NCBI RefSeq assembly: GCF_026711005.1
Contig: NZ_JAPPVJ010000002.1
Span: 496,001 to 560,000, forward strand
From: Sphingobacterium sp. UT-1RO-CII-1
GTDB lineage: Bacteria; Bacteroidota; Bacteroidia; Sphingobacteriales; Sphingobacteriaceae
Length of the DNA: 64,000 nt
Direction of reading: 5' to 3'
The translations under genes were made by a program, and so were the position numbers. Under the pieces are notes generated by a model. It made no database searches, was not told the DNA's origin, and saw only the letters and a list, made by a program, of their open reading frames with translations. Shown in pieces: positions 1 through 64,000 of the stretch (positions are counted from its first letter, which is position 1; each line of letters starts with the position of its first letter).

Positions 1-373
1 TAGCCATCGCCACAATCGTCATACTCGTAACAAACTCTTTTGGATTGATCCCTAATGCTACCATAATAGCAATAATGGCAACACTCGTGTTTAAAACCGC
101 CGTCAACCGATTAATTCCCAACACAAAATTACCCCTAACGGCACGGTTGGCGTGCCTACTTCTATAGAGTGCTATCAAAATAAAACGACCTATAGAAAAG
201 ATAATACTTAAGGTTAAAAATAAATTAATAGCATCTGTAACATGGTCTATTCTAGGATTCGCTTTATAAAAATCACTAAAATACCAGAACGAAACATACA
301 GAAACAACCATGCTACAATTTTAAAAACAAATTGCAACGAAATCTTTGAGTTAATAGCCTTATCTTCTCCCAT
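1..373 (-). CDS. MscS-family mechanosensitive ion channel, N-terminal part (runs off the left edge)
   Basis: This minus-strand frame opens with ATG at 373 and stays open to base 1, giving about 124 residues of the N-terminus. My translation shows a short cytoplasmic start (MGEDKAINSK), then at least three hydrophobic helices. The last of these contains the stretch GINPKEFVTSMTIVAMA, which resembles the helix before the pore helix in MscS-like channels of Bacteroidota. Family members release ions during hypo-osmotic shock. The pore-lining helix and the cytoplasmic vestibule lie outside the window, so the assignment rests on the N-terminal pattern only. The gene is divergent from accA. Confidence 0.6.
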   Translation of the reverse strand, partial: MGEDKAINSKISLQFVFKIVAWLFLYVSFWYFSDFYKANPRIDHVTDAINLFLTLSIIFSIGRFILIALYRSRHANRAVRGNFVLGINRLTAVLNTSVAIIAIMVALGINPKEFVTSMTIVAMA

Positions 374-617
374 GTCTAGAATTCAATAGGCTAAAATATC
401 ACTTTTGATTACATTTTACAATATGGATATTGGCATAATCATCGTTTCTTCTTAAAACGATTCCAATCTATCCATTTATCAGTAACCGACTACAGGTGTT
501 ATTACTTTCAGAGAGCTGTTTTTCAAACATTTAATAAACTTATACGTTATGATAATTTTATTATAGGCAAAAATAAATTAACTTAGCGGGCTGAAATGTG
601 CTAGATACATAATAATT

Positions 618-1571
618 ATGCAAACAACATTCGATTTTGAAAAACCCATTGCAGACTTGCAAATACAAATAGAGAAAGTTTTACAGGTTCAAGATAAGAC
701 AAAAGTAGACATGAGTGCTACCATCAATGAACTTAAAGGAAAGCTGGAAGAAACAAAACTTGACATCTACAACAATATGACCGGTTGGCAGAAAGTACAA
801 ATGTCCAGACATGCCGAGCGTCCTCAAACTTTCGACTATATTGAAATGATCTGTGATGAGTTTATTGAACTTCATGGCGATCGTACCGTACGCGATGATA
901 AAGCGATCGTTGGCGGTATCGCTTCTATTAATGGGCAGTCGGTCATGATCATAGGACATCAGAAGGGAAAAAACACAAAGGAACGTCAATACCGTAATTT
1001 TGGAATGGCTAATCCGGAAGGCTACCGTAAAGCATTACGCTTAATGAAAATGGCCGAGAAATTTGGTATTCCTGTCGTTACCCTAATTGATACAATGGGC
1101 GCTTACCCAGGTTTAGAAGCCGAAGAACGTGGCCAGGGAGAAGCTATCGCACGGAACCTCCTCGAGATGTCCGTATTAGAGGTACCTATCATATGTGTAG
1201 TTATTGGCGAAGGCGCTTCAGGAGGCGCTCTAGGTATAGGTATAGGCGATCGTGTTTATATGCTCCAAAACACCTGGTACTCGGTCATTTCTCCAGAGTC
1301 CTGCTCTTCTATTTTATACCGTAGCTGGGATCAAAAAGAAAAAGCTGCTGAATCCCTTAAACTTACGGCAGAAGATATGTTAGGCAATGGCTTAATCGAT
1401 GGTATTATAAGCGAACCACTAGGTGGTGCTCATCAAGATGCAGAACTTACTGCTCAAAACTTAAAAAACCAAATCATTTCAGATCTTAAAGTTTTAACGG
1501 CTAAAGATGCACAGTTTTTAGTAAGTGAGCGTATAGATAAATTTAGTAATATGGGTGTGGTGGTCGAATAA
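618..1571 (+). CDS. accA: Acetyl-CoA carboxylase carboxyltransferase subunit alpha
   Basis: The 317-residue product matches the usual AccA length. The alpha subunit works with AccD in the carboxyltransferase half of acetyl-CoA carboxylase, moving carboxyl from biotin on AccB to acetyl-CoA to make malonyl-CoA, the first committed step of fatty acid synthesis. Visible family signatures are the helical N-terminus (residues 1-60), the segment RPQTFDYI followed by FIELHGDR, the crotonase-like core with [11 protein letters not shown] and [12 protein letters not shown], and the glycine-rich oxyanion region [12 protein letters not shown]. The start at 618 gives a normal N-terminus. The gene stands alone and a strong hairpin terminator follows at 1601. 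Confidence 0.97.
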
Positions 1572-1600
1572 AACCAACACATTTCTATTCCTTTCAACAT

Positions 1601-1630
1601 AAAAAAGCCATTCCTAAATGGCTTTTTTAT
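1601..1630 (+). terminator. Rho-independent terminator of accA
   Basis: An 11-bp perfect inverted repeat pairs 1601-1611 (AAAAAAGCCAT) with 1618-1628 (ATGGCTTTTTT) around a 6-nt loop. It ends in a T run and lies 30 nt after the accA stop. Confidence 0.85.
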
Positions 1631-1675
1631 GTTAAGTCCACTAGCGAAGTCCTCCATTAACGCTTCCACACCCAC

Positions 1676-2788
1676 ATGAATAATTATAAAAAACTAATGT
1701 ATATCTTTCTTCTACTCATCGTCCTTGTTATAGCGATAATTATCCTCTTTCCTATGCAAACAAAATTCGGGAAAGCTCCTAAAGGAAAGAGACTAGAGCT
1801 CATGGCTACAAAACCTAATTTTAAGAACGGTGTCTTTGAGAACCTCGTACACACACCTTCCTTGGCTGAAGATGCTACAATACTGACGGTGCTAAAAACA
1901 TTTTTGAATAAACACACCCATTCAACACCTAATCACAGGTTAAAAGTTATACAAACAGACCTAAAGCACTTAGCTATCGACCAAGATATACTTATCTGGT
2001 TTGGCCATTCCTCCTATTACATGCAAATTGATGGCAAACGCATTCTTGTTGACCCTGTTTTCAGCAACAACGCTTCACCTATACCGAACTCCATAAAAGC
2101 ATTTTCAGGCACAAACAATTACACTGTCGAAGATTTCCCCAAAATAGACTACCTGCTTATTACGCACGATCATTGGGATCACTTAGACTACCCTACCGTC
2201 ATCAAACTGAAAGACAAGGTTGATCAAGTTATAACCGGTTTAGGCGTAGGTTCACATTTTGAAGCCTGGGGTTACAGCACCAATCAAATCATAGAGCTCT
2301 ATTGGCATGAATACATAGATCTAGGTCCGATTCGTCTTACTGCAGCTCCAACACGTCATTTTTCAGGTCGTTCCTTACAGAGAAACAACACCCTATGGGT
2401 TTCATTTATCCTCCAATCCGCTACGTTAAACCTCTACTTAGGGGGTGATTCGGGCTATGGCCCTCATTTTAAAGAAATAGGCCATAAATTCGGCCCTTTC
2501 AACCTTGCCATACTAGATAACGGACAATATAATAAAGCATGGAAATACATACACATGACCCCGGAAGAAGTTATAAAAGCTGCGACAGATCTCGGTGCCC
2601 AGTGTACTTTACCTGTGCACTCTGCCAAGTTTAAATTATCAGACCATGCTTGGGATGAGCCACTTAATGAAGTTTCCAGAATAGCACAAAAGGAACATAA
2701 AAAAATAATCACACCCCGCATAGGCGAGATTGTTTATTTAGACAGTACCGAACAGCATTTTCAAAAATGGTGGCTTAGCTCAAATTAA
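1676..2788 (+). CDS. Membrane-anchored MBL-fold metallohydrolase (NAPE-PLD/UlaG-like)
   Basis: The 370-residue protein starts with a hydrophobic anchor (residues about 7-26) and continues as a metallo-beta-lactamase fold. The metal-binding signature THDHWDH is at residues 163-169. Further likely ligands are the RHFSGR histidine (about 228), the aspartate in GGDSGYG (about 258) and a histidine in LPVHSAKF. The entry WFGHSSYYMQIDGKRILVDP is typical of the NAPE-PLD-like branch (N-acylphosphatidylethanolamine phospholipase D and UlaG relatives). The substrate in bacteria is generally unknown, and a phosphodiester or lactone is only a family-based guess. The stop codon overlaps the convergent deacetylase gene by 4 nt. 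Confidence 0.85.
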   Translation: MNNYKKLMYIFLLLIVLVIAIIILFPMQTKFGKAPKGKRLELMATKPNFKNGVFENLVHTPSLAEDATILTVLKTFLNKHTHSTPNHRLKVIQTDLKHLAIDQDILIWFGHSSYYMQIDGKRILVDPVFSNNASPIPNSIKAFSGTNNYTVEDFPKIDYLLITHDHWDHLDYPTVIKLKDKVDQVITGLGVGSHFEAWGYSTNQIIELYWHEYIDLGPIRLTAAPTRHFSGRSLQRNNTLWVSFILQSATLNLYLGGDSGYGPHFKEIGHKFGPFNLAILDNGQYNKAWKYIHMTPEEVIKAATDLGAQCTLPVHSAKFKLSDHAWDEPLNEVSRIAQKEHKKIITPRIGEIVYLDSTEQHFQKWWLSSN

Positions 2789-3777
2789 TAACGGAACGGA
2801 TAACTACGCATAAACTCAAACTTATAGTCCGTATTTACCTGTATAGAATCAATCAACGCCGACAAGAGCTGTTGGCCTTTCTTATTTTGGAACATATCAT
2901 CATGCATCAATAGCACCACGTTATTAGGCTCCATGGAGTTCTTATTATCCATAAAGCGGCGAATACTCTTATAAATATCGTTAACGGACTGTAAAGGCTT
3001 TCCTGTCAGACCGTGTATTTTCCACTCCACATCCCAGCCATAAACTTTATAACCGTTCGTAAACAACATATCAGCTGTGCTGGCCCCACTTTGCAGATCC
3101 AGTTTCCGAACATCTTCATACACCCAAATATTTCTGCCAGGAAGTCGTGCAATCTTATGCTTTAAGGTCAAGTCCTCTTCATTTTTCACAAAATCATCAT
3201 ACGCACCTACAGGGTTGCTATAAAAAGCTGAAAACTTATTGTTAGCATGTGTATAACTATGGTTATAGCAATCAACCAATGGATTGTTATAATATCTTTC
3301 AAAATCTCTTTTTAGACCTTTAGACATATTTGCATGTCTACCGACCAAAAAAGCATTAATTTTTATCTTCTTGGCAGTCGCTATAGAATCTATGGCAGCG
3401 CTACCTAATAATGGTCCGTCATCAAATGTAAAATATACATGCTTTGGTTTCTCATCCAGAGCCAAACGTGCAGAATCACGAACACGGCGCTGCTCTGCCT
3501 TGGTCAATTTTAAAAGCGAATCTCTGCTTATCGGATTTAAACTATCTGCTTCTATACTAATCTTAGTACGCAAACGTTTAGTTATAGAGCCATCCAATGT
3601 ATCCGCTATCGGCATTAAAGGTATGCTATCTACTCTCGCAGTGTCCTGTATAGTACTTGCAGCCTTAGCCTTACTATTCATACCTCCATTACAATTTAGA
3701 AATACCACAGTTACACTTGTTATACAACCCAAAAAAATCAGGTCTCTCGTCCTTTTAAGCATGTTATCCTTATTCAA
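2785..3777 (-). CDS. Polysaccharide deacetylase family protein (CE4-like), exported
   Basis: The 330-residue protein has an N-terminal hydrophobic export segment (about residues 11-29) ending at FLNC, an imperfect lipobox. A variable linker runs to about residue 110 and a NodB-type domain follows. The CE4 motifs are visible: TFDDGP (117-122; the aspartates are the base and a metal ligand), NHSYTHAN (172-179; metal-binding histidines), RLPGRN (211-216) and LLMHDDMF near 289-296. Such enzymes remove N- or O-acetyl groups from peptidoglycan, chitin-like or capsular polysaccharide. An alternative start is the methionine at residue 6. It is convergent and slightly overlapping with the upstream metallohydrolase gene. 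Confidence 0.85.
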   Translation of the reverse strand: MNKDNMLKRTRDLIFLGCITSVTVVFLNCNGGMNSKAKAASTIQDTARVDSIPLMPIADTLDGSITKRLRTKISIEADSLNPISRDSLLKLTKAEQRRVRDSARLALDEKPKHVYFTFDDGPLLGSAAIDSIATAKKIKINAFLVGRHANMSKGLKRDFERYYNNPLVDCYNHSYTHANNKFSAFYSNPVGAYDDFVKNEEDLTLKHKIARLPGRNIWVYEDVRKLDLQSGASTADMLFTNGYKVYGWDVEWKIHGLTGKPLQSVNDIYKSIRRFMDNKNSMEPNNVVLLMHDDMFQNKKGQQLLSALIDSIQVNTDYKFEFMRSYPFRY

Positions 3778-3910
3778 TTAGCGCTATTATTGATGCAAAA
3801 TTATAAGAATAACTGACTAATTACAAAAAAATATAAGCAAGAAAAGAGCAAGTAAACAAAAAGCTACAAAAGTTTTTTATATCTACTTCAAGCCGAGAGA
3901 CCTAATCTAT

Positions 3911-4342
3911 TTAATCGTACTTTCTATGTTTATGCTTTTTATGTCCATTCTTGCCATGATAATCTCTCTTACCATGTCCATTGTAATGCTTATTATGCTT
4001 CCCATGCCCTTTGTGATAGCTATTCCCATGTCTGTGCTCTCGCCACGGCTCGCTCCTATTAATCACTACCTTAGGCGTACTATACAGGTCTAGGTGCCTA
4101 TAATGCTTAGGTAGTTTCTTATGACGCACCCACTTTCTATTGTGGTAATAAATAAAACGCTTACCTCCTACATCATAGTAACTATTAATTTCTGGGAAAT
4201 AATAATATTGCACATAAGAGTGCCCGGCAAGCCCCCACCTCGGTTGCAATGCTACATTCACATTCACACTCACCTGCGACTTAACCATTGAAGTCCCCCC
4301 TACAGTACAAAGCAAAGCACAAATAAAAATCACTTTTCGCAT
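3911..4342 (-). CDS. Exported protein with a histidine-rich tail, unknown function
   Basis: I chose the ATG at 4342 because a good Shine-Dalgarno sequence (GGAGG) sits just upstream of it; an in-frame ATG at 4354 overlaps that site and is less likely. The product is about 143 residues: a signal peptide (residues 1-22, ending near VKSQ), a core with aromatic stretches (YVQYYYFPEINSYYD), and a C-terminal tail of some 45 residues crowded with His, Gly and Lys. Small exported proteins with the YYYFP..YYD pattern are common in Bacteroidota and uncharacterised. The histidine tail suggests binding of metal ions, which is an inference only. Confidence 0.7.
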   Translation of the reverse strand: MRKVIFICALLCTVGGTSMVKSQVSVNVNVALQPRWGLAGHSYVQYYYFPEINSYYDVGGKRFIYYHNRKWVRHKKLPKHYRHLDLYSTPKVVINRSEPWREHRHGNSYHKGHGKHNKHYNGHGKRDYHGKNGHKKHKHRKYD

Positions 4343-4595
4343 AACAACCTCCATTTTAAAGTATAAATAAAACCTTTATGCCACCTTTTAAATCCTCAAT
4401 AGAACAAAAAGTATTGAAGCCCTCTCTAGGTCGACATTATTAGAAAAACAAGATACAGCACCTTCGGCTATAGCTTCTACTTATTAGGACTTACGATTTC
4501 CCGTATAGATTAAATCGGAAATCGTTAAAAAGTGTGAATTCACATCAGGTTAAAATTGCACAAAAATCAACAATTATATATATCAGTATTTTAAC

Positions 4596-4603
4596 TATCT
4601 TTG
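4596..4603 (+). promoter_or_regulatory. Candidate -7 box of the ychF promoter
   Basis: TATCTTTG matches the Bacteroidota -7 consensus TAnnTTTG exactly and lies 25 nt before the ychF start codon. No convincing -33 TTTG is present at the expected distance. Confidence 0.5.
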
Positions 4604-4628
4604 TGCAATTTTTAAAATTTGCAATTTC

Positions 4629-5729
4629 ATGGCTTTACAATGTGGTATAGTTGGCTTGCCCAACGTTGGTAAATCAACATTATTTAACTGTCTGTCCAAT
4701 GCGAAAGCACAGGCAGCAAACTTCCCTTTTTGTACAATCGAACCGAATATTGGTGTCATTACCGTGCCGGACGAGCGTCTAAATAAATTAGCGGAGCTTG
4801 TAAAGCCACAGCGTATTCTTCCCAATACCATTGAAATCGTCGACATTGCCGGTTTGGTAAAAGGCGCTTCAAAAGGAGAAGGCCTTGGCAATCAATTCTT
4901 AGGCAACATTCGCACCACCAATGCTATCATACATGTTTTACGCTGTTTTGATGACGGCAACGTTATACATGTTGACGGTTCAGTAGATCCCATCCGCGAT
5001 AAGGAAATTATCGATACAGAGCTACAATTAAAAGACTTGGATACGGTCGTAAAGCGTATACAAAAGGTCGAGAAAATGGCTAAAACAGGCGGGGATAAAG
5101 ATGCTAAAAGAACTTTTGATGTTCTTTCCGTCATAAAAACACACCTTGAAGCTGGTAAATCGGCTCGTACTGCTCCTGTAGAAGCTGAAGATTTTGAATT
5201 CATCGAAGACCTGGCTTTATTAACCATCAAACCGGTACTCTATGTTTGTAACGTAGATGAAGGTTCGGTCATCAATGGCAACGCTTATGTTGATCAAGTA
5301 AAAGAAGCCGTTAAAGATGAAAATGCAGAAGTATTAGTTATCTCTGCACAAATCGAATCAGAAATAGCACAATTAGAGTCTTACGAAGAGAGAAAAATGT
5401 TCCTTGAAGATCTAGGGCTGGAAGAATCCGGCGTAAACAAACTCATTCGAGCTGCTTATTCGCTATTAGATCTTGCCACTTATTTCACCGCTGGTGTTCA
5501 AGAAGTACGTGCTTGGACCATCGAAAAAGGATATACTGCTCCACAAGCAGCTGGTGTTATTCACACCGATTTTGAAAAAGGTTTCATTCGTGCCGAGGTT
5601 ATTAAATACAATGACTTTATCCAATACGGTTCCGAAGCGGCTGTAAAGGAAGCTGGAAAACTAAGCGTAGAAGGAAAGACTTATATCGTTGAAGATGGGG
5701 ATATTATGCACTTCCGTTTCAACGTTTAA
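4629..5729 (+). CDS. ychF: Ribosome-associated GTPase-fold ATPase YchF (OLA1 family)
   Basis: The 366-residue product has the normal YchF length and order: G1/P-loop [12 protein letters not shown] (about 8-19), switch region PFCTIEPN, G3 [20 protein letters not shown], a coiled-coil insert (about 130-200), the divergent G4 region with VCNVDE, and a C-terminal TGS domain ([24 protein letters not shown] onward). YchF/OLA1 proteins prefer ATP, bind ribosomes and take part in stress and redox responses. The gene is monocistronic, with a -7-like promoter element upstream and a strong terminator downstream. Confidence 0.95.
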
Positions 5730-5750
5730 ATCAATTATTTAAAATATATT

Positions 5751-5787
5751 AAAAAGTATCAATTTTCCTAAAGTTGATACTTTTTTT
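5751..5787 (+). terminator. Rho-independent terminator of ychF
   Basis: A 12-bp inverted repeat pairs AAAAAGTATCAA (5751-5762) with TTGATACTTTTT (5774-5785), with an 11-nt loop and a T run, 21 nt after the stop codon. Confidence 0.85.
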
Positions 5788-5847
5788 ATTTTCCGCAAAC
5801 AGTGTCCCTTATGGCACTATTCGCCTGCTTATCTAATTAAACTTTAG

Positions 5848-5855
5848 TATTTTTG
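5848..5855 (+). promoter_or_regulatory. Candidate -7 box of the DUF72 gene promoter
   Basis: TATTTTTG matches TAnnTTTG and lies 33 nt before the ATG at 5889. No clear -33 element is visible. Confidence 0.4.
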
Positions 5856-5888
5856 GAAACAGTAGAACGTTTGTAAAAATATAAGCTC

Positions 5889-6773
5889 ATGAAATTCGGA
5901 CAAGTAGACAACCCTGAAGGAATAGATTTTAGCCTTCCCCGTACAGCTCAAGAAACCATAGATCTTTTAAATGAACATAAAAACAGCAATCCTTTAGAAG
6001 TTTATGTAGGTTGTGCCAAATGGAACCGAGCTGATTTAAAAGGCTTCTATCCACGCGGTACAAAGGACGAATTATCCTATTATTCCAGACAGTTTAACTC
6101 TATTGAACTGAATGCAACCTTTTACAACTCCCCTTCCAAAGAACAGATCATTACTTGGAAAGACAAAACCCCAGCTAATTTTAAATTTTTCCCAAAGCTT
6201 CCCCAATCTATCAGTCATTACAGTCGTTTACTAAACTGTGATGAAAAAGTAGCTACTTTTGTAGATTCAACGGTTCTATTTGAAGATAAGTTAGGCATGG
6301 CCTTTCTACAAATGCATGACAACTACAAACCTAAAGACTTCGACCGTTTAGCTACTTTTTTAGAGAACTTTCCTAAAGGCTATCCTTTAGCTTTAGAAGT
6401 TAGAAATAAAGAGTGGTTCAGTAATCCTGAGATTGCTCGTGCACTTTATAAAACTATGCATCAAAATTTCATCACCAACATATTGGTGGATACTGCGGGT
6501 CGCCGTGATATGCTACACATGCACCTCACTACCCCTGTTGCTTTTATTCGTTATGTTGGTGCCAACCACCCGACAGATTATGACCGTCTGCTAGACTGGG
6601 TTAAAACCATCAAAATATGGAAAGAAGCCGGATTACAAAAACTATACTTTTTTATACATCAAAATATTGAATTGGAATCTCCACTCTTAGCTACACACTT
6701 TATTAAAGAACTAAATAAAGAAATCGGAACCGATCTCCAACTTCCCAAGAGCGGCAATCCTACTCTATTCTAG
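5889..6773 (+). CDS. DUF72 (YecE-like) domain protein
   Basis: The 294-residue protein shows the DUF72 TIM-barrel pattern: VYVGCAKWNRADLKGFYP near residues 38-55, FNSIELNATFYNSPS, FKFFPKLPQSISH, a central LALEVRNKEWF and a late FIRYVGAN. The family occurs in most bacteria, and no reaction is firmly established for it. The C-terminus YFFIHQNIE replaces the commoner YFFNNH.., a modest variation. The gene has its own -7-like element, so it is probably transcribed alone. Its stop overlaps the convergent TPR gene by 4 nt. Confidence 0.88.
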   Translation: MKFGQVDNPEGIDFSLPRTAQETIDLLNEHKNSNPLEVYVGCAKWNRADLKGFYPRGTKDELSYYSRQFNSIELNATFYNSPSKEQIITWKDKTPANFKFFPKLPQSISHYSRLLNCDEKVATFVDSTVLFEDKLGMAFLQMHDNYKPKDFDRLATFLENFPKGYPLALEVRNKEWFSNPEIARALYKTMHQNFITNILVDTAGRRDMLHMHLTTPVAFIRYVGANHPTDYDRLLDWVKTIKIWKEAGLQKLYFFIHQNIELESPLLATHFIKELNKEIGTDLQLPKSGNPTLF

Positions 6774-7747
6774 TCTTCATCCATTTCTTCGCCTAGTTTA
6801 CGGTCCTGCGCGGCCCCTACGAGGTCGCCCAACTGCTCTTTAACATCGGCTCTATACATATATAGGTCCGAATAATAAGGATTTAGGCCTATCGCTTTAT
6901 CATAATCTTTCAAAGCAGCTTGCCACAGTTCCAATTTCTCCAACAGATCCGCTCTTAGGCTATATACATAAAAATCTTCGGGGAGCAAGTCTACAAGCTT
7001 ATCATAATCCTTACGTGCTTCCTCATACTTTTCTTGGCCTAGCAGAAAATCAGCCCGCTCTTCGTACACAACACTCTCCATAGGAGCCAAGTGCACCGCC
7101 TGGTCAAAGTCTGCTGCAGCCTCCTCATTGCAGCGAATTGCGGCATACAATTTAGCCCTTGAGAGTAGTGCTTTGTAAGAAGCCTCCTCAATGGATAAAG
7201 CTTTATTAAAATCATCTAAGGCCTCCCTATATTTTAACATCCGCATATACACAGCCCCTCTAAATATATAGATATCTGTATGATTTGGATAAACCTCTAA
7301 ACCTTTACTATAAGTTACTACTGCTCCGGCATAATTAAAATTCTGCACTTGCTCCAATCCCATTTCCACTACATCAGTCTCTTTAGTAAAAGTTTTTTTA
7401 CTTCCTAGTTCAGCGGTTCCATTCTCTACCCACTCTAAAAAAATATGGTAATTAAAATCTAGTTTTTTAGCTACTTGATAATCATAAAAGGCTCCTTCGC
7501 CATCCTCGAGCAATTCATTGATTAATGACCTGCATGCATAAAAAAAGGGTTGTTCCGGATATGTCTCTATAGCTTGCGTATATATATCCCTAGCCTTTTT
7601 GTAGTCCTGCAAATGATAAGCTTCATGCGCTAGCTCAGCCATCTTCATAGCCTCACTTTCATGTACATCCTCAAAACAAACAGCTTCAGGAATAGGGAAT
7701 AGCTGCGAACTAACCAATTGAAAATATAGATTTTTTAAAAAATTCAT
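6770..7747 (-). CDS. Tetratricopeptide repeat protein
   Basis: The 325-residue product consists almost entirely of TPR units (A/G at position 8, Y at 11, A at 20, P at 32). At least six run from about residue 37 to 315, for example YKKARDIYTQAIETYPEQP, YREALDDFNKALSIEE and WQAALKDYDKAIGLNPY. There is no clear signal peptide and only a slightly hydrophobic N-terminus, so it is probably cytoplasmic. TPR proteins act as scaffolds; the partner cannot be told from sequence. It is read toward the DUF72 gene and lies 24 nt after the NlpC/P60 gene, so the two may be cotranscribed. Confidence 0.85.
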   Translation of the reverse strand: MNFLKNLYFQLVSSQLFPIPEAVCFEDVHESEAMKMAELAHEAYHLQDYKKARDIYTQAIETYPEQPFFYACRSLINELLEDGEGAFYDYQVAKKLDFNYHIFLEWVENGTAELGSKKTFTKETDVVEMGLEQVQNFNYAGAVVTYSKGLEVYPNHTDIYIFRGAVYMRMLKYREALDDFNKALSIEEASYKALLSRAKLYAAIRCNEEAAADFDQAVHLAPMESVVYEERADFLLGQEKYEEARKDYDKLVDLLPEDFYVYSLRADLLEKLELWQAALKDYDKAIGLNPYYSDLYMYRADVKEQLGDLVGAAQDRKLGEEMDED

Positions 7748-7771
7748 TGTAAAAAAGTAATCTGTAAGGCC

Positions 7772-8542
7772 TTAAAAATAACGCTTTACTATCCTAAAAT
7801 TATGCGTATACTTGTTTTGCTCCGCATTAAAAATCCCCTGTGCATCCATACGATCCAGTCGTACAGATACAGAAGCATGAAAAATCGTCTGTTGATCCAC
7901 CATCATGCCCACATGGATAATACGTCCTTCCGCATTATCAAAAAAAGCAAGATCCCCTGGTTTAATCTCTGCGATAAAATCAACGTTTTCTCCCTGCAGA
8001 ACCTGCTGATAAGCATCACGAGGTAAATCAACACCAAAATGTCGATACATTGCCTGCGACAAGCCCGAGCAGTCGATACCAGCAGCAGAACGGCCTCCCC
8101 ACAAATATGGGCGATCTTTATAATAGGTCATTAATTTAGGCAGCTCTGTAGCAAAATCCGATAATCCCGGCTTTCGCAACGGCGAGCTCACAGTATACGC
8201 TTCATCACCCTCGATAAGAACTACACTACGGCCACTCAGGCGCGTTCCGGGCACAAGATCGATACTTACCCCCTCTCTTTTCGCCACTGCGCCCAATAAG
8301 TCTACAACAAAGCCCTCTTCATTCTTTATGCTTGCCCCCCTATCAATCACAAATTGTCCAGATTGCACCCAGCCTTCATAATCAGGAGATAACAAACGTA
8401 CATACGTCCAATCCGACTCGGTTTTAAGTATTTCAAAGCGCTCTGCAAATAATATTTGACTAACGAGCTCACTCCGGTGTGAAGGCTCTGCCCGCAGCGG
8501 AATTATCGATAAATTACAAACGCCTATTAGCATTTTATCCAT
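7772..8542 (-). CDS. SH3-containing C40 peptidase (NlpC/P60 family)
   Basis: The frame is open from 8590, but I take the ATG at 8542 (MDKMLIGVCNLSIIPLRAEP) because family members begin with this first SH3 strand. The product is about 256 residues. SH3-like domains occupy roughly residues 5-120 (LSIIPLRAEPSHRSELVSQ, WVQSGQFV). The papain-like NlpC/P60 domain follows, with the nucleophile cysteine in GIDCSGLSQ, the catalytic histidine in IHVGMMVD and the third polar residue in the following HASVSVRLD segment. Such enzymes cleave the D-Glu-meso-DAP bond of peptidoglycan peptides, often recycled ones. No signal peptide is apparent, which suggests cytoplasmic muropeptide recycling. Confidence 0.88.
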   Translation of the reverse strand: MDKMLIGVCNLSIIPLRAEPSHRSELVSQILFAERFEILKTESDWTYVRLLSPDYEGWVQSGQFVIDRGASIKNEEGFVVDLLGAVAKREGVSIDLVPGTRLSGRSVVLIEGDEAYTVSSPLRKPGLSDFATELPKLMTYYKDRPYLWGGRSAAGIDCSGLSQAMYRHFGVDLPRDAYQQVLQGENVDFIAEIKPGDLAFFDNAEGRIIHVGMMVDQQTIFHASVSVRLDRMDAQGIFNAEQNKYTHNFRIVKRYF

Positions 8543-8847
8543 ATGTATTTTATTATTCGTCTCCTTACTTTCTCTAACGTATCTATCCAATACCCCGTTT
8601 TTACTTCCCGCACTCCCCCAGATAGCTTTGTTTTTTTAACAATCCTATAATCTATACCCATAGCGTGCAGCATGCTCCTACACCCACTATACTATGCATA
8701 ATGTTTCATTGTTTTTACAATTGAAACTTCGCAATCGTTCCTTTTTTCACATACTACAATCGCAGATATTTCTTATATTTATAAAACAAAGTGCATAGCA
8801 CTATGTTTCTTTACATACGAATATAACTTATTTTAATAAACCACAGC
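8543..8847. other. Divergent intergenic region between NlpC/P60 and Usp genes
   Basis: About 300 bp separate two divergent genes and must hold both promoters. I see no exact TAnnTTTG element; the nearest for the Usp gene is TATGTTTC around 8802. An 8-bp palindrome AGCATGCT lies near 8668. No gene or RNA was recognised. Confidence 0.4.
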
Positions 8848-9315
8848 ATGAGCAATAATAGATTTAACCGGATTTTAGTCGCCATTGACGACAGCCCTTG
8901 TTCAGAAAAAGCAGTAGGTTATGCAACCGATCTAGTGCGCGAATTTCAATCATCCATAGCCCTTGTAACTGTAGTACCTCCTACATCACCGGCTAATTAT
9001 GGTGCCGACCCTCTGCTTGGTCAACAGCCTATTGTCGTTGCAGAAGTTTCCGAAATTCAGTCAGCTGCAGCACAAAAATATCTAGAAGATGTAGCAAAAC
9101 AATTTGAAGGTGCACACGAAATATTTCTATTTAATAAAGTAGGCAACATCCGTGAAGAGATTTTAGAAACCGCACAGGAGTGGACTGCCGACCTCATCAT
9201 CATGGGATCAAACGGACGTACAGGTTTTGATCACTTTATATCCGGCAGTGTCTCTGAATCGGTCATTCGCAAAGCAAGTTGTCCAGTATTGGTTATTCCG
9301 GGCAAATGTGACTAA
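8848..9315 (+). CDS. Universal stress protein (UspA family)
   Basis: The 155-residue single-domain Usp starts with the beta-strand RILVAIDDSPCSEKAVGYA and ends with the nucleotide-binding loop GSNGRTGFDHFISGSVSES followed by SCPVLVIP. The G-2x-G-9x-G(S/T) pattern marks the ATP-binding UspA subgroup. These proteins dimerise in the cytoplasm and support survival in growth arrest and stress. The gene is flanked by a divergent peptidase gene and a convergent methyltransferase gene, so it is probably transcribed alone. Confidence 0.93.
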   Translation: MSNNRFNRILVAIDDSPCSEKAVGYATDLVREFQSSIALVTVVPPTSPANYGADPLLGQQPIVVAEVSEIQSAAAQKYLEDVAKQFEGAHEIFLFNKVGNIREEILETAQEWTADLIIMGSNGRTGFDHFISGSVSESVIRKASCPVLVIPGKCD

Positions 9316-9342
9316 ACAGGCCAATCAAAGCTTTCTGCCTTC

Positions 9343-10527
9343 TTATACCTTCCGTAATAAAGCTGCAAACATACTATCTGCACCATGGGTATAGCCTGCT
9401 ATGGTCTCCATTTTTTCCACTGTCAGGCCATGCTCTTGAACTAGGTGCTTTACCACCTCTTCGTTCTCATCAGCAAAAACAGAGCAGGTAATATAAGTCA
9501 GTGTTCCCCCACTTTTAAGAAAAGGGATAGCATTGGAACAGATTGTCTTTTGAAGAGTAGTATAGGTACGAATTTGACTTTCGGAGAAGTCAAGCATAGC
9601 CTCAGGTGTCCTACCCCAAGTACCTGATCCCGAACAAGGAACATCTAAAACAACTCCATCAAAACGCTCTGCTCCTAAAACAGGAAAAGCATCCTTACTT
9701 AAGTCAATCACCTTTTTGCGGTATTCGTTTTTTATGCCCGCTTGCATAAAGCGTTCGTCCAAATTTCGCAAAATACTCAACCGTATATCCGACACCAAAA
9801 GATTAATATTCGGATATTTATCCAATAGCATCAATGACTTTCCTCCCGATGCGGCACATGCGTCCCACCATGCTCGCCCATTAGCAGCAGGAATAAAATC
9901 TATTGTCTGTTGCGACGATAAATCCTGAACCTCATAAAGCCCTTTAATTTTAGCCAAATCTTGCAATCTTGTTCCATTATCCAAACGGTAAGCATTGCCC
10001 TGCTCTCTTTTAAAAGCTATAGCATTTTGTGTCAGCTCTTTCTCTACTTTTTCTATAGCATCTGTCTGTACCCTAATAAATAGATCAGGTTGCTTCAAGT
10101 GCGAAAGTTCAAAGTTCCGTCTATCAATAGCGGCTGACAGCCTATCTGCAAGAGGGAAAAGATCCCCTTCAATAAGAAACCCTATTTGTTCTAAGAACCT
10201 AACTTTATCCCCAATAGATTTTCCCTGGTATGCTACCCATTCCGGTTGATACAAGCCTACCACATCACTTTTTTCTTCGCAGAGAAACTCGGCAATAGTA
10301 AGCTTAATTAGCTTTTCGGTATGCGATAACGCCTTCCCCAGCCTAAAATAATTATAACACAATCGGGATGCCGCTCTTCTATCCGAAGAGCCCATTTGTT
10401 TGTTAGCTTTATAAAATCGGGTCAGAAATCTTGAAAAAGGCTCATGATTATCATAAGCCTCTATCATACGTTCAAAATTTCGAACCTGTTGTTCTACTCT
10501 ACGCGGGTTAAAAACTGCAGCTGTCAT
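9343..10527 (-). CDS. RsmB/NOP-family SAM-dependent RNA m5C methyltransferase
   Basis: The 394-residue protein has a helical N-terminal RNA-binding part (to about 200) and a Rossmann methyltransferase domain. Visible motifs are the SAM loop DACAASGGKS (about 222-231), motif IV DVPCSGSGTWGR (C298 in the conserved PC pair) and motif VI TCSVFADENE (C348, the cysteine expected to attack C6 of cytosine). RsmB/NOP enzymes make 5-methylcytosine in rRNA or tRNA; the exact target cannot be fixed here. The start codon overlaps the stop of the upstream lipoprotein gene by 1 nt (TAATG), so it is translationally coupled in the guaA operon. Confidence 0.9.
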   Translation of the reverse strand: MTAAVFNPRRVEQQVRNFERMIEAYDNHEPFSRFLTRFYKANKQMGSSDRRAASRLCYNYFRLGKALSHTEKLIKLTIAEFLCEEKSDVVGLYQPEWVAYQGKSIGDKVRFLEQIGFLIEGDLFPLADRLSAAIDRRNFELSHLKQPDLFIRVQTDAIEKVEKELTQNAIAFKREQGNAYRLDNGTRLQDLAKIKGLYEVQDLSSQQTIDFIPAANGRAWWDACAASGGKSLMLLDKYPNINLLVSDIRLSILRNLDERFMQAGIKNEYRKKVIDLSKDAFPVLGAERFDGVVLDVPCSGSGTWGRTPEAMLDFSESQIRTYTTLQKTICSNAIPFLKSGGTLTYITCSVFADENEEVVKHLVQEHGLTVEKMETIAGYTHGADSMFAALLRKV

Positions 10528-11774
10528 TACTTCAATTGAAAGGACGTACCCTTATACACTTTAAAACTCACTCCCTTATTCGTATATCCCCACTGGTCGT
10601 TATGTTCAAAATCATAAGAATTAAAAATTCCTTCATACGATTCTTTAGTCAGGTGATCCACATAATTATATCCATGCTTATCAAGCAAACGACCAAAATA
10701 CTTCGCCGCATCATAACCTTTATACGAAAAATCTGAAGGCTGCACCGTGTAGCGTTGCAAATAAGCTTTATCAAAATCCCTCACATTAGCAGACCAAGCC
10801 TTCAAATGTCCTTCACTAGTAATTACAGGTTCAAAAGCGCTAAAATTGTCAAAATTGCTAAAATCGATACGATCCCAAAGTGGGTGTCCGTACAGTTTGA
10901 AAATATAATACTCTTCTAAGTTCTTAGCGGTTAAATTCCCCAACAACATGCGCAGACTATTTCTATCTGTAGTACCTGTCACTAAAAGATTTGCCCCTGT
11001 CCTTGTCAACACTTCATTAAGCTCAGCCGATGAATACACCTGCTCGATCTTAGCTGACGGTTTTTGCTTTTTGATAGCATTAAACATCTGCTCTAAAAAC
11101 TGTTTCCCATCATTATCCGATGTGTTATAAACTATAATAACGTCACCTTGTCTATAATCTTTAGCTACCTTTTCTGCTATAGTATTACTATGCACATCAA
11201 TTGACGGTGTCAAGGAAACCAGGTTGGGTATTCTAAAATCACTTGCTTTAGTAGCCGCTAACGGATTAATCTGTAAAACCTCTTTATTTCCATGGGCTTT
11301 TCCAAAAGAAGTAATTTCCTTTGGAAACACCGGTCCTACAATCAAGCTTGAATTGGCTATTTTCTCTGAAGCGGCTAGTGATGAAATGAAAGCTTCGTTA
11401 TCGCGTGAATCCAAAACATTCAGACCATAATATGTACCTGCTGCAGCTAATTCATCGAGCCCCATTTGGAAACCTTGATAGAAATCCAATGCCATCGCCG
11501 ACCTCTCCACATCCTGTCTAGATAGCATATTAGTATTCACCTGGTCCAATTGAAAAGGAAGCAGTAATGATATACTATTCTCTTTAAGCTTTTTAAGTCT
11601 AAAAGCTTCGGCTGCTGAAACTTTAACTTCCGTTTCCTTAGTTGTCTCTTCAGTTTTAGGTGTGCCTACACTTCCTGCCCGATGATCTGGCGATTTTAAA
11701 ACACCTACTTTTGGCGAGCAAGCACCAAAAGCAAGCGCCACTATTGCTATCCATAAAAATTTATTCCCACTCAA
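10527..11774 (-). CDS. Lipoprotein with periplasmic-binding-protein fold (LppC/ABC-substrate-binding-like)
   Basis: The best start is TTG at 11774, inside the 3' end of guaA. It yields [20 protein letters not shown], a proper lipoprotein signal with lipobox FGAC. The ATG further upstream (11846) would prefix 24 residues that are out-of-frame guaA sequence. The mature part (about 400 residues) looks like a type 1 periplasmic binding fold: [55 protein letters not shown] and [14 protein letters not shown]. Relatives include LppC, an activator of peptidoglycan synthases, and branched-chain amino acid binding proteins. No permease genes lie nearby, so transport is doubtful. Confidence 0.75.
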
Positions 11775-13311
11775 TTGTTGCTGGTGGTTTCGAACTAATA
11801 TCATACACAACCCTATTGATTCCTTTAACATGATTAATAATCTCATTAGAAATTTTTGCCAACAGATCGTAAGGCAGGTGAATCCAATCAGCGGTCATTC
11901 CGTCTAAGGAACCTACGGCACGCAACGCAACTACATGCTCATACGTACGTTCATCCCCCATAACTCCAACTGACTGTACCGGCAAAAATATAGTCCCCGC
12001 CTGCCATACTTTATCATACCAACCTGCTTCTTTCAGGTTACGGATATATATATCATCGGCCTCCTGTACAATGCGCACTTTATCTTCCGTAATATCTCCC
12101 AATATACGTATTGCCAACCCTGGTCCGGGGAACGGATGTCTTCCCAGTATTGCAGGGTCTACTCCTAATGTTTTTCCCACTCGACGCACCTCATCTTTAA
12201 ACAAAGCTTTTAATGGTTCTACGACCTTAAGCTTCATATAATCAGGCAGTCCGCCTACATTATGGTGCGACTTAATAGTAGCCGATGGTCCTTTAACTGA
12301 AATAGACTCTATAATATCTGGATAAATAGTCCCTTGTCCGAGCCATTTTGCTTCAATACCACTCGGTAATTCCTTTTGAATTTCTTTCGCTGCTTGATCA
12401 AAAGTATCGATAAAAGCATTACCAATAATTTTTCTCTTCTGCTCTGGTTCTGAGACTCCTGCTAAACGCCCGTAAAAAAGCTCTTTTGCATTCACTCCTT
12501 TAATATTCAAGCCCATAGACTTATACGAGTCCAGCACTTGCTCATACTCTCCTTTGCGCAACAACCCGTGGTCAACAAATACGCAATGTAAATTTTCACC
12601 AATAGCCTGATGCAATAAAACAGCTGCTACTGTAGAATCCACCCCACCTGATAAAGCCATGATAACATGATCGTTACCCAACTCTTCCTTAAGTGATGAA
12701 ACAGTCGTTTCTACAAAAGCATCCGAAGTCCAATCTTGCTCGCAACCGCATATATCAATAACAAAGTTCTTAATCAGGAGCAGCCCATCTGTACTGTGTG
12801 TTACTTCCGGATGAAACTGTATACCGTATGTCATGGTATCTTCTATCTGATAAGCCGCTACGCGCACTTTATCTGTACTTGCTATAATTTTAAAATTAGC
12901 AGGCACCTCCTTAATTGTATCCGCATGCGACATCCACACCTGTGATTGTACAGGTACCCCTTTCAATAAAGCGCTCGTTGTATCTACAAACTGAAGATTT
13001 GCACGTCCGTACTCTCTAATTTCAGATGGAGAAACCTCTCCTCCTAATTGTTGAGCTAAGTATTGTGCGCCATAGCATACAGCTAGAACAGGAAAGCGTT
13101 CCTGAATAGATTTAAAATCTATTTGAGGCGCATCTTCCTGACGCACAGAATACGGGCTACCTGAAAACACCACACCTTTCACAGATGAGTCAAAATCAGG
13201 CAACTTATTATAGGGATGAATTTCGCAGTAGACATTTAGCTCACGAACACGGCGTGCTATTAACTGTGTATATTGTGAGCCGAAATCAAGAATGATAATT
13301 TTTTCAGACAT
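11761..13311 (-). CDS. guaA: GMP synthase (glutamine-hydrolysing)
   Basis: The 516-residue product is a complete GuaA that converts XMP, ATP and glutamine to GMP. The N-terminal class I glutamine amidotransferase has its nucleophile in [10 protein letters not shown] (C79) and the His/Glu pair in GIQFHPEV (H167, E169). The ATP pyrophosphatase domain carries the P-loop [12 protein letters not shown] (SGGVDS 221-226), and the C-terminal dimerisation domain ends in the conserved [11 protein letters not shown]. The 3' end overlaps the start of the lipoprotein gene by 14 nt, forming an operon guaA-lipoprotein-methyltransferase. No purine riboswitch was recognised upstream. Confidence 0.97.
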
Positions 13312-13502
13312 GCGACAAAGTTACGGATTAGTGCTGTATTTTTTTTAACGTTTTTAGACTAATTAGCCAAAAAAATTAAAGCTAATTTCAAACTAAAACT
13401 AGGCATATAGCTAAAACACAACAATTCACTTATAATCAAATTTTTATAAAAACAACAGCTCTAATAAAAGCTGCCCAACGGGTAATAATAACATCTTTAC
13501 GC

Positions 13503-14009
13503 TCACCGCCCCAACAGCTTTAACTCTTCATCCGAATACATTTTAGCACCTTTTAAATAATTGTAAATTAAGTCTTTCACCGAGTCATCTCTTAGTTTAT
13601 AAAGATTTTCGGTCAAATACCGTTTATCTTCCTCTACATTTCCTTTATACCCTAAATAACTCGGTATATAATACTGTATACACAAACGTATATAACGTAA
13701 TTCAACGCTATTTTGATCAGACTGAATGGCTTCTTCCAACATTTTGCGCCCACTTTTAAAATAACTCATTTTTTTAAAAGGATTGCCTGTATGGTTTGCC
13801 ATAAACATATGATATGCCGCTTCATACCCACGCTCCACCGATGAGTTTGCATGCTCTTCCAACTCTTTAAGATACCTCTGACACAAGTCCTTATCTTTAT
13901 GTCCGATCTTAAAATCACGTCTTATATCTGTCATCTCCAGATTCTGACCATTAGCCAAACTAAAAGAAAAAAATAAAGCTAAGGTTATTAAAGTTCTCAT
14001 TTTTAGCAT
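13503..14009 (-). CDS. Exported helical protein, unknown function
   Basis: The 168-residue product has a signal peptide (MLKMRTLITLALFFSFSLANG, cleavage near residue 21) and a helix-rich mature part with features of TPR-like repeats (YEAAYHMFMANHTGNPFKKMSYFKSGRKM, then LRYIRLCIQYYIPSYLGY). Small periplasmic proteins of this type recur in Sphingobacteriaceae and Flavobacteriaceae, but I know no function. The second methionine (residue 4) is an equally good start. It is a single gene between guaA and the divergent TPR/HTH gene. Confidence 0.7.
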   Translation of the reverse strand: MLKMRTLITLALFFSFSLANGQNLEMTDIRRDFKIGHKDKDLCQRYLKELEEHANSSVERGYEAAYHMFMANHTGNPFKKMSYFKSGRKMLEEAIQSDQNSVELRYIRLCIQYYIPSYLGYKGNVEEDKRYLTENLYKLRDDSVKDLIYNYLKGAKMYSDEELKLLGR

Positions 14010-14205
14010 AAATCAGTCGTTATATAAATATAATAACACAAATAACAAGCCAAATTATAGACTTTTCATTGTCCTTATCAAAATTCGTTTTCTCAGTAAG
14101 TTAAAGAAATTGAATTTCAACTTTTTAAGCGCTACCAAAAACTATATTCTTTACTATAGTAAAATACAATTTTAACTTTTATATCCTTACAAAAACTTAA
14201 AATAT

Positions 14206-14213
14206 TATATTTG
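14206..14213 (+). promoter_or_regulatory. -7-like TATATTTG immediately before the TPR/HTH gene
   Basis: TATATTTG matches TAnnTTTG exactly but ends only 3 nt before the ATG at 14217. If it is real, transcription would begin at or within the start codon and the mRNA would be leaderless; otherwise it is a chance match. Confidence 0.3.
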
Positions 14214-14216
14214 ACC

Positions 14217-15938
14217 ATGTTTCTACCTAGGCTGCTACCATCTATTTATACCATTCTAATTTTAATGGTTTTCCCTTCCCTCTATTTAGGAGCAAAACCA
14301 GCAGATTCTTTTACGCTAGATTCACTTATTAATAAAGCAAGACAACCTCATCACGACTTAGCAAGTTTCGAACGCACTTTCCAAAACTTAGCACAAAAAA
14401 TCACCCAACAAACGCCCAAGACGTTAGATATTATCCACAAAGTCCTATTAGCTGAAAAATACGCATATCAGTACGATGCTAAAAACAATCAAAGTACGCA
14501 ATTGTTTGAAGAGGCAATAGCACTGGCTGAAGAAACAAAAGACAAAAACCTCATCGCATGGGCCAACAACTCGTTCGGCTTTTACTACTACAGCTATTCA
14601 CAGCTCACAAAAGCTCTTCCATTATTTTTAAAAGTATCTAATATACTCGACGATCCGCAGACAGAACTTCTTATACAGCCTTGCGAAGTCTATGTAAAAA
14701 GCGCTTATTATTTCGGGAATATAGACGACCCCCAACGTGCTATTACCTATTTATCCAAAGCCTTGCCCTATGCTCCACTTAACACAAATACAGAAGCCAC
14801 TATCCGTTATGCAATAGGTGCTTACTATTTACAGGAGAACGATTTAGATCATGCCGAAAAGCACTTAATTGAAGCTAAGGATTTATCCTTAAAAATACAG
14901 GATGAGCTGCGTTATGCTAAAGCACTTGGCGACCTCGCTTCCATCTATGAAAAAAGAGGGCTTAACGAACTTGCCGAAACAATGCTTCTCGAAGATATTG
15001 AGATATCAGAGAGACTAGATGAGCAGCGCAACAAGATGTACGCCGAAATACAGCTGGCGAAAATCTATCTAAAAACCAACAAAATAACTGAAGCCAGTAC
15101 GACAATCCACAAAGCCTATACTTTTGCTAAGTCCAAGAGCTATTTAAAAGGTTATGAACAGGAAAGTATCGAAATAAAGTTACAGATCGCACAATTAACC
15201 GGTAATGAAAAAGACGAATTGCACGCTCTTAGAGAATTAAATATTTTAAAGCCTCAAGTTTCCATTGCAGACGGCGAGAATGCTTTGAGTAAAATTAACT
15301 GGGAGCTTCAAAAAAAAGAAGTCATCACTCAACTCGAAATCGAGAAAGCAAAAGTAGAAAGAGCTACTATCATCCGGTTAAGTTGGACTGCCATCAGTTT
15401 ATTACTTATTGTGGTCGTTATTTTACTTTTTTTCACCTACCGCCGGAAACTAAAGCTACAAACTTCAGAGTTTAACAGGAAGGTTCTTTCTATACAGATG
15501 GACAAATTAAATTCCGAGAAGAAACTAAAAGAGACCAACAATTCCCTGGCCTCCTTTAAATTGTTTTTACAAGAGCGCAATTTACAAATACAAAATTTAG
15601 AGAAAGAGCTGTCAAGTGCAAAAAAATCCAATGCCATAAGAGGGCAAGCCCACCATTACACCCTTAGCAAGCTACTTGACTCCCACCTGATGACGGACGA
15701 TAATTGGGCTCGATTCAAAACTTCCTTTGAGGAAGAGCTCCCTTCTTATTATCAGCTTGTCATCAACTCTTTACCGGATCTTACGGAATCAAACCTTCGC
15801 ATCCTATTGTTAACCAAACTGGGACTTAACAACACACAGATTGCCCATACGCTAGGTGTAACAGTCGATGCTATAAAAAAAGCTAAACAACGTCTAAGAA
15901 AGAAATACGGTCCTATTTCCCATCAATTTTTTCAATAA
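14217..15938 (+). CDS. Periplasmic TPR, single TM, coiled coil and cytoplasmic LuxR-like HTH protein
   Basis: The start is the ATG at 14217; a TTG two codons earlier is possible. Of 573 residues, the first 28 form a signal-like hydrophobic segment. TPR-like helices fill about 35-345, a transmembrane helix spans about 385-408, and a charged coiled coil follows to about 470. The C-terminal 45 residues hold a helix-turn-helix (LLLTKLGLNNTQIAHTLGVTVDAIKKAKQRLRKKYG) like sigma region 4/LuxR. This architecture is widespread in Bacteroidota and is taken as a one-component membrane regulator that reads a periplasmic signal. The target is unknown. The stop lies 1 nt from the convergent lplA stop. Confidence 0.8.
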   Translation: MFLPRLLPSIYTILILMVFPSLYLGAKPADSFTLDSLINKARQPHHDLASFERTFQNLAQKITQQTPKTLDIIHKVLLAEKYAYQYDAKNNQSTQLFEEAIALAEETKDKNLIAWANNSFGFYYYSYSQLTKALPLFLKVSNILDDPQTELLIQPCEVYVKSAYYFGNIDDPQRAITYLSKALPYAPLNTNTEATIRYAIGAYYLQENDLDHAEKHLIEAKDLSLKIQDELRYAKALGDLASIYEKRGLNELAETMLLEDIEISERLDEQRNKMYAEIQLAKIYLKTNKITEASTTIHKAYTFAKSKSYLKGYEQESIEIKLQIAQLTGNEKDELHALRELNILKPQVSIADGENALSKINWELQKKEVITQLEIEKAKVERATIIRLSWTAISLLLIVVVILLFFTYRRKLKLQTSEFNRKVLSIQMDKLNSEKKLKETNNSLASFKLFLQERNLQIQNLEKELSSAKKSNAIRGQAHHYTLSKLLDSHLMTDDNWARFKTSFEEELPSYYQLVINSLPDLTESNLRILLLTKLGLNNTQIAHTLGVTVDAIKKAKQRLRKKYGPISHQFFQ

Positions 15939-15939
15939 T

Positions 15940-16923
15940 TTACAGAAATAAATCGAGCAGTTCGGTTGTCGTAACCTTTCCGAAATATGCAGTCAGGTTT
16001 ATCCCCGATAAGAAAGGTAAAATATCTTCTTTTCTATGTTGTTTACCAATTAATTGTTTCTCTAATTCTTCAATAGGTCTAGAGGCAAAAAAGTCACCAT
16101 ATATTTTCGCTGCTTTAATCAGCCCCTTATCGACATCTAAATGCAACTCAATAAACCCAGCTGGCACTTTTATCGCTTTTTTAAAATTATAATTGGGTGA
16201 AAAACCATAATTCCATTCCCACGTACTATATTTATCCTCCACTAGTTTTTGAATAGCCTGCATATCCTCTTCTGTAAATGTATACAACTCCACTCCACTA
16301 TTACTTTTCACCATCTCTTCAATCAACTGCTCTTTTAACAAATCGAGCGTCATTCCTTGGGGTGTATACTCAATCAGGTTAGTAACCCGTGCGCGATTTG
16401 ATTTTACTGCTTTATCTACAAACTTTAGGGGATTTACTCGCAGCGCTTCACTGAGTACCTCCATATGCGAATCAAATAAGATGGTACCATGCTGTATCAT
16501 TTTACCGTTTTTCATCAACTTCGCATTACCACTAAACTTCTTACCGTCCACCAGCAGGTCATTTCTTCCCTCTAACTCCGCTGGCACTCCCATATTATTC
16601 AACATCTTAATGACAGGCTCTGTAAACTGCGAAAAATCCATAAAATCATTTTTACCTATCAAGGTATGAAAAGAGAAATTTAAATTCCCCAGATCATGAT
16701 AGACTGTTCCTCCACCCGATAAACGACGGACTACAGCAATATCATTTGCTTCTACATAATCCAAATTTATTTCAGCCAATGTATTCTGAAATTTCCCTAC
16801 AATAATAGAAGGCGCATTGACGTATAATAGGAACAGATCTTCTTCCGGATATTTATATAGCAAATACTCTTCGGATGCTATATTGAAATAAGCGTTATTT
16901 GAGGGTGAATCAATTATTATCAT
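15940..16923 (-). CDS. lplA: Lipoate-protein ligase
   Basis: The 327-residue protein has the LplA order: N-terminal catalytic domain with the substrate-binding RRLSGGGTVYHDLGNLNFSF, then the GRNDLLVDGKKFSGNAKL segment (family catalytic lysine region) and HGTILFDSHM, and an accessory C-terminal domain from about residue 245. It joins lipoate through lipoyl-AMP to the E2 subunits of 2-oxoacid dehydrogenases and to the glycine cleavage H protein. It is monocistronic, convergent with the TPR/HTH gene at its 3' end. The 280-bp upstream region contains a 10-bp-period repeat. Confidence 0.93.
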   Translation of the reverse strand: MIIIDSPSNNAYFNIASEEYLLYKYPEEDLFLLYVNAPSIIVGKFQNTLAEINLDYVEANDIAVVRRLSGGGTVYHDLGNLNFSFHTLIGKNDFMDFSQFTEPVIKMLNNMGVPAELEGRNDLLVDGKKFSGNAKLMKNGKMIQHGTILFDSHMEVLSEALRVNPLKFVDKAVKSNRARVTNLIEYTPQGMTLDLLKEQLIEEMVKSNSGVELYTFTEEDMQAIQKLVEDKYSTWEWNYGFSPNYNFKKAIKVPAGFIELHLDVDKGLIKAAKIYGDFFASRPIEELEKQLIGKQHRKEDILPFLSGINLTAYFGKVTTTELLDLFL

Positions 16924-17062
16924 AGCAAAAAGATTTTAGTACTATAAAAATAATAAGTTTTTCCGATTAGATACTTAAATGCTGGTTCTAAATATGTATT
17001 TTTACAATTGACCATCCAGACAGTCAGTTTACCAAAATTCTCTCCATCACCTATTCATTCCT

Positions 17063-17109
17063 ACTCCGCCAAAGTCCGTCAATATACGTGATAGTCCGTG
17101 TAAGTCCGT
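17063..17109. repeat. 10-bp-phased repeats of AGTCCGT upstream of lplA
   Basis: The heptamer AGTCCGT occurs at 17073, 17093 and 17103. Weaker versions fill the same register at 17063 (ACTCCGC) and 17083 (TATACGT), so five units follow with exact 10-bp spacing, one helical turn. It lies 140-185 bp upstream of lplA and downstream of cstA. Confidence 0.55.
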
Positions 17110-17152
17110 CATATTCTTGGCTTAACTCCTGCTAAACCCTAGCTTAAACTGT

Positions 17153-17169
17153 ACTACACTATGTGTAGT
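17153..17169. repeat. Inverted repeat between cstA and lplA
   Basis: ACTACAC (17153-17159) and GTGTAGT (17163-17169) form a 7-bp hairpin with a 3-nt loop, 35 nt after the cstA stop on the minus strand. It may end cstA transcription, although no T run follows. Confidence 0.4.
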
Positions 17170-17204
17170 CAAAAATCAGCAAAAATACTAGGCATCCGTC
17201 AGCC

Positions 17205-19046
17205 TTAACGTTCTACCAACTCTTTTACCGCTTCTCCATAATAGTCTACATAACTTTCGTTCTTTCTCAACAGCTGTCTCCATTTCTTAAATGCGCCAAT
17301 AAAAACTATAAACATCAATAGCATTGCCAGTACCGCCAAGCTAGCTAGCAAATAATCTCCTGCCGGTAAATAGATATCAACGACCTGCAGGTAGCCTGCC
17401 CAAAACGTAATCACGGCCATGAACACCCCCGGTATTGCGGCGCACAGTGCATACTTACCCCTATTTATACGAATCAACATCGTTGTACATACGATTAAGC
17501 CGCAAGCTGCTAAAAGTTGATTACTTATACCAAACAAGGGCCATATACTACTAACGTTTCCTGTAAAAACTAAGTAGCCCCATGAAAAAGTAAACAGAAA
17601 ACTACACAATACGATCCCAGGGATCCAGCTCTTATTTTGAAACTGAGGAATAAATCCCCCGATCATTTCTTGCAAAAAATAACGTCCCACACGTGTTCCT
17701 GCATCGATTGCTGTCAAAATGAAAACTGCTTCAAACATAATGGCAAAATTATACCAGTAGGCCATCAGCTGATCCATAAAAGGTATGCTATTAAAGATAT
17801 GCGCCATACCTACAGCTAAAGAAACCGCTCCTCCTGTTCGGCCCTGCAAATCCACTCCAATCTTCTCACTAAAGTACGGCAGGTCAACCATAGCTAGGCT
17901 GGGGTTAGCTGCCAAAAAATCGTTATATAAATGTGTGGGTGTATTAATTGCGAAATAATCTCCGGGCACCAATGTACAAGCTGCTATCAAAGCCATTAAT
18001 GCAACAAAACCTTCAACCAACATAGCCCCGTAGCCCACAAAAAGAATATCTTTCTCATTTCCTATCATTTTAGGCGTAGTACCTGTTGCAATAATAGCAT
18101 GGAACCCTGATATAGCACCACAGGCTATCACAATAAAAATAAAAGGTAATACCGGTCCACCGATCACCGGCCCGCCGCCATTAATAAAACTCGTGAGCGC
18201 GGGCATCTCCATACTCGGGTTTACAAAAATAATGCCCACTGCCAACATCAGTATAGTTCCTATTTTCAGGTAAGTTGACAAATAATCTCGAGGCACAAGC
18301 AATAACCACATCGGCAGCACAGAAGCCAAGAAGCCGTACACCGCTATTGCTATAGAAATGGTAGATACCTTCCAATTAAACAGATTACTGATGTAGTCTA
18401 CTTCCATCAAACTATGGCCACCTATTATTCCTACCACTAGCAACACCCCGCCCAGCACACTTGCCAAAAGCACACTATCCTTACGGTAGCGCATAATCAG
18501 TCCCATAAGAATAGCAATAGGCATGGTCATAATCACGGTAAAAAGCGACCAAGGAGCTTCATGCATAGCGCTAATACATGCCAGTGATAAACCGGCTAGT
18601 GTGAGAATCAAAATAAACAATATCGCTACACCTGCTACCAGTCCTGTCGTTTGGCCTATCTCTTTTGCAGCGATACTGGCTAAACTTTCTCCTTTATGAC
18701 GTATAGAGGCAAACAACACCAACATATCATGCACGCCACCGCCTAAAACACACCCAATCAATATCCACAGTGTTCCGGGTAAGTACCCAAATTGGGCAGC
18801 CAGCACCGGTCCGACCAACGGCCCTGCTGCTGCTATAGCGGCAAAGTGGTGGCCAAAAAGTACATTTTTATTCGTAGCTACATAGTCCTGTCCATCAGCA
18901 AACTCATAAGCTGGAGTTGTGTTTCTTGCATTCAGCCGAAGTACTTTATGCGCAATAAATATCCCATAAAACCTATACCCTATCGCCAGCAATAGTAAGG
19001 CTACAAATACCAAAGTCAGCGCACTAACATTGTCTAAAAAATTCAT
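17205..19046 (-). CDS. cstA: Carbon starvation protein CstA (peptide/pyruvate transporter family)
   Basis: The 613-residue polytopic membrane protein carries the CstA signature in its N-terminal third: NKNVLFGHHFAAIAAAGPL, GPVLAAQFGYLPGTLWILIG and GGGVHDMLVLFASIRHKGES, then FHAIIATGTTPKMI and AIDAGTRVGRY. Some 15 hydrophobic helices are visible. CstA proteins take up peptides or pyruvate and are induced when preferred carbon sources run out. The N-terminal motif block starts about 55 residues in, as usual. Neighbouring PUL genes suggest a shared role in scavenging carbon, but it is probably a separate transcription unit. Confidence 0.93.
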   Translation of the reverse strand: MNFLDNVSALTLVFVALLLLAIGYRFYGIFIAHKVLRLNARNTTPAYEFADGQDYVATNKNVLFGHHFAAIAAAGPLVGPVLAAQFGYLPGTLWILIGCVLGGGVHDMLVLFASIRHKGESLASIAAKEIGQTTGLVAGVAILFILILTLAGLSLACISAMHEAPWSLFTVIMTMPIAILMGLIMRYRKDSVLLASVLGGVLLVVGIIGGHSLMEVDYISNLFNWKVSTISIAIAVYGFLASVLPMWLLLVPRDYLSTYLKIGTILMLAVGIIFVNPSMEMPALTSFINGGGPVIGGPVLPFIFIVIACGAISGFHAIIATGTTPKMIGNEKDILFVGYGAMLVEGFVALMALIAACTLVPGDYFAINTPTHLYNDFLAANPSLAMVDLPYFSEKIGVDLQGRTGGAVSLAVGMAHIFNSIPFMDQLMAYWYNFAIMFEAVFILTAIDAGTRVGRYFLQEMIGGFIPQFQNKSWIPGIVLCSFLFTFSWGYLVFTGNVSSIWPLFGISNQLLAACGLIVCTTMLIRINRGKYALCAAIPGVFMAVITFWAGYLQVVDIYLPAGDYLLASLAVLAMLLMFIVFIGAFKKWRQLLRKNESYVDYYGEAVKELVER

Positions 19047-19164
19047 CGAAATTAAGGTTTACGTATTAGTCTCTATGTATTAACTGTTTAAATATAAGAA
19101 TACTAATACTATTTCAGGTACTATTCTACAATATTCTCGACATTTCACAACAATATGCCAAAAA

Positions 19165-19210
19165 GAACAAAAAAGTCTGAGGAGCATTAGTCTACCTATT
19201 GCCCCTCAAA
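19165..19210 (-). terminator. Terminator of PUL1 (downstream of the 832-residue protein gene)
   Basis: On the minus strand GAGGGGCA (19207-19200) pairs with TGCTCCTC (19186-19179) with one G-T pair. It is followed by GACTTTTTTG, a T run typical of intrinsic termination. It lies just after the stop at 19218. Confidence 0.65.
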
Positions 19211-19217
19211 CTCTTTA

Positions 19218-21716
19218 TTATTTATAGGTTAACGTCGCTGTAGCCTCGACATCCTGGTCGGCAACAAAACGTATCCACCGAGCTTGAAAATCTGCCGGAA
19301 ACTCATATTTAAGAGTTTTCCCTTTTTTCACAGCCATTGTTCTATACGTCATCCAGTTGCCATCTCCCCCTGGGTCTACTTCTACTAGAATATGCACAGT
19401 TCCTTGTCCTTTATGCGATAATTCCAACGATTTCTTATCGTAAAAACCTATTAAATACGGGTCAGAAGCTTCGCCTTTTAGTACCTTCGAATTATGCCAT
19501 GGGCCTCCTTTACCTGTCGGTTTCCCCATCTTCCATAAGTCGTCAATTACACCGGTCCAGACAGCTGCTTTTCCATCATTAGAAACCTGAATATGCTCCT
19601 TATTACCCGCTACCTTATCCAAGTCAACGCCTGTCATTACCAGCATTCCACGGTATGAAGCATAATCGTTGATCTTAAAGTTATGCGTACTTATCGGCCT
19701 GATCTTCGCATAGCCATCTGCGTTCTCTGCCGGCAATTCATAAAACGTACCATGCAAACTAAAAAGATCCCGTTCTGTTGCTACCTCCCGTGCCACTCGC
19801 AACACGGCCTGGTCTGTTAGTGCCGTATACTCCTTATCATTAAGTGGCAAGCGCCAACGTCGGCCTGCATCATCAATAATCAGTGCAGACGATTCCCCAA
19901 TTTCCACAACACGCTCTGGTATAGCCATATTCTCTGTTATAAACTGTTCAGTTTTCTCGTCAGTTTTGGCTACCAAATTAAACTTATCATCCATCTCATA
20001 ATACCCTACTTTTTGTTTATTTCCCTTCCCGTCAAAATTATAAGAAAGCAAACCCAATGCACGTCTGTCCGCTCCTAGGCTATACAGTATACCACCGTTT
20101 AAATTCCCGTCGGTCGACAGTCCCGCAAATTTCGCATCACTTACAGTTGATCGGCCATCCCGATTCTGATATGTAAAATGCACGCTAAGCTGCGCTGCTT
20201 TATCCGATCTTATACGTATCCATTCGCCCTGTTCTTTTTCCGCAAACACCTTACGTATAGTCTCTCCAGCCTTTAATTTAAAATCAGCCAGCTTACTCCA
20301 TTTGCCTGTTCCGTCTATATCCACTTCTGCTGTTAATAACACCTCTACCTTACTATGGTTATGCAACCAAGCCGAACGGCTTTCCCAGCCGGCAAACAAC
20401 ATCGGCTCTGAATATTCTCCTGCTTTCACTTCATCTTTCTGCCATACAGAACCCTCTGCTGTATTTGGTCCAAGCTCATTTATAATATTCGCATCAGTAA
20501 ACCATAAGTTAGAATGCGACTGTCCCGGTCCTGCAATACCACCTTTTGCTGCCCTTTTATTCAAGAACTCCGACTTAGCTGCATCATCTGTCCCGAACAC
20601 CAGCTTATCTCCCCAGCGCGCAAAATCACCAATAACCTTCAAATAAGCCGAACGTGGTCGAATCCCTTTACTCGTTTTTTTCGTGAATGTTTCCGGGAAA
20701 GACCAAAACATACCATGCATAGTCATCACGTATTCGTTTTGTCCGTCTGCGCCAATATTCCTAATCCTTGGCCACTCTGTATTCCAGCCATGGGCTCCAT
20801 CGTAGCTTCGGCTAGCTTTAGGCAATCTATAGAAAGTCCAGTCATTATCTCCTCGCACGCCCAGTAAAATCGACTTATGATCCCAGCCTGTCGCCCAAAT
20901 CGGGTCTGTCTCGGCGTTTTCATTCCCCTGTACACCTCCTGGTCCTGTTACTTCAACAAATTGATTGCGGCGTACAACTTTCCATTTCTCACCATCCCAT
21001 TCTGATAAACTGCCCGATGGGGTATCAAAATATTTTAAAGCATCATTTCCATATTCACCATTATTACTATACACCAATACACCTTGCCCTGAATATAGGC
21101 CTTTACCGTGATAGCCGGGCAGATCAGCCGTCGGCACATTATTGCGATTTTTAGTTGGCACATTGGTATCGGCATATAGCCACTTCACCCCTAAGGTATG
21201 CACATCAACCTCATAAAAGCCTTCCTCCATGGTGCCATGGTACACTTTATTTGCCGGATCGGTCAAGTGCCGGGCCGTTCCTGTAATACGTCCAGGCATA
21301 TTCGCATACGGTATCAAACGGACATACCCATTTTCATTGATAGCATACGGCCCGATAAAAAGCTGTTTACTTTCTTTATGCACCATCCTATTGGCGGGTG
21401 TACCTCCTATACTCTCTTTGCGCACCACTCGGTTTAGTTCGCTATCAATCTCGTACAATTTATCCGACGAGCCAAATGGCAAATGCGGGCCGTAAGTAAT
21501 TGCCCATAATTTTCCAGCCCAAGGGATTACAGCGCCCGTTCCTGCCTCACCTTCGTCATTATACATCGCTAAATGCGGATAAATTCCGCTCACCGACCTA
21601 TAATTCTTCGATTGCTGTGCCTGAACATCCTGCATAATTAAAGAACCTGATACTAATAATGCACATGCAATACTGCTCTTGTACCAAGCAGCCTCTCTCT
21701 TTTTAACTTCTGACAT
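19218..21716 (-). CDS. Large exported beta-rich protein with duplicated C-terminal module, PUL1 accessory
   Basis: The 832-residue protein has an export signal after a charged start (hydrophobic segment about residues 14-30, cleavage near VQAQ). Residues 40-430 look like repeated beta-blades (KLWAITYG, KQLFIGPYAIN, KVYHGTMEEGFYEV, DKLVFGTDD), suggesting a propeller. A module near 436-516 (SEPMLFAGWESRSAW, EVDIDGTGKW, GEWIRIRSD) recurs at the C-terminus, about 753-832 (SDPYLIGFYDKKSLE, EVDPGGDGNW, ARWIRFVAD); the two are clearly homologous beta-sandwich-like repeats. No glycosidase signature is visible. It follows SusD by 113 nt in the same direction, so it probably binds or processes the PUL1 glycan. 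The function is unknown. Confidence 0.75.
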   Translation of the reverse strand: MSEVKKREAAWYKSSIACALLVSGSLIMQDVQAQQSKNYRSVSGIYPHLAMYNDEGEAGTGAVIPWAGKLWAITYGPHLPFGSSDKLYEIDSELNRVVRKESIGGTPANRMVHKESKQLFIGPYAINENGYVRLIPYANMPGRITGTARHLTDPANKVYHGTMEEGFYEVDVHTLGVKWLYADTNVPTKNRNNVPTADLPGYHGKGLYSGQGVLVYSNNGEYGNDALKYFDTPSGSLSEWDGEKWKVVRRNQFVEVTGPGGVQGNENAETDPIWATGWDHKSILLGVRGDNDWTFYRLPKASRSYDGAHGWNTEWPRIRNIGADGQNEYVMTMHGMFWSFPETFTKKTSKGIRPRSAYLKVIGDFARWGDKLVFGTDDAAKSEFLNKRAAKGGIAGPGQSHSNLWFTDANIINELGPNTAEGSVWQKDEVKAGEYSEPMLFAGWESRSAWLHNHSKVEVLLTAEVDIDGTGKWSKLADFKLKAGETIRKVFAEKEQGEWIRIRSDKAAQLSVHFTYQNRDGRSTVSDAKFAGLSTDGNLNGGILYSLGADRRALGLLSYNFDGKGNKQKVGYYEMDDKFNLVAKTDEKTEQFITENMAIPERVVEIGESSALIIDDAGRRWRLPLNDKEYTALTDQAVLRVAREVATERDLFSLHGTFYELPAENADGYAKIRPISTHNFKINDYASYRGMLVMTGVDLDKVAGNKEHIQVSNDGKAAVWTGVIDDLWKMGKPTGKGGPWHNSKVLKGEASDPYLIGFYDKKSLELSHKGQGTVHILVEVDPGGDGNWMTYRTMAVKKGKTLKYEFPADFQARWIRFVADQDVEATATLTYK

Positions 21717-21829
21717 AAATTGTTTTACTCTTTATAATAATAGTGTTCAGCCACCTGTATAGGACACAACAGATGGCCTATTGCTAAACTTGTTTTATAA
21801 GTTTTAATTTTTTATAAAAATCAGATCAA

Positions 21830-23515
21830 TCAATAATTTGGATTCTGTCCAATATTCGGATTAATTCGTCTTTCTACTGCTGGTATCGGCCATAGGTACT
21901 GTTTAGATTTATCAAACTTACGTTCGATTAAAACTTTTACGTCTGCCCCAAAACCGCTATAATCCGCAATACCATTTTCATCCAATGGTGTTACCCCCGG
22001 GAAAGGCCATTTACTCCTATCTTGTTTATCCGGATCAGGCAAGCCTATTACTGGCTTTGTCAAAACAACTTCTGCCAAGCGCCATCTAATCAAGTCCATA
22101 TAACGAAGCCCCTCTTTTGCAAACTCCACTCTACGCTCTCTACGGATTACCTTCAGCAGCTCCTTAGCATCCATCGTTTCGACAGCAGGATAGTTCGTCA
22201 CATCTCCAACTTCTACAGCATAAGCGCGTGCACGTATTTGATTTACTGCATTTAATACAGACTGATCTAACTCTCCTAATTCCACCTTTGCTTCTGCATA
22301 CGTAAGCAAGATTTCCGGATAACGCATCACGATAAAATCATTATCTTCTACCAAACGATCGGCCCAGGTCTGATCGATCCCTTTCTTCCACAAAAACCCG
22401 GTATAGCTTGCAAAAGCTGCCACTCCTCTCGAATCTTTATTGCTTACCTGTCTGCCAAATTTTTCGCTGTACACCGTTAATGAATCGGGGTGCGGCGTAT
22501 AATTAAAGCCTAGCCACTGTGTATCAAACGGCACGATAGAGGCAGTTAAGCGGGGGTCACGGTTTGCAAACGGATCTTTTGGGTTATAAATAGCTGATTC
22601 GTCAATAGGTTTCCCCTCAATAGTCTCATATGCATCGACCAAATCCCTGGTTGGCAACCAAGCTCCAAAACCTCCTGCATTCCTCGATATAAAGTCCTGC
22701 ACATAGGCTGCGCCATTATTTACATTATTTTCCTCGCTCTTCGGTATTAAAAAAACCATTTCTTTACTCTGGCTTCCCTGCTTAGTAAATACAGAAGCAT
22801 AGTCATCATGCAATTCATAGATCCCTTTGTCTGCCAATTGCATCACCTGTTGTGCGGCATCCCGTGCCACAGCCCACTCCTCCACGTATAAGGCAAACCT
22901 TGCTTTTATTCCAAGTGCTGCTCCTTTAGTTAAGCGTTTTACACTCCCCGAATAAGCCTCTGGCAACACCTTTGCTGCTTCATCCAGTTCATCAAATATA
23001 AACTGCGTGATCATTTTCTTATCATTACGATCCTTTCCGTACGACTCTTCTAAAGTCAATACACCATCTATAAACGGCACATCTCCAAAGTGCGTTATCA
23101 GCTTAGCATATTGATAGGCACGTATCACACGCATCTCCGCTGATAAACGGCTAATTACACTTTCGGCCGTGTTAGCGGCAGCTTTATCTTTATAGTGTAA
23201 GAAGGAATTAACTCTAGCAATAGCTTTATAACACACCAACCAATAATTCTTTACGTTGCCATCCTCTGAGTTCATCGTCCCTCCGATCACGGCATTTGTC
23301 AATTGTGCGCGGTGCCATTCATTATCCGAATGCAGTTCATTGTCGTTTCCCCAAAAATCCAATCGATATAAATCATTTACTGCCATCTCGAGTTCCGTTT
23401 GATTTTGGTAAAAATTCTCGTTTGTTGCTTCTGACAAGGGGTTTAAATCTAATTTATAGCAGGAGCTCAGCGTTAAACCTAAAGTTACTACTATGTATAT
23501 ATATTTTTTCATCAT
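21830..23515 (-). CDS. SusD/RagB-family outer-membrane glycan-binding lipoprotein (PUL1)
   Basis: The 561-residue protein starts with a lipoprotein signal (lipobox LSSC, about residues 16-19) and the SusD opening LDLNPLSEATNENFYQNQTELEMAVN. The TPR scaffold (EMRVIRAYQYAKLITHFGDVPF) and the RagB/SusD C-terminal domain (LTYAEAKVELGELDQSVLNAVNQIRARA, then RRERRVEFAKEGLRYMDLIRW, ending LWPIPAVERRINPNIGQNPNY) are all present. SusD lids cap the SusC channel at the cell surface and bind the oligosaccharide. It begins 20 nt after SusC, so the pair is cotranscribed. Confidence 0.95.
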   Translation of the reverse strand: MMKKYIYIVVTLGLTLSSCYKLDLNPLSEATNENFYQNQTELEMAVNDLYRLDFWGNDNELHSDNEWHRAQLTNAVIGGTMNSEDGNVKNYWLVCYKAIARVNSFLHYKDKAAANTAESVISRLSAEMRVIRAYQYAKLITHFGDVPFIDGVLTLEESYGKDRNDKKMITQFIFDELDEAAKVLPEAYSGSVKRLTKGAALGIKARFALYVEEWAVARDAAQQVMQLADKGIYELHDDYASVFTKQGSQSKEMVFLIPKSEENNVNNGAAYVQDFISRNAGGFGAWLPTRDLVDAYETIEGKPIDESAIYNPKDPFANRDPRLTASIVPFDTQWLGFNYTPHPDSLTVYSEKFGRQVSNKDSRGVAAFASYTGFLWKKGIDQTWADRLVEDNDFIVMRYPEILLTYAEAKVELGELDQSVLNAVNQIRARAYAVEVGDVTNYPAVETMDAKELLKVIRRERRVEFAKEGLRYMDLIRWRLAEVVLTKPVIGLPDPDKQDRSKWPFPGVTPLDENGIADYSGFGADVKVLIERKFDKSKQYLWPIPAVERRINPNIGQNPNY

Positions 23516-23535
23516 TGTTTCAGTTAATTGGTTTA

Positions 23536-26500
23536 TTAAAATCTTACACTAGCACCGAACAGGAAGGTCCGTGTTATCGGGTAGCTGTAATTGCCTGCTT
23601 CGGGGTCTAAATACTTAGGAAACTTGCTTTTCGAAAATAAATCATTCACTGCTGTGTGCACACGAATATTATTTATACCCACTTTTTCAAACACACTGTT
23701 CTTAAATGTATAGCCTAGCGTAAGGTTCTTAATACGGAAATACGAACCGTCAATCAACCAGTGATCCGACAAAGCGTAATTACTGCTGGTTGATACCCGA
23801 GACAGCCTAGGATAAAATGCTCCTAAATTCTGCTCTTCGGTATTAGCCGCACTCCAAAATCCGCCTACCAGCTCTTCCGGAAAACTACCAAAGCCTTCTG
23901 CAAATGGTTCTATTGCCTCACTATTCAAACGGCTCAAACGTTTTGCTACGCCCTGAAATACCAGGCCGAAATCAAAGTTTTTATAATCCAAGCGTATATT
24001 ACCTCCATATTGAAAGCGTGGTAAAGCACCGCCCAGCAACTCTTTATCGTCCGGCGTTATCACGCCGTTACCATCCACATCTACATACCTAAAATCACCA
24101 ACTTTCGTATTGGGATTCATCACAGGACCTTTTGCCAACTCCTCTTCATTTTGAAAAATGCCATCAAACTTATAGCCATACCACTCATTATACTCGCTGC
24201 CCTGCCGGATTATCTGATCGCCTAAAAACTCTGTTCCTTTTAAACTCCTGATCTTAGATTTAGCATCTGATATATTAAAAGCTGCACTATACTTTAATTC
24301 GCCTACCCGATCAGACCAACCTAACTCAAGCTCCCAGCCTTTTACACCTAACTCTCCGGCATTCTGATTTGGTTTATCATATCCTAAATACAAAGGAATA
24401 TCCAGTGGCAATAAAATATCATAGGTTTTCTTATCATAATAATCAGCGGATACCGATAGCCTATTATCCAAAAAAGACATATCCACACCAACATCTAGGG
24501 TTTCGCTGGTTTCCCAAGATATGTTTTGCACCGCATACACCTGTTGTCCTCCGCCTGGCAGCGGTACAATTTTTCCATTCTGATAAAACAATGCATTTGT
24601 AAAATCTATCTGCGCCTGATACGGATAATAACTAGAGTTTCCATTTCTGTCTAAAAGGCGCTCATTTCCTGATTTACCCCAAGAAGCACGCAGTTTCAAG
24701 AAATTAACATAAGGATTATCCTTCAAGAAGTTCTCCTCTGTCAGCACCCATCCTCCTGAAACCGAAGGATACACCGCTTGCCTATGTCCATTGGCAAATC
24801 TCGACGAACGGTCTGCACGAATATTTCCCTGTATATAATAGCGGCTTTTATAATTATACTGTAATCGGCCAAAGAAAGAATGCAGATTGGACTCATTCGC
24901 AGAGCCTGAATTATCTCTCAGATCGATAGCGCCGGCATTCAGGTAAGGAAAGCCAACTAAAGCAAAACCGTTTCTAGAAGCCGCCAAGCCTTCATAATGT
25001 CTATAATTCTCTTCAAAACCAGCCAGTACATCAAAATTATGATCTTCCCGAAGCGTATAATTGTAATTGGCCAACAACTGTGTATTGATGGAGTAGTTTT
25101 CTATACGCGATTCATTTAGTGAAGTTCTTGACCTATTTTGCGCTATAACACGTGCCGGGTCATTTAAATCGGTGTATTCAATTTTCTTAGTATAATTCTT
25201 CACCTTATCAAAATCAAGAATCGGAGCTACTTGCGCTGTTAGTGTCAAGCCTGCAACGGGCTTATAACTGAAGGCGATGCGTGCCGATAATTGATTAAGC
25301 TGCGTGCGTTTATTCCCTCCATCATATATTTCAGCTACAGGGTTGTCACCGTCTTTTCCCGGTGCGTAGCGTCCATCTTGGTAATAATCATCGTAGTAAG
25401 CAGGGAGTGTTCGTCCTCTATAGATCACATTATAAGGCACTTCGTCTGTATTCGTTCTCTTATAGCCTAAATCAAGTTTTAAATCAAATTTATCCGATAT
25501 TTTCAAGTCATTATTCACCCGAGCCAGCAGGCGTTCGTAATCGTAATTATCATAAAATGCTCCTTGTTTGGTATAGCCTAAAGAGGCCTTTGTTTTCAGA
25601 CGGTCATTTCCACTGGTAAACACAAGTTCATGTCTATTTCGCAATGGATTATCGTTGGTCATCACCGCTTTTTGCCAATCGGTATTCGGGTACTTATCTG
25701 GATCATTGGCATGATTCGACAAATAATTATCTATATGATCTTGCGCATACAATGGAGAGCCTCCGTCGTTCACGAGTTGCTCGTTAAAATAACGCATAAA
25801 ATCTTGTATGCCTACATATTTAGGCAAAGCTGTAACCTCTTGCACCCCCAATTCGTATGCGTAGTCAAAACTCTGCTGTCCAGCTTTTGCCCTTTTTGTT
25901 GTTATCAAAATCACGCCTGCCGCACCTCTCGACCCATAAATAGCTGCTGAGGCTGCATCTTTTAATACGGTCAAACTTTCTACGTCCATCGGGTTTACGT
26001 GATCTATATTATTCACCGGTGATCCGTCCACAATAATCAGTGGGCTATTGGTACCTATGGTTGTAATACCGCGTATTAAAATACTCGAACTTCCTCCGGG
26101 CGCTCCACTACTGCGTGTTACACTAACACCGCCCATACTTCCTTGCAGCGATTCGGAAATCTGCACCGTTCGCCTGCCCTCTACATCTTCCGAACCGATA
26201 GTCTTAATAGCACCTGTTAAATCTTTTTTCCGCTGCGTCCCGTACCCTACCACTACCACTTCATCCAGTCCCTGGTTAATCGGTTCTAAAGAAATCAGTA
26301 GTTCCTTATCAGAAACTTGTTGTTCATAATTACTATAACCTAAGTAACTAAAAGTTAACATTTCATTTAGGCTATTTACCTGTATAGTAAAAGCCCCATT
26401 TTGGTCAGTACTGGTCTGCAAAGCACTTGATTTTGCAGTAATACTTACCCCTACTAATGGCTGTTTGTTTTGTGCATCCAGTACCTTTCCTTTCACTTGC

Positions 26501-26574
26501 CGGCTTTGCGCCATCAACATACTACTATTAAAAAGTAGCAGAACCAACAAAAATAAAGTTGTTTTAATATTCAT
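23536..26574 (-). CDS. SusC/RagA-family TonB-dependent transporter (PUL1)
   Basis: I place the start at ATG 26574 (MNIKTTLFLLVLLLFNSSML, a normal signal peptide); an ATG 35 codons upstream gives no sensible export signal. The 1012-residue protein has a carboxypeptidase-D-like domain (VKGKVLDAQNKQPLVGVSI), a TonB box/plug region (VVVVGYGTQRKKDLTGAI; VDGSPVNNIDHVNPMDVESL) and a 22-strand barrel ending in SVRF. It imports oligosaccharides across the outer membrane with TonB energy and forms a lidded complex with the adjacent SusD. It has no STN domain, so regulation is not by FecR-type signalling. Confidence 0.95.
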   Translation of the reverse strand: MNIKTTLFLLVLLLFNSSMLMAQSRQVKGKVLDAQNKQPLVGVSITAKSSALQTSTDQNGAFTIQVNSLNEMLTFSYLGYSNYEQQVSDKELLISLEPINQGLDEVVVVGYGTQRKKDLTGAIKTIGSEDVEGRRTVQISESLQGSMGGVSVTRSSGAPGGSSSILIRGITTIGTNSPLIIVDGSPVNNIDHVNPMDVESLTVLKDAASAAIYGSRGAAGVILITTKRAKAGQQSFDYAYELGVQEVTALPKYVGIQDFMRYFNEQLVNDGGSPLYAQDHIDNYLSNHANDPDKYPNTDWQKAVMTNDNPLRNRHELVFTSGNDRLKTKASLGYTKQGAFYDNYDYERLLARVNNDLKISDKFDLKLDLGYKRTNTDEVPYNVIYRGRTLPAYYDDYYQDGRYAPGKDGDNPVAEIYDGGNKRTQLNQLSARIAFSYKPVAGLTLTAQVAPILDFDKVKNYTKKIEYTDLNDPARVIAQNRSRTSLNESRIENYSINTQLLANYNYTLREDHNFDVLAGFEENYRHYEGLAASRNGFALVGFPYLNAGAIDLRDNSGSANESNLHSFFGRLQYNYKSRYYIQGNIRADRSSRFANGHRQAVYPSVSGGWVLTEENFLKDNPYVNFLKLRASWGKSGNERLLDRNGNSSYYPYQAQIDFTNALFYQNGKIVPLPGGGQQVYAVQNISWETSETLDVGVDMSFLDNRLSVSADYYDKKTYDILLPLDIPLYLGYDKPNQNAGELGVKGWELELGWSDRVGELKYSAAFNISDAKSKIRSLKGTEFLGDQIIRQGSEYNEWYGYKFDGIFQNEEELAKGPVMNPNTKVGDFRYVDVDGNGVITPDDKELLGGALPRFQYGGNIRLDYKNFDFGLVFQGVAKRLSRLNSEAIEPFAEGFGSFPEELVGGFWSAANTEEQNLGAFYPRLSRVSTSSNYALSDHWLIDGSYFRIKNLTLGYTFKNSVFEKVGINNIRVHTAVNDLFSKSKFPKYLDPEAGNYSYPITRTFLFGASVRF

Positions 26575-26625
26575 ATATTTGGCTTTAAGGTTTACAAAAA
26601 GCTTCCTTATCACTAGAAAGCAAGA

Positions 26626-26633
26626 CAAACTTA
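26626..26633 (-). promoter_or_regulatory. Candidate -7 box for PUL1 SusC
   Basis: On the minus strand TAAGTTTG matches TAnnTTTG and lies 51 nt before the SusC start at 26574. No clear -33 TTTG at the usual spacing. Confidence 0.4.
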
Positions 26634-26918
26634 ACCGTACTGTAGTAGGATAAAGAAGAAAAACATAGCCAAAATACACCCAATATTATGCACAAGATAA
26701 ATGACAGTCAATCAAAAAGTTAGGTATTTCAAAAATGCATTTTGAACAGGTATTTATATACTATAATTTACTCTACTAGTAAACACACAGTCAAACAAAT
26801 AGTACTTTACTAATCATCGCTTTTCTAACGTCGGTATAAAACTGAATAAAGAATAGAATCAATTATCCATACTACTGATTCACTTCACAACATACCTTTA
26901 CTTTTTACTACTATAAAA

Positions 26919-26963
26919 TGACTACACATTAATCTATTTAAACGATAGTCTAATGTGTAGTCA
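26919..26963 (-). terminator. Long inverted repeat downstream of PUL2
   Basis: TGACTACACATTA (26919-26931) and TAATGTGTAGTCA (26951-26963) are a perfect 13-bp inverted repeat with a 19-nt loop. Read on the minus strand it lies 44 nt after the DUF4998 stop and is followed by ATTTTATAG. It is probably a terminator, though the loop is long and a protein-binding site is possible. Confidence 0.55.
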
Positions 26964-27006
26964 AAGAACAATATTCCTTTACTTTTCATCAAGAAACATA
27001 AGCTCC

Positions 27007-27729
27007 CTACTTTAACTCTATAAAACTTTTATCTGTATAAAAAGTATCAATCGACTTACTTTCTGGCAGATACAGCGTTCTATAAGAGATAGGAGCTGCT
27101 GTTTTTACATTTTTCAAAACAACCTTATTATTAGCACTTTCAATTTCTTCCGTTTTAAAGAGAGAGGTCACCTGTACGTTCTCTTTATCCGTATAATTCA
27201 GTTCAACGGCTACCTCAGTCTTAGCAAAAGCAGCATAAAACTGAATTAAAAGGTCTGAATTATGATGGTCAAATGTAGATTCTTTAATTAACCTGTTTAA
27301 CAAAGTTTCTGTAAAATCTTCTCCATAGATATTTACAGGTATTTCATATGCAATTGATCTCGATTTACCTCCGTCAGTCGAATAAAACTCCAAGGTGTAA
27401 CTTCCTTGTTCTATTGGTTTTTCTTTGCTTCCAATATAAAATTCCACCGAATCTTTAACAGCGTGTTTGGGAACATCTACAATGATAGAATCTTTTTTAC
27501 TATTCCAATAGACAATTAATTGTTTAACCCTAGGATCACTCATCCAATAATTAATCAACATTCTGTTTTTACCTGGAAATGCATGCGCAGAATCAACCCG
27601 GCCAACATAAATTATTTCCCCGTCTTTCATATACACCTCATGTACATCATTCATTTTAGAACAACTCAACAAAAAGGATAAACTCACTATAGCCACAAAG
27701 AATAACGCACTTATTTTTATATATTTCAT
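27007..27729 (-). CDS. DUF4998 lipoprotein (PUL2)
   Basis: The start used is the second methionine (27729, MKYIKISALFF); an ATG two codons earlier is equivalent. The 240-residue lipoprotein has lipobox FLLSC at about residues 19-23, then the DUF4998 opening KMNDVHEVYMKDGEIIYVGRVDS followed by AFPGKNRMLINYWMSDPRVKQLIVYWN, a fibronectin-III-like fold that recurs in PUL accessory proteins. It is the last gene of a SusC-SusD-DUF5000-DUF4998 operon and begins 27 nt after the DUF5000 stop. It is probably surface exposed and glycan-binding, by association only. Confidence 0.88.
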   Translation of the reverse strand: MKYIKISALFFVAIVSLSFLLSCSKMNDVHEVYMKDGEIIYVGRVDSAHAFPGKNRMLINYWMSDPRVKQLIVYWNSKKDSIIVDVPKHAVKDSVEFYIGSKEKPIEQGSYTLEFYSTDGGKSRSIAYEIPVNIYGEDFTETLLNRLIKESTFDHHNSDLLIQFYAAFAKTEVAVELNYTDKENVQVTSLFKTEEIESANNKVVLKNVKTAAPISYRTLYLPESKSIDTFYTDKSFIELK

Positions 27730-27756
27730 TGTCATTTACATTTCTTAAATTGATTG

Positions 27757-28974
27757 TTATTGATTTTCATTTAAGGGCTTACCCCAAAATGATAGTTCAG
27801 CCAAAAACACATTTGGCGAATTTGTCCAAGTTTTTACCTTTTTAAATCTTATGTAACGAACTGGTGGGGCTTCTTCAGAAAACTCAAATTCTTCCCCCAG
27901 TGCTGCTAATGCTTTATCTTCAGTGGATAACTTGTCTGCAGCTAATGGATCTGGACCTGAAGGTTTTTCAGATACCCCTGTAGTTAATAAAGTCCACCCA
28001 TTCCAACTACATGGATCTGAGTTGGCTACAATTGGATCATTAGTCCCCCATATTTCAAATTCTTTAGGATGGTGCAAATTAAAGTACCAACCACTTCTTC
28101 CCCAAAATTTAAACCTAGAGAGCTGTGCTTTAACTCCTAAATCAATTGTAAAAAAGGAATTTAGCCCATTTTGACTATCATTTAAATAATATGCTGTTCC
28201 TTCGTTAGTTATCCCATTCCACAATACATTCATGCTTTTTGCTCCCCAAATATTCATTTCTATGCCTGGGCACAAACGCATTTCTTTCCATAAAGCTTTA
28301 TCTAATATCTGTTCTTCGAATGGTACTTCTGTTACATATAATGTATCTGTTCTATTTCCATACGTATCACGAACATATACTCCGAAACTGCTTTCTACAG
28401 CTTCTTGGTTTCTAACAAAACCAATCCCCTTGGTTATAGAGGTATATAATTTTTCAATAGACGACCAATTATTTTCGTTATCTTTTTTCAATACATCTAT
28501 TAGCACTTCTTCACTTTCAGTATTTTCCCAGCTTACTTTAATTCCCCCAAATGCAGGTTCTACACTAAAACTATTATAAATATCAAAAATTGGTGAATCT
28601 TTAGGTTCTATTTCAACAAAAATTGGTTCTGACTCATTTTGACTACGGTCTACACATCTCAACTCAACAATCGATTTTCCTGATCTAGAGAAGCCCTTAA
28701 TCGTGATTGAACTAGAGAATGCTGATGTTTTTTGAATTTTAACCTCTCCTGAAGGTAATGTATATGTCGCTTTTACATATAATAAATCTGCATCGCCTGG
28801 CAGGGTATAATGAATAGTAGCTCCTCCTTTTAAATTCTCTACAAAAGGGTCTATCAATTCTTGTGGTGCGGTACTCTCTATAGGAAATTGGCCAATTCTT
28901 TCCTCGTTACATGAATACATAAAAACATCGAGCAGAAGAATCAAAATTATATAAAATCTATTTTTTTTCATCAT
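27757..28974 (-). CDS. DUF4959/DUF5126/DUF5000 domain lipoprotein (PUL2)
   Basis: The 405-residue product begins with a lipoprotein signal (lipobox MYSC near residue 22). Three successive beta domains follow: an N-terminal FN3-like DUF4959 part (APQELIDPFVENLKGGATIHYTLP), a middle DUF5126-like part (VEPAFGGIKVSWENTESEEVLIDV), and a C-terminal DUF5000 domain related to F5/8-type discoidin modules (FFTIDLGVKAQLSRFKFWGR, PKEFEIWGTNDP, VRYIRFKKVKTW). Such proteins accompany SusCD pairs in many Bacteroidota and are thought to be surface glycan-binding proteins. It lies 39 nt after SusD and 27 nt before the DUF4998 gene. Confidence 0.88.
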   Translation of the reverse strand: MMKKNRFYIILILLLDVFMYSCNEERIGQFPIESTAPQELIDPFVENLKGGATIHYTLPGDADLLYVKATYTLPSGEVKIQKTSAFSSSITIKGFSRSGKSIVELRCVDRSQNESEPIFVEIEPKDSPIFDIYNSFSVEPAFGGIKVSWENTESEEVLIDVLKKDNENNWSSIEKLYTSITKGIGFVRNQEAVESSFGVYVRDTYGNRTDTLYVTEVPFEEQILDKALWKEMRLCPGIEMNIWGAKSMNVLWNGITNEGTAYYLNDSQNGLNSFFTIDLGVKAQLSRFKFWGRSGWYFNLHHPKEFEIWGTNDPIVANSDPCSWNGWTLLTTGVSEKPSGPDPLAADKLSTEDKALAALGEEFEFSEEAPPVRYIRFKKVKTWTNSPNVFLAELSFWGKPLNENQ

Positions 28975-29013
28975 TATATTATTTATCGTTCATTTAAAAA
29001 CTCCAATTTTGGT

Positions 29014-30939
29014 TTACCAATTTGGCGTTTGTACTAAATTGGCGTTCACCCTTAAATTGTATTCTTTAACAGGGAATAAATAGTCTCTATTTTTAAACTG
29101 TGGAACAAATAATGTTTTAACAGTGTTAAACTCATCTACTGTTTCTCCATCAGCATTTAATCCTCGTATTGGCTGATTATACCATTTAGCCGCTGTTTTC
29201 CATCTTTTTAAATCCCAGAACCTTTTTCCTTCAAAAGCTAGCTCGATCATTCGTTCTTGCTGTATAATCTGGCGGAAACCTTCTTTGGTTTTAGGTTTAG
29301 TAGGATATTTAGAGTACGCTGCCCAGCTTTCAATAACACCTAGCAACCCTGCTCTTTCTCTCACTATATTTATAGCATCATAAACTCTTTCATCTGGTGT
29401 CACTAATGCTTCATTTAAAGCTTCTGCATATAACAAATACAAATCAGCTAATCTCACAATTGGAAATGTCGAGCGTACTGTCACTTTAGAGGTAGCCGAA
29501 GTTGCGACATTTTCAAAGTGAGAGCTTTTTCGAATCCAATACCCAGAAAGTGAGTATCGTAAGGCTCCATTTTTTCCTTGCACTTCTCCTTTTTTTGTTT
29601 TAAAGACCCATGGTTGCTCCGACAAATTTCCTTTTCCGACATCTTTGACCCTTCCATTGCCAAACCATACACTACCATCAAAAGCTAAATTTGCATAAAA
29701 CCTTGTTTCTCTGCTAATATTGATTTTAGCAGTTATATAGTTAGGTTCCACAAAAAATTTATGATCAGCTGGCGCTTCTACTGTCTGAAATCTATTTACA
29801 TAATCGAAACTTATATCCTCATCCACTGGCACACCATTATTTGTATAAAACAATTCTGCCATTCTTAAGTCAGGGACCATATACGGATCTGACGGCGTCC
29901 ACATATTATAATCTCTAAGAAAATAGGGCGCAGTTGCATACATATAATTATTCAAGGTCAATTTAGCTGCCGTCCAAATTATTTCTTTATTCCACTTATC
30001 TGCAAATACATGGCGAAGTGTCATTAATAAACGAGTTGAGTCCGACAATGCCGTTGGGTATTCTTCAAATTGATATAACCTATGTCCCGCCAACAAAGCT
30101 GTATCTATAGCATTTTTAGCTGCTAACGCAGCCTTTTCCCATTTTTTTTCGTCGTAAGCTTTACTAAATAAAGCAACACCTCTCTTGTCAACATAACTAG
30201 CGAAATCTGGATTACCATTAAACAAAGGGCTAGCCGCTGTCGCCAACACCTCTGCTTTTAGTGCTAATGCAATAGGTTGCGTAATTCTCCCCAGTTCTGA
30301 TGCCCTATTCGCAATTTCGATAGGCAAATCTGGCACAGCTTCGTCTAAGAGGTCGACAATATAATTTATCACATCATCAAAAGGCTCTCTATAAACCCTT
30401 ACCTCATCTATACCCGCATCAACATCTAAGCTTGTCCTTTGGATGGGTATACTTCCGTACATTCGTACAAGATAAAAATGATAGTAAGCTTTCAAGAACT
30501 TCACTTCGGAGATCCATCTCAATTTTTCTTGTTCGGATAAATCAGCTTCTAAATTGACAATATTTTCCAGGAAAATATTACAATCTCTTATAGCTTTAAA
30601 TAGTGGCTTACCTCCATATTCTCCGTCCCAATAATTAAAAATCGGACTGTTAACATTTAACTCTCCCTTTCTCATCCTCATTCCCCTATAATTGGTAGCT
30701 CCATAAAAAGGATCTTCTATACCCCAAAACTCATCGCTCCCTTGAATCGCAGGATCATCTGATATTACACCTAGGTTTGGCAAATATTGATAACATGTAG
30801 CTAAAAATTTTTCTGCACTTGTACGATCTAGAAATGCATATTCCAATGTTGCCACATTATCCGGCACGATATCCAAGTATTTATTACATGAATATGTTAT
30901 TGGCACTAACACCAATAAATAGTATAATATTTTTTTCAT
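29014..30939 (-). CDS. SusD/RagB-family outer-membrane lipoprotein (PUL2)
   Basis: The 641-residue protein is longer than average for SusD. It has a lipoprotein signal with TYSC near residues 15-18, the opening KYLDIVPDNVATLEYAFLDRTSAEKFLATC, the SusD helical core (EVKFLKAYYHFYLVRMYGSIPI) and the RagB domain (LADLYLLYAEALNEA, QERMIELAFEGKRFWDLKRWK, ending YLFPVKEYNLRVNANLVQTPNW). It is predicted to form the lid of the adjacent SusC at the cell surface, 18 nt upstream on the same strand. Confidence 0.94.
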   Translation of the reverse strand: MKKILYYLLVLVPITYSCNKYLDIVPDNVATLEYAFLDRTSAEKFLATCYQYLPNLGVISDDPAIQGSDEFWGIEDPFYGATNYRGMRMRKGELNVNSPIFNYWDGEYGGKPLFKAIRDCNIFLENIVNLEADLSEQEKLRWISEVKFLKAYYHFYLVRMYGSIPIQRTSLDVDAGIDEVRVYREPFDDVINYIVDLLDEAVPDLPIEIANRASELGRITQPIALALKAEVLATAASPLFNGNPDFASYVDKRGVALFSKAYDEKKWEKAALAAKNAIDTALLAGHRLYQFEEYPTALSDSTRLLMTLRHVFADKWNKEIIWTAAKLTLNNYMYATAPYFLRDYNMWTPSDPYMVPDLRMAELFYTNNGVPVDEDISFDYVNRFQTVEAPADHKFFVEPNYITAKINISRETRFYANLAFDGSVWFGNGRVKDVGKGNLSEQPWVFKTKKGEVQGKNGALRYSLSGYWIRKSSHFENVATSATSKVTVRSTFPIVRLADLYLLYAEALNEALVTPDERVYDAINIVRERAGLLGVIESWAAYSKYPTKPKTKEGFRQIIQQERMIELAFEGKRFWDLKRWKTAAKWYNQPIRGLNADGETVDEFNTVKTLFVPQFKNRDYLFPVKEYNLRVNANLVQTPNW

Positions 30940-30957
30940 TTCGAATTACTTATGTAT

Positions 30958-33900
30958 TTAAAAGTTCATTTGCAAACCAAGGTTGTACACCTTTTGAACA
31001 GGGTAACCTAAACCATTACCAGCCATCTCTGGATCCCACAACTTAAATTTGCTAAAAGTCAATAAGTTAGTTCCCGACACATATACTCTAAAAGTAGTAG
31101 CACCTAAACGAGAAATTATATGTTTTGGTAAGGAGTATCCAAATTCGAGAGACTTTAATCGCAAGAATGTACCATCACGCATAAACCATGTACTCTGTTG
31201 TGTATTATTAGGGATTGATCGATCTGCGAGCCTAGGCCACAGTGCATAAATATTCCTATTATCCTCAGACCAATGATCATTTGCATATACTTCTAACAAT
31301 GCGTTTTTCGATATTATGCTTGCGTTATCATCTGTATCAATAAAAGGTGCGGTCTTCACAGGATCTATCCAAAAAGACTCCCTTGCCAATCCTTGAAAAA
31401 ACATAGACAAATCAAAACTCTTATAACCAGTTGAGAATCCAAATCCATATATAATTTCAGGCGTCGTTGGATAACCAATTGGGACCATATCCAGGCCGGT
31501 TATCTGACCATCTCCATTAATATCTCTATATTTAATATCTCCTCCCATAACCTCTCCAAAAGCCTGCGTTGGTGAATTAACAACTTCAATATCATCAACA
31601 AACAAGCGTTCTGCAATATAGCCCCATGTTTGAGATACGGGTTTACCGATTTTTGACAGCCATGGAGTTAAAGAATTATCTACCTCTTCATAAACTTGAA
31701 ACTTTGCAGTTGAATATGTAAAATTAGCTCGACCAGTAATCCAAAAATCTTCTGTTGCAACATGGTTATAATCAATTGAAAAATCTACACCTTTTCCCTT
31801 TGCCTCTCCTATATTTGTTAGCGGAGTTGCCTGCAGTCCCATGCTTGAAGGAATGCTTGCGCGTGCCATTAAAATATTTTTCTTATGCTCCGTATAATAG
31901 TCTGCTTGGATCTGCATCTTATTAAACAAGCCAAGCTCAAAACCTAAATTCATCTTAGAAGAAGTCTCCCAAGTAATCTTATCATTAGCGTAGCGGCTAA
32001 TCGTCACTCCATTTACAGTTTGATCAAAATTCTCTCCCCATACAAAAGATTTCCCAGGATCGTTTACATTAACTTGTGATAAATAATAAAATCTGTCGTT
32101 CGCATCACCAATAGCATCATTTCCGACTAAACCATATGTACCTTTCAATTTTAGTTTTGACACAATATTATTTAAACGGTCATTCCAAAACTTTTCATTT
32201 GATACTATCCAACCAAAGCCCATAGATGGAAAGAACCCAAAACGTTCTTTCATTGCAAACCTTTCAGAACCATTATATCCGAAATTAAACTCAGCAAAAT
32301 ATCGACTATCGTAGCCATATGTTGCACGTCCTGACAATCCTAAATTTCTAGAAGGCAAAGAGAGTAATAAAGTAGAAGCATTAGGTTTTAAACTCTCTCT
32401 ACGCACACCAACAAGCAATCCGTTTACTTCATGTTTATTAAAAGTTCTTGAATAATTTATAGCACTCTCTAAATAGGTAGATGTATTAATTTCTTTAGGT
32501 CCTTCTTCATAATTGAGATATTGAGTTCCTGTTTCGGTATTCAACTGCTGTAACATATATTCTCCGGTATGTTTATCATATGCTACAAGTGAATATAAGT
32601 ATGGATTGTAAGCGCGTTTAACATCGAAGTATGATGACCTTGTGGTACTTAATAATCCTCTTATCGACAGACCTTTGGTTATGAAATCTAACTTTTGCTT
32701 AATCTCAAATTGCGCAAGCATCATAGATTTTGCATAATCCTTATACCCTTTTACCATATCTGCATATGGATTTATATACTGCCCTTTGTCGTAATTACCA
32801 AAAAGTGTGTGTGTCACATAAGAATATGTACGATCTGATTTAAAAAATGGTGGAAATAACACTGGATCGGACCTCATTACCTTATTATATAAATCTTGTC
32901 CCCCATCAATAGGTCCTTTGTAGTCATCAAAAGTTCCACTTAGACGTACAACCGCCTCTGTTGTTGGTGTTAAATTAATATTGACATTCGCTCTAAGTAG
33001 ATATTTCTTGAGGTCAATATTATTATTGAAGTTATTATTTCTATCAACCTTTAAAACACCGTTGTCTTTACTATAACTTCCTGCAACGTAATATCGAGCA
33101 GCTTTACCACCTCCACTTACATTAAGATTAGCCCTTTGCGTTGTAGTATAATTTTTAAAAAGCATTTTATACCAATCGTTAGCTGGATAAATCTGTGGAT
33201 CAGCTCCTGCAATTGTATTATCAATTTTATCGTAGTCATATATGATAGATTTTAAAGGATCTCGAGTTGTAACTGCTTCATTATTTAACTGCATATATGT
33301 CACTGGATCAGCCAAATCAATATTTCTAGTTGGTGTCGAATATGAGTTTTCTAATCTGAAAGATAATTTTGCTTTTCCTTCTTGCCCCTCTTTTGTTGTA
33401 ACCATAATCACTCCGTTTGCTCCTCTCGCACCATATAATGATGTAGCAGCTGCATCTTTCATTATAGAAAAAGTTGCTAAATCATCAGTTTGCAAACGAG
33501 CTAGATCTGCTGATGTCATTTCTACTCCGTCAATCAGGATTAATGGACCTCTAGCATACGAGAATGTGGTTACCCCTCTGACGAAGAAACTAGCATCATC
33601 CTGTCCAGGTTCACCACTTCGTTGATAGGCTATAAGGCCAGAAACACGTCCAGCCAAAGCTGTTGTGAGATTGCTACTCGGCACACGTAGCTCTCCTGGC
33701 TTAACTGTAGATATTGCAGATACAACACTTTCTTTTTTTTGTGTTCCAAATGCTACTACAGTTACTTCCTCGACACTAGCTTCTGTCTGAACCAGCGTAA
33801 CATTTATAGTACGTTGAGTATTTATGGGTATATTTTGCGAAATATAACCAACCGAAGTAAATAACAATGTATCTTTAGAACTTGATACATTTATTGTATA

Positions 33901-34116
33901 ACTTCCGTCCCGCCCTGTCGCTATACTTGTACTCGTACCTCTCACAGACACCGTAACATCCGCTAAGAAATTTCCATTTTCATCTTTAACAATACCAGTT
34001 ACTTTTTCAGACTGATAATAATCAAAATCAGTTTTTTTAGTCTTCGTATCGGCATTAACATTCGTATAAAAAAAAGTGAATACAGATACAATACTTAAAA
34101 TCTTAAGTTTATTCAT
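30958..34116 (-). CDS. SusC/RagA-family TonB-dependent transporter (PUL2)
   Basis: The 1052-residue protein starts with a signal peptide (MNKLKILSIVSVFTFFYTNV, cleavage near VNAD). A carboxypeptidase-D-like domain (VTGIVKDENGNFLADVTVSV), a plug with VTVVAFGTQKKESVVSAIS and LILIDGVEMTSADLARLQTDDL, and a beta-barrel ending in NLGLQMNF follow. VVAFGTQ replaces the commoner VVGYGTQ around the TonB-box region, and there is no STN domain. It is the first gene of the PUL2 operon and is divergent from a putative membrane-bound regulator at 34607. Confidence 0.94.
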   Translation of the reverse strand: MNKLKILSIVSVFTFFYTNVNADTKTKKTDFDYYQSEKVTGIVKDENGNFLADVTVSVRGTSTSIATGRDGSYTINVSSSKDTLLFTSVGYISQNIPINTQRTINVTLVQTEASVEEVTVVAFGTQKKESVVSAISTVKPGELRVPSSNLTTALAGRVSGLIAYQRSGEPGQDDASFFVRGVTTFSYARGPLILIDGVEMTSADLARLQTDDLATFSIMKDAAATSLYGARGANGVIMVTTKEGQEGKAKLSFRLENSYSTPTRNIDLADPVTYMQLNNEAVTTRDPLKSIIYDYDKIDNTIAGADPQIYPANDWYKMLFKNYTTTQRANLNVSGGGKAARYYVAGSYSKDNGVLKVDRNNNFNNNIDLKKYLLRANVNINLTPTTEAVVRLSGTFDDYKGPIDGGQDLYNKVMRSDPVLFPPFFKSDRTYSYVTHTLFGNYDKGQYINPYADMVKGYKDYAKSMMLAQFEIKQKLDFITKGLSIRGLLSTTRSSYFDVKRAYNPYLYSLVAYDKHTGEYMLQQLNTETGTQYLNYEEGPKEINTSTYLESAINYSRTFNKHEVNGLLVGVRRESLKPNASTLLLSLPSRNLGLSGRATYGYDSRYFAEFNFGYNGSERFAMKERFGFFPSMGFGWIVSNEKFWNDRLNNIVSKLKLKGTYGLVGNDAIGDANDRFYYLSQVNVNDPGKSFVWGENFDQTVNGVTISRYANDKITWETSSKMNLGFELGLFNKMQIQADYYTEHKKNILMARASIPSSMGLQATPLTNIGEAKGKGVDFSIDYNHVATEDFWITGRANFTYSTAKFQVYEEVDNSLTPWLSKIGKPVSQTWGYIAERLFVDDIEVVNSPTQAFGEVMGGDIKYRDINGDGQITGLDMVPIGYPTTPEIIYGFGFSTGYKSFDLSMFFQGLARESFWIDPVKTAPFIDTDDNASIISKNALLEVYANDHWSEDNRNIYALWPRLADRSIPNNTQQSTWFMRDGTFLRLKSLEFGYSLPKHIISRLGATTFRVYVSGTNLLTFSKFKLWDPEMAGNGLGYPVQKVYNLGLQMNF

Positions 34117-34606
34117 ATTTAAATAATAGTTTTATAATGGTTGTTGGTTAATCACGAAAATATAGGTCCGCAAAGCTTTTGCGCTTTACCAACAAATTCG
34201 TCATAACATTAATCAATTAGTTAGAAAGCATCCAATTACGGATATCTTTATGTCTTTTTTCATTTGTACCAATAGCAATGGCCTTTTTGAGGCTTTTCTT
34301 AAGAAATACGTTATTTAAGAATATACCTTTCTATGCTATCTCACAATAATTAAAGACAGTCAATACGCTAATAAATCTTAGATCTACCGCAATTTATTTA
34401 GCACTTTTTTCTCATTTTTTTTAGAGCGTCATTAAACTTCATTTTTATTCATACATTTGGGCTTAGATGGTTATCAGTTATACCTTTGTTACAAAAACAT
34501 AACAAACATATATGTCACTTCTTTAGAAAAAGAAAAATGAAGTATCCAAAGTTTGTACAAAAACAATGAACAAATTAAGACTCAGGTAAACAATAACTTA
34601 GAGAAC
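34117..34606. other. Divergent control region between PUL2 SusC and its putative regulator
   Basis: This 490-bp region has no gene that I can support. It contains a clear Bacteroidota promoter for the rightward gene (34456-34488). On the SusC side it has a hairpin-prone leader: CGCAAA (34169-34174) and TTTGCG (34178-34183) nested inside GTTGGT and ACCAAC arms (about 34144 and 34197). No -7 consensus was found for SusC itself. Confidence 0.55.
34456..34488 (+). promoter_or_regulatory. Promoter of the PUL2-linked membrane protein gene
   Basis: TTTG (34456-34459), a 21-bp spacer and TACCTTTG (34481-34488) match the Bacteroidota -33/-7 consensus exactly, with spacing in the accepted range. The gene start at 34607 is about 118 nt downstream, leaving a long leader. 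Confidence 0.7.
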
Positions 34607-35905
34607 ATGGAAAAGAATTATGGACACGTAAATCGAGATGAAAGTTTCAATATATTAGAAATATGCTGTCTAAAAATAGCTACAAAGCTTAATCGTGGAA
34701 ATTATACCGACTGGAAAAATAGTGATTACATATACTTAAGTGCAGAACTAAGAAAGAAAACCAAAGTTTATATCAGTGAAAACACACTAAAAAGGATCTT
34801 TGGAAAATTAGCCACATCAGAAGAGTATACACCCCAAAAAGCGACGCGGGATGCGCTCGCACTTTACATCGGCTACCGCGACTGGGAAGAATTTGTCAAA
34901 GTAGAAAACACGAATAGAAAGGCCTATCAACAACTCCCCGAGCAAGCAACCGTAAACAGCACGACCAATGCGACTCTGGAAAATCCGTCAAAGAGCCCTA
35001 AGTATATCTATGGTTTTATAGCCGCTTTTGTGCTATTGGTTTCATTTTTTGTATTCACCTACATAAGTTCGCAAGAGGGTAGCTCCATAGATGTAAAATT
35101 AGTGAATCTTCACCCTACTGGCTACTCACCACATTCGGCCATATTTAAACTTCAGAATAATACAGGTGACCAGTTGGAGTTAAGCAATTTTAGTATGGAC
35201 TTTGACAATTGGCGCAGTAGATACCGTAAATGGAACGACAGCGTTATTACATTCTATTATGAGAAGCCCGGTGTATATTATCCCAAATTATATTATAAAG
35301 ACAAAATAATAGATACACAACGTGTGGTTTTAAACTCTGCAGGATGGGAAGTTACCTGTAAAATGAATCATGATACTACCCGTATGTACCCTATTACTCA
35401 AGGAGGAATCGATCTTTTCACCCCGCCAAGCATCTCTTTAAAAGATGTTCACCGTGCGGGTGTCGATACTATGCGTACATTTTTCACTCATTTCTCAAAC
35501 GTTCAGCCTTTTAATCAATCTGCTGATCAGCTTTCCATAGAAGCATTTATCAAGACTTCGCCCATACGGCCGGGCGTGCGTTGCTCGCAAGTCGATTTAC
35601 TACTGTACGGCGAGGAAAGCACACATTATTTTGTATTGATTAAACCGGAATGTATTTCCTGGGCAGATTATAAATTTTCAGAAAACTATAAAGGTGGCCG
35701 AAACCAGAATTTAGAAAACTTTGGTCACGACCTAAGGGATGGAAAGAAAGTACGCCTAAGCATTATAAATAAAAAGGTCATCATATACCTGGACGATAAG
35801 CCAATATTCAGTACTACCTATGAAAAACCTATAGGCCAGTTGCTCGGTATAGAGTTTATGTTTTCCGGCGTCGGCGAAATTAAGGATGTAAAACTATCGA
35901 GCTAA
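34607..35905 (+). CDS. Single-pass membrane protein with cytoplasmic DNA-binding-like domain and periplasmic beta domains; candidate PUL2 regulator
   Basis: I use the ATG at 34607 (MEKNYGHVNRDESF); a TTG 18 codons upstream is open but weaker. Of 432 residues, 1-100 form a compact helical domain (YISENTLKRIFGK, TPQKATRDALALYIGYRDWEEF) with the look of a winged or lambda-like DNA-binding domain. A transmembrane helix spans about 133-152. Residues 160-245 resemble a PKD-like beta domain (GYSPHSAIFKLQNN, EKPGVYYPKLYYKDK), and 290-432 resemble a concanavalin-like domain with ligand-binding potential. No kinase or classical HTH is seen. Its divergent position next to SusC2 suggests that it senses the PUL2 glycan and controls the operon; this is inference. 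Confidence 0.65.
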   Translation: MEKNYGHVNRDESFNILEICCLKIATKLNRGNYTDWKNSDYIYLSAELRKKTKVYISENTLKRIFGKLATSEEYTPQKATRDALALYIGYRDWEEFVKVENTNRKAYQQLPEQATVNSTTNATLENPSKSPKYIYGFIAAFVLLVSFFVFTYISSQEGSSIDVKLVNLHPTGYSPHSAIFKLQNNTGDQLELSNFSMDFDNWRSRYRKWNDSVITFYYEKPGVYYPKLYYKDKIIDTQRVVLNSAGWEVTCKMNHDTTRMYPITQGGIDLFTPPSISLKDVHRAGVDTMRTFFTHFSNVQPFNQSADQLSIEAFIKTSPIRPGVRCSQVDLLLYGEESTHYFVLIKPECISWADYKFSENYKGGRNQNLENFGHDLRDGKKVRLSIINKKVIIYLDDKPIFSTTYEKPIGQLLGIEFMFSGVGEIKDVKLSS

Positions 35906-35986
35906 CACAATCATGCTCCTATTCACGATACAGCTATTCATATCCCGCATAGGCATCCGTCAACTTCCAACTACAATTGGAGAATA

Positions 35987-36022
35987 AAATTGTTTGCTAA
36001 AGGTCTTTATAGCAAACAATTT
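35987..36022. terminator. 13-bp inverted repeat after the membrane regulator gene
   Basis: The arms 35987-35999 (AAATTGTTTGCTA) and 36010-36022 (TAGCAAACAATTT) are perfectly complementary with a 10-nt loop. It lies 81 nt after the 35905 stop and 50 nt before the DUF937 gene. It could end the upstream transcript or serve as an operator; only a short T run follows. Confidence 0.5.
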
Positions 36023-36072
36023 GCTACATTGAGTATTCTATATATACAATATTCATCTTAACTCTTATCAGC

Positions 36073-36564
36073 ATGCTTGAACAGATTCAAAACATCATCA
36101 AAGGCTACGCGCAAGAAGCGGTATCTGCCAATGACAATATTCCTACCGAAAAAAATGAGGCCGCGGCTCAAGCTGCATCCGATTCGGTTATTGACGTCCT
36201 TAAACAAAAACTTGCTTCTGGCGATATAAACTCTCTATTAGACAGCTTTAAAGATCAAAAATCAATGGGTGATACCGGGACAGAGATTTCCAATAGCTTT
36301 GCACAGAAACTTAGTGGTTTGGGCATTAACATGGACACCGCAAAAACTGTTGCTATGTCATTGATTCCGGTTATTTTAAGCAAACTCGGCCAGTCGTCGG
36401 GCGGTGGTTTAAACATGCAGGATTTGCTTAGCCAGTTTTCGGGTAAAGGCGGAGGTATTGACCTATCTACTATCGGGAATATGCTAGGTGGCTCGACTGA
36501 TAAAACGGGCAAGCAAGACGGTGGTTCCAACGACCTGTTGGGAAAACTTAAAGACCTCTTTTAG
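36073..36564 (+). CDS. DUF937 (YidB-like) small protein
   Basis: The 163-residue cytoplasmic protein has a helical N-terminus (MLEQIQNIIKGYAQEAV), a central helical pair with KLSGLGINMDTAKTVAMSLIPVIL and a glycine-rich C-terminus (GKGGGIDLSTIGNMLGGS, then DLLGKLKDLF). This is the Bacteroidota form of DUF937, related to YidB. Family proteins are abundant and of unknown role; some are linked to envelope stress. It is monocistronic, convergent with the Bcr/CflA exporter gene. Confidence 0.8.
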   Translation: MLEQIQNIIKGYAQEAVSANDNIPTEKNEAAAQAASDSVIDVLKQKLASGDINSLLDSFKDQKSMGDTGTEISNSFAQKLSGLGINMDTAKTVAMSLIPVILSKLGQSSGGGLNMQDLLSQFSGKGGGIDLSTIGNMLGGSTDKTGKQDGGSNDLLGKLKDLF

Positions 36565-36619
36565 CAGCATTGCTGCAGGCGAACCTACCATTCACCTGCA
36601 GCAAAACTTACATCATCTC

Positions 36620-37804
36620 TTAAGCTTTTAAACTCCACTTATACCCTAAAACTGCAAAAGGTATCGTGCACAGCATCACTATAGTTGTTGTGAACAAGGG
36701 CGTTTGTGCAAAAAAAGAAACCAAAGCGCTCGCCAAAAAGCAAATCCCCAGTTGAATTGTATTTTGTAAAGCAGCTGCTTTGCCCGAATTGTTCGGAAAT
36801 GTCTTCAAGGCCTGTGCTACCACAATCGGATAGCAAGCACCATTACAAAGCGCCATCAAACAAAATGGGATCAGCAGTAAAGTCAGCGTCGGCTGCACCG
36901 TTATGGTAATTAAAAATACCCCAACCAAACCAATGGTATAACCTGTCAATAGCCAAGGTACCAAACGGCTACCCTCGACCCGGTTAGAAAGTAAACGATA
37001 GCCGTATCCTCCTGCCATAAACGCAATCGTTTGGGGCACAAAACTAAAGCCTATCTGACTTTCATTATAGCCCAAATCTTTCAAGAAAAACGGCGACCCT
37101 GTCAGCCAGGCAAAAAATGCTCCTGAACATACCGCATAAATCAGCACATTCCCCAGGTATCTCTTCGAGCGCAGTAAATCAAAATACGATTTGTGCTGCC
37201 CCTCTTTCGCAGCATCGCCAGGCATTGCACGCTCCACTGCCGTCGCTTTGCTTAACGTAAACGTATAGGCTATAAGCAGCAATGCCAACAGCGCCAATAC
37301 GATAAATATAGAGCGCCAGGAAAAATAATCCAATAAAAACACCCCAACCAAGGGGGCTAATGCTGGCGAAAGAGCTACCAGTGGCATAATACTGGCCAAC
37401 ACTTTATTCACCTCGGCACTCGGGTATCGCTCAATCACCAAAGCCTGCCAGCTCACTGCAGCTGCACACACGCCAATAGCCTGCACAAGGCGTAATATCA
37501 AAAGCGCATGAACATGCTTCGTAAAGTAAATACCTAGCGAGGCAATCACGAAAATGGCCAGCCCCATCAAAATGGCTTTAGGTCGCCCCAGTTTATCAGA
37601 TATAGGCCCCCACATCAATTGGGCAATAGCATAGCCCCCTAGAAAAAGACTAAGCGAAGCACTGATATTACTCTTCGAAGTATCTAAATCGACACGCATG
37701 GTATCAAACGCAGGCAAATACATATCGGTCGCTAAAAAACCGATAATACTTAACCCTGCTAAATACACTAAAAATAAAAAACTATTTTTCTCCTGACGAA
37801 CCAT
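36620..37804 (-). CDS. Bcr/CflA-family MFS multidrug exporter
   Basis: The 394-residue protein has 12 predicted membrane helices. It opens with LAGLSIIGFLATDMYLPAFDTM, a family hallmark, and shows the MFS motif A GPISDKLGRPKA between helices 2 and 3 (about 66-77) and the R-x-x-Q-A-x-G helix 4 element (RLVQAIGVCAAAVSWQALV). Bcr/CflA pumps export bicyclomycin, chloramphenicol, sulphonamides or dipeptides by proton antiport; the substrate here is unknown. It follows the PUL3 operon by 79 nt in the same direction but has its own upstream gap and is probably unrelated in function. Confidence 0.9.
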   Translation of the reverse strand: MVRQEKNSFLFLVYLAGLSIIGFLATDMYLPAFDTMRVDLDTSKSNISASLSLFLGGYAIAQLMWGPISDKLGRPKAILMGLAIFVIASLGIYFTKHVHALLILRLVQAIGVCAAAVSWQALVIERYPSAEVNKVLASIMPLVALSPALAPLVGVFLLDYFSWRSIFIVLALLALLLIAYTFTLSKATAVERAMPGDAAKEGQHKSYFDLLRSKRYLGNVLIYAVCSGAFFAWLTGSPFFLKDLGYNESQIGFSFVPQTIAFMAGGYGYRLLSNRVEGSRLVPWLLTGYTIGLVGVFLITITVQPTLTLLLIPFCLMALCNGACYPIVVAQALKTFPNNSGKAAALQNTIQLGICFLASALVSFFAQTPLFTTTIVMLCTIPFAVLGYKWSLKA

Positions 37805-37883
37805 AACAGCGCTATTTTATTGCGAGCAAAGATAAAACAAATAGCGCAGTAAATCCTTCTAGCCACTTCACTAAATAGCGATA

Positions 37884-38456
37884 TCAGGGCATCGCTTTTC
37901 TAAGCTTACTTTCTTTTTCTCCATCCCAATACTTGCAATCCAGCTCCACAAAAACAGAACTATAAGCTAACGTTTCATTGGTTTTAATGACCAGCACTTT
38001 AAACAACTTCGACGCATCATCCAGTTGTTTAAAAACACTATCATGTGCCAGAGTCTGTACATTCATCCCTTTCAGCACCCCATCCAAGTGTTTGCGGTAA
38101 TCGTTTATACCCGGGCTATCTGCTTCCTCAATAAAGGAAAGCTCCTTATCGTTGTACACGATGGGTTTGATATGTGTTTCTTTATGCACCTCATCCATCA
38201 CCTGCTCCAACACCTTTGTCAGGGGTTCATCCACATAGATATACTCCATCCCCGGAGCTGTCTGCATGGGGAATGCTTTATCCACCACCAATATCCAGTT
38301 TCTATGCCCCATTAAAGGGAGCTGCTCACGCAGCTCCTCTTTCCATGTTTTCAACTGCCTATCCTCTGCAGCACCTCCTGCAGGCTCCTGGCAGCTCACT
38401 GCCGCACTTAACATGGCGCCTAGCAATGCAAAACTTAAGACTCTTCTTATGCCCAT
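37884..38456 (-). CDS. RbsD/FucU-like lipoprotein (sugar mutarotase-like), PUL3
   Basis: The 190-residue protein has a lipoprotein signal with lipobox AVSC (cysteine 22). The segment LPLMGHRNWILVVDKAFPMQ (about 46-65) resembles the RbsD/FucU signature in which a histidine and an aspartate flank the sugar pocket (H51, D59). The end KTNETLAYSSVFVELDCKYW recalls the C-terminal strand of pyranase folds. RbsD and FucU interconvert sugar anomers or ring forms. A lipid-anchored version is typical of some Bacteroidota PULs; I recall the family but cannot confirm activity. The start overlaps the GH116 3' end by 10 nt, so it is translationally coupled. Confidence 0.65.
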   Translation of the reverse strand: MGIRRVLSFALLGAMLSAAVSCQEPAGGAAEDRQLKTWKEELREQLPLMGHRNWILVVDKAFPMQTAPGMEYIYVDEPLTKVLEQVMDEVHKETHIKPIVYNDKELSFIEEADSPGINDYRKHLDGVLKGMNVQTLAHDSVFKQLDDASKLFKVLVIKTNETLAYSSVFVELDCKYWDGEKESKLRKAMP

Positions 38457-41158
38457 ACCAGCTTCAAATTATCTCCTTTTTGCAATCTTAGCGGCTCCTT
38501 AAAAGCAACAACAACCTTATCTCCCTCCTCGTTCACAGCCGATATGCCCACAGACTTACCGTTCACCAATGCAGCGAGCTGTGCCTTTCCAACCTTCTTG
38601 CCAGCTACTTTTCCGATACCGAAGGTCTGTAGCTGCAGGTCGCCATAACCTACTGATAAATTATAATCAGCCGTACTGCCCGCTATCTGTTGCTCGTACG
38701 AACCCCACGCCTCTGCCGTTGTGTAAGCCGCCTTAAAATTATTGGCCGACAATTTCGGAGAAAAAGCCAAATACTTCTTTGGGCCGTGGTATTCATAACC
38801 GCAGGCATTGATAAAAGTACCGTAGCTCGCCATAGCCCTTGCGTAGTGATCGCTACATTCTATTTCATTAAAGGGATTTCGCTTTGCGGCATGGTAACGA
38901 TCGTGAATAGCCCTTGTCAGGATCAAACTCTCATCAATCATCCCCTCGGCCATCATGTGTGCGGCCACCTGATGTTCAAAACCACTCATACACTCATGGA
39001 AATAGCCCAATTGCCAAGTTTCATTTTCGCCGTAAGGTTTCTGTTCATCTTTCGGGTTTGTATTCATCACCATCCCTCCCTCTCCTGGAAGCGCATACGG
39101 TCTTCCATTCAGGTGGGTTTTAATATACGGTCCTACATCCATCGTAAAATTATACTTCCAGAGAGCCTTTAAAGCCGACAAAGTCTTTTCCTTATCGTTA
39201 ATACGTGGCATCCCCAGCTGAAAAGTCCAGGCCTGACCATATACCTGATCGATATGGCAGGTATTGTAAGAGCCCAGTTTTTTACGTCCAAACTCCTTAT
39301 TCGGTCTGTGAATATAATATTCACCATTAAACAACTCCTTATCCATATTCGCCGTACCCAACTTCACATAATTGGCACAACGTTTCTGAAACTCGGTATC
39401 TTCCACCTCTTCCGCCATGTACTCGCCTGCGCGTATAGCGGCCAAGGTTAAACCTACAATCCAGGCAATCTCCCCTTCCCATACCGCATCCAAAGTATTC
39501 TCCATAGGTGTATCCGTCATGCCGTCTCCATTCTTATCCTGATCGATGATAAACTGTATAGCCTTTTTAAGATTTGCCCAGTTTTTCTTCAAGAAAGCGT
39601 TATCTTTCGACATCTGATGATCCCGGTAGAAACGCAGCACCACACCGGCCTGTCCGTCGATAGCGGGCCTGCTTTCGTATTCAGCGCGAAAGATAATCCC
39701 GCCCGTTTCGGGCCTAAAGCCCACACCCAAGTCTGTTGTCTCCCGTAGGTTACGCTCTAAGTCGGGAAATATACGCCCCATAGCCTGCCCATATTGCCAC
39801 ACATGCGTACAGGTTCCGGCACATGCCCCTACCCCTTCCCAGCCCCAAAAGCGTCCCGAACCAAAGCGCATGGTATTGGCCGTCGCCAATGTTCCGATAT
39901 TCACAAACGTGCGGTCCAAAAACCAATGTGGCAAGGTCGAGTCGTTCCAAGTTGCTGCCCAAGCTAAAGTATTCCCATTCAAGCGCTCGCTATGCTGGGC
40001 ATAATACGCAGCCACTGCCAGCGCATCCTTATACTGCTTACCATAACAATACCCCTCCTGTGCATCTTTCAGCTTTTCCTGCAATTTAGGGTGCGGATTA
40101 TTAAAATGCCAGCTTACCGCATACGACACGCTGGTACTTCCACCTGCAGGTATACTTCTCTTTAGGCTCAAACTTCCCACCTGCAAATCATCAAAGCTCA
40201 CTTCATTCTTTGCAATAGACTGTAGCAAAGCACTCGGTGCTATAGGCCATGACTGCACCGCAGCTACCGCTACCGCGTCTTTGTCGTTACAATAAATAGC
40301 CATCGTTCCGTAATCTCCTGCTTTCAGCTCCTCGCTAGGCACCTCATCACAAGCAAAGAAAATAGTCTGTCCACCGTCCACAGGCTGTGCAGAAGCCACT
40401 TTACGTACTTTAGAAAAGTTCTTTCTATTCTTAAACACCCCATTTTCCATCCAACCGCTAATCACCACATCGAGCGCTTTACCTGTTTTGTTTTTAACAT
40501 CCAGGTGCAAAGAAGCCAAAGGCAAAGATGAATTCTCCACATCTAAAGGAATAAATGGCGAGAAAGCTGTCAGCACTACATCTACCGGAAAATCGTTACT
40601 GCGATAAGTCACTGTACAAGTCGGGTAAGATGGTTCAAATATAATCTCGTCCCAATGGTTCTCGCGCAGCTCCTTCACCAATTGTTTGCCACCTTGCTCC
40701 ACCGAAATTGCAAAGCCCTGTTCGAGCACCCTCAGATTGTCGGCAATCGCGGGCTCTATATACGCTGCGCCATCTCTCGGGCGCACGGGCACAAGCTCTT
40801 TCCCGTTATTCCATTGCACAAGCTTCGTCTCAATCCCTTCCTTTGCCCCGTCGTAAGCATCATTATATACCTGCCACAGCCACAGCCTTCCATCGCCTCC
40901 AATATACACTGTTCCTGTATGCAGCCCACCTACCGGCATCCCGATATACTTCAATTCGTTTTTAGACTTCGTATAGCTTATTTTTTCGCCCCGTTCATAC
41001 AGGGAAGATAGCCACTGTGGATCGATCTGCTTTTCGGCCGGGATATTATGTACCGGTTGTTGCCAAGCAAATACACTTCGTGACCAAGCCGGAAACTGCG
41101 CCGCTAACACCCCCAGACCAACCAGACTGGAATTCTTCAAAAAATTTCTTCTGTTCAT
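38447..41158 (-). CDS. GH116 family glycoside hydrolase (GBA2-like), Tat-exported, PUL3
   Basis: The start at 41158 (MNRRNFLKNSSLVGLG) gives a twin-arginine signal; an ATG three codons earlier is possible. The roughly 903-residue enzyme has the two GH116 parts. The N-terminal beta domain includes KYIGMPVGGLHTGTVYIGG and GRLWLWQVYND. The alpha/alpha-toroid catalytic domain (about 400-800) includes WEGVGACAGTCTHVWQYGQA, a likely nucleophile region near MENTLDAVWEGE (about 553) and the likely acid/base aspartate in HIDQVYGQAW (about 637). Known members are beta-glucosidases, glucosylceramidases, beta-xylosidases and N-acetylglucosaminidases with retaining chemistry. Placement after SusD implies periplasmic breakdown of imported oligosaccharides. 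Confidence 0.88.
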   Translation of the reverse strand: MNRRNFLKNSSLVGLGVLAAQFPAWSRSVFAWQQPVHNIPAEKQIDPQWLSSLYERGEKISYTKSKNELKYIGMPVGGLHTGTVYIGGDGRLWLWQVYNDAYDGAKEGIETKLVQWNNGKELVPVRPRDGAAYIEPAIADNLRVLEQGFAISVEQGGKQLVKELRENHWDEIIFEPSYPTCTVTYRSNDFPVDVVLTAFSPFIPLDVENSSLPLASLHLDVKNKTGKALDVVISGWMENGVFKNRKNFSKVRKVASAQPVDGGQTIFFACDEVPSEELKAGDYGTMAIYCNDKDAVAVAAVQSWPIAPSALLQSIAKNEVSFDDLQVGSLSLKRSIPAGGSTSVSYAVSWHFNNPHPKLQEKLKDAQEGYCYGKQYKDALAVAAYYAQHSERLNGNTLAWAATWNDSTLPHWFLDRTFVNIGTLATANTMRFGSGRFWGWEGVGACAGTCTHVWQYGQAMGRIFPDLERNLRETTDLGVGFRPETGGIIFRAEYESRPAIDGQAGVVLRFYRDHQMSKDNAFLKKNWANLKKAIQFIIDQDKNGDGMTDTPMENTLDAVWEGEIAWIVGLTLAAIRAGEYMAEEVEDTEFQKRCANYVKLGTANMDKELFNGEYYIHRPNKEFGRKKLGSYNTCHIDQVYGQAWTFQLGMPRINDKEKTLSALKALWKYNFTMDVGPYIKTHLNGRPYALPGEGGMVMNTNPKDEQKPYGENETWQLGYFHECMSGFEHQVAAHMMAEGMIDESLILTRAIHDRYHAAKRNPFNEIECSDHYARAMASYGTFINACGYEYHGPKKYLAFSPKLSANNFKAAYTTAEAWGSYEQQIAGSTADYNLSVGYGDLQLQTFGIGKVAGKKVGKAQLAALVNGKSVGISAVNEEGDKVVVAFKEPLRLQKGDNLKLVWA

Positions 41159-41195
41159 ATCTTTCATTTACTTCTCTATTATACTCGTCCTTTGT

Positions 41196-42839
41196 CTACC
41201 AGCCTGTATTCTGTGGTAGTAAATTCTTATTCTTATCAATTGCACTTTGCGGCACCGGCCATTTGTAATGCTTCGCTGCATCAAATATGCGTTCCTGCGC
41301 CAAATATCGGGGCTTGCTCCAATCGCCCACCTTATCATTTGGGTTGCTGTTTATTCCCTCTGCTGGTACGCTCAATACGTCTTCTGCAATCTTCCATCTC
41401 AAAATATCAAAGTAACGCTTGTGCTCTGCCACAAACTCATGCCTGCGTTCCTCGCGGATAAGCTTCCTCATAACCGCTTGGTCCGCCAGCTCGGCTGCCT
41501 TCACCGGCACCAGTCCGGCCCTTTTTCTGATCTTATCGACCGCCTCTTTAATCTGCGGATCGCCCGGTTTATACTCATTCAGAGCTTCTGCCACAAGCAG
41601 CAAGGTCTCCGCATAACGGTAAATCGGCCAATTGGCAAAACCACTGGAAGGCTTACTATATTCGGGTTCATTAAACTTCAGATACATATAGCCCGTTATT
41701 CCGCCTCCCTCACTATTAATCTTTTCGGGCATATTGTAGCTGGGGTGCGGCTGGTAGGCCGTATGCGTGCCATTGGGGCGTAACACTGGCTCTCCAGGCA
41801 GCATAAAAGTCTTCTTCAAACGTTCATCCCTATTTTCCCAAGGCTTTGTCGGGTCATACTTGGCCGAATTCTGTATACTTTCTCCATCCGTACACAGGTA
41901 CGAATCTATCAGCTCCCTTGTCGGGCAGAAACTCGCCCAGCCCGAACCTGTAATGCCTGTACCCGATGGCGATGCCAATACCGGCAGCATATGCGTAATC
42001 TTATCTTCCACATACTGTCGGGCCAAAATCACCTCTGTTGTATTTAAATTATTCTCCTGCTTAAACACAGCTGCATAATCATCCACTAAGTCATAGCCCA
42101 TGCCCATCACCTTAGCCGCAGCTTCATAAGCTTCTTTCCAAAGATCGTTAGCAGCCTGGCCTTCATGAAACTGGCTCATACTTGCTTTATACAGCAATAT
42201 ATTTGCTTTCAGCATATAAGCTGCTGCTTTATTCACGCGTCCTAAATCAGCTCCTGTATAGCGGTCAGGCAGACGCCCCACTGCAAACTCCACATTCTCT
42301 AAAGCATACTCCAGCACTGCTGACTTTGGCGAACGTGGTAAAGCACTTTCCTCCAAGCTCAGCGGTTTTTCTTTAATCAGGGGGATGTCTCCAAAATGCT
42401 GCACCATTCTGAAGTACTTCATGGCCAATATAAAACGTGCTTCTGCTTCAAATCTGTTTTTCTTATTTTCATCAAAGCTCATCTCCGTCAAACGCTCTAG
42501 GTAGTAAAGACATTTACGTATATCGTCATATTTCCATTCTTCTTCCAGGTATTCTGTAGCGGCATTATGATTGCCCATACTGATATAGCCCAGCCCTTTC
42601 TCCCCCCATGCATTGGTCATCACTGAATTGTCGCTATGCGAATCTTTCCAGAAATCCCGTTCTCCGGGCAGCACCGTGTATACTGCATTTAAGCCTACCA
42701 ATGCATCATTTTCTGTTTTCCAAAATGTTCCTTCCGAAGCCTCCGACAGCGGGTCTCTATCCAGGAAACTCTCGCAGGATAGCGTTGTAAAAGCAATAGA
42801 AGTTGCTAATGCTGCTTTTAATATATAATTGATCTTCAT
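41196..42839 (-). CDS. SusD/RagB-family outer-membrane lipoprotein (PUL3)
   Basis: The 547-residue protein starts with a lipoprotein signal (lipobox TLSC, about residues 19-22) and the SusD opening SFLDRDPLSEASEGTFWKTENDALVGLNAVY. Core and RagB motifs follow: EARFILAMKYFRMVQHFGDIPL, YRYAETLLLVAEALNEYKPGD, KLIREERRHEFVAEHKRYFDILRWK and a C-terminus with WPVPQSAIDKNKNLLPQNTGW. It caps the PUL3 SusC transporter. It begins 7 nt after SusC and precedes GH116 by 37 nt, so all three are cotranscribed. Confidence 0.95.
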   Translation of the reverse strand: MKINYILKAALATSIAFTTLSCESFLDRDPLSEASEGTFWKTENDALVGLNAVYTVLPGERDFWKDSHSDNSVMTNAWGEKGLGYISMGNHNAATEYLEEEWKYDDIRKCLYYLERLTEMSFDENKKNRFEAEARFILAMKYFRMVQHFGDIPLIKEKPLSLEESALPRSPKSAVLEYALENVEFAVGRLPDRYTGADLGRVNKAAAYMLKANILLYKASMSQFHEGQAANDLWKEAYEAAAKVMGMGYDLVDDYAAVFKQENNLNTTEVILARQYVEDKITHMLPVLASPSGTGITGSGWASFCPTRELIDSYLCTDGESIQNSAKYDPTKPWENRDERLKKTFMLPGEPVLRPNGTHTAYQPHPSYNMPEKINSEGGGITGYMYLKFNEPEYSKPSSGFANWPIYRYAETLLLVAEALNEYKPGDPQIKEAVDKIRKRAGLVPVKAAELADQAVMRKLIREERRHEFVAEHKRYFDILRWKIAEDVLSVPAEGINSNPNDKVGDWSKPRYLAQERIFDAAKHYKWPVPQSAIDKNKNLLPQNTGW

Positions 42840-42846
42840 GATATCA

Positions 42847-45800
42847 TTAAAATTTAAGGTTTACACCAAACGAAAAGGTCCTCGCCAAAGGATAATACCC
42901 GCCCTCTGGGTCAAAACCTTCGTAATTTGTTAGCGTTGCGAGGTTCTGTGCCGATAAGAACAAGCGTAAACCGCTAAGTTTATACTTTTCTACCAGCTCC
43001 TGCGGAAACGTATAGCCTACCTGCACGTTCTGTATTTTAAAGTAATTAGCGCTGCGCAACCAATAGCTCGAATACTGCGTATCGTTTGACGTATTCTGCA
43101 AGCTCAACCGTGGGTACGTTGCGTTCGGGTTTTCGGGTGTCCAGTTATCGATATGCATCGGGCGTGCATTCTGTGTAAGGAAAAATGCCCAGCCTTCATA
43201 GCCCGATATATACCTTGCATTTTGCAGTAAGCCATAAAAATTGGCCGATGCATCCAAGTTTTTCCAGCCTAAATTGATGTTCATGCCCACGCGTATACTT
43301 GGCTTATCGCGCAGTATTACCCGGTCTGCTCCGTTGATGACACCATCTTCGTTCTGATCCTTATAGCGTATATTTCCAGGTACAATATTCGCGCCCTGCG
43401 ATGCTGCATTTTTAATTTCCTCTTCCGTCTGAAACAGCCCCATCGCCTCATAACCGTAAGCCAAATTATACCGGCCCCCTTCAGCTGTATACGTATTATC
43501 CTGAATCCAAGGGCCTGTTCCTGCTAGGTCTTCCACCTTATTTCTTGCAAAGGAAGTATTCATATCCACACCCCAGCGCCAGTCGCCTTTTCTATCTGCA
43601 TACGACACCATAGCCTCCAGCCCGTAACTCTTCATCCGCAATAAATTATTATACGGCCCACCTAAGCCAAACTCTGCCGGCACAGGCGGTGCATACAAAA
43701 TCTGGCTACGTTTATTGATAAAATAATCCACCGTCAGGTTCAGTTTATTAAGCAGCCCCATATCCAAACCAAAGTTCGACTGCTCCGACCGCTCCCAACT
43801 GATCCGTGGATTTATAGCGACATTATTCCATGCACCCGGCACCACTGCCCCGTTAAAACCATACATCGCCGAATTATAGGATAACACCGCAGCCGTCGCA
43901 TAATAGCCCACCTTTTCAGCATCGCCCAATATCCCCCACGACCCTCTCAGTTTCAAACTCGACAACCAGTCGGTGGAAAAGAAATCCTCCTGGTGTATAT
44001 TCCAGCCTGCTGAAAACGAGGGGAACACGCCCCAACGGTGTCCGGGCGCAAAACGCGAAGACCCATCAGCCCGCACATTGGCCTGAAATAAATATTTCCC
44101 TTCATAGTCGTAGTTAAAGCGCGAAAACAACGATTGTATAGCCACCTCACTGCCTTTACCAGAAGCCTGCATATTTGTTTGGCCACCACTATTCAACACA
44201 TGTATATCATCGAAAGGCAAGTTATCCCGAAAGGCCGAAAAATCCGTCGTCTTAAAGTATTCCTGCGAAAAACCACCTAGCAACTTAAAATTATGCAAGC
44301 CAAAGCTTTTCGCATAATCTGCCGTTAGCTGAAACATATTCCTATAGCTGTTATCTACGCCCTCTGTCAAGGAAGTCACCCTATTCTCCACCGACGCCAC
44401 ATTCCCCTGCTCATCATACAATTGGTAGGTGCTCACCCTATTTTTCGACCAATTATCGTACGTATACCTCGAGAAATTACCTTTAATCTCCATTCCCTCG
44501 ATCGGCCTATAGCTCAATTCGAATATCGCCATCAGCTCTTTATACTTCTGCTTATTAAAGCCCGACTCGTACACGCCGGCTATGGGGTTGCCTGCAATGG
44601 ACGACCCCATGCCGTACTGCCCAAGCGTATTTCGTATAAAACTCGTAGGCGCTACCCGTGTTGCTTGCGTCTGCCATATTTCCGTTCCGCCCTGCGGTGC
44701 ATTGATATAGGTTTCGGTATATTGGATATTGGCGCGTGCATCAAAATTATCTGCTATTTTGAAAAGCATATCGGGTTTAAAAATCACCCGGTTATAATTA
44801 TTGTTTGGGAGTGTTCCTCCCTGATAATCGTGCGAAGCTGAAAACCTATACCTTACTTTTTCCGAATTGCCGGAAAGCGCCAGGTAATTATTATTGATCA
44901 ATGTATTCTTCTTGTAAATCTCCTCATACCATTTGACATCGGCATACTTCCCGTCTTTCAAAGCCTGTAAGCCCGCTTCGCCATACAGCGCCTCTTTCCC
45001 ATCGTTCAGTAGCGCTCTATCCCACAGCTTCATAAAATCCTCCGCGCCCACAAAGTCGATCATAAACTGCGGCGACTGCACCCCCACCGAGCTATTCACC
45101 TCGACGGTTAATTTATCGATAACCTGTCCGCTTTTGGTTGTCACCAAAATCACTCCATTTGCCGCTCTTGACCCATATATGGAAGCTGAAGCTGCATCTT
45201 TTAAAGTAGAAATACTCTCAATATCATTGGGGTTTAATGTATTTATATTACCGGGTACACCGTCAATCAGCACTAGCACACCCGAACTTCCTCCTATCGT
45301 AGAGGTACCGCGTATATTCAGTGAAGCGCCACTGCCCACTGCGCCACTGCCCTTGCTTACATTCAATCCTGCTACCGTACCTGCCAACAGTTCCTGCACG
45401 TTGGTCACGGCTCTTGACTTTAAAGACTTCTCTACATCTACTGTCCCGATAGCCCCTGTCACATTGCTGCGTTTTTGCGTTCCATAGCCCACCACAATCT
45501 CTGCAATATCAATCTTAGAAGCCGCCAAAGTAATCGTTATATCCTTCTGCCCGTTCCAAGTAAACAGCTGTGCTTCGTAGCCCAAAGAAGTAATGGACAA
45601 ATCGCTCTCCAAGGGCACATTCGTAAACGAAAAACGCCCATTTTCATCCGTCTGCGTCCGCACGTCAGTCGCTCGGGCATGCACGGTCACCCCTCTTACC
45701 GGCCTACCGTTTTCATCAATAATACGGCCAGACACAGCGTTCTGTACACCAACTTCGCTTTCTGCCGTTCTTATATTTCTGTTTGCTTCTGCTATAACAA

Positions 45801-46134
45801 TCGTATTATCTTTCACAGACCAGGTCAGGTTTTTATCTTTCAAAATCGCCTGCATAGCCTCTTCTAGGTTTGCGTTCTTCAATTTTACCGAAACGGGTAT
45901 ATTGGCCGTATTCGTCCCTGTAAAGAAAAACGAATAGCCCTCCTGCTTCTGTATAGATTTCATTACCGTCTTCAGGGGCTGCCTCGTGGCTACTACGCTA
46001 ATTTTCTGCGCCTTTGCTACAGCTATTGTTTGAAAAACAGAGGCAACCAGTAAAATAACTGTCAACTTCATGGACAATAGGATTCTTTTTGTAAAGAAGC
46101 GTTTATGCCACTCTACAAATGATTTATAAAACAT
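42847..46134 (-). CDS. STN-containing SusC/RagA TonB-dependent transducer (PUL3)
   Basis: The 1095-residue protein has a long signal region, with the hydrophobic core after RILLSMKLTVILLVASVFQT. A secretin/TonB N-terminal (STN) domain follows (ISVVATRQPLKTVMKSIQKQ, then NANLEEAMQAIL), about residues 45-115. After it come a carboxypeptidase-D-like domain (VSGRIIDENGRPVRGVTVHA), the plug (EIVVGYGTQKRSNVTGAIG, VLVLIDGVPGNINTLNPNDI) and the barrel. The STN domain contacts the periplasmic part of the FecR anti-sigma factor encoded upstream, so substrate binding is coupled to transcription as well as to import. Confidence 0.95.
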   Translation of the reverse strand: MFYKSFVEWHKRFFTKRILLSMKLTVILLVASVFQTIAVAKAQKISVVATRQPLKTVMKSIQKQEGYSFFFTGTNTANIPVSVKLKNANLEEAMQAILKDKNLTWSVKDNTIVIAEANRNIRTAESEVGVQNAVSGRIIDENGRPVRGVTVHARATDVRTQTDENGRFSFTNVPLESDLSITSLGYEAQLFTWNGQKDITITLAASKIDIAEIVVGYGTQKRSNVTGAIGTVDVEKSLKSRAVTNVQELLAGTVAGLNVSKGSGAVGSGASLNIRGTSTIGGSSGVLVLIDGVPGNINTLNPNDIESISTLKDAASASIYGSRAANGVILVTTKSGQVIDKLTVEVNSSVGVQSPQFMIDFVGAEDFMKLWDRALLNDGKEALYGEAGLQALKDGKYADVKWYEEIYKKNTLINNNYLALSGNSEKVRYRFSASHDYQGGTLPNNNYNRVIFKPDMLFKIADNFDARANIQYTETYINAPQGGTEIWQTQATRVAPTSFIRNTLGQYGMGSSIAGNPIAGVYESGFNKQKYKELMAIFELSYRPIEGMEIKGNFSRYTYDNWSKNRVSTYQLYDEQGNVASVENRVTSLTEGVDNSYRNMFQLTADYAKSFGLHNFKLLGGFSQEYFKTTDFSAFRDNLPFDDIHVLNSGGQTNMQASGKGSEVAIQSLFSRFNYDYEGKYLFQANVRADGSSRFAPGHRWGVFPSFSAGWNIHQEDFFSTDWLSSLKLRGSWGILGDAEKVGYYATAAVLSYNSAMYGFNGAVVPGAWNNVAINPRISWERSEQSNFGLDMGLLNKLNLTVDYFINKRSQILYAPPVPAEFGLGGPYNNLLRMKSYGLEAMVSYADRKGDWRWGVDMNTSFARNKVEDLAGTGPWIQDNTYTAEGGRYNLAYGYEAMGLFQTEEEIKNAASQGANIVPGNIRYKDQNEDGVINGADRVILRDKPSIRVGMNINLGWKNLDASANFYGLLQNARYISGYEGWAFFLTQNARPMHIDNWTPENPNATYPRLSLQNTSNDTQYSSYWLRSANYFKIQNVQVGYTFPQELVEKYKLSGLRLFLSAQNLATLTNYEGFDPEGGYYPLARTFSFGVNLKF

Positions 46135-46210
46135 ATCTTTGTAATGTTTGATGGTTATGATTTAGTTTAATTAGCTAGCGTTATCAACGCCTTTCATGCC
46201 TTCATCCATC

Positions 46211-46239
46211 ATTGAGCGGTGTTCGTAGCACTGCTCAAT
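46211..46239. other. Hairpin in the FecR-SusC spacer of PUL3
   Basis: ATTGAGCGGTG (46211-46221) and CACTGCTCAAT (46229-46239) pair over 11 bp with one G-T, around a 7-nt loop. It lies in the 188-bp spacer between fecR and susC on the transcribed minus strand. With no T run, it is more likely an mRNA-processing or attenuation hairpin than a simple terminator. Confidence 0.5.
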
Positions 46240-46322
46240 AACTCTTTGATAAATAGCATAACTTTTAGGTTTACGTTTTTACTTTTTTCCTATCCTCCTT
46301 TCATCTTTAGGTTTTTATCGTT

Positions 46323-47561
46323 CTATTTATCAACTACAATCAGTTCTTTTTGCTCGCCATTGGTCTTCATTTTAAAGCGCAAGCCGGCCGCCTGCAGAAT
46401 ATCCAGCACCACACTTAAGTTTTTATTCCGCTCGATGATCCCATAAAAAGGCACGTTCAGATGCTTCCCTTCGTAGCTTACCGTGATATCATACCAACGT
46501 GCGAGCTGCTCGAAAGCCTCGCCCGCTTCTAGGCCGTCAAACTGGAAGAAGCCATTTTTCCAGGCTATGGCTTGCTCCACGTCCACCTCCTTCACCCTAA
46601 AGCCCTTCTCATTATACAGGCTTTGCTTGCCTGCCGTCAGGTGCACGGCGTCTTTATCTTTGGCCGATACTGCCACCCGTCCCTCTACGAGGGTCGTCTT
46701 AATTCCTGCTGCTTCCGGATAGGCCGAAATATTAAACTTCGTCCCCAAAACTTCCAGTAGCTGCGCACCACTGCGCACCAGGAACGGTACAGACTGTCCA
46801 CCCTGTTTCCGCGCTGCTACCTCAAAATAGCCTTCGCCTAGAAGCTCTAGCTCTCGGCTGCCTGCTGCAAACTCTGCCGGAAACATCAGCTTAGAGCCCG
46901 CATTCACCCACACCCGTGTGCCATCTGCTAAAAGTATCTCGTAATAACTTTTTGCCGGCACTTCCAAGGTCAGGCTTGCATTGGGCAGTTTTTTAAAAGC
47001 CGACCATTCTGCGGTCGTCAACAGCTGCTCGCCGTTTTCATAGCGAATACCATCTGCAATCTGCAGCGCTTTGCTCCCTTCTTTGAGCGGAATCACCCGC
47101 CCGTCTGTCATTTTTAAAATACCACTATTTACGCCCGGCGCAACCTGCGCTATTTCGGGATACCGTGCCACATCGTATATTTCTACAGCAGCCGAGCGCT
47201 GGCTTAAATAATTAACCCCCACAAACAGCAATACCGCCGCTACTGCCGCCGCATAATACCAGATACGTGCCCCTCCTGACCTTTTCTTTTGCGCTGCAAA
47301 CGAACCGCCGTTTTCCACAATACGTTCCTTCACGGCAGCCGTCAACCTGCTAACATTATCTGCCGTGTCTGTTTTGTAATTGGCCTCATGAAAAATCGTC
47401 ACATCGACCTTCCAATCTTGCTTATGCAACACATCCTCAAAAAAGACTCGGTTCTTAGGGTCTGCATCCAGCCATGAAGAAAGCTCCTGTTCTTTTTCCA
47501 AAGACAGTTTACCTTCCGCATATTCTTTTATTAAACTTGCAATATTCTGTAGATCATACAT
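46323..47561 (-). CDS. FecR-family anti-sigma factor (PUL3)
   Basis: The 412-residue protein has a cytoplasmic anti-sigma part (1-95: IKEYAEGKLSLEKEQELSSWLD), a transmembrane helix at about 100-119, a periplasmic FecR domain (LEVPAKSYYEILLADGTRVWVNAGSKLMFP, LEVLGTKFNISAYPE) and the Bacteroidota C-terminal DUF4974 domain (FFQFDGLEAGEAFEQLARWYDITVSYEG). It holds the ECF sigma factor inactive until the STN domain of SusC signals that the glycan is present. It lies 162 nt after the sigma gene and 188 nt before SusC. Confidence 0.93.
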   Translation of the reverse strand: MYDLQNIASLIKEYAEGKLSLEKEQELSSWLDADPKNRVFFEDVLHKQDWKVDVTIFHEANYKTDTADNVSRLTAAVKERIVENGGSFAAQKKRSGGARIWYYAAAVAAVLLFVGVNYLSQRSAAVEIYDVARYPEIAQVAPGVNSGILKMTDGRVIPLKEGSKALQIADGIRYENGEQLLTTAEWSAFKKLPNASLTLEVPAKSYYEILLADGTRVWVNAGSKLMFPAEFAAGSRELELLGEGYFEVAARKQGGQSVPFLVRSGAQLLEVLGTKFNISAYPEAAGIKTTLVEGRVAVSAKDKDAVHLTAGKQSLYNEKGFRVKEVDVEQAIAWKNGFFQFDGLEAGEAFEQLARWYDITVSYEGKHLNVPFYGIIERNKNLSVVLDILQAAGLRFKMKTNGEQKELIVVDK

Positions 47562-47723
47562 AACGTCGGTCTTTATCTAGTTATACATTTTTTCCATTCA
47601 TACCTTAGTAAAAAAGACACATTAATTTAACAAACAAATTAACGCACTCATTATCAACCCAGAAAACAGCATCATCAAGCAGTTTTATAGGTTGATCCAT
47701 TTGGAAAAATAAAAATAGAGGAA

Positions 47724-48293
47724 TTAAAACAACCAGGTAAACACCAGGTACAGGAAAAAGTCACGGCCTTTGAATGTCTTCCGTAGCGATTGTAATGCTT
47801 TTGATTTTGCGTAAAACACCGTGCTTGTTGTTGTGTTCAGGGCCTCGCAGATTTCCGCGGTGCTGCATCCTTCCAAGTAGCTCATCTTAAACACACGTTT
47901 CTGCTGTTCGGGCAGTTTGTCCAGCTCTTTGTAAAGCATCTCAATAAACTCCGCATAAATAATATTATACTGAATGTCCTGGTCGTCGGCATATTCGAAG
48001 CTCTCATAGCCGCTTTCAAAAACAGGTAAATTTTTATTTTTTTGCAGGTGGTTTAGGCAAGCGTTCTTCGTTACCCGAAATAAGAAGCTATACAAATGGG
48101 AGTCTGTTTCTATCTTACTGCGGTCTTGCCATAACTTAAAGAATGTGTCGCATACTATTTCTTCCGAGGCTTCCTGATTTTTGGTCAGCTTCAGGGCAAA
48201 GAACGATAACTTTTGAATATATTTTTGAATATAATGGTCGAGGGCAAACTCTTCTCCCCGCTTAAAGTCTTCAAAATAACTATCGATTTGCAT
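47724..48293 (-). CDS. ECF RNA polymerase sigma-70 factor (Bacteroides expansion type), PUL3
   Basis: The 189-residue sigma factor has region 2 (residues about 20-85, with KNQEASEEIVCDTFFKLWQDR and YSFLFRVTKNACLNHLQ) and region 4 (about 120-175, LPEQQKRVFKMSYLEGCSTAEICEALNTTTSTVFYAKSKALQSLRK). It has no extra domains. It is expected to direct transcription of the downstream susC operon after release from FecR. The C-terminus ends in a short aromatic tail. A minus-strand -7 box (TAACTTTG) precedes it at 48357-48350. Confidence 0.95.
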   Translation of the reverse strand: MQIDSYFEDFKRGEEFALDHYIQKYIQKLSFFALKLTKNQEASEEIVCDTFFKLWQDRSKIETDSHLYSFLFRVTKNACLNHLQKNKNLPVFESGYESFEYADDQDIQYNIIYAEFIEMLYKELDKLPEQQKRVFKMSYLEGCSTAEICEALNTTTSTVFYAKSKALQSLRKTFKGRDFFLYLVFTWLF

Positions 48294-48349
48294 TCGTCTT
48301 GCCTAATATTGATACGTAAGCCCCTAAGTTAGTTTTTTTCAATCACAGT

Positions 48350-48357
48350 CAAAGTTA
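48350..48357 (-). promoter_or_regulatory. Candidate -7 box of the PUL3 sigma factor gene
   Basis: On the minus strand TAACTTTG matches TAnnTTTG and lies 56 nt before the sigma gene ATG at 48293. No -33 TTTG in register. Confidence 0.4.
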
Positions 48358-48471
48358 AAAAATATATTGAAAATAGCTTAGCTCGACTAGCCGCCGCCAA
48401 ATACTTTCCTTTTCTGTTCAATTGCCGATATCAAAGTAACCCACGTTTGTCGTTATATAGATCGAGGCTAA

Positions 48472-48483
48472 GCGATATATCGC
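48472..48483. promoter_or_regulatory. 12-bp palindrome upstream of the AraC-sensor-like gene
   Basis: GCGATATATCGC is a perfect palindrome, flanked on both sides by AGGCTA direct repeats (about 48465 and 48484). It lies within the divergent region and may be an operator. Confidence 0.35.
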
Positions 48484-48548
48484 AGGCTAATCCCCCCCCT
48501 CCACTCACACTACATAAACCCAATAAACACTAGATTACGAGCAACTTA

Positions 48549-48578
48549 TGTGACAATCGGTTAGGGTCACAACTGTGA
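48549..48578. promoter_or_regulatory. Overlapping TGTGA/TCACA inverted half-sites
   Basis: TGTGAC at 48549, GTCACA at 48566 and TGTGA at 48574 give two overlapping inverted repeats (TGTGAC..GTCACA and TCACA-AC-TGTGA), about 120 bp upstream of the ATG at 48696. The spacing does not match a standard CRP site. Confidence 0.3.
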
Positions 48579-48695
48579 TTAAAGCGTTACAGCCTTGTTT
48601 ATAGGCTTTTATCGGGTAAATATTTCGGTTTCGCTTTTATATTGGTTAGCTTTAAGGAGCAATAGAATATATAACCCTACTTATATTCCAAAGTT

Positions 48696-50456
48696 ATGAG
48701 AAATACCCTATTATCAATTTACCACAACCAGAAAGGGAGAGAAGGCCCTCCTATTACTTTTAATTTTCCAGAGCCCGATCCCGATGGCAGCGTTCACCTC
48801 GGCAGAATAAACGGTGGCGGAAAGAGCTGGCAGTCCAAATCACTGGTTATTACGGGCATCGGCCGGCTGCTCTGCTACAGGCAATATCAGGTTAGCCAGC
48901 CTGTAACGTTCATCAACGCCCCCTCCGAACCCGTCGTCTGCCTACGCCTAAGTATAGGCAGGAAATCCACTCTCGGCTATCAAGAAGAGAAAAAACCTTT
49001 ACGCCTCGGGTTCTTAGACAACCGCATTTTCTGGCAGGGAGACCGCATTACCGAAAACCGCATATGGCCAGAGGAGTATGCCGTTCTGGAGCTGTATTAT
49101 CGCCCGGAATGTCTTTCCCATCTAGCCGATAGAACGACCGTGATGGACATCATCGACCAATCGCTGGGCGAAAAAAGCAGCCCTCTTGACCACTATGTAT
49201 TCAGTGGGTCCAAAGAATTGGACGATTTTATCTTGGACATGCTCCACGAGCTTGATACCATGAGCATCTCCATAGATCGTTTTCATCACCTTTGCGACTG
49301 CCTTTTCCTACGATGCATTGGCGAAAAAGTACAGGTAGAGCCTAGGCCCGATATGGATGATGAACAGCCCAAAAAAAACAGCTATCGGCTGTACCAAGCT
49401 TCTCTAAGTGAGCAGGAAATATTATCCGACTTAGAAGATATTGACCGTGCCGGACTACTGGAAGAAGTTAACAGCCTACTGGCTGAAACACAAAGCCTAA
49501 GTCAAAAGTTAAAGCAGGAGCAAGAACTTCATTTTGAACTAAAAAAAATAGGCGACGCTATCCGCAAACATACCTTCGAAAAACTAGGAGCAGATTATAT
49601 GCGGGCAGCCCGTATTCTTTCAACTTGGCACAAAAAAGATAAAGGGCTCGCTAACAAAGAGAGGAAATTCTTAAAACAAGCTATCTTGAGTGCCTGCCTA
49701 ACATCCTTTAACATGCGCAAACCCACAAGAAAAGACCTTGACTTTTATGAAAAGTTATCTGGCAAGCGACACACTTATACCCGTATCGAGCACGATGCTT
49801 TCAAAGACTTCTTGTCGCTACTCCTTCCATCGTCGCCGCCCACCAAACTGTCTGATTCAATCCCCGCCGATGGTATGCCAGCGGCTCAGGAGCTTTTCCT
49901 GGAACATCTCCGTGAGGTCTTTGGTTTGAAAAGTCTAGAAGAAATAAAAAGACAAACCGACAAAGAAAAACCCAAAGAGGTTTCCCAGCTTTACGAAACG
50001 TTGATGGACCACTACAGCGATACACTTGAACTAGGCAAGAACGGCGAAATAGTGCGAAGCGATATTGTACGTGAACTGGACAATGCCTATCAGCGTAATG
50101 ACCTACTGACCCTTTTATTGATAGAGTCTGAAAGCATTGCCCTTGACCCTGAATATATTTCCAAGCTAAATGACGATAGGCTGCGCTGGTTGATCACTTC
50201 CCTTCGCTTAGAGCGGGAAGACCAGCAGTATTTATTGCACGAAACGGAAGAAAACCTGGCTTTTTATGACCTACAGCGCTTTCATCACTTTGGTGATGAC
50301 TTCAAGAAATTCTGCCGACAACTAAAAAACACCATGAAAAAAATGGCTCCTTACTGCGACAAATTTTCAGAGCTCATCGCTGATATCACGGCTCAGCCCT
50401 CGGCACTCAAAGCCATCATACTGGCCGAGTGTATTATAGAAAGTAAGAAACAATAG
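48696..50456 (+). CDS. Protein with AraC-type sensory N-terminus, coiled coil and degenerate J-like domain; no HTH
   Basis: The 586-residue cytoplasmic protein is unusual. Residues about 20-210 resemble the cupin-like ligand domain of Bacteroidota AraC regulators (SLVITGIGRLLCYRQYQ, EPVVCLRLSIGRK, YAVLELYYRPECLSHLA), but no AraC HTH follows. Residues 236-300 are a charged coiled coil. Residues about 408-476 (QLYETLMDHYSDTLELGKNG, then RELDNAYQRNDLLTLLLIES) recall J-like domains of DnaJ-related proteins in which HPD is replaced by YSD at 440-442; I hold this comparison lightly. The remaining C-terminus is helical. It is divergent from the PUL3 sigma gene. No function can be given. Confidence 0.6.
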   Translation: MRNTLLSIYHNQKGREGPPITFNFPEPDPDGSVHLGRINGGGKSWQSKSLVITGIGRLLCYRQYQVSQPVTFINAPSEPVVCLRLSIGRKSTLGYQEEKKPLRLGFLDNRIFWQGDRITENRIWPEEYAVLELYYRPECLSHLADRTTVMDIIDQSLGEKSSPLDHYVFSGSKELDDFILDMLHELDTMSISIDRFHHLCDCLFLRCIGEKVQVEPRPDMDDEQPKKNSYRLYQASLSEQEILSDLEDIDRAGLLEEVNSLLAETQSLSQKLKQEQELHFELKKIGDAIRKHTFEKLGADYMRAARILSTWHKKDKGLANKERKFLKQAILSACLTSFNMRKPTRKDLDFYEKLSGKRHTYTRIEHDAFKDFLSLLLPSSPPTKLSDSIPADGMPAAQELFLEHLREVFGLKSLEEIKRQTDKEKPKEVSQLYETLMDHYSDTLELGKNGEIVRSDIVRELDNAYQRNDLLTLLLIESESIALDPEYISKLNDDRLRWLITSLRLEREDQQYLLHETEENLAFYDLQRFHHFGDDFKKFCRQLKNTMKKMAPYCDKFSELIADITAQPSALKAIILAECIIESKKQ

Positions 50457-50588
50457 TAGCTCATAAAGGTGTTTTTATATCCCTGATTTCAGCCAATTTT
50501 GCAACATATTTTCTGGTTTCCTTGGTCATTTATTTCAATATAAATACCTTCGTTGCCAGATTATATATAATCGTTAATAGATAAACGG

Positions 50589-51659
50589 ATGAAAAATTGG
50601 ATTGGGCTTTTATTATTATTTTTCACTCTTACTTTTGTGGGGTGTAACACGGGTGCTCAGCAAACAAAAAACGAAAACCAACCTACAAAACACCCCATAA
50701 GCCTTGCCGATTTTAAAAAGGTAAAAGGGGTAGATAATGTACAGGAAGTGCCTTTTCAATTGCATACCCAGTTAGATACTGTGCGGTTTTATTTGGCTCC
50801 TCATCAAGATTCAGCTTTTGTAAAGATACCTTATCATAAACTGGACAATTACTATGGCTTCAAAGAGTTTGATGATTTCTACTCGATACACTACAGCATA
50901 GCAAACAATTTATCCAATAGCATCGAAGCCTTCGTGCTAAAATCGGAGTTTACGGCCTCATCTGACCTGACATTAAAGGGAATAAATCTTTACGAAATCA
51001 GAAGTAGCACCTATATGGACAGGCCTGATTTGGATAACAAATCGTTTGCTCCATATGGCACCATAGAAGAAGTAACGGCCGATGAATACCGTGCAGCCCT
51101 TCCATCGAAAACAGAAGAAGTGTTTTCAAAAAATCCGCATGTAAAGCTGAAGGATAACGACTGGATATACAGCAAAGACGGACAAGAGCAAAAGATTCAA
51201 CAACATGAAAATTTAGAAACCGAAGATGGGGTATTATCCTATCAATATATTGGGCGTTCTGATTTTTTGAATTTAGAGATTTTTAAAGAGGATAACCTGG
51301 ATCTCAACAACTCTTATCATGTTTTCTATAATCCTGAAGCAGAATTCTCGATGGATTTATTTACCGCAGGCTATCCTCATATTATCCCCTCCATCAACAG
51401 AGTTTCTGCCATTAGCAATAATAATGATGTAGGCGTAGATTTTTTAGTCGCTCAATACCTGCCAGAGGAAAAAAAGCAGATCAATCAGTTGTACGTTAAT
51501 TTTACAAATTTCAAATTTTCGGATGATACCAAAGGCTTTTGGATAAACCACGACACATTTTATGCAGAAGTATACCCTACGAATTCGGCTCCGGAAAATG
51601 GAAAAAAACAAAAACTGTCGTATATCAAAATCCAACTAAAACCCACCTTGTTTAACTAA
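50589..51659 (+). CDS. Lipoprotein of unknown function
   Basis: The 356-residue product has a clear lipoprotein signal: hydrophobic residues 5-16 and lipobox FVGC (cysteine 19). The mature part is rich in Asp, Asn and aromatic residues and alternates short beta and coil segments (FYLAPHQDSAFVKIPYHKLDNYY, NSYHVFYNPEAEFSMDL). I recognise no family. A second exported protein of unknown type starts 18 nt after it, so the two are probably an operon. It follows the AraC-sensor-like gene by 132 nt on the same strand. Confidence 0.7.
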   Translation: MKNWIGLLLLFFTLTFVGCNTGAQQTKNENQPTKHPISLADFKKVKGVDNVQEVPFQLHTQLDTVRFYLAPHQDSAFVKIPYHKLDNYYGFKEFDDFYSIHYSIANNLSNSIEAFVLKSEFTASSDLTLKGINLYEIRSSTYMDRPDLDNKSFAPYGTIEEVTADEYRAALPSKTEEVFSKNPHVKLKDNDWIYSKDGQEQKIQQHENLETEDGVLSYQYIGRSDFLNLEIFKEDNLDLNNSYHVFYNPEAEFSMDLFTAGYPHIIPSINRVSAISNNNDVGVDFLVAQYLPEEKKQINQLYVNFTNFKFSDDTKGFWINHDTFYAEVYPTNSAPENGKKQKLSYIKIQLKPTLFN

Positions 51660-51677
51660 GGTTTACAGATTATTATC

Positions 51678-52244
51678 ATGAAAAAAACATTCCTATTATT
51701 GCTCCTTTCGTTGGGTAGCTTGATGACGATGGCCCAGACTTTAAAAGTCGTGGTAAAACAAAATGGCAAAGCCGTAAAATCTGTAGACGATGTCTACGTG
51801 CTTAAAAAATCGACGTTTCAGTTCGAGATACAGGCCGATCAGATCGAAGGCTTTTTGTTGGGCGTAACGACGGACGAAAATCATTTTGGAGAAGCGGTTG
51901 ATTTTTTAGAACCCGATGAGCCCTGGTTTCAAAATACGGGAATGGCAGAAGTGTTATATAATCAAAACCAAGAGTTGTACCTCATGGAAACCGCCCCTTC
52001 TTACTGGTACTATACAAACGAAAACGACCACCGTTTTGATAGAAATCCGATAGGGACACCTGAAAAATGGACCGGCACCCGCACCATTACAAAACTGTAC
52101 GACATCACGGCCCAGCAAGAAGTAGCGCTAAAAGATATAGAAACCAGCCTCTATATTTATATGTACGACCCCGAGTATGATGACAATTATACGATGATCG
52201 GGAAAAAGACTCTATTCTTTGGCGAGCTAAAATTTGTGGATTAA
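51678..52244 (+). CDS. Exported protein of unknown function whose 3' end is duplicated downstream
   Basis: The 188-residue protein begins with a signal peptide (MKKTFLLLLLSLGSLMTMAQ, cleavage after MAQ). The mature part is acidic and aromatic, with FEIQADQIEGFLLGV and SYWYYTNENDHRF. I know no family. Its last 51 codons (from KLYDITAQQ) and 25 nt beyond the stop are repeated at 52942-53120 with a single base difference outside the reading frame. It is probably cotranscribed with the lipoprotein gene 18 nt upstream. Confidence 0.7.
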   Translation: MKKTFLLLLLSLGSLMTMAQTLKVVVKQNGKAVKSVDDVYVLKKSTFQFEIQADQIEGFLLGVTTDENHFGEAVDFLEPDEPWFQNTGMAEVLYNQNQELYLMETAPSYWYYTNENDHRFDRNPIGTPEKWTGTRTITKLYDITAQQEVALKDIETSLYIYMYDPEYDDNYTMIGKKTLFFGELKFVD

Positions 52245-52269
52245 GCATGTGCATATTTTTTGCTAAGAA
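52091..52269 (+). repeat. 179-bp direct repeat, left copy
   Basis: This copy covers the 3' end of the exported-protein gene and 25 nt after it. It is identical to 52942-53120 except for position 52255 (A here, G at 53106). Identity stops sharply at both ends. The period is 851 bp. Confidence 0.95.
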
Positions 52270-52347
52270 AAGCTGTTCTCACGGGAGTAAATTAGCTTCA
52301 TTTGCCTCAACAATTTGTTAAATAGACTTGGCGTAAATCCTACGGTT

Positions 52348-52379
52348 TTTGCGATTATTGGTAGAAAGCCGTATCTTAG
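52348..52379 (+). promoter_or_regulatory. Candidate promoter of the toxin-antitoxin pair
   Basis: TTTG (52348-52351), a 20-bp spacer and TATCTTAG (52372-52379; one mismatch to TAnnTTTG) lie 22 nt before the antitoxin ATG. It is inside the segment between the direct repeats, so the module carries its own promoter. Confidence 0.55.
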
Positions 52380-52401
52380 AATTTATTAAGAATGTATGCT
52401 T

Positions 52402-52614
52402 ATGACGACATTAACAATACATCTAGACAATGAAAAATCCGAACAAGCTATAAAAGCTGTATTGGATGCTTTGGGCGTAAGGTATGACGAAGTAAGTGAT
52501 CAACCTACTTTTCCAGACCATGTCACTGCAGGTGTCCGTAAGGCCCAGAAAGATTTAAAGCTAGGCCGTGTCAAAGATTACAAAGGTCTGGACACTATTT
52601 TAAATAATGGTTAA
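52402..52614 (+). CDS. Antitoxin-like protein (DUF2683 family)
   Basis: I use the ATG at 52402 (MTTLTIHLDNEKSEQAIKAV); an in-frame ATG two codons earlier is possible. The 70-residue protein has the DUF2683 pattern: an N-terminal beta strand and helix suited to ribbon-helix-helix-like dimerisation (TIHLDNEKSEQAIKAVLDAL), then PDHVTAGVRKAQKDLKLGRV and a short tail. Such proteins precede RelE/ParE toxins in Bacteroidota. The toxin starts 14 nt downstream. The pair sits between the two copies of a 179-bp direct repeat. Confidence 0.75.
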   Translation: MTTLTIHLDNEKSEQAIKAVLDALGVRYDEVSDQPTFPDHVTAGVRKAQKDLKLGRVKDYKGLDTILNNG

Positions 52615-52628
52615 TTTCTATAGCTGTT

Positions 52629-52919
52629 ATGGCGCTGAAAGTTCAATATACCGACACTTTCGAGGACACATTTAAAGCGTTGGTAGAGTTCATACACGAA
52701 AATTGGGGTGATAAGGTTGTACGTGATTTTGTTAAAGAAACGGAGAAAACAATTCAATTAATTGCCTCTTTTCCTAATATGTACAAAGCAAGTTCCTTTG
52801 ATAGAGAAGTACGCGTTGCTCCGATCAAAAAACTAAGTTCACTTTTTTATGCTGTTGGCGAAGGTCAGCTAACATTGCTGTATATTGTCGACAGTCGTCA
52901 AGAGCCATTTTGGCTATGA
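52629..52919 (+). CDS. RelE/ParE-family toxin
   Basis: The 96-residue protein has the ParE/RelE-like order: KVQYTDTFEDTFKALVEFIHENWGDKVVRDFVKETEKTIQLIASFPNM is the helical hairpin, and VRVAPIKKLSSLFYAV, LTLLYIVDSRQEPFWL is the terminal sheet. Family members block gyrase (ParE) or cleave mRNA on ribosomes (RelE); sequence alone does not decide. Length and C-terminus are normal for the family, so it seems intact. Its stop codon overlaps (ATGA) an ATG that opens the duplicated fragment. Confidence 0.8.
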   Translation: MALKVQYTDTFEDTFKALVEFIHENWGDKVVRDFVKETEKTIQLIASFPNMYKASSFDREVRVAPIKKLSSLFYAVGEGQLTLLYIVDSRQEPFWL

Positions 52920-53095
52920 ATCACACATTCATCTTACCAAAAAAACTGTACGACATCACGGCCCAGCAAGAAGTAGCGCTAAAAGATATAGAAACCAGCC
53001 TCTATATTTATATGTACGACCCCGAGTATGATGACAATTATACGATGATCGGGAAAAAGACTCTATTCTTTGGCGAGCTAAAATTTGTGGATTAA
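52916..53095 (+). pseudogene. Truncated duplicate of the 3' end of the exported-protein gene (51678)
   Basis: A 59-residue frame starts at an ATG overlapping the toxin stop. After nine unrelated residues (MNHTFILPK) it continues with the last 51 residues of the protein ending at 52244, identical in every residue. It lacks the signal peptide and most of the mature domain, so it is a remnant; translational coupling to the toxin could still express it. Confidence 0.8.
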
Positions 53096-53120
53096 GCATG
53101 TGCATGTTTTTTGCTAAGAA
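52942..53120 (+). repeat. 179-bp direct repeat, right copy
   Basis: This is the second copy of 52091-52269, with one mismatch at 53106. Recombination between the copies would delete 851 bp containing the toxin-antitoxin pair and restore a single 3' end. Confidence 0.95.
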
Positions 53121-53169
53121 TGGTAAAAATCAACAAAAACGAATAATTGTTCTATTAATTTTTCTTACT

Positions 53170-54555
53170 CTATACTCCACCACCTAATGCCCTGTACAAA
53201 TAAATCAGGGACTGATACTTTAATAGGCGATCATTCGTCATTTGTATTTGTGCTGATAGTAATGCCTGTCTGGCTGTCAAAACATCTGTATAATTAGTTG
53301 AACTATGATATAAAAGCAATTTTTGAGTATATTCTAATGCTTCCTGTAATTTAATCAATTGGGTTAACCGTTGCTTTTCCTGTTCAGATGCTGAGTTATA
53401 ATTAAACAGTGCATCTGAAACTTCCTGACCGGCAATTAATAATGTTTTTTTGAAATTCAGTTCTTTCTCTCTATACTCCGATTTTGCCAGTTCAAGCTGG
53501 GTTTTATTCAACCGTTTAGAAAACACCGGCTGTAATAATCCCCCCCCAACGTTTGCGAAAAAACCTGACGGAGTAAACCAATTGCTTATACCAAAATTAG
53601 TAAAACCACTTGAAGCATTAATAGTCAAAGAAGGATAAAACGCTTTTCTTGCCATATTAATTTTTTCAAAATATGATGCCAATTCAAATTCAGTTGCCCT
53701 CACATCAGGTCTGTTCCGCAATAACTGTACAGGAATTCCGATGTGTACATCCGGAAATAAGGGTTCGATTTTGAATGTATTTCGGTTGATGGTTTCAGGA
53801 GACTGTCCCAGCAGTACATTCAATGCGTTTTCTATGGAGTGTATTTGTCTCTGTACAGTAGGAAGCAGGTTTTTAGCTTCAAGATACCCAGCTTCACTTT
53901 GGGCAACGGCGGCGGCCGTAACGATGTTTGCCTCTTTAAGTTTTTTCATCGTTTCGGCTTCTTCCTTACGGATTTCTATGGTCGTTTCAAGTATACTAAC
54001 TTGTTCATCCAATGTCAGCAATTGGTAATAATAATCTGCAATTTTTGCGATCAATTCCGTTTGAACTACTTGTTGCATTGATTCTTCCTGGAGTAATTTG
54101 TAAACCGCTGCCTTTTTCCCGTTTTTTAATTTGCCCCATAGATCCAATTCCCAAGAAGTTCTCAATCCGGCCTCATACATGGTGGCATTTTCTACGAATC
54201 CAAAACTCTGCGGGTAAGCCATCCGCGACTGCTTTACTCCTCCGTCAATAGACAACTGAGGGAAAAACGCCTCTTTAGACTGCGCTAAAAGAGATTGTGC
54301 TTTATAAATTCTTTCTAACTCTATTTTTAAATCATGATTGTTCTTCAGGCCTGTATCTATCAATTCTCTTAATTGTTCATCATTAAAGAACTCCTGCCAG
54401 GATATATCAGCCATATTGAGCGTGTCCTGCGCCTCATCCGTACGGTACAAAGACTCATCAATATGTGTTGCATTTATATAATTTTTGCTTGTCATACAAG
54501 ATGATAACAAACTTATGAGAGCTAAAGCAACTGTATATTTAAAATGTAACTTCAT
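53170..54555 (-). CDS. NodT/OprM-type outer-membrane efflux lipoprotein
   Basis: The 461-residue protein has a lipoprotein signal (lipobox LLSSC, cysteine about 20) and the two repeated OMF halves of the TolC fold (ISWQEFFNDEQLRELIDTGLKNNHDLKIELERI, RAAFFPQL-like EAFFPQLSIDGG; RNRPDVRATEFELASYFEKI, RKAFYPSLTINASSG). It forms the outer-membrane channel of the RND pump encoded just upstream. It is the last gene of the efflux operon, 43 nt after the pump gene. No terminator hairpin was found after it. Confidence 0.93.
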   Translation of the reverse strand: MKLHFKYTVALALISLLSSCMTSKNYINATHIDESLYRTDEAQDTLNMADISWQEFFNDEQLRELIDTGLKNNHDLKIELERIYKAQSLLAQSKEAFFPQLSIDGGVKQSRMAYPQSFGFVENATMYEAGLRTSWELDLWGKLKNGKKAAVYKLLQEESMQQVVQTELIAKIADYYYQLLTLDEQVSILETTIEIRKEEAETMKKLKEANIVTAAAVAQSEAGYLEAKNLLPTVQRQIHSIENALNVLLGQSPETINRNTFKIEPLFPDVHIGIPVQLLRNRPDVRATEFELASYFEKINMARKAFYPSLTINASSGFTNFGISNWFTPSGFFANVGGGLLQPVFSKRLNKTQLELAKSEYREKELNFKKTLLIAGQEVSDALFNYNSASEQEKQRLTQLIKLQEALEYTQKLLLYHSSTNYTDVLTARQALLSAQIQMTNDRLLKYQSLIYLYRALGGGV

Positions 54556-54598
54556 TGTTTGATTGAATTAAATTTTACAAAAAGAATTCTTCCAGATT

Positions 54599-57500
54599 CT
54601 AATTTTCTATCGTATACGCTTTCCCTGAAATCCGTTCGTGTAAATATTGGAAAAGAATATACAGCGAAGGGATTACCAATACGCCGACTATGGTGCCGAT
54701 TAACATACCGCCTACTGCGGCTGTCCCGATGGATTTATTACTTAAAGCACCTGCTCCTGTAGCCAGCATTAATGGTAAAAGACCAAAAATGAAAGCAAAA
54801 GAGGTCATCAGGATTGGTCTTAAACGCACTTTTGCTCCTTCTAAAGCAGCCTCTATAATAGATGCTCCTGATTTTCTGTATTGAAATGCAAACTCGACTA
54901 TCAGAATCGCATTTTTAGCTAAGAGCCCTATCAGCATAATCAAACTGATTTGTAGGAAAATATTGTTTTCAATACCAAACATACGTGCAAACAGAAAGGC
55001 TCCTGATAAACCTATCGGAAGAGAAAACAATACCGCAAACGGGAGAATGTAACTTTTGAACTGGGCACTAAGCAGGAAGTAAACGAACAGCAGAGACAGT
55101 AAAAATATGATAACCGTCTGGTTGCCGCTCAGGCTTTCTTCCCGTGTAAGTCCTGCGTATTCAAATCCGTAACCTTTCGGCAGTGTTTGTTCTGCCACCT
55201 CTTCTATGGCCTGAATAGCATCTCCGGAACTGTAACCGGCGTTGGGGGCTCCGTTTACATAGGCCGAATTAAATAAATTAAATCGGGTGAGAAATTCAGG
55301 TCCATACACTTTTTTCAAGTCAATAAAGCTAATAATAGGTGCCATTTCTCCCTCACTATTTTTCACATAGAGTTGTTCTATGGCCTGTCTGTTTTGTCGG
55401 AATGAAGGAGCAGCCTGTATCATTACCTTGTATTGTTTTCCAAATCTGTTGAAATTGGTAGCGTATATTCCTCCGAGATATCCCTGTAAGGTTGTTAGTA
55501 TTTCGGTTACCGATACATTGGCTTCTTTTGCTTTTTCTACATTTATACTGACTTCGTATTGCGGGAAATTGGTATTAAATGAAGAAGTGGCATACATAAT
55601 TTCCGGACGTTGGTTTAATGCACCAAGAAAATTTCCCATTACTTTTTCAAAAGCATCATAGGCACCATTGGTTCTGTCCTGTAGTTGCACCTCAAATCCG
55701 GTATTACTTCCAAATCCCTGCAATGTAGGACCGGCAAAAAAAACGATATGGGCATCTTTTATAAAGGCTGCTTTTGCAAATAGCTTCTGCACAACATGCT
55801 GGATTTCCTGTTCTTTGTCAGGACGTTGATCCCAATGTTTTAACTTAATAAAAACCACCGCATACGAACTCCCGTTTCCGCTGAAAAAGTCCATTCCTGC
55901 CAAACGTGATGAATATTCCACTTCGGGAATGGTCATTGCCAGGCTATCTACCATATCGGTAATTCTTTCCGTTTCTTCTAAAGAGGTAGAAGGATTTAAA
56001 ATAATATTGGCGTATATCGAAGAGCTGTCTTCGTTAGGCACAAAACCTGTTTGCGTGTTTTTTACGAGATAATAGAATAATGTACCAAATGCGACTACAC
56101 TTCCTAATGAAATCCATTTATATCTATTCAAGAAACGTAACGCACCGAGATAACGATCCGTTATTTTGTTAAACCCCTGATTAAAAGCTGTTTTAAAACG
56201 TGATGTAAATCCTTTTTCTTGTTCCTGATTTTCTTTGGAGGGCTTTAACAATATCGCACAAAGTGCGGGGCTCAGCGTTAGCGCATTTACTGCTGAAATT
56301 AATATGGCTACTGCCAGTGTTATTCCGAATTCTCTATAAAAAATACCGACAGAACCGTCAATAAAGGTTACCGGAATAAAAACTGCCGACATAACAAGGG
56401 TAATCGAAATAATAGCCGTTGTCAGTTCGTGCATGGCACTTATCGTGGCTTGTTTGGCTGATTTAGCACCCTCGTGCAGTTTGGCGTGTACGGCTTCTAC
56501 AACAATAATCGCATCATCGACCACAATACCGATAGAAAGCACCAACGCAAAAAGGGTCAGAAGATTAATGGTGAAACCAAAGAGGTTCAAAAAGAAAAAT
56601 GTACCTATCAATGCTACCGGAACGGCTATTGCGGGAATCAATGTTGAGCGCCAATCCTGCAAGAACAATAATACAACGATGAAAACCAGAACAAAGGCTT
56701 CTATTAGTGTGGAAATTAATTTATTAATAGATGCCAATAAGAAATCATTAGAATTGGCATACTGCACAAATTTAGTACCCGCCGGCAAGTCCGATTCGGC
56801 TTCCTTAAGAATTTGTTCACATTCTTTAATGATATTGTGTGCATTGGAACCTGCCGTTTGGTTGATCGCAACGTAAGTCCCTGTTTTTCCATATGCTGTG
56901 ATGGAAGTAGCGTGCGAATAGGCTCCTAACTCAATATCGGCCACATCTCTTAAACGAAGGAACTGCCCCTCTCCGGTAGAGCGAATAACAATATCTCCAA
57001 ATTCTTTTTCTGTTTCGAGCCTACCTGTATATTTAAGCGAGTATTGAAATGTTTGATTGCTATTTTCTCCTATCTTTCCGGGTGCGGCTTCCACATTCTG
57101 CTCGGAGAGTGCTTGCATTATATGCGTAGGCGTAAGGCCGTAAGCCACCATTTCATTGGGTTTAAGCCAGATCCGCATACTGTATTCTTTTCCTCCGGAA
57201 ATAGAGGCGTCTCCCACGCCATCGATTCGTTTCAATTTCGGCAGAACGTTGATCCGTATATAGTTTTCCAGAAAAGCCTGATCATACCGGTCATCTTCAC
57301 TGTAGTACATAAAACTAAATATTTCACTACTTAGCCGTTTGGTGGTGGTGATTCCATATTTGATAACTTCCTCTGGCAATTGGCTCACTGCCTGATTGAC
57401 TCTGTTCTGTACATTCACAGCAGCCATATCGGCATCTGCTCCTTGTTCAAATACAATTGTAATGACAGCAGAACCATCATTACTTGCTTTCGAACTCATA

Positions 57501-57730
57501 TAGACCATTTTCTCTACGCCATTTATTTCTTCCTCCAACGGGATAATAACACTTTTCATTACCGTTTCTGAATTTGCCCCCTGATAGTTGGCTACTACCT
57601 GAACAGTTGGCGGTGCAATTTCCGGATATTGTGTAATCGGAAGTGATAATAAACCCAACACCCCAAGTATCACAATGATGATAGATATAACAGTGGATAA
57701 AACAGGGTTTTCGATAAATATTTTTAGCAT
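54599..57730 (-). CDS. RND efflux pump inner-membrane transporter (HAE1/AcrB family)
   Basis: The 1043-residue protein has the RND order: a first TM helix (ENPVLSTVISIIIVILGVLGLL), two large periplasmic loops and 12 helices. The proton-relay aspartate pair is in GIVVDDAIIVVEAVHAKLHEG in TM4. It is full length with MTSFAFIFGLLPLMLATGAGA near the end. AcrB-type pumps are homotrimers that take hydrophobic drugs, dyes or bile-like compounds from the periplasm using the proton gradient. The gene sits between the adaptor (9 nt spacing) and the OMF gene, making a complete tripartite system. Confidence 0.95.
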   Translation of the reverse strand: MLKIFIENPVLSTVISIIIVILGVLGLLSLPITQYPEIAPPTVQVVANYQGANSETVMKSVIIPLEEEINGVEKMVYMSSKASNDGSAVITIVFEQGADADMAAVNVQNRVNQAVSQLPEEVIKYGITTTKRLSSEIFSFMYYSEDDRYDQAFLENYIRINVLPKLKRIDGVGDASISGGKEYSMRIWLKPNEMVAYGLTPTHIMQALSEQNVEAAPGKIGENSNQTFQYSLKYTGRLETEKEFGDIVIRSTGEGQFLRLRDVADIELGAYSHATSITAYGKTGTYVAINQTAGSNAHNIIKECEQILKEAESDLPAGTKFVQYANSNDFLLASINKLISTLIEAFVLVFIVVLLFLQDWRSTLIPAIAVPVALIGTFFFLNLFGFTINLLTLFALVLSIGIVVDDAIIVVEAVHAKLHEGAKSAKQATISAMHELTTAIISITLVMSAVFIPVTFIDGSVGIFYREFGITLAVAILISAVNALTLSPALCAILLKPSKENQEQEKGFTSRFKTAFNQGFNKITDRYLGALRFLNRYKWISLGSVVAFGTLFYYLVKNTQTGFVPNEDSSSIYANIILNPSTSLEETERITDMVDSLAMTIPEVEYSSRLAGMDFFSGNGSSYAVVFIKLKHWDQRPDKEQEIQHVVQKLFAKAAFIKDAHIVFFAGPTLQGFGSNTGFEVQLQDRTNGAYDAFEKVMGNFLGALNQRPEIMYATSSFNTNFPQYEVSINVEKAKEANVSVTEILTTLQGYLGGIYATNFNRFGKQYKVMIQAAPSFRQNRQAIEQLYVKNSEGEMAPIISFIDLKKVYGPEFLTRFNLFNSAYVNGAPNAGYSSGDAIQAIEEVAEQTLPKGYGFEYAGLTREESLSGNQTVIIFLLSLLFVYFLLSAQFKSYILPFAVLFSLPIGLSGAFLFARMFGIENNIFLQISLIMLIGLLAKNAILIVEFAFQYRKSGASIIEAALEGAKVRLRPILMTSFAFIFGLLPLMLATGAGALSNKSIGTAAVGGMLIGTIVGVLVIPSLYILFQYLHERISGKAYTIEN

Positions 57731-57739
57731 AACACAGTC

Positions 57740-58870
57740 TTATTTAGTGGTTGTTTTAATTTTGACACCCTCTCTTATACCGGCCACCCCCTCTGCAATA
57801 ATCCTGTCGCCTGCTATAAGTCCCGATTTAACAATAAAATATTCGTTTGATGGCGTATGATCCCATAAATCTACGGCCACACTCGTAACCATCCCTTCGC
57901 CATCCACCTTATAGACAAATCGGTTGCCCTGTATTTCAACGGTTGCCCGTTGGGGTATTATCAAAGCGCTATCTAATTTTTCATACACTCTTAATTTAGC
58001 ACTATTACCGCTTCTGAGAACTTGATCAGGATTGGGAAAAATAGCTCTCAGCACAATGCTTCCCGTTTTGGGATCTACCTGTCCACTCACCATATCCACG
58101 ATTCCTTTTTTATTGAATAATTGATTATTGGGCAGTATTAAATTAATTTCGCCTTGCTCGTTAATGTAATCGCTCACGGATTTTCCACCGGACTTTTCCA
58201 TCCAATCAAAAAATTGCTTTTCGTTTATAGAAAAATAAGCATTGATTCTGGATATGTCTGATATACGAGTAAGTGGGTTGGGAGAAGAACTACTAACTAA
58301 GCTTCCCTTTTTGTATGGCACCAAGTCCATAACTCCGTCAAAGGGTGCACGGATCTGTGTATATTCAACGTTTACCTCCGCACTTTTACGAACAGACTTC
58401 GCCTGATTTAATTGTGCGGTCTTATTCTTCAATTGATGCTGTGCCGATTCTAATTCATATTTCCCGATTACCCCTTCCTGCACAAGCGGTTTTGTCTTCT
58501 CGATTTGAAGTTTTGCTTCCTCCATCTCAGCCTCTATACTTTGTATTGCAGCTTGAGATTGAACAAGTTGCTCTTCGTACTCAGGAGCAAACAGACGAAA
58601 CAATAATTGCCCTTTACTTACCTTTTGTCCTTCATCTACCAATATATCAGCTATGAAACCATTGACTTTCGGACGGATCTCCACATCCTGTATACCTTTC
58701 AGGGTCACAGGAAAGTCTGTATGAATAGTTGTTTTTTGAGGATTTACGGTGATAGTCTGATACGATTCGACCTCCTCATGATGCTGATCTTGCTGCCGGT
58801 CATTTTTACAGGATAAAAAAGCTGTAGCAATAAGCAACATACAAAGTTTCCGGATAAGTTTATTTGCCAT
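57740..58870 (-). CDS. RND efflux periplasmic adaptor (MFP) lipoprotein
   Basis: The start is the ATG at 58870 (MANKLIRKLCMLLIATAFLSC), which gives a lipoprotein signal with lipobox FLSC; an ATG 13 codons upstream only adds an unlikely prefix. The 376-residue product has the barrel-sandwich domain (EIRPKVNGFIADILVDEGQKV, IRAPFDGVMDLV), a helical hairpin between them (AAIQSIEAEMEEAKLQIEKTK), a beta-barrel and a membrane-proximal domain (KIKTTTK end). It links the AcrB-type pump to the OMF channel. It is the first gene of the operon, 128 nt downstream of the AraC gene, with an inverted repeat in its leader. Confidence 0.94.
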   Translation of the reverse strand: MANKLIRKLCMLLIATAFLSCKNDRQQDQHHEEVESYQTITVNPQKTTIHTDFPVTLKGIQDVEIRPKVNGFIADILVDEGQKVSKGQLLFRLFAPEYEEQLVQSQAAIQSIEAEMEEAKLQIEKTKPLVQEGVIGKYELESAQHQLKNKTAQLNQAKSVRKSAEVNVEYTQIRAPFDGVMDLVPYKKGSLVSSSSPNPLTRISDISRINAYFSINEKQFFDWMEKSGGKSVSDYINEQGEINLILPNNQLFNKKGIVDMVSGQVDPKTGSIVLRAIFPNPDQVLRSGNSAKLRVYEKLDSALIIPQRATVEIQGNRFVYKVDGEGMVTSVAVDLWDHTPSNEYFIVKSGLIAGDRIIAEGVAGIREGVKIKTTTK

Positions 58871-58899
58871 AATAAATAGAATTGATATTACTTCGTTAG

Positions 58900-58920
58900 G
58901 TAACGACATAACACCGTTAC
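58900..58920. promoter_or_regulatory. Candidate operator in the leader of the efflux operon
   Basis: GTAACG (58900-58905) and CGTTAC (58915-58920) form an inverted repeat with a 9-nt spacer. It lies just downstream of the candidate minus-strand -7 box at 58940-58933 and 30 nt before the MFP start, where a repressor would block transcription. Confidence 0.45.
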
Positions 58921-58932
58921 ATAATTCATTGG

Positions 58933-58940
58933 CAAAATTA
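58933..58940 (-). promoter_or_regulatory. Candidate -7 box of the efflux operon
   Basis: On the minus strand TAATTTTG matches TAnnTTTG, 62 nt before the MFP ATG at 58870. No -33 element is visible at the normal spacing. Confidence 0.4.
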
Positions 58941-58998
58941 CCTTTAAGATAGCCTATAAAAAGGGCTTAAATACAGAAATAATGGTCAAAAGGTAAGG

Positions 58999-59865
58999 TT
59001 ATTGAAAAAGATTTTTGCGATAAGATACAGGGCTTATCCCTACATATTTTTTGAAATATTTCCCAAAAGTACTTTGCTCAGGAAAATTTAATATATATGC
59101 TATCTCTGAGATAGTGAGCTGCTTATTCTGAAGAAGTATTTTAGCTTCCAGAATGACAATATGGTGTATCCATTCGCTGGCAGGCATCCCCGTTACAGAT
59201 GAAACAGTTTGGCTCAGATGTTTTGGATGAACGTTAAGCAGCTCCGCATAGTATGATACTGTTCTGCTTTTTTTATAATATTTAAATACAGCCTCTTTAA
59301 ACTTGGTCACGAGCAGGTTTGTATTTTCTTCCTTTGGAGGGTATTTCATATAGAGATGACCTATTTCGTTGATCATACTGTAAATGATACCGCGAACCAC
59401 TTCCTTATGATAAAGAGAGGCAGATGAGCTTCTGGAAGCGACTACATCAAAAAGTCGCTTAAATACACCATAATCGTCATCATTAATTTGCAGTACATAG
59501 CCTCCATTATTTGAGAATAAGGAAAAAGCACGTACGATATTGGATTCAATTAACTTTTCCTGTAAAAATTCTTCAGAAAATAGTATTGATTCCATCTCAC
59601 AGGGTGATATCGTTGTATTCCATCTTTTAATGGAAGAAGTTCCTGTAAATATAATCGCTGGCCCTGATATGTGATGCTTGGTCAAATCGGTAAAAAATTC
59701 TATTTCACCCTCTTTAATTAATCCGATACCATAATAATTTGACCGGTAAGGTTCCCTCGGATAATATTCTAAATTATGAACGGGCATATGGATATAGTGC
59801 TCATCGGAACCCAACTCGGCAAATATTTTCTGTAGCGACAACAAGGTCATCCATTTTATATCCAT
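58999..59865 (-). CDS. AraC-family transcriptional regulator
   Basis: The 288-residue protein has an N-terminal cupin-like sensory domain (to about 170) and a C-terminal double HTH (about 190-288: KHLSQTVSSVTGMPASEWIHHIVILEAKILLQNKQLTISEIAYILNFPE then STFGKYFKKYVGISPVSYRKN). It lies directly upstream of the efflux operon on the same strand and is the likely regulator of that operon. A remnant of a TetR regulator ends 13 nt before its start, suggesting that control of this locus has changed hands. The inducer is unknown. Confidence 0.92.
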   Translation of the reverse strand: MDIKWMTLLSLQKIFAELGSDEHYIHMPVHNLEYYPREPYRSNYYGIGLIKEGEIEFFTDLTKHHISGPAIIFTGTSSIKRWNTTISPCEMESILFSEEFLQEKLIESNIVRAFSLFSNNGGYVLQINDDDYGVFKRLFDVVASRSSSASLYHKEVVRGIIYSMINEIGHLYMKYPPKEENTNLLVTKFKEAVFKYYKKSRTVSYYAELLNVHPKHLSQTVSSVTGMPASEWIHHIVILEAKILLQNKQLTISEIAYILNFPEQSTFGKYFKKYVGISPVSYRKNLFQ

Positions 59866-59878
59866 CTTCTAATCTTAT

Positions 59879-60056
59879 TTAACTTTTAGCACTATCATTG
59901 GCATAAGGTAATAAAACGGACAGCAAAGCAGATACAAAATCCCGGCGGGCCTCACCTCTGGTATATTGATTGTATAAAACATTGTGAGACAACCACAAGT
60001 CACCTATAATGAATAGTTTTTTTCAAAATCTTTTTTTTCTGGTCTGAAATACTCAT
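59879..60056 (-). pseudogene. Remnant of a TetR/AcrR-family regulator with a large internal deletion
   Basis: On the minus strand an ATG at 60056 opens MSISDQKKKILKKTIHYR, which looks like the first 16 or so residues of a TetR regulator, then meets a stop. In another frame the next bases read GDLWLSHNVLYNQYTRGEAR, then RRDFVSALLSVLLPYANDSAKS and a stop at 59881-59879, which looks like a TetR C-terminal helix. About 130 residues in between are missing. The assignment is by pattern only, strongest for the C-terminal piece. It precedes the AraC gene in the same orientation. Confidence 0.6.
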
Positions 60057-60104
60057 CAATACGTTCTCTTTTTCAAGATGGTGCTTACTTTTTTCAATTA
60101 CTTT

Positions 60105-60656
60105 TTATAAATCATCCGTAAAATATCTTATATCTTTCTTTTTAGAGAACTTCAGGTTATTATAATCTGCCGATTTATTCCTTTCTATAGACAACGTTTG
60201 CCAGTCTTCATTTTTCAGCATTTTAGCTATAAAAACCAGTTGACCAATGTGATAAGAATAATGAGCCAATTGCCTGTTAATCGCTTCTACAACCGTATGG
60301 CCTTCATTTCTGATATAAATAATTTTTTCCAAATCAGAATCCTTTAAATTATCTAAAGTAGTGAACAAACAACTCCAACCTTTATTCCAATGTTTCATCA
60401 CTTCCTCTTTGTCTTGAAATTGATTGCTAAATTCTGCATCACGGTTTCTCCACGGCTTTTCCCCATCTAAGGTCAAGAAATCGGTGAATCTCGAAAGCAT
60501 ATTTCCGGCAATGTGGTTGACCAAGACGGCAATGCTATTACTTTCTACGTTATACTGCCAGAAAAGTTGCTCCTCCTGCAATTGCTCCATTGCCTTTTCT
60601 CCAAGCATTTTGTAATACAAAAACTGTTTTTTAACACCTTTTAAGTAGCTGTTCAT
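60105..60656 (-). CDS. DUF1572 (DinB-like) protein
   Basis: The 183-residue protein has the four-helix DinB-like pattern: NSIAVLVNHIAGNMLSRF (first metal-binding histidine region), RNRDAEFSNQFQDKEEVMKHW, and the last helix ending in LAHYSYHIGQLVFIAKML, with an H-x-x-x-H pair. DUF1572 proteins bind a divalent metal. Related DinB-fold enzymes are thiol transferases (bacillithiol, mycothiol), but activity is unknown for this branch. It begins 4 nt after the NTPase gene, so the two are cotranscribed. The tetR remnant follows 48 nt later. Confidence 0.85.
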   Translation of the reverse strand: MNSYLKGVKKQFLYYKMLGEKAMEQLQEEQLFWQYNVESNSIAVLVNHIAGNMLSRFTDFLTLDGEKPWRNRDAEFSNQFQDKEEVMKHWNKGWSCLFTTLDNLKDSDLEKIIYIRNEGHTVVEAINRQLAHYSYHIGQLVFIAKMLKNEDWQTLSIERNKSADYNNLKFSKKKDIRYFTDDL

Positions 60657-60660
60657 TTGC

Positions 60661-61200
60661 TTAACTAATTTGGTTTAATATAAATTCTTTTCTTTCATCA
60701 ACTGTACCTATCGGAACAACGACAACTTCATATCCAAATCTTTCGTACATATTTTTGAGGTAGGTATATGTATCATTCGCTTCTTTCCAGTCCTGCTTTC
60801 TCTCGGTATCCGTTGTATAAATTTCTTTCCAGGGCGGCAATATAAAAACCTTAGAATTATACTTGCACTTCCGCACTTTCTCAATTATTTCGGGCGCCAG
60901 TGTATATCCTATCATTTCCGCATAACAAAGAGCATCCAATGTACCCCGATCAAAAAAACAAATTTCGGTCTGTTGCTCTTTATTTACGGTCTTGTAATCC
61001 TGAATTGAAGCTGTTATCATTTTATCTGTATAAAGCTCTTTGTTTTTCCATGGTAATGCATCACCTTTTCTTTCTACTTCTTTACGGATAATTATTCTAG
61101 CAACTTCAGGAATGACCTTATATCCTTTTGCTTCCAAAGAATTCAGTAAGGTTGTTTTTCCTGCCCCGGGGCCGCCTGTAATGACAAATAAATTATTCAT
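60661..61200 (-). CDS. P-loop NTPase (AAA_28-type, kinase-like)
   Basis: The 179-residue protein carries Walker A at GGPGAGKTTLL (about 9-19), EVARIIIRKEV, the metal-binding or Walker B-like FFDRGTLDAL and a lid segment with DTERKQDWKEA. It resembles the AAA_28 family, whose members include NadR-type kinases and small-molecule kinases. No second domain is present. Its substrate is unknown. It heads the minus-strand block NTPase-DUF1572 and is divergent from the metallohydrolase gene across a palindrome at 61303. Confidence 0.85.
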   Translation of the reverse strand: MNNLFVITGGPGAGKTTLLNSLEAKGYKVIPEVARIIIRKEVERKGDALPWKNKELYTDKMITASIQDYKTVNKEQQTEICFFDRGTLDALCYAEMIGYTLAPEIIEKVRKCKYNSKVFILPPWKEIYTTDTERKQDWKEANDTYTYLKNMYERFGYEVVVVPIGTVDERKEFILNQIS

Positions 61201-61302
61201 TATCTTTTTTCTAATAAGCTGATGTTTCGGTTACCCTTAATAAACTAATTTCAAAATATTCATTCCTGTAAAAATTTCGATTCTAATTTTAGCACACAAA
61301 AT

Positions 61303-61318
61303 TAGAACAAATGTTCTA
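61303..61318. promoter_or_regulatory. 16-bp palindromic operator candidate
   Basis: TAGAAC (61303-61308), AAAT and GTTCTA (61313-61318) form a palindrome in the 183-bp gap between two divergent genes. The GAAC-N4-GTTC core is shared with TetR-type operators and with the Gram-positive LexA box. Confidence 0.5.
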
Positions 61319-61383
61319 GTTTTTAAAGAAAAATACTACATTTATAGCCTTTCAACAGTATATTTAATTTTCAAAAAACAATA

Positions 61384-62166
61384 ATGACTGTAAAGGCTAC
61401 CCCAAAGTTATATCACCTAAACTGTGTTAGAATTGTTTCTCCATTCCGGGAGAACGTTTGCGGACATTGTTTGCTTGTTAAAGAAGATAACAAAATGATA
61501 CTCATCGACACTGGAATCGGTCTGTCAGACAGCCTTTATCCGGAAGAACGAATCGGTAAAGAGCTGATCGAAATAACGGGCTACCGATTTGATGAAAATC
61601 TGACTGCCATCAGACAAATTCAACAATTGGGGCTGAGCCCCGAATTGATCCATGATTGTGTCATCTCTCATCTGGACAATGACCATATTGGCGGGCTTCC
61701 CGATTTTCCGAATGCAACGGTACATATTGGTCGTGAAGAATATGAAAATTTTCTTTCCGGAAATGCGAGATATCTAAAATCTCCGTTAGACCACAATCCG
61801 ACAATCAGAACATATGGAAATTCCACGCAGCAATGGTTTGGTTTTGAAGCCAGAAAGGTTAATACCTCCCTTGATACGGAAATCTACTTCATTCCGCTAT
61901 TTGGGCATACCTTAGGGCATTGCGGAGTTGCACTAAAAGTCGATGGTAAATGGATATTTTATGTGGCGGATGCTTACTATCTACGTGAGGAGCTAAATTA
62001 CCCTGAACATCCTGTCCATGCACTAGCAGAAGCCAGAGCAGATAATAATAAGATGCGAATAAAATCACTCAACAAGATTCGAGATTTGATTTCACAGCAT
62101 CCTGAAATTAAGATTTTCGGCTATCACGACATCAACGAATTTAAATCGTTTACAAAAAACAATTGA
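61384..62166 (+). CDS. MBL-fold hydrolase with HxDxDH motif (lactonase-like)
   Basis: The 260-residue protein has the metallo-beta-lactamase fold of the AHL-lactonase-like branch: IDTGIGL, the metal motif SHLDNDHIGGLPDFPNA (H96, D98, D100, H101), the PLFGHTLGHCGVAL histidine (about 180), VADAYY aspartate and a late GYHDINEF histidine. Aspartate at the second histidine of the usual HxHxDH is a known variant of this branch. It lacks a signal peptide. Reported activities of relatives include lactone hydrolysis; here it is a guess. It is divergent from the NTPase gene and shares a palindromic region with it. Confidence 0.85.
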   Translation: MTVKATPKLYHLNCVRIVSPFRENVCGHCLLVKEDNKMILIDTGIGLSDSLYPEERIGKELIEITGYRFDENLTAIRQIQQLGLSPELIHDCVISHLDNDHIGGLPDFPNATVHIGREEYENFLSGNARYLKSPLDHNPTIRTYGNSTQQWFGFEARKVNTSLDTEIYFIPLFGHTLGHCGVALKVDGKWIFYVADAYYLREELNYPEHPVHALAEARADNNKMRIKSLNKIRDLISQHPEIKIFGYHDINEFKSFTKNN

Positions 62167-62407
62167 TTATATCATACAGATCAAAAACCAGTACGACATC
62201 AGATGTGAGCTTTCTCTACAATTTTTAAGAAATCAGTTATTTATAAAGCAAATATTCGCTTTATAAAGATATATGTCTTTCATTTGTAATAAACTGATTT
62301 AAAGAAGCTTTTATAAACCAACTTGTAAACTCCTTAAAAGGCCACACAAGTACGACTAACTTAATAAAGCCATTCACAACTAAACATGTAAGAAAGGATG
62401 AAAAGAG

Positions 62408-62929
62408 ATGACCGATCAATTATTTACAGAAATCAACAAGCACGTCAAAATTTGTGCAGACGCCACCTTAATGCTCAAAAACCGTCTGCAAGAACATAGT
62501 CTTGGGCAAAACCGCCAGCTAAGCTTAAAAAAAGGCGACATCGTATACGTCGCCCAAGGTGTTATCAAGAAAATAGGCGTACCTGATGAAGACATCAAAC
62601 ACTTTATAGGGCCGAACGATTTTCTTATTATCCCACCCATGAAGTATGCCGAGGTTTTTGTCACACTAACAGCTGGCCAGTTTCTCAGCCTGTCGGAGGC
62701 CGATTTTATTCAAATTATGGCATCCCACTCGTATCTGCTTAAGCCCTATCAAAAGCTGATTATGCACTGGCAACGCCGCCGTGCTATACGTGGCGAGCTC
62801 TTAAAGCAGGAAAAGGAAAAAGCTAAAGATCTTTTCCCTACCTATTTCAAAGGCATTGCCCAAGCAATCAGCAATAGAGACAAAGCCAATTATTTAAGTA
62901 TGAGTAGAAGCTACTACAGCACCTTATAA
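62408..62929 (+). CDS. Crp/Fnr-like protein with a degenerate C-terminal HTH
   Basis: The 173-residue protein resembles the cyclic-nucleotide-binding fold of Bacteroidota Crp/Fnr regulators: LSLKKGDIVYVAQGVIKKIGV, IKHFIGPNDFLIIPPM, a strand-rich FVTLTAGQFLSLSEADFIQIM and the connecting helix KPYQKLIMHWQRRRAIRGELLKQEK. The end, AISNRDKANYLSMSRSYYSTL, matches the start of a Crp HTH (ANYLGISPETLSRIR in relatives) but stops there, so the recognition helix is short or changed. It may bind DNA weakly or act as a sensor only. A hairpin-like repeat follows its stop. Confidence 0.65.
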   Translation: MTDQLFTEINKHVKICADATLMLKNRLQEHSLGQNRQLSLKKGDIVYVAQGVIKKIGVPDEDIKHFIGPNDFLIIPPMKYAEVFVTLTAGQFLSLSEADFIQIMASHSYLLKPYQKLIMHWQRRRAIRGELLKQEKEKAKDLFPTYFKGIAQAISNRDKANYLSMSRSYYSTL

Positions 62930-62937
62930 ATATACTA

Positions 62938-62974
62938 GGTATTAAAAGTTTCAAAATCACAACTTTTTAATACC
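62938..62974 (+). terminator. Hairpin after the Crp-like gene
   Basis: GGTATTAAAAGTT (62938-62950) pairs with AACTTTTTAATACC (62961-62974) over 13 bp with one bulged T, with a 10-nt loop. It lies 8 nt after the stop and probably ends the transcript. Confidence 0.55.
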
Positions 62975-63002
62975 GATTTCGAAACTTATTATTATCGAAA
63001 TC
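62975..63002. promoter_or_regulatory. Palindromic site upstream of the small-protein promoter
   Basis: GATTTCGA (62975-62982) and TCGAAATC (62995-63002) are 8-bp inverted arms with a 12-nt spacer, ending 26 nt before the -7 box TAACTTTG. It overlaps the expected -33 region and suits an operator. Confidence 0.45.
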
Positions 63003-63028
63003 GAAACTGCAATTCTTCAAAACTGCCC

Positions 63029-63036
63029 TAACTTTG
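63029..63036 (+). promoter_or_regulatory. Candidate -7 box of the small-protein locus
   Basis: TAACTTTG matches TAnnTTTG and lies 40 nt before the ATG at 63077. The palindrome at 62975-63002 occupies the -33 region. Confidence 0.5.
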
Positions 63037-63076
63037 TTTTATACATTTACGGATGAGGTAAAATAAAGTTATAAAA

Positions 63077-63283
63077 ATGCAACACGCAGGAAATATAAGG
63101 AGTAAAGGCAGATACAGCGCAAAAGCACTTCACATAAGGGCTGTTGGCGAAGCTATGCGCCACAGCAACTTCCTAAAAGGAATCGGGCTGATGGTTGTAT
63201 CCCAGCTGCTGCTTACTTTTGTTTCCGGCAAACAGCCGCACATGAAAATGTACCGGCGTAAGTTTGCGGTGTTCACCCGGTAG
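63077..63283 (+). CDS. Small protein with one hydrophobic helix, unknown function
   Basis: The 68-residue frame has a basic N-terminus and a single hydrophobic helix, FLKGIGLMVVSQLLLTFVSG, at about residues 32-51, then a basic tail (MKMYRRKFAVFTR). The ATG at 63155 (MRHSNFLKGIG) would give a 42-residue signal-peptide-like protein and may be the true start. A promoter-like -7 box lies upstream. It could be a leader or prepeptide linked to the next small gene. I recognise no family; translation is not certain. Confidence 0.4.
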   Translation: MQHAGNIRSKGRYSAKALHIRAVGEAMRHSNFLKGIGLMVVSQLLLTFVSGKQPHMKMYRRKFAVFTR

Positions 63284-63424
63284 CGCGGGATAAGATATTA
63301 AATGACTGCGACTGCACCATGAATAGATGGTTTTTCTGCTAGGCAGAGGCACAGCAGCCGTTCCGCTTAAAAAACGGAATGAACCGATTGTAAACAGAAT
63401 AGTAAACAGATAAAGTATAAGATT

Positions 63425-63649
63425 ATGTCTTGGTTTGAATTAACTGGCAGTAATCCTACGTTTTCTCAAGACTATACATTAAGAAGTTCTGCGCCAAGTT
63501 GTCCAATAGGTACAGATCAAATCTGCGCAGTGCAGGCCAACAATGATGGTTCCGACCATCCTGAATTGACTGAGGCACTGAAAGACGAGATGATTTTGGC
63601 ACTACACACCCGCAGTTCATCTACTAATGTAAAGTTAAAAAAACCGTAG
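63425..63649 (+). CDS. Small acidic protein with a CxxxxxxC pair, unknown function
   Basis: The 74-residue protein contains the pattern SWFELTGSNP, PSCPIGTDQICAVQA (two cysteines 8 apart) and an end rich in Ser/Thr with VKLKK. I recall similar small proteins, usually with a signal peptide, in Sphingobacteriia, but cannot check this. No signal peptide is present here and the in-frame sequence upstream has a stop at 63380, so an exported precursor is not encoded in one frame. An upstream hydrophobic small gene (63077) may be its detached leader. Confidence 0.5.
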   Translation: MSWFELTGSNPTFSQDYTLRSSAPSCPIGTDQICAVQANNDGSDHPELTEALKDEMILALHTRSSSTNVKLKKP

Positions 63650-63675
63650 GTTACTAAAGCATATAACAAATGAGC

Positions 63676-63712
63676 AAGGGGGCGCATAAAAGCAGCCCCC
63701 TTTTGATTTTTA
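63676..63712. terminator. Bidirectional terminator between the small gene and the convergent gene
   Basis: AAGGGGGC (63676-63683) and GCCCCCTT (63695-63702) form an 8-bp GC-rich stem with an 11-nt loop, followed by a T-rich stretch rightward. It lies 26 nt after the small gene stop. Confidence 0.75.
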
Positions 63713-64000
63713 TTCTACTTCTTCAAATACTAAGACTTCAAGTTCACGCATATCTTCCTTTAACATCAGCCCGTATTTTTCCAATTGCCTGTTTAAAGTT
63801 TCTACGCTCGAATAGTCTTTAATTTCCATACGTAATTTAGATTTAACCTCATCCACAACCGGCGGAAACTCTCCTTGATAATCAATCATAAAAGCTAACA
63901 CATCTGTACTTGACAAACCACTTTCTTTTTCTTCTTGCACCAACTTATTATTAATACTTTGCAACACTAAACAAGGTATTTTTCTATTATCCCATCGGAC
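63710..64000 (-). CDS. C-terminal part of a protein of unknown function (runs off the right edge)
   Basis: On the minus strand the frame is open from base 64000 to the stop at 63710, so the start lies outside the window; a GTG at 63967 exists but nothing marks it as the start. The visible 96 residues begin RWDNRKIPCLVLQSINNKL, continue with a helical acidic segment (DYQGEFPPVVDEVKSKLRMEI) and end LVFEEVE. No domain was recognised. Confidence 0.5.
   Translation of the reverse strand, partial: VRWDNRKIPCLVLQSINNKLVQEEKESGLSSTDVLAFMIDYQGEFPPVVDEVKSKLRMEIKDYSSVETLNRQLEKYGLMLKEDMRELEVLVFEEVE

Follow-up and report, generated by a model that had tools for sequence, protein, structure and literature searches.

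Reviews of PUL control describe HTCS, ECF/anti-sigma systems and carbon catabolite repression for CAZyme genes (PMC10766802), and according to Ravcheev et al. (2013) three PUL systems are specific to Bacteroidetes: SusR, HTCS and ECF/anti-sigma (PMC3878776). SusR, a membrane one-component regulator, has an HTH near its C-terminus; the operators predicted for it consist of direct repeats spaced 67 or 77 bp apart (PMC3878776). Transmembrane transcription regulators have been reported to be abundant in Bacteroidota, in a survey built on Pfam DNA-binding models (PMC10269533). The protein considered here, REG, carries a domain that would be invisible to such a survey because Pfam does not detect it, and no description of its architecture was found in the open-licence PMC literature.

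REG is encoded in a 64,000-nt stretch of Sphingobacterium sp. UT-1RO-CII-1 (the window, whose first letter is position 1). The first-pass annotation had placed it beside a PUL without a classical regulator, and this description holds: SusR, HTCS, AraC and ECF genes were looked for from 17 to 35 kb in the window and none was found. The nearest other regulator-like gene (14211-15938) encodes a TPR protein with a TM segment and, judged by eye, an apparent LuxR-like C-terminal HTH. A third SusCD system at 42847-48293 has an STN-bearing SusC, FecR, ECF sigma and a GH116 enzyme nearby, that is, conventional sigma control. The REG ORF is genuine and complete, with a start (ATG at 34607) that agrees with those of close homologues; a TTG at 34553 was rejected as an over-extension. 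The textbook Bacteroidota promoter and long leader reported earlier were also recovered, with a perfect -7 box at 34481, TTTG 21 nt 5' of this box and, from the promoter position, a leader of about 110 nt. The gene and its parts are listed below.

34607-35905, + strand: REG, 432-aa single-pass membrane protein, putative transmembrane regulator (ORF, homologues, AlphaFold2)
34456-34488, + strand: REG promoter of Bacteroidota type, TTTG, 21 nt, then TACCTTTG (sequence)
34637-34930, + strand: N-terminal cytoplasmic domain (aa 11-108), lambda-repressor/XRE-like five-helix fold (predicted structure)
35000-35074, + strand: single TM helix (aa 132-156) (sequence, AlphaFold2)
35093-35365, + strand: periplasmic beta domain 1 (aa 163-253), Ig/PKD-like by appearance (AlphaFold2)
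35420-35902, + strand: periplasmic C-terminal domain (about aa 272-432), galectin/ConA-like (AlphaFold2, fold search)

The AlphaFold2 model of REG, built with 44 homologues, has a mean pLDDT of 88.7, with low-confidence stretches at residues 1-6 and in the linker 110-130. Every part of the architecture first proposed is present in it: a helical DNA-binding-like domain of about 100 residues, one TM helix and two beta domains, one of them ConA-like. The N-domain, which reaches a pLDDT of 87.3 when modelled alone, has helices at 12-28, 38-52, 58-64, 78-87 and 93-108 and the recognition-helix motif S57-x-x-T60-L61-K-R63. Its predicted fold is DNA-binding-like and resembles lambda-repressor/XRE domains. 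The best Foldseek match is the phage TP901-1 CI repressor, with a probability of 0.91 but an E-value of 0.43; no match has an E-value below 0.4 and all Z values are under 8, which counts against the explanation favoured below. VIA matches (Z 4.8-6.9) are mostly lambda-repressor-like DNA-binding domains (C.Esp1396I, DdrO, SinR, EspR), with a phosphonate enzyme family and POU domains as exceptions; because the Z values are modest, this agreement of folds is supportive and no proof.

The 432-aa protein gave nothing above cut-off against Pfam and NCBIfam, where neither histidine kinase and receiver domains nor a FecR domain was found, and the query had no match above cut-off to Pfam HTH_3 or HTH_26, although one of the 44 homologues matches HTH_26 at 5e-4. 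Profiles of the N-domain and the C-domain gave nothing credible against PDB chains. A hydrophobic segment is also present at the TM position in aligned members, and a Lys N-terminal of the helix suggests, by the positive-inside rule, that the N-terminus is cytoplasmic; the beta domains would thus be periplasmic. For the C-terminal domain, the fold search gave galectins (Z up to 12.8, rmsd about 3), with CBM66 and BT3469 among the Foldseek matches. Homology of this domain to the secreted PF06439-like proteins encoded divergently from some REG genes was considered and rejected, as comparing the profiles yielded a probability of only 30.8%, over 57 columns, and the likeness is therefore one of fold only.

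More than 40 full-length relatives of REG were found in the same family, genus and class, and a scan of genome contigs with the REG query gave one partial match, in a MAG. Residues S57, L61, R63, P76, T80, L84, F180, L228, W247, C326, C349 and G414 are invariant across the 44 aligned sequences, and W36, W93 and F96 are conserved N-domain residues peculiar to the family. Other proteins across the class combine the N-domain with different partners: ~850-aa STAND/NACHT-like ATPases, ~190-aa soluble proteins and a TM-Kelch protein. The un-modelled domain caps the ATPases in many relatives (e.g. L057:6349-8904, L058:4181-6862, L061:6343-8907), and a giant ORF of ~1,900 aa is divergent from the ATPase gene at L057, L059, L061 and L063. 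PADLOC matched neither REG nor two STAND-like proteins. A protein with a Bacteroidia-type N-domain lies at L031:6684-8996, on a contig labelled as a Burkholderiaceae MAG, possibly through mis-binning.

The arrangement of genes is biased across the family. The upstream neighbour is divergent in 37 of 46 REG loci, whereas the background rate for genes of these loci is 40%, a comparison that carries no formal p-value because the loci are related. Frequently this divergent neighbour encodes a glycosidase, SusC or a secreted PF06439-like protein; the last is the commonest in the distant subfamily, and over the whole family linkage to such proteins is commoner than linkage to SusCD. Genes for GH2, GH92, GH115, alpha-L-fucosidase, rhamnogalacturonan-lyase-like proteins, a sulfatase and SusCD are among the remaining neighbours. 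Two close relatives each have an MscS-type mechanosensitive channel near REG (L032:10538-13018, L034:6019-8532), the two channels being 52% identical. An ECF gene was the immediate neighbour of REG in none of the loci examined.

In the window, SusC2/SusD2 lie divergent from REG on the opposite strand, and a second pair, SusC1/SusD1, comes after them in the same direction as SusC2/SusD2.

30958-34116, - strand: SusC2, nearest gene divergent from REG
29014-30939, - strand: SusD2
27757-28974, - strand: surface protein DUF4959-DUF5126-DUF5000
27007-27735, - strand: DUF4998 protein
26920-26962, - strand: perfect inverted repeat of 12 bp (GACTACACATTA/TAATGTGTAGTC) with a T-rich run after it; the SusC2 operon probably ends here (direct sequence reading)
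26728-26746, strand not assigned: TTCAAAATGCATTTTTGAA, inverted TTCAA pair 5' of SusC1, a REG site candidate chosen post hoc
23536-26574, - strand: SusC1, conserved REG partner (ATG at 26574)
21830-23515, - strand: SusD1, conserved REG partner
19218-21716, - strand: P832, 832-aa protein
17205-19046, - strand: CstA (carbon starvation transporter), closing the P832 module

The listed SusC1 start, a GTG at 26679, is over-extended and was replaced by the ATG at 26574. The inverted repeat at 26920-26962 suggests that the SusC2 operon ends before SusC1. Searches for P832 in the PDB, and for its L114 and L115 orthologues in Pfam, found nothing, and P832 is a candidate for a new carbohydrate-active or carbohydrate-binding family.

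Close relatives of REG (37-47% identity) lie beside orthologues of SusC1-SusD1-P832 (19218-26574). These orthologues are divergent from REG at L115 (59%, 65% and 36%) and L116, in tandem directly downstream of it at L033, and about 5 kb downstream at L032/L188; at L114, a 72% identical P832 is divergent from REG. P832 is near six of seven close REG genes and is present in 4/4 genus genomes with a close REG versus 14/94 overall; one close relative, G145, lacks it, which counts against the explanation favoured below. A co-occurrence of REG with SusC/SusD, proposed as a check at first pass, is thus present in the close subfamily, with a different partner from the one expected. The first-pass annotation had named the SusC2 system as the target, and this part was not supported: neither SusC2/SusD2 nor their accessory genes show conservation with REG, and the best relatives of SusC2/SusD2 (<=49%) are elsewhere. 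In the present genome the target of REG would therefore be SusC1 and not SusC2, with the counterpoint that SusC2 is the gene divergent from REG in the window.

The same SusC1 module also exists without a close REG, and ECF sigma genes then lie just upstream of SusC1 in nine of nine loci, beside a second gene that is of FecR type or similarly placed (in L175, L178 and L179 it was assigned by position alone, without a significant FecR match). At REG-linked SusC1 loci, ECF-sigma genes were found upstream of SusC1 in 0/5. The window CstA is 77-80% identical to the module-end CstA of seven ECF-controlled loci, which suggests that the window module and the ECF-controlled modules are the same locus, and the regulator label changes at least twice on the SusC1 tree, on supported branches. 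From this mutual exclusion and the tree, we infer a non-homologous replacement between the sigma switch and REG, in one direction or the other; paralogy or gene transfer could mimic it and count against the replacement. An STN domain was found in neither SusC1 nor SusC2. The domain was rejected as a marker of ECF control, because it is missing from REG-associated SusC1 proteins and also from some that are ECF-associated.

Candidate operators were sought in an unbiased scan of 24 distant-subfamily intergenic regions, with any 5-mer and any repeat period of 6-15. The best word was TTCAA with a period of 10, present in 12/24 regions versus 1/160 control intergenics (gaps separating mechanically called ORFs of at least 100 aa), always on the REG strand and mostly 35-70 nt 5' of the REG start. 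At loci outside the discovery set, TTCA-N6-TTCA is upstream in 8/12 versus 0/163 control pieces, most of the twelve being close relatives of discovery loci. Triple TTCAA sites are rare (2-9 per genome) and include one upstream of REG in five of five REG genomes, which were picked for having one. Tandem half-sites one helical turn apart fit a transmembrane one-component regulator. In the close subfamily, to which the query belongs, TTCAA direct repeats were not found, the density of TTCAA equals background, and a motif search of six intergenic regions gave no motif above expectation. For the REG of this window, the operator search gave no firm candidate; the pair in its own intergenic region has a 10-15% chance of arising at random.

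34438-34451, + strand: TTCATTTTTATTCA, weak half-site pair with 10-bp spacing in the REG/SusC2 intergenic region; may be chance

The explanation that we consider probable is that REG is a one-component transmembrane regulator that senses glycan and controls SusC1-SusD1-P832 in place of an ECF/FecR pair. Its periplasmic beta and galectin-like domains would bind a glycan fragment imported by the TonB-dependent system, and its lambda-repressor/XRE-like domain would contact DNA from the inner membrane face, controlling SusC1-SusD1-P832 and possibly also the SusC2 operon and REG itself. REG would thus hold, in this lineage, the place of the ECF sigma and FecR-type anti-sigma pair of related genomes; activation as the sign of regulation is a guess. 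The initial proposal of a one-component regulator of a PUL survives in this form, carried by the repressor-like N-domain, the lectin-like sensor fold, the divergent genes and the half-sites in part of the family, and without SusC2 as the target.

A regulator of the same kind could instead act on the divergent SusC2/SusD2 operon, the SusC1 linkage being left over from an ancestral locus. SusC2 is directly divergent from REG, likewise lacks an STN domain, and shares with REG an intergenic region that holds the weak TTCA-N6-TTCA pair. This target is nevertheless unlikely, as no SusD2 orthologue was found in 94 genus genomes (best 49%) and none is linked to a close REG, and the inverted TTCAA pair is upstream of SusC1 and not of SusC2. 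If REG were instead an anti-sigma-like protein that holds an ECF sigma factor encoded elsewhere, this would account for its position at the SusC1 module and for a FecR-like topology of a ~100-aa helical cytoplasmic domain, one TM helix and periplasmic beta domains; we regard it as highly improbable because none of the REG loci examined has an ECF gene directly next to REG, the N-domain is like repressor DNA-binding domains, and tandem half-sites occur in the intergenic regions of the distant subfamily. Least likely of all is a membrane-anchored glycan-binding protein with no regulatory role and a structural or partner-binding N-domain. In its favour, small soluble proteins and STAND/NACHT-like ATPases also carry this domain; the strong divergent bias, the operator-like repeats and the ECF/FecR exclusion at the same module speak against it.

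Whether REG represents a fourth class of PUL control in Bacteroidota is, in our estimate, evenly balanced. Such a class would comprise modular one-component membrane regulators whose un-modelled repressor-like DNA-binding domain is also used, across Bacteroidia, by Kelch-sensor proteins and STAND-like ATPases; its members would recognise TTCAA repeated in tandem at 10-bp steps and would swap with ECF/anti-sigma pairs at a given transport locus. PULs that seem to lack a regulator may have one whose DNA-binding domain has no family model, and an un-modelled regulator family would help in assigning regulators, operators and target glycans in such genomes. If the replacement is real, the REG locus is a natural case of one regulator taking the place of another at a single site.

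Among known systems, SusR of Bacteroides thetaiotaomicron resembles REG in combining a periplasmic sensor (putative in REG) with a cytoplasmic DNA-binding part (an HTH in SusR, predicted in REG) at a Sus-type locus. The HTH of SusR is C-terminal, whereas the DNA-binding-like domain of REG is N-terminal and its C-terminus is galectin-like, and the direct repeats of the predicted SusR operators are 67 or 77 bp apart in contrast to the 10 bp between distant-subfamily half-sites. Regulators of the ToxR/CadC type share with REG the one-component plan of a cytoplasmic DNA-binding domain (predicted in REG), a TM helix and a periplasmic sensor (putative in REG). Their DNA-binding domain is a winged HTH, whereas that of REG is modelled as lambda-repressor-like. 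The ECF sigma/FecR pair controls, by its position, the same SusC1-SusD1-P832 module in relatives, and FecR has a similar topology, but REG has neither the adjacent sigma gene of this two-gene sigma release nor detected similarity to FecR. With lambda-repressor/XRE (Cro/C1-type) domains the REG model has the five-helix fold and the position of the recognition helix in common, while the query falls below Pfam detection and has its own conserved W36, W93 and F96. REG probably works like SusR or CadC, yet belongs to neither family.
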